DNA from: a virus
Length of the DNA stretch: 22,112 nucleotides
Reading direction: 5' to 3' (one strand)
IMG/VR virus record: IMGVR_UViG_3300017951_004320
Location: 1-22,112 of that record
Part shown: one piece after another, positions 1 to 22,112 of the stretch
How positions within the stretch are numbered: position 1 is the first letter of the stretch
Layout: every line of letters starts with the position of its first letter
Made by a program: the position numbers and the translations under genes
The notes under the pieces: generated by a model
Databases searched by the model: none
The model's input: the letters and a program-made list of their open reading frames with translations, nothing else
Told to the model about the DNA's origin: nothing

Positions 1-258
1 ACGATCCAAACATTCATAGTTTGCGGTCTTGAACTTACGAGTAGTTTCGTTGTAAGTACCGGTTGGCGCACGAAGAGTTGAATCCTTCTTAAGTAGCTCA
101 CCAGAATCGATATCAATTCTTGGGTAAATACCTGCACGAGCATTAGTAGAATAGGTAGGCAAAAGCTTGTTACCAAATAGATGATCATCAGACTTCGCGG
201 CTTCCTCTACGAAAGCGTTGAGATCATGACGAATAATTGCTGCTGAATTTTGATACAT
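1..258 (-). CDS. Probable major capsid protein, N-terminal part (runs off the window)
   Basis: The reading frame is open from an ATG at 258 to the left edge, giving 86 codons that begin MYQNSAAIIRHDLNAF; the C-terminal part is outside the window. It contains a segment LFGNKLLPTYSTNARAGIYP followed by basic and Tyr/Thr-rich strands. This resembles the N-terminal arm of major capsid proteins that are encoded beside DUF2190-type cement proteins. The call rests mainly on gene order: portal, protease-scaffold, cement protein, then this gene, which is the usual capsid position. No clear Shine-Dalgarno site is seen; the start is preceded by an A/T-rich run. It lies 18 bases after the cement gene and is probably cotranscribed with it. 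Seen: the frame and its position. Inferred: the function. Confidence 0.75.
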   Translation of the reverse strand, partial: MYQNSAAIIRHDLNAFVEEAAKSDDHLFGNKLLPTYSTNARAGIYPRIDIDSGELLKKDSTLRAPTGTYNETTRKFKTANYECLDR

Positions 259-276
259 GATAAAAAAAATTAAAAG

Positions 277-654
277 TTAAACAAGAACGATCCTGACTAA
301 ATTATTGGCCTTATTAGGAGCCTCTAGTGAGTAACCAAGTAGTTTATTAGTCGAGGGGGTAGTCGTTGCCCCTGCGGCGTTAGCTGCATATATTGCAGCA
401 CCAGCTGCACCAACTGCATTCGTTACCTTAACAACTGCACTACCTCCAGCACTGAACAATTGAATTGCTGCTGGCAAGTCTGATGAGCCTTGGTCAGCAT
501 CATGCAACAATACTCCGATAGCCTTAGCGCCATTCGCAGTAGCATTTACTCCGGCTTCTGCCACGCCTGAATTATTATCTACCTGAACAAGGTCACCTGC
601 GTCTTGATTAAAAGACGATTTTAGTGGAAGAGAAATTACTCCATTATGATTCAT
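277..654 (-). CDS. Capsid cement/decoration protein (DUF2190-like)
   Basis: This 125-aa protein is rich in Ala, Gly, Val and Asn and begins MNHNGVISLPLKSSFNQDAG. Its pattern is that of DUF2190 cement proteins: small beta-rich proteins that bind the outside of the capsid shell and stabilise it, analogous in role to lambda gpD. Typical elements are a GDLVQVDNNSGVAEAGV strand, an AKAIGVL strand and an Ala/Gly-rich stretch at about residues 68-95 (SAGGSAVVKVTNAVGAAGAA). It sits between the protease-scaffold and the capsid gene, the expected place. The start is set by a strong Shine-Dalgarno site (AAGGAGG) nine bases upstream that overlaps the stop codon of the preceding gene. Such a strong site fits a protein needed in large copy number. 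Confidence 0.85.
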   Translation of the reverse strand: MNHNGVISLPLKSSFNQDAGDLVQVDNNSGVAEAGVNATANGAKAIGVLLHDADQGSSDLPAAIQLFSAGGSAVVKVTNAVGAAGAAIYAANAAGATTTPSTNKLLGYSLEAPNKANNLVRIVLV

Positions 655-663
655 AATCTTTAT

Positions 664-670
664 CCTCCTT
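664..670 (-). promoter_or_regulatory. Strong Shine-Dalgarno site of the cement protein gene
   Basis: On the minus strand the sequence reads AAGGAGG, then nine bases, then ATG. It overlaps the stop codon of the protease-scaffold gene (669-671), which suggests translational coupling. It stands out because most other genes of the leftward module have weak or no such site. Confidence 0.8.
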
Positions 671-1775
671 AGTTAGCAGAAAAAACGCCTTGCTCGATAA
701 GCCATTGACGATGACCACGTGGGTCTTGTGCTACGGCTTGCTGAATTGCTTCGGCTTTATTTTTCGCATCTGAATGTTGCACTGAAAATTGAAACGTACC
801 TTCTTCGGCTTCAAATCCAAATAGTTCACCTTTACCGGGTTCGATAGGAGCTGCACCTGACTCAGCGAGTGCTTCACGAAGAAGTTCATTTTCCTCTTCA
901 AGCTCTTTAGCAAACTCAATAAGGGAATCAACTTTGTCATTTACACGCTCGAATTGATGCTCTTCGCGAATTTGTTTTTCCGCTTCTAAAGCACCTTGAG
1001 CTTTTTGCTCAAAATAATTCATGACGTCATCAATAGTTGATGGATCGGAGTATTCAACATCCTCCGCGCCTACCAACTCGGCGTCATCATACTCGTTGGA
1101 GTCATCTTCATATTCCTCAGAATAATCATCTTCCTCATAGCCATATTCTTCTTCCTGCTGCTCAAGTTCATCAAGAGCCGCGGCTTCTTCAATGGCATCA
1201 GCGAGATCGCTTTGAAAACCTTCGATTTCCGCCAAGCGGTCCTCGATACTCGAATTATCTACATTTGGATCGTCCATATCTAAGTTAATGTTGTCAACTT
1301 TTGCCTCAAATAACCCATCGGGATTAGCCGCTGGATCAGTTACTAAATCTACTGAAACTATGTTTTTACATCTGGCAAAAACCCTGCCATCTGCTCCAAC
1401 CTCTTTATCACCTTGAAATGCTACCGACAAACCTATTTGGCTCGGCATAGTTGAAAGTAATTCAATCGTGTGGTCATAATCTTTGTGAGTTTTTAATAGA
1501 TGTAGATCGCCCTTTAATTTCTCACCTTCTCTACGAATATTATTTACATGACCGAAAATAGCTTCCACACCTGTGCGGTGATTCAGCTTTGCTTTTACAC
1601 CGGGGTCTTTTGCTGATCGCAATGATGTTTCTAATTGATTAAGGGTCGTGTCATCTACTACCAAATCATGACCCTTGGCTGTACCTTTGGTAATTAGGCT
1701 TACACCTTTAATAACACCCGCATCTTGGTTTATGCTTCCTTCGCTCAGTCTATTAAAATATGTTATTTCACTCAT
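669..1775 (-). CDS. Prohead protease fused to scaffold
   Basis: This 368-aa protein has three parts. Residues 1-160 resemble assemblin-type (herpes/HK97-like) prohead serine proteases, with KAKLNHRTG (candidate catalytic His66), a GHVNNI strand, IGLSVAF (candidate nucleophile Ser117) and SVDLVTDPAANP (143-152). Residues 160-250 are very acidic and low in complexity. Residues 250-310 are predicted coiled coil and contain KVDSLIEFAKELEEE. A short tail ends in RQWLIEQGVFSAN. The acidic, helical C-terminal half is typical of an internal scaffold, which the protease would degrade with itself during capsid maturation. It lies just before the cement and capsid genes. The start has no Shine-Dalgarno site. 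The protease class is inferred from motifs; the third catalytic residue is uncertain. Confidence 0.85.
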   Translation of the reverse strand: MSEITYFNRLSEGSINQDAGVIKGVSLITKGTAKGHDLVVDDTTLNQLETSLRSAKDPGVKAKLNHRTGVEAIFGHVNNIRREGEKLKGDLHLLKTHKDYDHTIELLSTMPSQIGLSVAFQGDKEVGADGRVFARCKNIVSVDLVTDPAANPDGLFEAKVDNINLDMDDPNVDNSSIEDRLAEIEGFQSDLADAIEEAAALDELEQQEEEYGYEEDDYSEEYEDDSNEYDDAELVGAEDVEYSDPSTIDDVMNYFEQKAQGALEAEKQIREEHQFERVNDKVDSLIEFAKELEEENELLREALAESGAAPIEPGKGELFGFEAEEGTFQFSVQHSDAKNKAEAIQQAVAQDPRGHRQWLIEQGVFSAN

Positions 1776-1780
1776 TTTTA

Positions 1781-2515
1781 TTATTGTTTGAATTTTCTTC
1801 CATAAAGTGGATGCCCCTTCTCTCTCACATAATATCTGTCTGATTTCTGTGAAGCTCCACGATCTACTAAACCTCCTATATATTTCTTACCACCCTGATC
1901 TGCTGGTCTATATTTCTCCCTCTGTGCTCCTAGCTTTCCGATTAGATTATACTTTCGCAAACTAGCGCGAGGAAATAAAGTTGCAGCAAGAAGAGAGACT
2001 AAACCTTTGGCTTTGAAGCTTCTACCCTTTGACCTTCCCCTTTCCTTTATTATTCCCCCATCTTCAGGTGTTTTACTACGATACTCTTTTACAAATTTTG
2101 TTTTTGTGAGTTTAGCAACCTTTTCTCCATACTTACTATATCTTTGTTTATATTCAGGAATTTGAGAGTAAGGCTTAATTTCTCCTTTTTTATTTTTAAA
2201 TTTTGACCTCCACCTACCAAAAGCTTTCTCAAACTCTTGACCACTCTTGTATGGTTTTCCAGATTTATTTAGTGGTACTTTTCCAGACCTTCTAAATGCT
2301 TCTTTATCTGGTAATCCCTCACCTGCTTTTGCTCTAATTTCTTGATCAAGCCTGCGACCATACTCCTTCATCATGTCATCCGCAGCTTTTGTTCTCTGTC
2401 TGTCTTTAGCAGACTTTACATAAGCCCCGCCAGCCAGAGCCCCGCCAGCCACAGAAGCACCAGCAGTAAGTTTTGCTATGTCTTGCTTATCCTTATCTGA
2501 AAGTTCTTTGCTCAT
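1781..2515 (-). CDS. Basic protein of the head module, unknown function
   Basis: This 244-aa protein is not recognised. It is very rich in Lys and Arg. Near the N-terminus (about 16-33) it has one Gly/Ala-rich hydrophobic stretch, LTAGASVAGGALAGGAYV, which could enter or cross a membrane. A second weakly hydrophobic stretch, GLVSLLAATLFPRASL, lies at about 171-186. The rest looks extended and positively charged, with many Lys-Tyr and Lys-Gly pairs and a Tyr/Arg-rich C-terminus. Its ATG overlaps the stop of the preceding gene by four bases (ATGA), so it is probably translationally coupled. It lies between the portal and protease genes with two other basic proteins. An internal virion or DNA-binding role is possible, but this is inference from composition and position only. 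Confidence 0.75.
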   Translation of the reverse strand: MSKELSDKDKQDIAKLTAGASVAGGALAGGAYVKSAKDRQRTKAADDMMKEYGRRLDQEIRAKAGEGLPDKEAFRRSGKVPLNKSGKPYKSGQEFEKAFGRWRSKFKNKKGEIKPYSQIPEYKQRYSKYGEKVAKLTKTKFVKEYRSKTPEDGGIIKERGRSKGRSFKAKGLVSLLAATLFPRASLRKYNLIGKLGAQREKYRPADQGGKKYIGGLVDRGASQKSDRYYVREKGHPLYGRKFKQ

Positions 2516-3300
2516 TTTTCACCCTTATTACCTTTACCTTTGCCCCGATTACGACCTTGCTTGAGGTGTCCAAAAGTGCCAGTCCCCTGATTCGGGAAAT
2601 TTACCAGAGTTTCTTTAGTTGGAGGAGGAGTGCCGCTCGGTGGTTTTTTACCCGCCCCTTTCAAAATGGCTTTTTCTCTTGTGGTCAGAAATGGATTCAA
2701 GTTAGTTGTCAGTCTTCTAGGTCCTTTAGTAGTTTTCATCAGCTTGCCCCTCTTGCGACCCAGAGCGGTTAGATATGCCGCGAGGCCAGCGGTTCCAACC
2801 AGACCAGCACCCAGACCAGCGATCAATTTATTTTTAAAATCAACGGTCTCATGCCTGTGTTTCTTTCTACGCTCTCTTTTCTTTCTACCAGAGCGTTGTA
2901 TCTTTATACTGGAACTCGTGGGGTTACGTACTTGCCATCCGGCCCTACGAGCATCATCCAATTCATCAAATTCGATATCTACATCGAAATCATCAAGCTC
3001 AATGTCGTATCCAAGTTTTCTTAGATAAATGTTTCTTGCTCTATTGGCAAGCAAAACTTTATTTGCTAAAACAGGTCCACCTTTCATTGCCGCATAAGTG
3101 CCCCCCATTATAGCCATAGCTGCCACAGCATTCTGAAATGGCTTTTTCTCCCAAAATCTTTTTTTTCTGTTATTTGTTTTTACGCCCTTGGCTGCCTCAG
3201 CTAAATCTTTTGCCATTTCACCACCCTTACGAGCTTTGGAAACAATTTGTTTAGCCTTATTGTAGTTAGCCCTTGCGTCCTTGTATTGATCGTAATTCAT
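2512..3300 (-). CDS. Basic protein with two Gly/Ala-rich hydrophobic segments, unknown function
   Basis: This 262-aa protein is not recognised. Visible parts in order are: a charged N-terminal helix (1-50); a hydrophobic Ala/Gly/Met segment at 56-76; an acidic patch at about 98-117 (IELDDFDVDIEFDELDD); a very basic cluster at 138-150 (GRKKRERRKKHRH); a second Gly/Ala-rich hydrophobic segment at 157-179 (LIAGLGAGLVGTAGLAAYL); and a Pro/Gly/Lys-rich tail. Two glycine-zipper-like segments flanked by basic residues suggest a membrane-active hairpin. The gene starts 35 bases inside the end of the upstream gene and ends in an ATGA overlap with the next, so all three large basic genes form one coupled unit. 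An ejection or pilot protein is a reasonable guess, not shown. Confidence 0.75.
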   Translation of the reverse strand: MNYDQYKDARANYNKAKQIVSKARKGGEMAKDLAEAAKGVKTNNRKKRFWEKKPFQNAVAAMAIMGGTYAAMKGGPVLANKVLLANRARNIYLRKLGYDIELDDFDVDIEFDELDDARRAGWQVRNPTSSSIKIQRSGRKKRERRKKHRHETVDFKNKLIAGLGAGLVGTAGLAAYLTALGRKRGKLMKTTKGPRRLTTNLNPFLTTREKAILKGAGKKPPSGTPPPTKETLVNFPNQGTGTFGHLKQGRNRGKGKGNKGEK

Positions 3301-5020
3301 CTTTTTTCTTCTTCATATTATAAGCTTTTGTCAATCCATAGCCAGCAAGAGCACCTCCTAATAGTCTCAAAGCGCTTCCTCCATGAAGGGCTAAATTCAT
3401 TTTTCTTCTTGTTGATGCCTCTGGTTTTTTTAGCTTTCCTCCACGATCTTCTTCGATTTCCTTCCAGTGCAACCAGTCTCTATGTCTTTTAAGGGCTGCC
3501 AAAGCACCCGCAGTCGCTCCTGCTGAAGAACCTATGATTTCTCTTTTCGTTTCTTTCTTGAGTTCAAATTCCAACAGATCATCTAAATATTTCAGGTCAA
3601 ATTTAACTGGTCTTGTACCATCAATATCTTTCTCATTCACGGCCCTTTCCTGATTTTGTTTTTCTCTTAACCTTTTTAACAAGGTAGCTTTATTTCCCGA
3701 CACAGGGAGCCCCTGAGACCTTGCGGATTCTCTTAGTTCAGATACTGTAACTTTTCCCTGTCCACCAGATATAACTCCTTTGATTCTCGCGGCATCTAAA
3801 TCTCTTTGTGCTTTTTCTTCTTGTAGCTGTTTTATTTCGTTTTGCCTAACAGCCATTGACTCTTCATTAAGTCTTCGCTCTCTATCAAGATAGTCTTGCT
3901 CTTGTTGGCTTACAGATTGTGTTTTTATTTTTCCTTTTGAGTCCGCTCTGGATACAGTAAGATTTTCAGTACCATCACCTGTACTACTTCTTGTTGGGGT
4001 AGAAGGTGAGGCATTTCTAAATCTAGCCTGAGTTTGCTTATCTATTTCAATCTTAGCTCGCCCTGCGATTCTACCAAGGCTTTGAGATATTTCTTTCTCA
4101 GACAATCCCCTTTCTTTCATCCCAGCAATCTGACCAGCGGTTTTGGAATAAATTCTATCTTCGATTTCCTTACCTCCACCCTCTTGCGAAGCTAAAGTTC
4201 TTGCTATACGTCTAGCCGCAGCTTTTTGTGATTTTGTTAATGCGCCTATGTTTTTTACATTTGTTTGCGGTAAATTATTTTGTCCATCTTTATTTTTCTT
4301 ACCACCAAGTATGTTTTCTACTGTTCTTAAATATTTTTTTACCTCAGCAGGGGCTTCTTGATATTCACCTTGAGCATTTGGCGTTTTGGATACAGCTATC
4401 AAAGATTTACCATCATCTGATTTAATTATTCTAAATTTTTCCATGATAGCACTTTGCATCTGCAAAGCATCAGCTTTACTAACTGCATTACGATTGATTC
4501 TATCAAGCTTAGATTTGTATGCTTTATCAATGGGGGCTTTTGACGGAAGTCCATCTCCTTTGCCCTCCATCCCTTTTGCCCCAGTAGATTTAGGGCCTCT
4601 TTGTTCCGCTTTTATTTCTGACTCTATTTCTTTATCAGTAAAACCCGGCTGTTTATTTTGATCAAGCCTCTCAGATTCTCTTTTACTCGCATCTACTATT
4701 TGCGATACTTTTATATTTTTAAGACTAGGGTCTTGTTTTTGTAATGATCTTAAAGGTGGATACTTCGGCTCACCATTTTGAGTTTTTGCATCCGCTAACT
4801 GTTTGAACTTTTTTCTGATAGTTTCTTCATCATCATCTGATTTAAAAGCTACAGAGCCAACAGCAAAACCACCAACACCAGCCAATGGGCCAGCAATTCC
4901 AGTATCACCACCACCGCGTGTGTAATACTGTTTCAATGGACTTTTGTCCATTCCTTTCGTGGCTAACTGCGCCTTGCGATTGGTGAAGAAATCACGAATA
5001 TATTTCGAGAAGCCACGCAT
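3266..5020 (-). CDS. Large basic protein with a SAP-like DNA-binding motif, unknown function
   Basis: This 584-aa protein has a Gly/Ala-rich hydrophobic stretch near residues 41-59 (GIAGPLAGVGGFAVGSVAF) and a long Lys/Gln/Arg-rich, probably helical or disordered middle. At about 422-456 it has a SAP-type motif: VTVSELRESARSQGLPVSG followed by NKATLLKRLREKQ. SAP motifs are short helix-loop-helix DNA-binding elements. It then has LKYLDDLLEFELKKE (476-490), Gly/Ala-rich segments at 496-510 and 548-566, and a basic tail. Its ATG overlaps the portal stop by one base (TAATG), so it is coupled to the portal gene. The combination of DNA-binding motif, basic charge and hydrophobic segments fits an internal virion protein contacting packaged DNA. 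That role is inferred; the SAP assignment comes from pattern only. Confidence 0.75.
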   Translation of the reverse strand: MRGFSKYIRDFFTNRKAQLATKGMDKSPLKQYYTRGGGDTGIAGPLAGVGGFAVGSVAFKSDDDEETIRKKFKQLADAKTQNGEPKYPPLRSLQKQDPSLKNIKVSQIVDASKRESERLDQNKQPGFTDKEIESEIKAEQRGPKSTGAKGMEGKGDGLPSKAPIDKAYKSKLDRINRNAVSKADALQMQSAIMEKFRIIKSDDGKSLIAVSKTPNAQGEYQEAPAEVKKYLRTVENILGGKKNKDGQNNLPQTNVKNIGALTKSQKAAARRIARTLASQEGGGKEIEDRIYSKTAGQIAGMKERGLSEKEISQSLGRIAGRAKIEIDKQTQARFRNASPSTPTRSSTGDGTENLTVSRADSKGKIKTQSVSQQEQDYLDRERRLNEESMAVRQNEIKQLQEEKAQRDLDAARIKGVISGGQGKVTVSELRESARSQGLPVSGNKATLLKRLREKQNQERAVNEKDIDGTRPVKFDLKYLDDLLEFELKKETKREIIGSSAGATAGALAALKRHRDWLHWKEIEEDRGGKLKKPEASTRRKMNLALHGGSALRLLGGALAGYGLTKAYNMKKKKDELRSIQGRKG

Positions 5021-6588
5021 TATCTTGCTTGTTGCTGTTCTTCTTGGGCTTCTTGTTGTGGCTCTACCTGTTGTCCAGCTTCAGCCTGCTGTTGCTGCAT
5101 CATCATTTGTTGAAACTGCGAAATCATTTGAGTACCATTTTGCAATCTATTATTGATCAATTCAATAGGTACGCCCATCTCTTGAGCTAGGTTATTTAAG
5201 AATTGAACCTCTTTAGCAATTTTTGTTGCTTCTTCCTCAAAGTCCAAACCGAGTTCACCATAACAAGCTTGATGCGTTTTTAGTCCATTTTGGATCAAAG
5301 AAATATTCGCACTTACTTCATTACCAAGGTCAGCAGTTATGTAAGAGCCAAATTGCCATCTTCCCAGCTTATATGAATTCGGTCTGTTTGGAGCCATTGG
5401 CAACTCACCCATAGCAATAGCTCTACGAAGAACAGCATTTTTTATTGGGTCAAGTACTCGCTCAGTAAGATTTTGTTGATGCTTATCAAAGGCTCTCCTT
5501 GCTTGCTCAACTTCAAGCCTAGCCGTAACTCCACCAAATTGTGTCATGTCCCAGACAAAAGCATATGGTAAGTTCAAACCATTAGCCATTTCACGAACAA
5601 GCGTAGAAACAAAACCATTGAAAGTGGGACTTGGGCGATTCATAGTCTGAAAAGGTGTGACCGACTCGCCGGGCTGTAGTCTTATAATTTTACCGGGATC
5701 AATTCTTTCTAGTTTTTTCCCTTCGGTATCTTTTGTTACTTTTGAAGCCCACTTGTCGGGACCTTGGTCAGCCTTTGTTATTACTCCCGCATGTGATGCC
5801 GCCCATTTTACAGCCTGCTTCTCCATTTTAAGGAGTTCATATAAATCACGAGCATGAGGTATAGCAGTTTCAAATGCCGTCACTCCACGATATTGATCGG
5901 CCCTCAATGGATCGAAATAATGAACAAAAACATTTGCTGGTATGTCAGTGCCATTCGTATACTGACCATGAATGCTTCTCTTAAATACCTTGTATGAAAC
6001 TGGCGCCCCATAGTCATCTATTTTAACACCAGATATATAGTTCTCTTTTGGCTTACTAGCTTCATGTGGATGACCAATTCTATCAGCCTCAATTGATTGT
6101 AGTTTAAGTTTGCCATCACGGTTTACCAATAAAAATGCAAAATCCCCATCTCTTCGCATGCTCATGTGCGCGAGCTGTACTAACTGTCTGAAACTATGCC
6201 TTCCAGTAATATCGCATGTTTTAGTCCAATTGTTCCAATATTGCTCATAAATGGAATCGGTATATGGATCACCTGTACCTGCTTGATATTTAACCTGTCC
6301 ACAAACATACATTGATTCCTTATTTAGAATGCTTTTAAAAAAGCTATAGTTTTGAACTAGATTCCTAGCCTCACTCATGAGTTTTATTCTGTCACGTTGG
6401 TTTGACAGAGACTCCGAAGATGAGTTAGTGGTTATTGATGGTAAAGGTTTACCAGCTCTTCCCGGATTTGCCGCATCATATGAAAACTCCAATAAATCGC
6501 GATAGTGTTGCCTACGAAGAGCAAACTCAGGTGCAATAAATCCTATAGCTTTATCAAAAAACGTTGTCTTTTTATTCGATTCCTTCAT
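5020..6588 (-). CDS. Portal protein (lambda gpB family)
   Basis: This 522-aa protein matches the lambda-family portal pattern. It has N-terminal FALRRQHYRDLLEFSYDAA, then RNLVQNYSFFKSILNKESMYVCG, then SMRRDGDFAFLLVNRDGKLKLQSIEADRI, and the well-conserved region with FVHYFDPLRADQYRGVTAFE and LYELLKMEKQAVKWAASHAG. The portal forms the dodecameric ring at one capsid vertex through which DNA is packed and ejected and to which the terminase docks. The C-terminus is Gln-rich (QQMMMQQQQAEAGQQ), which is common in this family. The frame is open further upstream, but I chose the ATG at 6588 because the product then starts MKESNKKTTFFDKAIG, as usual for portals; the gpW-like gene ends 17 bases inside this start. 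The next gene begins at a TAATG overlap. Confidence 0.93.
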   Translation of the reverse strand: MKESNKKTTFFDKAIGFIAPEFALRRQHYRDLLEFSYDAANPGRAGKPLPSITTNSSSESLSNQRDRIKLMSEARNLVQNYSFFKSILNKESMYVCGQVKYQAGTGDPYTDSIYEQYWNNWTKTCDITGRHSFRQLVQLAHMSMRRDGDFAFLLVNRDGKLKLQSIEADRIGHPHEASKPKENYISGVKIDDYGAPVSYKVFKRSIHGQYTNGTDIPANVFVHYFDPLRADQYRGVTAFETAIPHARDLYELLKMEKQAVKWAASHAGVITKADQGPDKWASKVTKDTEGKKLERIDPGKIIRLQPGESVTPFQTMNRPSPTFNGFVSTLVREMANGLNLPYAFVWDMTQFGGVTARLEVEQARRAFDKHQQNLTERVLDPIKNAVLRRAIAMGELPMAPNRPNSYKLGRWQFGSYITADLGNEVSANISLIQNGLKTHQACYGELGLDFEEEATKIAKEVQFLNNLAQEMGVPIELINNRLQNGTQMISQFQQMMMQQQQAEAGQQVEPQQEAQEEQQQAR

Positions 6589-6865
6589 TACTATTTCTAT
6601 TTGCGAAAATTCCCAATGAATCACCAGTTTCAGAGAAGTCAACATAACTTGATTCTTGATAATCTCTGCCTGATCTTTCTCTACGAATTTCGCTTACTGC
6701 TCTCAGTCTTTCTTCTATTGTTGTGATTGACCTTTGATAATTTTTTGAACCTACGGCTTGTGAAAGAAATATATTTTGTGACTCTTTTTTCAAGAAATCG
6801 AATTCTGCTGTCAAATCCTCATCTGTATAATCTCGATAAATTATTTTCCAGTTTGTCGTGGCCAT
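6572..6865 (-). CDS. gpW-like head-tail joining protein
   Basis: This 97-aa protein starts MATTNWKIIYRDYTDEDLTA. It has the gpW-like pattern of a short strand followed by helices, with the segment DLTAEFDFLKKESQN and a helix with ITTIEERLRAVSEIRRE. Lambda gpW (68 aa) binds the portal after packaging and helps stop DNA leaking out before tail attachment. This copy has an extra, probably disordered tail of about 30 residues. The gene lies directly before the portal gene and overlaps it by 17 bases, as in lambda-type modules. The ATG at 6865 was preferred over a TTG at 6871. Its start is only 13 bases from the start of a divergent gene at 6879, so the two promoters or ribosome sites must share sequence. 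Confidence 0.8.
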   Translation of the reverse strand: MATTNWKIIYRDYTDEDLTAEFDFLKKESQNIFLSQAVGSKNYQRSITTIEERLRAVSEIRRERSGRDYQESSYVDFSETGDSLGIFANRNSNEGIE

Positions 6866-6878
6866 ATACAAGGTAGCG

Positions 6879-7319
6879 ATGTCAACGCATTATGATATAG
6901 ATAGTTTCTTCGAGCCCAGCGAAGATTTTCCATATGATAAAATAGACTTTGACTATGATAAACTTGATGGTGATGAAATTTTAGAAGAATTACCACCCAT
7001 GCTCCAGTACTATGTAAAAACTAAGATACAAAACGAGATACAGGATACTTTGAGCAAGGTCATTTCAATAATTTATGATTCCACAGATTACAGGTTAAAA
7101 ATAGCCACAATCGTAATGGCTTTTGGTTTACCTCTATTCATGGGAAAATCACAAACTGAAATTGCCAAGACACATGGAGTTACAAAACAGGCGCTAAGTA
7201 AATCCATCAAAAAAATGCAAAAGACTTTTAATTTATCACCGACAAGAGGACAAAAAAGCCAAGAAGCATGCGAAAAGTATCGACAAATCCAATTAAATAA
7301 AAAAAATAAAACCCTATGA
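6879..7319 (+). CDS. Helix-turn-helix protein, sigma region 4-like
   Basis: This 146-aa protein has an acidic N-terminal region (FFEPSEDFPYDKIDFDYDKLD) and a helical middle. At about residues 91-112 it has a helix-turn-helix, SQTEIAKTHGVTKQALSKSI, of the type found in sigma-factor region 4 and phage transcription regulators. A basic tail follows. It probably binds DNA and controls transcription; the target is unknown. I chose the ATG at 6879 because it has an AAGG site just upstream; an in-frame GTG at 6858 would overlap the divergent gpW-like start. It is encoded against the direction of all surrounding packaging genes and overlaps the following gene by four bases (ATGA), so the two form a small operon. 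Confidence 0.75.
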   Translation: MSTHYDIDSFFEPSEDFPYDKIDFDYDKLDGDEILEELPPMLQYYVKTKIQNEIQDTLSKVISIIYDSTDYRLKIATIVMAFGLPLFMGKSQTEIAKTHGVTKQALSKSIKKMQKTFNLSPTRGQKSQEACEKYRQIQLNKKNKTL

Positions 7320-7825
7320 GTACAATTACAGTAGATGCAAAAATAGTGGACACAAATGTAAATAAAATTCGCGCTTATCATGAAAATGCTATGCGCTCAA
7401 TGACTGACTCGATAAAGGATGTTGCTCAAGCTGGACTTTTGTTGGCAGAAGAGAGAGACTCCCGTCGCGGCTCATTCAGCACTTGGGTCGAAGAAAACTT
7501 ACCCTTCACAAGAAAGACCGCATACAAATATATAAAAGTGGGACAACTTGTAGAAGCTGGATTAAACTTAGAGGACTATGATTCCGTAAGGCAAGCCTTA
7601 CTCACCCTGAAAACAAATGAAAAAGGTGAAATAGAAGAGAAAAAGGTTAAAGACAAAAGAGTCGAAAGTATACCCGGTTTGTGCCTTAAAATTGAAAAAG
7701 CTCTTGATGATGCTCAAGAAGAAAGCCCCATACATTCATGGGATGAAGGTCAGGTTCGGGCTATTATAAGAGCACTTGAAAGTTTGATAGAAAGAAAAAC
7801 AAGCCTTCAGGATCACTTATCCTAA
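7316..7825 (+). CDS. DUF3102-like protein
   Basis: This 169-aa protein has, at about residues 25-78, the pattern of DUF3102 proteins: a helix (SMTDSIKDVAQAGLLLAEE), then RGSFSTWVEENLPFTRKTAY and KYIKVGQLVEAG. DUF3102 occurs in many phages and mobile elements beside DNA-binding or replication genes; its biochemical role is not well defined. The second half is charged and helical (EKGEIEEKKVKDKRVES), with a C-terminal helix RAIIRALESLIERK. It is coupled to the helix-turn-helix gene upstream by an ATGA overlap. Its 3' end overlaps the 3' end of the convergent large terminase gene by nine bases, so no room exists for a separate terminator between them. Confidence 0.7.
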   Translation: MSTITVDAKIVDTNVNKIRAYHENAMRSMTDSIKDVAQAGLLLAEERDSRRGSFSTWVEENLPFTRKTAYKYIKVGQLVEAGLNLEDYDSVRQALLTLKTNEKGEIEEKKVKDKRVESIPGLCLKIEKALDDAQEESPIHSWDEGQVRAIIRALESLIERKTSLQDHLS

Positions 7826-9538
7826 GCACCCCGTCACAAGCCCCGCCATAACTAGCATACACTCGCAGTCGAAGTAGTGGTTGGCTCTTCTGGGTTTATT
7901 AACCCATTTATACCTTACCTCCCCATAAGCGTTTACTATTTCTTCGCGACGCTCTGCTTTCATTTGGGCTAGGTAATCCTGAATTATATTGTCAGGTAAT
8001 GTCCAATCTGGCCCAATTCCTTTTATATACTCTGATAGCAAATCCTTGATATTTGGATTTGAATACAAGAACAATCGCACGGGTCTGAATTTGCCTTGAT
8101 CAACAGTTCCTAAAGCCGGATCTATTTCGCTGTCTTTCCACACCTGTTTTATACCATCTACGATGTATCCATTATCTCTATCCTCACCCTTTGCTGGTTT
8201 CCAAGCATAGTCTGTTCGCATAACCTCATTGTAAACGGCAGATGTTTTAAACCCAGAATCAATAATGACGTCATCTGGATCAACTCCAAGTTCTTTTGCC
8301 TTTTCTCTCAAATCCTCAAAATCAGGAACTTCTCCACAATCAAAAAGCCTAGATGAGCCATTTGGGCCAAATGCCCTACATACATAATACAGCCTATCCT
8401 TTTGAACATCCGCAGATAAGAATTTACGATAATCGGATGGTGGTCTGTCCAGAAGCTTATAATCTGACTTCCTTTGTTGTAACCAATCCTTATCATTGTA
8501 TTTTAGTCTATCCTCCCAAGGTTGACCCAAGGACTCGCAAATGAATGCTTTTAATGGTTCAGGATCACCCCAACTTAGCGCTTTTTTTGATGTCAAAAAT
8601 TCTTCGACTAAATCTCTCCATTTTACCCAAGTAGGAAGTAGAGCATTCCATGTATATGATTTTTTTGACTCTGGAGCTGATGGATTTAAAGACACCCAAT
8701 CACCCTTAGTAAGGTTTCTTCTCTCGAAAGGGGTGTCGTGCGTTTCATGCGAACAAAATGGACACTCAAGTCTTATGGTTTTAGAAAGAATATCAAAGTT
8801 ATATTGACCGTCTGGCTTAGTGGTTTCATTTACATCCCATTTCATGTACTCCCAATTCAAAGGATGCTTTTTCCCGCACTTAACGCAGTCTACGTGCCAG
8901 ACATATTGATTACCCAACAAAAACTGTTGGTGAACCGAATCATGTTCTTGACCGGGTGTGGACACAATTACCTGTCTAGCATTCCAAAATGTTCGCGTTC
9001 TTTTAAGAACCATAGGCAAAGCGCCGGGCGGCCAGTTTCTTACCTCATCCAAAAGTAACCACCTACGAGGTTTTGACTGCAATTTAGATGGAGCATTTGA
9101 TCCCACGACCTCTAAGGTCATACCGGGAAAATAAATCTCCCTACTTTTTGCAAGTCGGTTAGACTGTGGAATCTTGTCAGACACGGGCGGACACGCGCGA
9201 AGGGAGGGCATCAAGCGCTCTGTCGCAAACTTGAGGGCTTCATCTTCATTTGAGGTAACCCACATACATGGTCCGGGGTCTTCAGAAATCAGCCAACTAA
9301 GAAGTGCGAGCATTGTTTCTGTTTTGGCGCTTTGCGCCGAACACATTATGGATATTTGCTTGATCTTGTTGTCAGCAAAATCCTCCATAAACTTGCGAAC
9401 CCAAGGTGAATTATCAGACCTCCAATTACCGGGAAAAGGAGAAACTGCAACCCTAAAATTATCTTCAGCCCACTCCCAAGGAGTTCGCCGATCTGCGGGT
9501 TTCCAAGCGACCCTTGCGGTCTTTTGGACTATATTCAA
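7817..9538 (-). CDS. terL: Terminase large subunit (lambda GpA family)
   Basis: This 573-aa protein carries the packaging ATPase and DNA-cutting nuclease. The N-terminal ATPase part has a deviant Walker A, CSAQSAKTE (66-74), in place of the classic GKT loop, as is usual in GpA proteins, and a Walker B RRWLLLDEV (158-166). Two cysteine pairs, CVKC (218-221) and CPFC (259-262), look like the zinc-binding insertion of this family. The nuclease part has acidic residues in three expected strands: FLSADVQKD (Asp377), DDVIIDSG (Asp427) and HYFDCECM (Asp557). The length and order match full-length GpA proteins, so it appears intact. It follows a small basic gene by two bases. Its 3' end meets a convergent gene rather than the gpW gene, which is unusual for this module. 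Confidence 0.95.
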   Translation of the reverse strand: MNIVQKTARVAWKPADRRTPWEWAEDNFRVAVSPFPGNWRSDNSPWVRKFMEDFADNKIKQISIMCSAQSAKTETMLALLSWLISEDPGPCMWVTSNEDEALKFATERLMPSLRACPPVSDKIPQSNRLAKSREIYFPGMTLEVVGSNAPSKLQSKPRRWLLLDEVRNWPPGALPMVLKRTRTFWNARQVIVSTPGQEHDSVHQQFLLGNQYVWHVDCVKCGKKHPLNWEYMKWDVNETTKPDGQYNFDILSKTIRLECPFCSHETHDTPFERRNLTKGDWVSLNPSAPESKKSYTWNALLPTWVKWRDLVEEFLTSKKALSWGDPEPLKAFICESLGQPWEDRLKYNDKDWLQQRKSDYKLLDRPPSDYRKFLSADVQKDRLYYVCRAFGPNGSSRLFDCGEVPDFEDLREKAKELGVDPDDVIIDSGFKTSAVYNEVMRTDYAWKPAKGEDRDNGYIVDGIKQVWKDSEIDPALGTVDQGKFRPVRLFLYSNPNIKDLLSEYIKGIGPDWTLPDNIIQDYLAQMKAERREEIVNAYGEVRYKWVNKPRRANHYFDCECMLVMAGLVTGCLG

Positions 9539-9540
9539 GC

Positions 9541-10023
9541 TTATCTACGAAACAGTCTTTTTACGCCGCCAAGGAGTTTGCTTTTATCTCTTTTCATAAC
9601 CCCCATTGCTCTGCCAGCCAGACCTTTCATTCCACCTGTGTTTCCGAAATTCTTTTTTACCTGACCTAATTTGTTGCCAATTCCTTTGGTATCTTTCACG
9701 CCAGACATTAGTCCTCCACCCTTAAGAGAATCACCTCGCGCGGCTGATGCAAGTCCATAGGCTCCGGCACCCAGCGCACCTACCCCAGCTACTTTCGCGG
9801 CAGTCCCCAGAGCCGAACCTTCTTTCTTCTTTTGTGGTTGAGCGTAAAACTCAAAGCTATCATCCATTTTCGCTTCAAGTGAAATCAAGTGATCCATGTT
9901 AGCACTCATACCATATTGTTTTTGTATTTTCTTTTTCTTCATAGAAAGCTTACGCAAATCGTGCTTATATCTTGCCAAACCCTCTTTTGTGTAAGGGTAC
10001 TTCTTGTTTCCTATCTGTGGCAT
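9541..10023 (-). CDS. Small basic Gly-rich protein with shared LIxLxxKM motif
   Basis: This 160-aa protein is not assigned to a family. It starts MPQIGNKKYPYTKEGLARYK; N-termini of this kind (short basic start, then YPYT) occur on small proteins of other phages, from memory. Residues 46-63 read LISLEAKMDDSFEFYAQP, a motif that also appears in the next two genes upstream. It is followed by a Gly/Ala-rich hydrophobic stretch at about 72-95 (LGTAAKVAGVGALGAGAYGL) and a glycine-rich basic tail ending KRLFRR. The gene lies two bases upstream of the large terminase gene and is in the same transcription unit. The composition suggests an internal virion or membrane-active protein. That is inference; the motif repetition is directly visible. 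Confidence 0.75.
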   Translation of the reverse strand: MPQIGNKKYPYTKEGLARYKHDLRKLSMKKKKIQKQYGMSANMDHLISLEAKMDDSFEFYAQPQKKKEGSALGTAAKVAGVGALGAGAYGLASAARGDSLKGGGLMSGVKDTKGIGNKLGQVKKNFGNTGGMKGLAGRAMGVMKRDKSKLLGGVKRLFRR

Positions 10024-10032
10024 GACTAAAAA

Positions 10033-10431
10033 TTACTGTTTTCTCATTTGGCTAAGATAATCTTTACGCTTGTCCGATCCCATTGCTTCGCCTGATCGAT
10101 CAAATACCTTTTTATTCTTACGTCTCTTGTTTTCGCGCTCCTGCTTCTTAGCATGTTTTGCTTTGTTTTTCTGGCTCTTCAATGCCCTTTTACTTAAAGG
10201 TTTTCCTTTTCTAAGGGCTAACAAAGTGCCTGCTATTCCAAGCCCTACTCCTGCTGTACCCCCTATTCCTGCCCCAAGTCCAGCCGCTGCTCCATGTCCA
10301 ATCGATCCAGTAATAGACCGTGGTTTCTCTGGTTGAGCTGCAAATTCGATTTCTTCGGCGAGTCTTTCTCCCCGTAGGCGTATTACTTCATCGAGTTTAG
10401 CATCAAGTTCTATAAATCTTTGTAAGTCCAT
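10033..10431 (-). CDS. Small basic Gly/Ala-rich protein with shared FIELDxKLDE motif
   Basis: This 132-aa protein is not recognised. It opens MDLQRFIELDAKLDEVIRL and continues to EEIEFAAQP (26-34), matching in two pieces the motif seen in the two neighbouring genes. Residues 43-72 form a long Gly/Ala-rich hydrophobic stretch (GSIGHGAAAGLGAGIGG and onward to LLAL). The rest is extremely basic, with runs such as KKQERENKRRKNKK. A TTG at 10452, directly abutting the previous stop codon, is an alternative start adding seven residues. I prefer the ATG at 10431, because it places the shared motif at the very N-terminus. The architecture of motif, hydrophobic stretch and basic tail is the same as in the 160-aa neighbour, so the two are probably diverged relatives. 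Confidence 0.75.
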   Translation of the reverse strand: MDLQRFIELDAKLDEVIRLRGERLAEEIEFAAQPEKPRSITGSIGHGAAAGLGAGIGGTAGVGLGIAGTLLALRKGKPLSKRALKSQKNKAKHAKKQERENKRRKNKKVFDRSGEAMGSDKRKDYLSQMRKQ

Positions 10432-10452
10432 ATCTAATATTTTTTTTGTCAA

Positions 10453-11316
10453 CTACTTCTTAATTATTTTCGCCAAATTGACGGCATTCATACCTAAAAC
10501 CTTTAACAATTTTCCTATACTCATTTTGGAAATCATAAGCTCTGTTCTCTTCAGACCTCTGCTTATACCCTTGTTTGATAGGGTGTTTCTCATTTTTCGC
10601 GCAAGTTCTTTTTTGGCGTGATCTGGTAGATCAGATACCCTTCGATAAGATTGCGTTTCAGGCAAACCCACCCTCTCACTAGGGCTTACACTACCAGCCT
10701 TAGAGCCTTTTCTAAATTCTCCAATTTTTCCTGTGACCCGTGGGTGACGCGGGTTTTGTTTCTTGGCTTGGCTTGGGCTTAGGTCAAGTTCTTTTCTTTT
10801 CTTGGATTTGATAGCTGGATTACCACCCTCTACAGCAGTTGTTTGTTTGACCTCCCTGACTTGTGCCTTTCTTTCTTTTTCTCCCTTTTTTGTTCCATAA
10901 TTAGGGTCTCCACGTTTGGGTCTATCTCTTTTTTTACCTTTACTCTTAGCTTCTTTTATCTTCTTTTTTTCAATAAGTCTTTTCGCATATTCAGTTGGCT
11001 TAGGTTTTGTTTTTTCTTCTATGGGATTTGTATTTTTAGCCTCAGTTAAATCTTTTGGCAGAAACTTTCCGCGCTTTCTGCGATCAAATCTTGATCTTTC
11101 GTCATCGCTCAATGGTTTTGGTGGGGTTGCAAATTCTAACTTTCTATTGAGTTCTATAAGCCTACCCAATAAATGATCATTCTTATCGAAGTTTTCTGAA
11201 AACTCTTTAGCTTCTTTTTTAAGTAGGCATTTACCCTTAGACATACAGGCAACCTTACTTTTACAATAAGCGCACCTGCGAAAAGAACCTGCGTCTTTTA
11301 AAGCTGGAAAATCCAT
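10453..11316 (-). CDS. Basic protein with Cys cluster and shared LIELNxKLEFA motif
   Basis: This 287-aa protein is not recognised. The N-terminus has four cysteines, C15, C18, C24 and C30 (CAYCKSKVACMSKGKC), spaced so that they could bind one zinc ion. Residues 53-66 read LIELNRKLEFATPP, the motif shared with the two following genes. From about 70 to 240 the chain is Lys/Arg/Pro-rich and probably disordered. The C-terminus ends in an amphipathic stretch, MSIGKLLKVLGMNAVNLAKI. It is the first gene after the small terminase, 16 bases downstream, and abuts the next gene. It lacks the long Gly/Ala-rich segment of its two relatives. Because it lies among packaging genes, a role in virion assembly is likely, but no specific function can be read. 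Confidence 0.72.
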   Translation of the reverse strand: MDFPALKDAGSFRRCAYCKSKVACMSKGKCLLKKEAKEFSENFDKNDHLLGRLIELNRKLEFATPPKPLSDDERSRFDRRKRGKFLPKDLTEAKNTNPIEEKTKPKPTEYAKRLIEKKKIKEAKSKGKKRDRPKRGDPNYGTKKGEKERKAQVREVKQTTAVEGGNPAIKSKKRKELDLSPSQAKKQNPRHPRVTGKIGEFRKGSKAGSVSPSERVGLPETQSYRRVSDLPDHAKKELARKMRNTLSNKGISRGLKRTELMISKMSIGKLLKVLGMNAVNLAKIIKK

Positions 11317-11332
11317 GTTAAATGGAGTTATG

Positions 11333-11899
11333 TCAACTACCTGAATGAAGAGATTCTAAAGCTTCATCAATAGATTCTTTAATTCTTTGTTCAGCCTCTG
11401 GAGCATCCATGCCTATGACAATGGGCGCAAGCTTGGATGGTATTGAGAGTAATGTAGTCTTTGCTTCAGTAACCATATCACCCACCCATCGTACAACATC
11501 TTCATTTAGAGTATAATCTCCACGCTTTGTTTTGATCTCAAACTCTATCTTTTCGCACATCAGTTTTAAGTGTCTAATTTTAAGATCATGGAGGTCAAGC
11601 TCCTCATCTATGTCTTTCTTCTGTTGACCCTTAACCCATATTTTCGTGGCACTTATGTCCCATTTTCCATTTGAAAGTGGCGGGGGGAATCCGGCTTCCT
11701 TTCTCCACCTTTGTATTGTTTTTCTATCTACACCTAATACTTTCGCCAGCTCAGTTTGATTCTTCGCATACTTGTCGTGTTTTTGAACTTTTATATATTG
11801 ATCAGCTAGAATTTGGTGAGCCTTTTCCAAGTCTTCATCAGATACATTTTTACCTGTATCTATGTCAGACATGATCTTTTCAGCCCATTTTATAGTCAT
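11333..11899 (-). CDS. terS: Terminase small subunit (Nu1-like)
   Basis: This 188-aa protein has a winged helix-turn-helix at about residues 47-90: NQTELAKVLGVDRKTIQRW, then KEAGFPPPLSNGKWDISATK. This matches the DNA-recognition domain of lambda Nu1 and related small terminases, which bind the packaging start site and load the large subunit. A helical segment follows (HDLKIRHLKLMCEKIEFEIK), and the C-terminal part, TEAKTTLLSIPSKLAPIVIG with a final helix EQRIKESIDEALESL, is typical of small terminases. It is the first gene of the leftward head operon and is divergent from the right module. It is separated from the large terminase by three extra genes, whereas the two subunits are usually adjacent. 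Confidence 0.88.
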   Translation of the reverse strand: MTIKWAEKIMSDIDTGKNVSDEDLEKAHQILADQYIKVQKHDKYAKNQTELAKVLGVDRKTIQRWRKEAGFPPPLSNGKWDISATKIWVKGQQKKDIDEELDLHDLKIRHLKLMCEKIEFEIKTKRGDYTLNEDVVRWVGDMVTEAKTTLLSIPSKLAPIVIGMDAPEAEQRIKESIDEALESLHSGS

Positions 11900-11904
11900 A
11901 CCTA

Positions 11905-11933
11905 TATATGATTTTTTTATTAAATAGGATCAA
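11905..11933 (-). promoter_or_regulatory. Weak candidate promoter of the leftward head operon
   Basis: On the minus strand TTGATC (11933-11928) is followed after 17 bases by CATATA (11910-11905). This is the best -35/-10-like pair close to the small terminase start. The -10 match is poor, and the transcript would begin almost at the ATG, so it is a tentative call; a phage-specific promoter type is equally possible. Confidence 0.25.
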
Positions 11934-12027
11934 GCTAATTACGCTTTTTTGTTCAAAGTGGCATGGCTTTAACATAGGTAAACTTATTAAATTTAGTGTG
12001 TTGCAACCTATTGATTATCAACATCTT

Positions 12028-12068
12028 AAAAAAATGTTATCGACATTCGGCGAAAATTTTCGTAACAT
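12028..12068 (-). terminator. Candidate leftward terminator upstream of the small terminase
   Basis: Read on the minus strand, ATGTTACGA pairs with TCGATAACAT (one bulged base), followed at once by seven T residues (A run 12028-12034 on the plus strand). The loop contains half of the CGAAAATTTTCG palindrome. It could stop leftward transcripts coming from the right module before the head operon. The loop is long, so the call is moderate to weak. Confidence 0.35.
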
Positions 12069-12077
12069 ATTGTCTTT

Positions 12078-12331
12078 CCTTGGGAGAGGTGTGCCCAAGG
12101 GGGCGGACGCCCGAACGCGCACAAGCGCACAACGTGCGTCCGTGAGAGCCAACCGATGAACAATCGGGAGCATGCACCTGAGCGTGGCGCACAAGCGTAC
12201 ACGACAGGTGCGTGTGCTCACTAGACCACCACCCTATTGGGTTACACCCTTGTGTATGAGCGCATACATACATGCGCCCACCTGTGAGGATCACAGAGAA
12301 TTTTCTAGCGTACACACACCTGTGTGTGCGC
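12078..12331. repeat. Cluster of consecutive inverted repeats (possible structured leader RNA or origin)
   Basis: The following inverted repeats can be read in order. CCTTGGG/CCCAAGG (12078-12084/12094-12100). CGGACGC/GCGTCCG (12104-12110/12136-12142), which competes with CGCAC/GTGCG inside it. CCGAT/ATCGG (12153-12157/12163-12167). CATGCACCTG/CAGGTGCGTG (12171-12180/12205-12214, one G-T pair) with an inner CGTG/CACG. TGTGTATG/CATACATA (12251-12258/12263-12270, one G-T pair). CTGTG/CACAG (12282-12286/12292-12296). A near-perfect 24-base palindrome at 12308-12331. They fill the GC-richer half of the divergent region, directly upstream of the first rightward gene. No T-tract follows any of them. 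A structured 5' leader, a small RNA or a replication origin are the options. Confidence 0.6.
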
Positions 12332-12390
12332 ACAAACAAAAAACAAAACCACGCGCCCGTGAACAAATAAGCGGGTGCGCATACATACAC

Positions 12391-12897
12391 ATGAGCGTAA
12401 AAGCCAAAACACAAAACCCAAAGTTCAACATGCTCGACGCGCTTGAGCGCGCAGGCATTGCGTCCAAGAGCGCGAAAGCTGCAATAATCGATATGCCTGT
12501 CAAGGACGCACGCGCCCTTGCACGTGCACAGGAGCCTTCAGGCGCGATAGCCGAGCCAAAGGAGCTTATCAGCATCGGTAACTACGTGCTCTCGGATGAG
12601 CGCACGTCCCTGTGCGTGATCGCTGGTGAGTTCGAGTTCGACCAAAACGTTGTACGCGCCCTTGCCCAAATGCGTCGTGAAGCGCACGAAGGCGTGAAGC
12701 CCGAACGCACAGAGGAGAAGGTCGAGCACTCCTCGCTCGTGGGCGAGGAAATCGATGCCTTGCGCAAGGACAGGCGTGAAAAATCCAAGGCCAAGCGCGC
12801 GCTCAAGCGTGAAGCCGAAGCCTCAGAATCGCGTGAGCATGGGGGTCTGGGTCACGCGCTTGCATGGGTCTTCACGTTCGGAAACTTCGGACGCTAA
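12391..12897 (+). CDS. Hypothetical charged protein, first gene of the rightward module
   Basis: This 168-aa protein is not recognised. It starts MSVKAKTQNPKFNMLDALER. The N-terminal half is helical and Ala-rich (AGIASKSAKAAIIDMPVKDA), the middle has a short strand-like region (LISIGNYVLSDERTSLCVIA), and a Lys/Arg/Glu-rich helix follows (DRREKSKAKRALKREAEASE). The C-terminus turns hydrophobic (HALAWVFTFGNFGR). The frame is open back to 12172, but that part lies in the inverted-repeat cluster, so I start at the ATG at 12391, which follows the CA-type leader ATACATACAC. A terminator lies 18 bases after its stop, so it appears to be a single-gene unit with a long structured leader. Codon choice is GC-richer than in the left module. 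Confidence 0.65.
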   Translation: MSVKAKTQNPKFNMLDALERAGIASKSAKAAIIDMPVKDARALARAQEPSGAIAEPKELISIGNYVLSDERTSLCVIAGEFEFDQNVVRALAQMRREAHEGVKPERTEEKVEHSSLVGEEIDALRKDRREKSKAKRALKREAEASESREHGGLGHALAWVFTFGNFGR

Positions 12898-12915
12898 GGC
12901 ACAGGCGTGCATACA

Positions 12916-12952
12916 GGGGGGTCGTGCGCATGCGCGACTCCCCTTTTTCTTT
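12916..12952 (+). terminator. Rho-independent terminator
   Basis: GGGGGGTCGTGCGCA (12916-12930) pairs with TGCGCGACTCCCC (12931-12943) with one mismatch and one bulge, followed by TTTTTCTTT. It is a strong GC-rich hairpin with a T-tract, placed just after the stop of the 168-aa gene. It would separate that gene from the downstream operon. Confidence 0.8.
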
Positions 12953-12957
12953 CACGT

Positions 12958-13048
12958 AACGTACAGGCATGTACACACACAAATTATAATTTTACATTTT
13001 CAATTGTGTACGTATCTCTTGAGTATTTTGCCATTTGCCACGTACACA
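12958..13048. promoter_or_regulatory. Candidate promoter/operator region with GTAC half-sites
   Basis: The 113 bases after the terminator contain four GTAC cores, at 12961, 12971, 13008 and 13042. The last two lie in a perfect 9-bp inverted repeat, TGTGTACGT (13005-13013) and ACGTACACA (13040-13048), 26 bases apart. A consensus-like TATAAT lies at 12985-12990, and TTTACA is at 12991-12996 with TATCTC 16 bases later. This is the natural place for the promoter of the downstream gene string, and the repeated half-sites suggest a bound regulator. No -35 box fits the TATAAT well. Confidence 0.4.
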
Positions 13049-13065
13049 CCTAACACAAAAATAAT

Positions 13066-13284
13066 ATGAAGATATACTATGCGTTGGTTACGCTAACAAC
13101 CTACACGTCTCGATGCATCACCGCGACAGGTGAGCTTGAGTGCTATATTCACGCCACATCTGAAGAGGAAGCTCGTAAGATCATCAAAAGTAGTTACGCT
13201 GATCATGGCGTAGAAATCGTATTCCCCGACATGGGTGACGATGATGTTCAGCCACCTGCATCGCTTATGGAGGGCTTGTCATGA
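13066..13284 (+). CDS. Hypothetical small protein
   Basis: This 72-aa protein is not recognised. It begins MKIYYALVTLTTYTSRCITA, a beta-strand-like start, then GELECYIHATSEEEARKIIK (strand, turn, helix) and an acidic C-terminus (FPDMGDDDVQPPAS). The strand-helix-strand order suggests a small alpha/beta domain. It is the first gene after the terminator and putative promoter. It follows an A/C-rich leader (AACACAAAAATAAT) without a Shine-Dalgarno site. It overlaps the next start by four bases (ATGA). Confidence 0.65.
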   Translation: MKIYYALVTLTTYTSRCITATGELECYIHATSEEEARKIIKSSYADHGVEIVFPDMGDDDVQPPASLMEGLS

Positions 13285-13532
13285 GTGTCGCTGAAGAATT
13301 AGCTGAAACCTTGTTCAATCAGGAGCGTAAGCAAAATGAATGCCTAAGATATGAGCTGTTCAAGGAGCATCTCATGCATGAGTTCATTGAGAGCGCCATT
13401 GAGGATTGTTGGGCTGTTCTTGAGGTTCGCAACATTGAGGATTGGGATGATCGCCTTACGGAAATACTTGGCGAAATGGACAAGGAAGATAGGCATTACA
13501 TCATAGACGTCTACCACAAGATCGATGGATAA
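13281..13532 (+). CDS. Hypothetical small acidic helical protein
   Basis: This 83-aa protein is not recognised. It is acidic and almost all helical in pattern (MSVAEELAETLFNQERKQNE, then FIESAIEDCWAVLEV and RLTEILGEMDKEDRHYI). Its ATG overlaps the stop of the preceding gene (ATGA) and has GGAGG nearby upstream, so it is translated in coupling with it. The next small gene starts inside its last codons. Confidence 0.6.
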   Translation: MSVAEELAETLFNQERKQNECLRYELFKEHLMHEFIESAIEDCWAVLEVRNIEDWDDRLTEILGEMDKEDRHYIIDVYHKIDG

Positions 13533-13695
13533 CGCACTAATGGACAAAATATCTGAGCGTCTCGGAGAAATTATGCCAGAAGAAGAAGTTCCTACGCCCC
13601 TAAAATTTCTGATATGCAAGGGGCTGATAGATGGGAGCTTGGTCATAATCAATTCCGCGATGAGAACTGTACACGTAGTAGAGGAGGAAAAATAA
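13525..13695 (+). CDS. Hypothetical 56-aa protein
   Basis: This short frame starts with ATG at 13525, inside the final codons of the preceding gene, and ends with TAA at 13693-13695, one base before the next gene. The product begins MDNALMDKISERLGEIMPEE, continues TPLKFLICKGLIDGSLVIIN and ends HVVEEEK. It fills the only gap in this part of the operon, in the tight overlapping style of its neighbours, which is the main support. No family is recognised and there is no strong Shine-Dalgarno site; translation would depend on coupling. Confidence 0.5.
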   Translation: MDNALMDKISERLGEIMPEEEVPTPLKFLICKGLIDGSLVIINSAMRTVHVVEEEK

Positions 13696-13696
13696 T

Positions 13697-13906
13697 ATGA
13701 GTATTATAACAGTAGGCACACACTTACACTTCAGGGGTGAGGTGTATGTCGTAAAGACAGTACGACTTGGACACGCCAAGCCCGTACTAGCCACATGCGA
13801 TACAGGTGAGCTGTATGCATTCACAAGCGATCAGCTTCATGAATCAACAATTGTGAGCATGGAGAATGGTAACGCTGAGCACAGGAGGATTCACGATGAT
13901 AGATGA
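13697..13906 (+). CDS. Hypothetical small beta-rich protein
   Basis: This 69-aa protein begins MSIITVGTHLHFRGEVYVVK and continues with strands VKTVRLGHAKPVLATCDTGE and LYAFTSDQLHES. The alternating hydrophobic pattern suggests a small beta-barrel like many phage SH3-like proteins, but no family is recognised. The start is supported by a good Shine-Dalgarno site (GAGGAGG, nine bases upstream) lying in the last codons of the 56-aa gene. Its 3' end overlaps the next gene by 11 bases. Confidence 0.65.
   Translation: MSIITVGTHLHFRGEVYVVKTVRLGHAKPVLATCDTGELYAFTSDQLHESTIVSMENGNAEHRRIHDDR
13883..13888 (+). promoter_or_regulatory. Shine-Dalgarno site that sets the start of the 432-aa gene
   Basis: AGGAGG ends seven bases before the ATG at 13896. 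The frame is also open from an ATG at 13866 that has no such site, so this signal decides the start. Confidence 0.75.
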
Positions 13907-15194
13907 TACATTCATGACGCACAATGACAACCCACAGTCATTCGGAGATCAGGGTATGCCCGCACCTGATACGCACATAAACCTGCAAGGTGGTCGATTA
14001 AATTTACCACCACGCGACAGGGACAAGCTCCACGAGGAAGCTGGGCACACGACGAGTGGTCGGTTGTATGCCGTAAACGAAGAGGGCGAAACTATGGACT
14101 TCGCTGATGTGTTGCCACGTGGAGTTGATGCTGAAGCATGCCGTAAAGTAGGAATATCTTCATATTGGGCGCATCTTACCCGTCGTAAGCTTGTTGAGCC
14201 AAAAAATCATTCCTCACGTGATGATGGTCGGCTGTACATGCAATGCGGTGGAGAGATATGGGAACCATGCACAGACAACCTTGATTATGGGATTGGTCAC
14301 AACATGCAAGAGCTAGTAAGTCGTGGGCAATTCGACAAAAAAGAGTTCACCGACTTCTTGCATGAGAACTTCCAACTACGTGGAGTGTCCGCCGTGATTG
14401 AGATACTAATGAAATGGTACCACACGCGATTTGGTTCACAGCTCGTGTGTGAAGAATCGGTAACCAATGACATGAGTCACACAGACATTGAAAGCGTGGA
14501 CATCATGGACATACCGTTTCCAAGCGACAGCATTGAGTTCTTCTTCGCAGACCCAAAGATTCCAACCATACTCGTGTTCAAGGGTGGCGTTGGGCCACTC
14601 ATGACGAGACTTGGGTTGCAACCAATATTCAGCGAAGAAACGCGTGACAGGGAATCTCTGAACTTTTGGGTCGAAACGCGCTGTGGTTCGGGATTCATTT
14701 TTCGCGCCAATGAAACGAATTGGGACAGCTTGCTTTCACCCAACATGGAGGATCAAGCGATCTTACCCAACACAATTGCGTTTTCAGCCGAAGAGTGGGT
14801 AGGCGCGCGCGAGGCGTTTCTCATGTGTATCAAAGTTTTGATATATGCATCAATCCCACATCATACGGTAGAAACGATTGGCACGAAGAAAAAACACTTT
14901 CCTCTCGGTGGCATACCCGGCATCAGAGGTCGCCCGGTTTGTAAATCCACGAGAGTCGTGTACCTGCCAGAAATTCGTAAAGATAGAGAATCTACAGGTG
15001 AGCATGTTACCAAGCATGAATTTCGTGGACGTCGGGGTCATTTACGTTTTTACAAGCACAAGAGGTTCAAGAAGAGTGGTCTTCAGAACACTTGGGCTTT
15101 CATCCCACCTGTACGCGGACCTAATGGAGAAATGCCTAAAGCCATATTCCGAGTACGTAAACCAAAAGAAGCGCCAAGGAGGGGCGCGGCATGA
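13896..15194 (+). CDS. Hypothetical 432-aa protein with basic GRRGHLRFYKHKRF C-terminal motif
   Basis: This protein is not recognised with confidence. Residues 1-60 are polar and probably flexible. A region at about 80-100 (CRKVGISSYWAHLTRRKLVE) looks like a helix-turn-helix-type segment followed by a strand pair. The middle has ELVSRGQFDKKEFTDFLHEN, strands SIEFFFADPKIPTILVFKGG, and NTIAFSAEEWVGAREAFLMC. Near the C-terminus RGRRGHLRFYKHKRF (377-391) is followed by a Trp (W400) and a Pro/Arg-rich end. Short RGHLR-type basic motifs followed by an aromatic strand occur at the C-termini of some plasmid and phage proteins of unknown role. The start is set by AGGAGG. The next gene overlaps by ATGA. 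It may act on nucleic acid, but this is a guess from charge and motif. Confidence 0.7.
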   Translation: MIDDTFMTHNDNPQSFGDQGMPAPDTHINLQGGRLNLPPRDRDKLHEEAGHTTSGRLYAVNEEGETMDFADVLPRGVDAEACRKVGISSYWAHLTRRKLVEPKNHSSRDDGRLYMQCGGEIWEPCTDNLDYGIGHNMQELVSRGQFDKKEFTDFLHENFQLRGVSAVIEILMKWYHTRFGSQLVCEESVTNDMSHTDIESVDIMDIPFPSDSIEFFFADPKIPTILVFKGGVGPLMTRLGLQPIFSEETRDRESLNFWVETRCGSGFIFRANETNWDSLLSPNMEDQAILPNTIAFSAEEWVGAREAFLMCIKVLIYASIPHHTVETIGTKKKHFPLGGIPGIRGRPVCKSTRVVYLPEIRKDRESTGEHVTKHEFRGRRGHLRFYKHKRFKKSGLQNTWAFIPPVRGPNGEMPKAIFRVRKPKEAPRRGAA

Positions 15195-15430
15195 GTAGAA
15201 AACAACACAACATAAGAAGAAAACTAGCAAAGCGTGAAATGTATGAAGCTGAACTTGAAGCTGAATTGCGACGCGCTTTGCACACACACACAGAAAGTGA
15301 AGCTCAAGAAGTGATTGATCGAGAGCTACGCGAAAATGAACAACAAAACATATACAAATCACATAACGATCGTGCGTGTTTCACGCCTGATCACCCAAAC
15401 CACAACACATACACACACAAAAACATATGA
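15191..15430 (+). CDS. Hypothetical small charged helical protein
   Basis: This 79-aa protein begins MSRKQHNIRRKLAKREMYEA and is a single long charged helix in pattern (ELEAELRRALHTHTESEAQE), probably coiled coil. Its C-terminal tail (PDHPNHNTYTHKNI) is encoded by the CA-repeat leader of the next gene. AAGGAGG lies upstream of the ATG, which overlaps the previous stop (ATGA). The stop overlaps the start of the CobS-like ATPase gene (ATGA). It may be a small partner of the ATPase, judged by position only. Confidence 0.6.
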   Translation: MSRKQHNIRRKLAKREMYEAELEAELRRALHTHTESEAQEVIDRELRENEQQNIYKSHNDRACFTPDHPNHNTYTHKNI

Positions 15431-16707
15431 AGATTGAATTAGATCCAAAGGACATCCTGTCCTCACGCGCATTCCAGCAAGCCATGTCTGACCTTAAAGC
15501 TGAGGTTACGGCGAATACCGACAAGGCTGTACGAGATGTACGCACTAAAGTTGCTGAAGATGGTGGCGCGGCATTGCAAGAAGAAGTCCAAAAAACTCTC
15601 CTTGGCGCACCATTCATCCAAGCATTCGCCGACCTAGTCGTGGACAAAGCTCGCACTGCAGGTATCACATTGCCAACGCTCAAGGCAACCATAGGGCGTA
15701 AGCTACGTGGGTCACCCGCATCGAAAGCGATCAATACCTATGCTCGCCCAATGCAAGGCAAGTACGAGGGCAAGCGCGCGGTTGCGCTGTTCGGTGACAA
15801 GGGTAGTGGTAAGACGCATGAGGCTTATCATGAAAGCATACGCCTGTATGGAGAAGACAATACGCACATGATTGACTGTCATGGTGACGTCATGCCTGAA
15901 GCATTGTTTGGGCATCCATGCGCAGAGGGTGATGGAACTCCAGCACTCGGCTGGCGTGATGGTCTAATCACGAAAGCCTTCAGACGCCAAAATGATACAG
16001 GTGAGCCACAAATGATAGTGTTTGATGAGTTTTTGCAACTCCCAAGCACGACACTCAATGCACTCAAGTCCTTACTCGGTGGTATGGGCAATGATTATGT
16101 ATGCACAACAGGTAAGCCGACAGGAAAGGTTGGATCAGCTCGTGGAGTCGAGCAACTACATTGCCCAATCGAAATGATAGGCTTCGTCGTCACATCAAAT
16201 GTAGGTGGAAGGTATGAAGTTCGAGACTTGGATGATGCGATGCGTTCAAGGCTCAAGATTGTACACATGGATTGCAAAATCACCGACATCAAGCGTGTAC
16301 TCAAGCCCGTGATTGAGCAACGTCAGGACGCCTATGGTTGGTCTGACGAGGCAAGTAATTGGCTGATGGGGGCGCTCACATCACTACACAGCGACACAAA
16401 AAGGTTTGCTAATAATCATGAGCTTGAAACATATGCCGGTACTCGTGAATTGTTGGGTATTCTCACGCAGCTTGAGCATCCTGCCGAAATACTGAATGTA
16501 TTTGACGAGCGCTCGGTTTTGTGTGAGCGTCCATACTTTGTCGCCGTGGATGACTTCGGGCATCCCAACCCCGACCAGAAGAGACAGTTCAAGGCGCTTG
16601 GCAAAAACTTGCAAGAGAAAGCACAAGCGTTCAAGAAAGATATCGCACAGACCGAAGACGACAAGGCTAGATTCGACAGCTTGTTACGTCATGTCATCAT
16701 TGGATAA
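15427..16707 (+). CDS. CobS/MoxR-like AAA+ ATPase
   Basis: This 426-aa protein has a helical N-terminal region (1-90) followed by an AAA+ domain. Walker A is GDKGSGKT (123-130), Walker B is MIVFDE (196-201), sensor 1 is TSN (256-258), the arginine finger region is MRSRLKIVHMD (272-282), and a sensor 2 candidate is GTRELLG (338-344). The DEFLQLPSTTLNALKSLLGG segment is like the MoxR/CobS branch. CobS is the ATPase subunit of aerobic cobaltochelatase, but phage relatives occur without the CobN chelatase subunit, as here, so magnesium- or cobalt-chelation is unlikely. A remodelling ATPase working with the VWA protein encoded downstream is the better reading. The start follows a CA-repeat leader with no Shine-Dalgarno site. 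Confidence 0.88.
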   Translation: MKIELDPKDILSSRAFQQAMSDLKAEVTANTDKAVRDVRTKVAEDGGAALQEEVQKTLLGAPFIQAFADLVVDKARTAGITLPTLKATIGRKLRGSPASKAINTYARPMQGKYEGKRAVALFGDKGSGKTHEAYHESIRLYGEDNTHMIDCHGDVMPEALFGHPCAEGDGTPALGWRDGLITKAFRRQNDTGEPQMIVFDEFLQLPSTTLNALKSLLGGMGNDYVCTTGKPTGKVGSARGVEQLHCPIEMIGFVVTSNVGGRYEVRDLDDAMRSRLKIVHMDCKITDIKRVLKPVIEQRQDAYGWSDEASNWLMGALTSLHSDTKRFANNHELETYAGTRELLGILTQLEHPAEILNVFDERSVLCERPYFVAVDDFGHPNPDQKRQFKALGKNLQEKAQAFKKDIAQTEDDKARFDSLLRHVIIG

Positions 16708-16725
16708 CACACAACACACACATAT

Positions 16726-18015
16726 ATGAAAAAATCAACACATCCCATAACGCCCGTGGTTGAGAGATACCTAGAGAACCAAGTTGCGCAAGCAAGTCTG
16801 ACAGTTCCTAATGATGGTCTCAAGTACGAGCTAAACATATCACCCGAACAAGGTACAGCATCTTGGAGTCACTCCAAGCTTGGTCACAACATAACGCTGT
16901 ATGATTTCCATCACACATTGGACAGTAGTACATTCCTTACACGTAACAAAACTCGCCAAGCTACTATGATACGAGATTATGCATCCATGATGGTAGTACA
17001 TGAGCAAAAAGGTCATGGCGCATTGTCCACACGTGAGCTTGGTGCAATGGGTTCTTGGTGTAACGATAATCGCATACATCCTGACCTGTTGAATATTATG
17101 GAGGATATACGTATCGAGTCTGCGCTTAGCGCTAAGCGTCCGGGTCACACGAAATCGAAAGGAGTCTGGATCAACCATCTGGGTATGTTCGTCGATATCC
17201 CAACTCGTGCCGAAGGTGGTGACTATGGATGGCGCAAAGCTTATTGGCACAGGTACAACAAAATGCCTGACCCACACATGGCGCCCGAAGCATACCTCTC
17301 CGCATTGTGTTGGGCTGAAAGAATACGTACACTTGAAACCAAAGTTCACAAAAGATGGTTAGATGAATGTGCATCAAAAGGGCTAGACGTCAATCGTTGG
17401 GGCACTGAGAAAGCGAAAAACATACAGCGATTCATTGACTACATATTCCGTGAATGTCGTGCTTGGCGCAAATATCGCACTACTGAGTCGCTGAAATCAT
17501 TGCTACTTGAGTGGGTCAAGTTTTTCCCATGTGCGCCTGAAGGAGCATCACGGGTATCAGGGCACAATGATGTTATCGTGAACATGATGGAGTCTGGATG
17601 CCCATTGGTTGACCCATATGGAAACCCACTCGATGACGCAACCCCATGCATACCCACATCATCTCCAACTACAGCAAAAAAGCCAACAGAGCCCACGCCC
17701 ACGCCTGAGCCTGTTGTGCCCACCAATCCCAAGGAATCGCCGAAAGATGATGCCGAAGGTGATGAGAAGCCTGCGACCGCGGAGCACAAGGGTGAGCATG
17801 AAAAACTGTCTGACAGCAAGTCGGGGGATGAAGATTTGTCCCACGATGAGCAAGACATTGATATTGGAGATGGAGCATCAAGCGTGTTGTCACATGAGAC
17901 GCATACAGTTGGAGAACGAATACAGATTGATCTCCCCTCGTGGGTGAGTGACTTCGCAAAACGTGACTCGGACTTCGGCTCTAGCAACGAAAAACTTCCA
18001 GCGGACTTCTTCTGA
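16726..18015 (+). CDS. CobT-like protein, N-terminal (metallopeptidase-like) part
   Basis: This 429-aa protein lies 18 bases after the AAA+ gene and just before a VWA gene. It has VVHEQKGHGALSTREL (91-106), resembling a zinc-peptidase HExxH helix but with one extra residue between the histidine pairs (HExxxH, 92-97). Further on it has LLNIMEDIRIES (121-132), which corresponds to the conserved ExxRxE segment of CobT and related VWA partners. A Pro/Thr-rich linker follows (about 312-338), then an acidic region (340-385). Full-length CobT has this type of N-terminal and acidic region followed by a VWA domain; here the VWA is a separate gene overlapping by one base. The acidic linker typically joins to the ATPase ring partner. 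Peptidase activity is doubtful. The start follows a CA-repeat leader. Confidence 0.78.
   Translation: MKKSTHPITPVVERYLENQVAQASLTVPNDGLKYELNISPEQGTASWSHSKLGHNITLYDFHHTLDSSTFLTRNKTRQATMIRDYASMMVVHEQKGHGALSTRELGAMGSWCNDNRIHPDLLNIMEDIRIESALSAKRPGHTKSKGVWINHLGMFVDIPTRAEGGDYGWRKAYWHRYNKMPDPHMAPEAYLSALCWAERIRTLETKVHKRWLDECASKGLDVNRWGTEKAKNIQRFIDYIFRECRAWRKYRTTESLKSLLLEWVKFFPCAPEGASRVSGHNDVIVNMMESGCPLVDPYGNPLDDATPCIPTSSPTTAKKPTEPTPTPEPVVPTNPKESPKDDAEGDEKPATAEHKGEHEKLSDSKSGDEDLSHDEQDIDIGDGASSVLSHETHTVGERIQIDLPSWVSDFAKRDSDFGSSNEKLPADFF
17123..17138. repeat. Perfect 16-bp palindrome inside the CobT-like gene
   Basis: CGCTTAGCGCTAAGCG reads the same on both strands. It lies within coding sequence (codons for SALSAKR). 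It could be a protein-binding site or chance. Confidence 0.6.
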
Positions 18016-18740
18016 TGGGATACAACATAGAAATACGTAACGGTCGGATTTATTACTATGGGCACGACAAGCCATACGAAAAAGCCGACTTTTGGGAATC
18101 CGAAGGGAACTTCATAAATGCAACAGCGAAAGCATTCGCGCGTGTGCTTACGGGCAAGGACAAATCCGCAGATCGTAGAGGGCATTGGGGGTCAGGTGGT
18201 CTACACCTGAACAACATTACCAAGCTCAACGCGTCTGAGGGTTACTTCCACAAAAAGCGTAAGCACGGTGGTAAACCCCATGTGTTCGTAATGATGGACG
18301 CTTCAGGTTCTATGTCTGATGGTCACTTCACGCATGGCTTACCTATCATGGCTGCATTCAATGAGTTGGCTGTACAAAAGAAAATACGATTCGACTTCGT
18401 ACTTACAGGCAACAAGAAGTCTTGGTGGAACAAATCCAAGCCTGTAGCGCGTGGCTTGTGGGGTCTAATGGAATGTAGGGCAGGTTGTGAGTCATTCGCA
18501 TACAACCTACCCAAGTACAAAAAGATATGGAAAACAGCCTCAACATTCATCTGTTACACGGATGGTGCGATCACGGATGGTGACATATCACCATCATTGT
18601 GGCGTAGCGAGGGCTTGACCTGTATCGGCGCATACATTGGCTCAGACAGGCAACGCAAAGCCATGAGTAATTGGTTTGACCACACAATCGCCGCAAGTAG
18701 TAAAGAGCTTCTCGCATCACGGCTCATCAAATTAGTATGA
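18015..18740 (+). CDS. VWA-domain protein (CobT C-terminal-like)
   Basis: This 241-aa protein has a von Willebrand factor A domain with a complete metal-ion-dependent adhesion site: VFVMMDASGSMSDG (DxSxS at 95-99) and a later YTDGAITDGD with Asp183. The segment before it, DRRGHWGSGGLHLNNITKLN and then FHKKRKHGG, corresponds to the region in CobT-type proteins that precedes the VWA. In MoxR/CobS systems the VWA protein binds the AAA+ ring and passes on its remodelling force to a substrate. The ATG overlaps the stop of the CobT-like N-terminal gene (TGATG), and no Shine-Dalgarno site is seen, so translation is probably by re-initiation at about equal amounts. The family reading is firm; the phage function is unknown. 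Confidence 0.88.
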   Translation: MGYNIEIRNGRIYYYGHDKPYEKADFWESEGNFINATAKAFARVLTGKDKSADRRGHWGSGGLHLNNITKLNASEGYFHKKRKHGGKPHVFVMMDASGSMSDGHFTHGLPIMAAFNELAVQKKIRFDFVLTGNKKSWWNKSKPVARGLWGLMECRAGCESFAYNLPKYKKIWKTASTFICYTDGAITDGDISPSLWRSEGLTCIGAYIGSDRQRKAMSNWFDHTIAASSKELLASRLIKLV

Positions 18741-18766
18741 TGCAATAACACACAAATAACACAAAT

Positions 18767-19234
18767 ATGAGAATAAAAGACCCATACAAAACAGGTGATG
18801 CATATTCACCTAGCTTACTAACGACAGATGCGTGCTCACCTGAGCGCGCGCATTTGGCGTTCTCTAATATAAAACTCGCATTGGACATGCTCAAGCATCG
18901 CCTAAAGCATGAGGAGGATGGAGAAAAAATAATAGGAGAAATCGACGCAGCCGTAGAATATCACTCGAAAGATTACGTGGTACTGAAAGACTTCTCTGAA
19001 TGTTTCTCACGCATGCATGATCACATAGAAACTGCAAAAGACGCGATAAAGTTCAAACTTGCGCACCTATCGAAAAATCCTGACACGGATCCGGGCGGAC
19101 TTGGACGCGACACGGAAAGAGAGACTCGCATGATTGAGACCCTCAACTTTCTCATAATGCTCGAAAACGTGCATCAAGGAAGAGACCCACTCACAGGCGC
19201 TCAAGACATAGACATTGGAGGTGCAAATGGCTGA
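18767..19234 (+). CDS. Hypothetical helical protein downstream of the VWA gene
   Basis: This 155-aa protein is not recognised. It is mostly helical and charged (RAHLAFSNIKLALDMLKHRL, DGEKIIGEIDAAVEYHSKDY, HIETAKDAIKFKLAHLSKNP) with a final helix ETRMIETLNFLIMLENVHQG. It starts after a CA-type leader (AACACACAAATAACACAAAT) with no Shine-Dalgarno site, and its end overlaps the next gene by eight bases. It follows the CobS/CobT-like genes and could belong with them, but nothing in the protein shows it. Confidence 0.65.
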   Translation: MRIKDPYKTGDAYSPSLLTTDACSPERAHLAFSNIKLALDMLKHRLKHEEDGEKIIGEIDAAVEYHSKDYVVLKDFSECFSRMHDHIETAKDAIKFKLAHLSKNPDTDPGGLGRDTERETRMIETLNFLIMLENVHQGRDPLTGAQDIDIGGANG

Positions 19235-19700
19235 GGCTACATGCGGAGATAGAATACATCGAGCTTTCTCGAATACCATGCGTGATCTAAGCGAAATGGA
19301 TTTGGGTGACATCGAACAGCTCAACAATTATGCATTGAGCTTTGATTATGTTCGCAAAGGTGCGATCGGGAATCCTGTTCCATGCTTCAGATGGCAAATG
19401 TCATGGGGCGGACCACAAGATGAGTTCTTGTTTCCATTCCACAGACAAGTTTTGTTCGTGGGGTATTGGACGAGTGATGACGATGGGCTAAGGTACAATC
19501 CGAATGGTACGCAAAAATGCCAATATTGGTTTCGTGATTGGGGAGACTCAGCATACGTAAACCTTAGCAAAGATCATCTCGATATACTGAGACAGGTCAT
19601 AAACACATATGGATATCATGGGTGCCTTATCGAAGAGTTCAAAAAAGAAAAAGGTATCGCACCACATGGAGAACAGGCAGAAACACACATACACACATGA
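19227..19700 (+). CDS. Hypothetical protein
   Basis: This 157-aa protein begins MAEATCGDRIHRAFSNTMRD. Its middle is aromatic-rich with Trp and Phe (CFRWQMSWGGPQDEFLFPFH, VLFVGYWTSDDDGLRYNPNG, CQYWFRDWGDSAYVNLSKDH), suggesting a compact beta-rich fold. A helix with ILRQVINTYGYHGCLIEEFK and a short tail follow. No family is recognised. The start at 19227 is set by GGAGG at 19217-19221; the frame is also open from a TTG at 19215. The last residues (AETHIHT) come from the CA-repeat leader of the next gene, and the stop overlaps that start (ATGA). Confidence 0.65.
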   Translation: MAEATCGDRIHRAFSNTMRDLSEMDLGDIEQLNNYALSFDYVRKGAIGNPVPCFRWQMSWGGPQDEFLFPFHRQVLFVGYWTSDDDGLRYNPNGTQKCQYWFRDWGDSAYVNLSKDHLDILRQVINTYGYHGCLIEEFKKEKGIAPHGEQAETHIHT

Positions 19701-19969
19701 ACATAAAAGAACTAGAAAAACGCGTAGTTACAGAAGTGCGTAACTACATACAAGCTCACGCGCCCATCGACTATGATGGCACAGGCAAGACCGTACTGGA
19801 TGCAGAACCATTGGTTCGCATGATTGAGATTCACTTCTCACACATGACGTCACCCGACGGAGACTTGCGTAACATGACCATCGAGCAGGCGGGATTGTGG
19901 GCAATCGAACAATGGAAGGGCGCAATGGAAGCGCGTAAAAAACCAAAAGGAGAAAACACACATGAGTAG
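19697..19969 (+). CDS. Hypothetical small protein
   Basis: This 90-aa protein begins MNIKELEKRVVTEVRNYIQA, continues with HAPIDYDGTGKTVLDAEPLV and ends with a helix IEQAGLWAIEQWKGAMEARK. It is alpha-helical in pattern and not recognised. The frame is open upstream to 19622, but that part overlaps the previous gene; the ATG at 19697 follows a CA leader (AAACACACATACACAC) and overlaps the previous stop, so it is preferred. Its end overlaps the next gene by eight bases. Confidence 0.65.
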   Translation: MNIKELEKRVVTEVRNYIQAHAPIDYDGTGKTVLDAEPLVRMIEIHFSHMTSPDGDLRNMTIEQAGLWAIEQWKGAMEARKKPKGENTHE

Positions 19970-20168
19970 TAAATACAGCGTAATCTGTGCATACACAGCA
20001 CAATCAAACACAGAGATGACCGACATGATGCTCGAAGTACCACACGTCGTGAAGTATGTCGAGATGGGAGAAAAGAAACAAGTCACCATCTATGCGGAAT
20101 GTCCAATGGATGCGACCAATAAGGTGCATGAAAGGCTAAGGAAAAAGTATGCAAACATTCGTTCCTGA
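19962..20168 (+). CDS. Hypothetical small protein
   Basis: This 68-aa protein begins MSSKYSVICAYTAQSNTEMT and contains strands and one helix (VVKYVEMGEKKQVTIYAECP, ATNKVHERLRKKYANI). It is not recognised. Its start combines both signal types seen here: AAAAGGAG followed directly by AAAACACAC before the ATG. Its last 20 bases overlap the start of the glycosylase-like gene. Confidence 0.6.
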   Translation: MSSKYSVICAYTAQSNTEMTDMMLEVPHVVKYVEMGEKKQVTIYAECPMDATNKVHERLRKKYANIRS

Positions 20169-20580
20169 CGCTAGATCGTACAGAGCATCACTTGCATGCC
20201 TAGACAATACACGTTTAGGTAATCAAGTGTACCGTGAAGGGCTCACCCTCCTACGTGGGGGGTGGGCTAATCACCCTGCCGCAAAGATGTGGAAAGGTTT
20301 TGAGCATCAGCTTGCAGCCTACTGCCTCGCGGGTGCGTGTGAAATGCACTCACGCTTTGCCTGCAAAACAGGTCCATGGAAAAAAGATATCGTAGACAAA
20401 TGGGTATCCTACTTCTCGCATGAAGTTTCATCAAGACCTTACACGCCCAAGCCATCATGGTGGGGTGACGCTCGCGTACATGACTCACACAAATCAAACC
20501 TTCTACGCAAAAATCCTGAGTATTATGCTCAACACTATTGGCACGTAGATCAAGAAATGCCATATTATTGGCCCATATAA
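20149..20580 (+). CDS. MSMEG_6728-family protein, related to pyrimidine dimer DNA glycosylases
   Basis: This 143-aa protein fits a family found in actinobacteria and phages. The family has an N-terminal MQTFxP, a LDxxRLGxQ motif (here CLDNTRLGNQVYREG), a WxNHPAxxMWxGxE motif (here WANHPAAKMWKGFEHQ), an HxSHxSNLLRKxPEYY motif (here HDSHKSNLLRKNPEYY) and a C-terminal PYxWP (here PYYWPI). All are present, so the protein looks complete. Family members are commonly grouped with pyrimidine dimer DNA glycosylase / endonuclease V (Pyr_excise), enzymes that cut ultraviolet-induced dimers; activity for this subgroup is, as far as I know, not firmly established. AAGGA lies just upstream of the ATG. A role in DNA repair or host-DNA damage response is likely but unproven. 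Confidence 0.82.
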   Translation: MQTFVPDARSYRASLACLDNTRLGNQVYREGLTLLRGGWANHPAAKMWKGFEHQLAAYCLAGACEMHSRFACKTGPWKKDIVDKWVSYFSHEVSSRPYTPKPSWWGDARVHDSHKSNLLRKNPEYYAQHYWHVDQEMPYYWPI

Positions 20581-20592
20581 CACAACACACAT

Positions 20593-20901
20593 ATGAAAGA
20601 TAAAAACCTAATTACAGTGCCCGCAGGCTTTGCGCTTGTGAGCGATATGCAATTCATGGATGAACATCCTGAATTCACAAAAGTATCATTTCCAGTATTG
20701 GATGGAGATGTCGTAAATGAACGCATGTGGGTGCGCATCACAGAGGGTGATCGCTACAATGGTAGTGGAATCATCGACAATGAACCCGCATACGCCGAGT
20801 ACGTGAAGTATGAGGATACAGTTGAGTATGCAACAGAGGGTGATTCGGTCACCCCTGTGTTTAAGCGTAAGATCGCATCTTGTGAAGGAGGTGCGCTGTG
20901 A
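20593..20901 (+). CDS. DUF2314-like small protein
   Basis: This 102-aa protein contains VVNERMWVRITEGDRYNGSG, then IIDNEPAYAEYVKYEDTVEY. This matches the DUF2314 pattern of an ERMWV strand, a GxxxNEP turn and a following GDxVxF-like strand. DUF2314 proteins are small and of unknown function, frequent in phages and bacteria. The ATG follows the clear CA leader ACACAACACACAT with no Shine-Dalgarno site. The next gene starts at a GTGA overlap preceded by AAGGAGG, so this gene and the next are coupled. Confidence 0.65.
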   Translation: MKDKNLITVPAGFALVSDMQFMDEHPEFTKVSFPVLDGDVVNERMWVRITEGDRYNGSGIIDNEPAYAEYVKYEDTVEYATEGDSVTPVFKRKIASCEGGAL

Positions 20902-21128
20902 GTATGACCGATGAAGAAATTGAACTACAAGTCGCGACCATACGTATTGCATGTGATGAAGATTCACCATTCAAGGGAATGGTGGATATGTCTGATCTAC
21001 TACTGTTGGATGTGGATGACGCACGTTCCGTGTGGGATGCGATGGGCGAAGAATTGCAAAAGCAATTCACAAAAATATACATGACACAAGGAGAATCAAA
21101 AAATGATAACAATCACGAAAAAGTATGA
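20898..21128 (+). CDS. Hypothetical small acidic protein
   Basis: This 76-aa acidic protein begins MSMTDEEIELQVATIRIACD and continues MVDMSDLLLLDVDDARSVWD with a final helix EELQKQFTKIYMT. It is not recognised. The start is a GTG that overlaps the previous stop (GTGA) and has AAGGAGG six bases upstream; an ATG at 20904 is an alternative. The end overlaps the next gene by 26 bases. Confidence 0.6.
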   Translation: MSMTDEEIELQVATIRIACDEDSPFKGMVDMSDLLLLDVDDARSVWDAMGEELQKQFTKIYMTQGESKNDNNHEKV

Positions 21129-21675
21129 GGTGTGGAGTGCAAACCACATGATGGCATTCAATGAGTACATGAATATGTACAGAATAAATGAGGTGCGCAA
21201 GGGTGTGCATGAAAGTGAGTTTGTAACGCAAGAAGAAGCTCTTGATATTTTCACGCTACAAGAGGGCACGGCACTCATGATACCATGTAAGACAGAATTT
21301 CGCAATGGTTCTGTCAGGTGTGTGCCCAAGAATGTGTATGAAAATGGAATGAGTGCGTGGAGAGCAATTGGCGCAAGGCTTTTAGCACTAGCCGCCCAAG
21401 GAGGTCGTGAGTTGTTCCCCGATGCACACGAATGTAGGGTGAGAGCTGAAAGGCTACTCAAGCACATAGATTGGTGGCACTGGAGGTCGCAATCATATGC
21501 ATACAATGAAGAAAAGGATGAGGCATTCGATGGATATGAATATGGCGTCGCGTATGGTGAAATTCTCCAATGTTGCACAAATGAAGACAAGCAAACACTA
21601 GCTTTCGTAGAAGATGGGGGCGTGTATTGTATGGAATGTCAAAAACGACTTGATAAAACAAATGAGCATAGCTGA
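21103..21675 (+). CDS. Hypothetical protein
   Basis: This 190-aa protein begins MITITKKYEVWSANHMMAFN and contains VRKGVHESEFVTQEEALDIF, an Ala-rich helix (AWRAIGARLLALAAQGGREL), a Trp/Tyr-rich region (HIDWWHWRSQSYAYNEEKDE) and a C-terminal part with CC and YCMEC (about 168-181) that could bind a metal. No family is recognised. AAGGAG lies a few bases upstream of the ATG. It begins inside the previous gene. Confidence 0.65.
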   Translation: MITITKKYEVWSANHMMAFNEYMNMYRINEVRKGVHESEFVTQEEALDIFTLQEGTALMIPCKTEFRNGSVRCVPKNVYENGMSAWRAIGARLLALAAQGGRELFPDAHECRVRAERLLKHIDWWHWRSQSYAYNEEKDEAFDGYEYGVAYGEILQCCTNEDKQTLAFVEDGGVYCMECQKRLDKTNEHS

Positions 21676-21732
21676 TTCGCAATTGATGTGTTGGCTTTTG
21701 GTCACATACATACTGTTCAAGGAGTTACGATC

Positions 21733-22053
21733 ATGGAGAAAAAAATTGAAAAAATAAAATCCATGCCCGCGAGCCCCGGCACACTTGATGGTGTTAGAAT
21801 ACCACCCTGTGTGCGTTCGGGGTTCTGTTGTAAAAAGTTTACCTGTTACCTTGGAGTCGCGCATGGCTCCAAGGTTTCTGGTGGCTGCGATTTTCTTCGT
21901 GGAGATGAGCCGGGTGCATATGCTTGTGGTCTCGTGATCGATGGTATTATTTCAAAAACCGAAATATACGCGGGAGAGGGCTGTTGCTCTCCATTGGGTA
22001 ATGTAGCGCGCAATGAAGTTGTTAAAAATCTTACGCGTCAGAACAGGACATAA
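21733..22053 (+). CDS. Cysteine-cluster protein (YkgJ-like)
   Basis: This 106-aa protein has nine cysteines in a pattern typical of small phage proteins grouped with the YkgJ cysteine-cluster family: PPCVRSGFCCKKFTCYLG, then GGCDFLRG, YACGLV and GEGCCSPLGN. In the family these cysteines are thought to bind a metal, possibly zinc or an iron-sulfur cluster; the role is unknown. The frame is open from 21688, but the ATG at 21733 has AAGGAG upstream and gives the expected short lysine-rich N-terminus. A perfect inverted repeat overlaps its stop codon. Confidence 0.7.
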   Translation: MEKKIEKIKSMPASPGTLDGVRIPPCVRSGFCCKKFTCYLGVAHGSKVSGGCDFLRGDEPGAYACGLVIDGIISKTEIYAGEGCCSPLGNVARNEVVKNLTRQNRT

Positions 22054-22067
22054 TCCTTTAGGATTAT
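22050..22067. repeat. Perfect inverted repeat at the end of the cysteine-cluster gene
   Basis: ATAATCC, a TTTA loop and GGATTAT form a 7-bp perfect stem that includes the stop codon. No T-tract follows on either strand, so it is not a standard terminator. It may be an operator or a 3' RNA hairpin. Confidence 0.5.
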
Positions 22068-22107
22068 CACTAACGCGCCCATCATTGTTGCAAACAAGCA
22101 AAGGTAT

Positions 22108-22112
22108 ATGAA
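22108..22112 (+). CDS. Possible start of a further gene (cut by the window edge)
   Basis: An ATG at 22108 follows AAAGG four bases upstream, in the same orientation as the preceding genes and 54 bases after the last stop. Only five bases are inside the window, so nothing can be said about the product. Confidence 0.3.

Follow-up and report, generated by a model that had tools for sequence, protein, structure and literature searches.

The window analyzed here, the whole 22,112-base stretch of an IMG/VR record, comes from an uncultivated tailed phage and carries a head module on the minus strand (Table 1). In order, this module comprises the genes for the terminase small subunit (terS), p287, p139, p160, the terminase large subunit (terL), an adaptor-like open reading frame (ORF) of 99 aa, and the portal, after which it continues with p584, p262, p244, a protease-scaffold fusion named p368, and a cement protein; terL and the adaptor-like ORF are separated by two small genes on the plus strand. 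Longer relatives extend beyond this region with a gene for a putative shell protein and with genes of the tail type, one of which encodes a protein of 1,100-1,200 aa that by position and size would correspond to a tape measure protein. The terL gene is co-oriented with terS and the portal gene in the window (7817-9538), L003, and L007, and it lies on the strand opposite both in L005 (9134-10855), L006 (10001-11713), and L016 (10001-11755), where the gene order is unchanged and two regulator-like genes keep their strand. Directly after terL, the relatives L047 (5122-9436), L048 (2454-6768), and L049 (5955-10269) have a five-gene cassette, with one gene sulfotransferase-like and another glycosyltransferase-like. 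On the plus strand of the window, positions 15427-18740 hold, as judged by eye, a MoxR-like AAA gene and then a two-gene CobT/VWA-like set, and relatives repeatedly carry similar genes.

TerL relatives at 37-46% identity occur in Akkermansiaceae and Verrucomicrobiales metagenome-assembled genomes (MAGs) and in one further bacterium, and the family is present in 26 of 388 genomes of Verrucomicrobiota, the sole phylum sampled this way. The TerL of the first lytic verrucomicrobial phage, P8625, clusters with those of verrucomicrobial prophages (PMC4642752). Given these TerL data, the host phylum of this phage lineage is probably Verrucomicrobiota.

Table 1. Head-module genes and tag sites in the window
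Feature	Position	Strand	Evidence or property
Capsid cement/decoration protein	277..654	(-)	PF09956 E 1.1e-7
p368, prohead protease N-domain fused to acidic coiled-coil scaffold	669..1775	(-)	alignment; fold match
p244, basic, Gly/Ala-rich segment near N terminus	1781..2515	(-)	net charge +36; no tag
p262, basic, hydrophobic Gly/Ala segment	2512..3300	(-)	net charge +36; no clear tag
p584, basic, SAP (DNA-binding) domain, after portal; candidate cargo	3266..5020	(-)	SAP E 4.1e-8
Possible tag in p584: YLDDLLEFELKKE, then Gly/Ala-rich segment	3551..3589	(-)	core match, held-out count
Portal protein, lambda family	5020..6645	(-)	PF05136 E 6.4e-52; relatives
Terminase large subunit, GpA family	7817..9538	(-)	PF05876 E 2.4e-40, PF20454 E 1e-29
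p160	9541..10023	(-)	net charge +23
Class B tag of p160: DHLISLEAKMDDSFEFYAQP	9835..9894	(-)	HMM E 2.2e-9
p139, 132 aa from inner ATG (TTG start: 139 aa)	10033..10452	(-)	net charge +16
Class A tag of p139: QRFIELDAKLDEVI, RLRGERLAEE, IEFAAQP in order	10330..10422	(-)	HMM E 5.7e-10
p287, N-terminal four-Cys domain, weak tag, long Lys/Arg-rich region	10453..11316	(-)	net charge +44
Weak tag of p287: LIELNRKLEFATPP, residues 53-66	11119..11160	(-)	position confirmed
Terminase small subunit	11333..11899	(-)	phrog_57 E 2.8e-20

The initial annotation had noted a short motif common to p287, the 132-aa protein, and p160, and its strings proved exact in sequence and residue numbers. The protein p139 is laid out as the tag, a Gly/Ala-rich stretch (68% G+A over 25 aa), and a basic tail; in its 132-aa form, FIELDAKLDE spans residues 6-15 and IEFAAQP residues 28-34. 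In p160, a basic N terminus precedes the tag, with residues 46-63 reading LISLEAKMDDSFEFYAQP, and a Gly/Ala-rich stretch and a basic tail follow; the L003 orthologue carries LISLEAKMDSTFEFYAQE. The p287 copy lies where it had been annotated and is kept in L003, but strong conservation in its family did not hold, as the tag is altered in L005/L006 and lost in the L007, L008, L049, L050, and L015 orthologues. Outside its closest relative, this copy is weak. An N-terminal domain with four Cys is conserved in the p287-family proteins of L007 (7737-8402), L015 (6630-7304), L011 (8392-9054), and L049 (2524-3354), in which an SPAGN element also recurs.

A looser version proposed in p584 matches the core of the tag in the window; because it reads LLEF there and the L003 counterpart reads FIFQFDRKK, we regard it as no more than suggestive. 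The p584 homologue of L003 (14326-15974) is split into two overlapping frames of 489 and 75 aa, by either a contig frameshift or a real split. The function of p262 is suspected to be related to that of the tagged carriers. In the portal, the segment LEF[AS]YDAA (LLEFSYDAA in the window) was rejected as a tag because distant portals keep YDAA or YNAA without LEF; it presumably is the lambda portal family's own region.

The tag is clearer in relatives with 65-90% TerL identity than in the window. It comprises about 16 helical residues, with the consensus [RK][LI]IxLxxxLDxx[IL]E[FL] and the core L[DE]xxφE[FL], and in this lineage of uncultivated marine phages it recurs on many strongly basic proteins that are otherwise unrelated. 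Each genome has one to four tagged small, basic, usually Gly/Ala-rich proteins between terS and terL. More basic proteins with the tag are encoded next to the portal gene and, in longer genomes, in a second late cluster at the distal end, so that the tagged family extends beyond what the window contains. The p139 family forms class A, in which a spacer separates the helix RIIxLDxxLDxVI from the φ-E-[FL] downstream; the helix is kept in 12 lineages and φ-E-[FL] in 11 of these 12, 7-14 residues downstream (shuffle mean, 1.66). In class B, comprising p160 and others, helix and φ-E-[FL] overlap as LDxxLEF. A shorter form also exists: L036 and L039 have SLExIFEL[AG] in their second late cluster, and L005/L006 have MSLDSIFEF next to the portal. 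Tag copies between terS and terL lie mostly within the first 30 residues, and internal positions are seen in p160 (44), L011:9379 (58), L036:14531 (122), and p584 (478). The AlphaFold model of p139 has a single helix over residues 2-38 that includes IEF, with a pLDDT of ~75-83 over residues 1-30 and low confidence for the Gly/Ala-rich stretch after the helix.

The tag nearly always keeps its Glu, which is where a gp21-like enzyme would cut, and such an enzyme appears to be encoded in the same module. In the protease domain of p368, His66 and Ser117 are invariant in the alignment. When the p368 model was compared to the PDB with Foldseek, the top three matches were T4 gp21 (5jbl; probability 1.00; E 7e-3 to 1.8e-2), with herpesvirus proteases ranking next; model confidence is moderate (mean pLDDT 67.9) and the fold-match E values are modest, and the matches agree mutually and with gene position. 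As modeled, the N-terminal domain of p368 has the fold of prohead proteases of the T4 gp21/herpesvirus assemblin type. The gp21-family proteases of T4, phiKZ, and SPN3US cleave short x-x-E motifs on the C-terminal side of the Glu (PMC5694885). The motif could be a cleavage site of this protease and nothing more (φ-x-E, then F/L), with no docking and an incidental helix; the near-invariant Glu, the gp21-like fold, and the conservation of φ-E-[FL] whatever the spacing all fit such a role. However, the helix RIIxLDxxLD is conserved to the same degree as the Glu, from which 7-14 residues separate it in class A, and a few copies have Gln or Ala in place of Glu (FIFQF in the p584 counterpart of L003, IAF in L007). 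Because Glu-specific relatives of the protease require few other residues (PMC9026906), a cleavage site alone would leave the helix unexplained, and we consider this reading unlikely.

Within the scaffold part of p368, the initial annotation had listed another loose copy, SLIEFA (KVDSLIEFAKEL), in the coiled coil. This copy is found in the window and in one 80%-identical orthologue only and is absent from the other orthologues, and we therefore rejected it as coincidental. About 45 residues before the C terminus, the scaffolds of p368 and its relatives have a conserved GTF[E/Q]F[SA]xQ that looks like the last part of the p160 tag (SFEFYAQ), with Glu and Gln interchanging between lineages. As a candidate for a further cleavage or docking site, it has Gln for Glu in the window and L012, and the region in outgroups has a general F-[ES]-x-x motif only.

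Consecutive tagged proteins are most numerous in L015 (four, of 102, 180, 107, and 101 aa) and L007 (four, of 151, 147, 122, and 142 aa), and other relatives have three (L016) or two (L017 and L011). The tag is exchanged in front of the DUF6321 domain (AWTRKxGKRxSGGLNQKGVESYR...), which sits behind three versions of it: RIIALEEKLDDALEFSSA in L016, SSLENIFELG in L036, and LSALDSLLEFGSA in L113. In these relatives' proteins, as distinct from those of the window, the domain was identified as Pfam PF19846, with 65.4 bits for L016:11846 and 62.5 bits for L036:12658 (cut-off, 28.5). Other tagged proteins have DUF5872 and an HELGH motif (L036:14531-15640; a tblastn search of this protein against phages gave no match) or an HELIH motif (L039:2-625), and judging from these HExxH motifs, both are possibly Zn-peptidases riding as cargo. 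Another carrier, L036:13456, passes the Gly-zipper_YMGG cut-off, and in L016:13245, a class A tag of the p139-family type is fused to the p287 family's four-Cys N-domain. At the level of sequence, the tag acts as an exchangeable module on unrelated basic proteins.

DUF6321 is also shared with T4-like marine phages. In the cyanophage T4-GC0119 proteins, it forms the C terminus, accompanied by DUF5872 in two proteins examined, and the genes lie beside or between the terminase genes (between gp16 and gp17 in S-SM1, directly before gp17 in S-SM2 and P-TIM68); the annotation of S-P4 lists its copy as a structural protein. T4-GC0119 proteins differ from the carriers described here in having several small domains per chain and no LDxxLEF tag. 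In the T4-like marine virus AG-345-E15, a DUF6321 protein starts with MKTFEQFTEG, compared to MKTFKEFTST at the start of T4 IPI. Thus, one cargo domain is found with both types of signal: behind the new tag in this lineage and, in AG-345-E15, on a protein whose start is T4-style.

The tagged proteins might instead be fast-diverged tandem paralogues, in which the tag is not a mobile signal but what remains of a single ancestral protein. Most tagged genes lie next to one another and encode small, basic, Gly/Ala-rich proteins with the tag near the N terminus, and some of them likely arose by duplication. Yet tags of the same type occur on proteins with DUF6321, with DUF5872 plus HExxH, or with HELIH and on p584-type proteins, also well inside the chain and in clusters far apart, and the L016 fusion joins the domain of one family to the tag of another; we give common descent of this kind little chance. 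Similarly improbable, in our view, is that the helix functions outside the head by docking to another complex, such as the terminase, portal, tail, or a host factor (e.g., a membrane target). Carrier genes do flank the terminase genes, Gly/Ala stretches could insert in membranes, and one carrier passes the Gly-zipper cut-off mentioned above; however, the second tag cluster lies far from the terminase genes, and the shared DUF6321 and the gp21-type protease indicate the head.

Recurrence of the tag was quantified in two ways. A tag hidden Markov model (HMM) of 20 positions, made from the window tags and related tags, gave matches with E values of 1e-6 to 1e-10 per record; many of these are the model's own training rows, and unused instances match equally well (L007:9275-9643, E 1.4e-9; L017:9430-9735, E 1.0e-7). 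In this profile search, of a kind that the initial annotation had proposed, copies were found near the terminase genes of relatives, nearly all between terS and terL. The pattern [LMI][DE]xx[FLIM]E[FL] was then counted in 577 non-redundant clade proteins, with basic proteins defined by a net charge above 6%. It was present in 22 of the 142 basic proteins (reversed pattern, 0; shuffle expectation, 0.34), and the other 435 proteins gave chance values (4 core, 4 reversed, 4.6 expected). Because the core pattern was written after seeing the terS-terL proteins, the count was repeated with basic proteins outside this interval, yielding 12 core matches, 0 reversed, and 0.25 expected, and none of 500 shuffles gave as many as observed; 2 of the 12 carriers are near-duplicates of others (L005/L006), and this hold-out is not fully blind since some short forms had been seen beforehand. 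HMM matches and core counts in basic proteins bear out the earlier idea of a reusable tag on otherwise unrelated basic proteins. Although the motif is short and was picked by eye in one window, the held-out counts and per-genome E values down to 1e-10 leave next to no room for a chance or compositional artefact.

Outside the clade, two degenerate DNA scans of all IMG/VR yielded chance matches only and no further clade, and the tag HMM detected no tag in lineages with TerL at ≤56% identity and no match in three MAGs with related TerL. By pattern, the ≤56% lineages have the variant LQELNEMLDAQLTEF in L066 and L052 and ARIENLIEFALPK in L066; the latter is found in a 689-aa basic protein (10417-12486) between adaptor and portal that has an HNH-like N terminus (HNH_3 E 0.037). 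A related-locus search with p139 alone retrieved a near-identical contig only, and a literature search found no direct publication on this tag or on DUF6321.

We favor, at a probability of about 0.58, the reading that the motif serves as a short and reusable signal for prohead loading that combines helix docking with a probable cut after Glu and whose basic cargo is ejected with the DNA. According to this model, the amphipathic helix RLIxLxxxLD would dock its carrier inside the assembling prohead, on either the scaffold part of p368 or the inner shell surface. The φ-E-[FL] element, at the tag end or a variable distance after it, would probably be cut after Glu by the gp21-like protease at head maturation; the case for obligatory cleavage is weakened by the internal copies and by the few copies with Gln or Ala for Glu. 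Small and very basic proteins, most of them Gly/Ala-rich and some bearing DUF6321, DUF5872, or HExxH, would make up the cargo, and the basic Gly/Ala-rich remainder would stay with the DNA in the head, exit with it, and help it across the envelope or act in the host.

The proposed signal resembles the capsid-targeting sequence (CTS) of T4, carried by IPI, IPII, IPIII, and Alt, in being short, mostly near-N-terminal, and common to unrelated basic proteins, in having a Glu at its end, and in the presence of a gp21-fold protease in the head module. One CTS trait, a single short signal on several unrelated proteins of one phage, is evident in L015 and L007 and in the DUF6321/DUF5872 carriers, although the internal location of these carriers is predicted. 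In T4, targeting residues and cutting residues of the signal are separable (PMC9026906), resembling the two-part class A tag. By contrast, the core pattern has no match in the T4 head proteins ipI, ipII, ipIII, and Alt, and the tag differs from the T4 signal in length and pattern. The tag is a longer, leucine-rich helix with more carriers per genome, and it is often internal rather than strictly N-terminal; in addition, the protease here is fused to the scaffold, and the portal is of the lambda type and the terminase of the GpA type. The initial proposal of a T4-like loading signal thus gains from the gp21-fold protease, the near-invariant Glu, and the cargo domain shared with T4-type phages, but not from similarity to the T4 signal sequence, and because this sequence test fails, we class the tag as working like the T4 CTS and not as a member of its family. 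A broader reading, to which we give somewhat less than even odds, is that a lineage independent of T4 evolved a modular loading code, made of a helical address tag and a protease site, that can be joined freely to membrane-active, DNA-binding, and putative peptidase (HExxH) proteins, which would be packaged in the head and delivered into Verrucomicrobiota.

Other loading and ejection systems are more distant. In phage P1, N-terminal residues of DarB are the signal for loading into the head (PMC9024508); the P1 Dar proteins are without a common consensus, unlike the many proteins that carry the tag here. In phiKZ and SPN3US, many head proteins are cut after Glu (A-x-E or S-x-E) by a gp21 relative and most of them are ejected, but these are jumbo phages with long propeptides and no short helical tag. 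The P22 and T7 ejection proteins are likewise hydrophobic or Gly/Ala-rich, internal, and released with the DNA, a functional analogy only: they have no known shared tag, and Pfam scans of p139, p160, and tagged relatives found no ejection-protein homology (P22_gp7, E 0.027, not significant).

To our knowledge, experiments have established short signals for capsid loading in only a handful of phages (T4 and P1). A consensus tag on unrelated proteins allows candidate head cargo to be listed from sequence alone, making the internal proteins of uncultivated phages predictable, and it gives the DUF6321 and DUF5872 families a testable function. The tag would also offer a new address label for packing proteins into phage heads.
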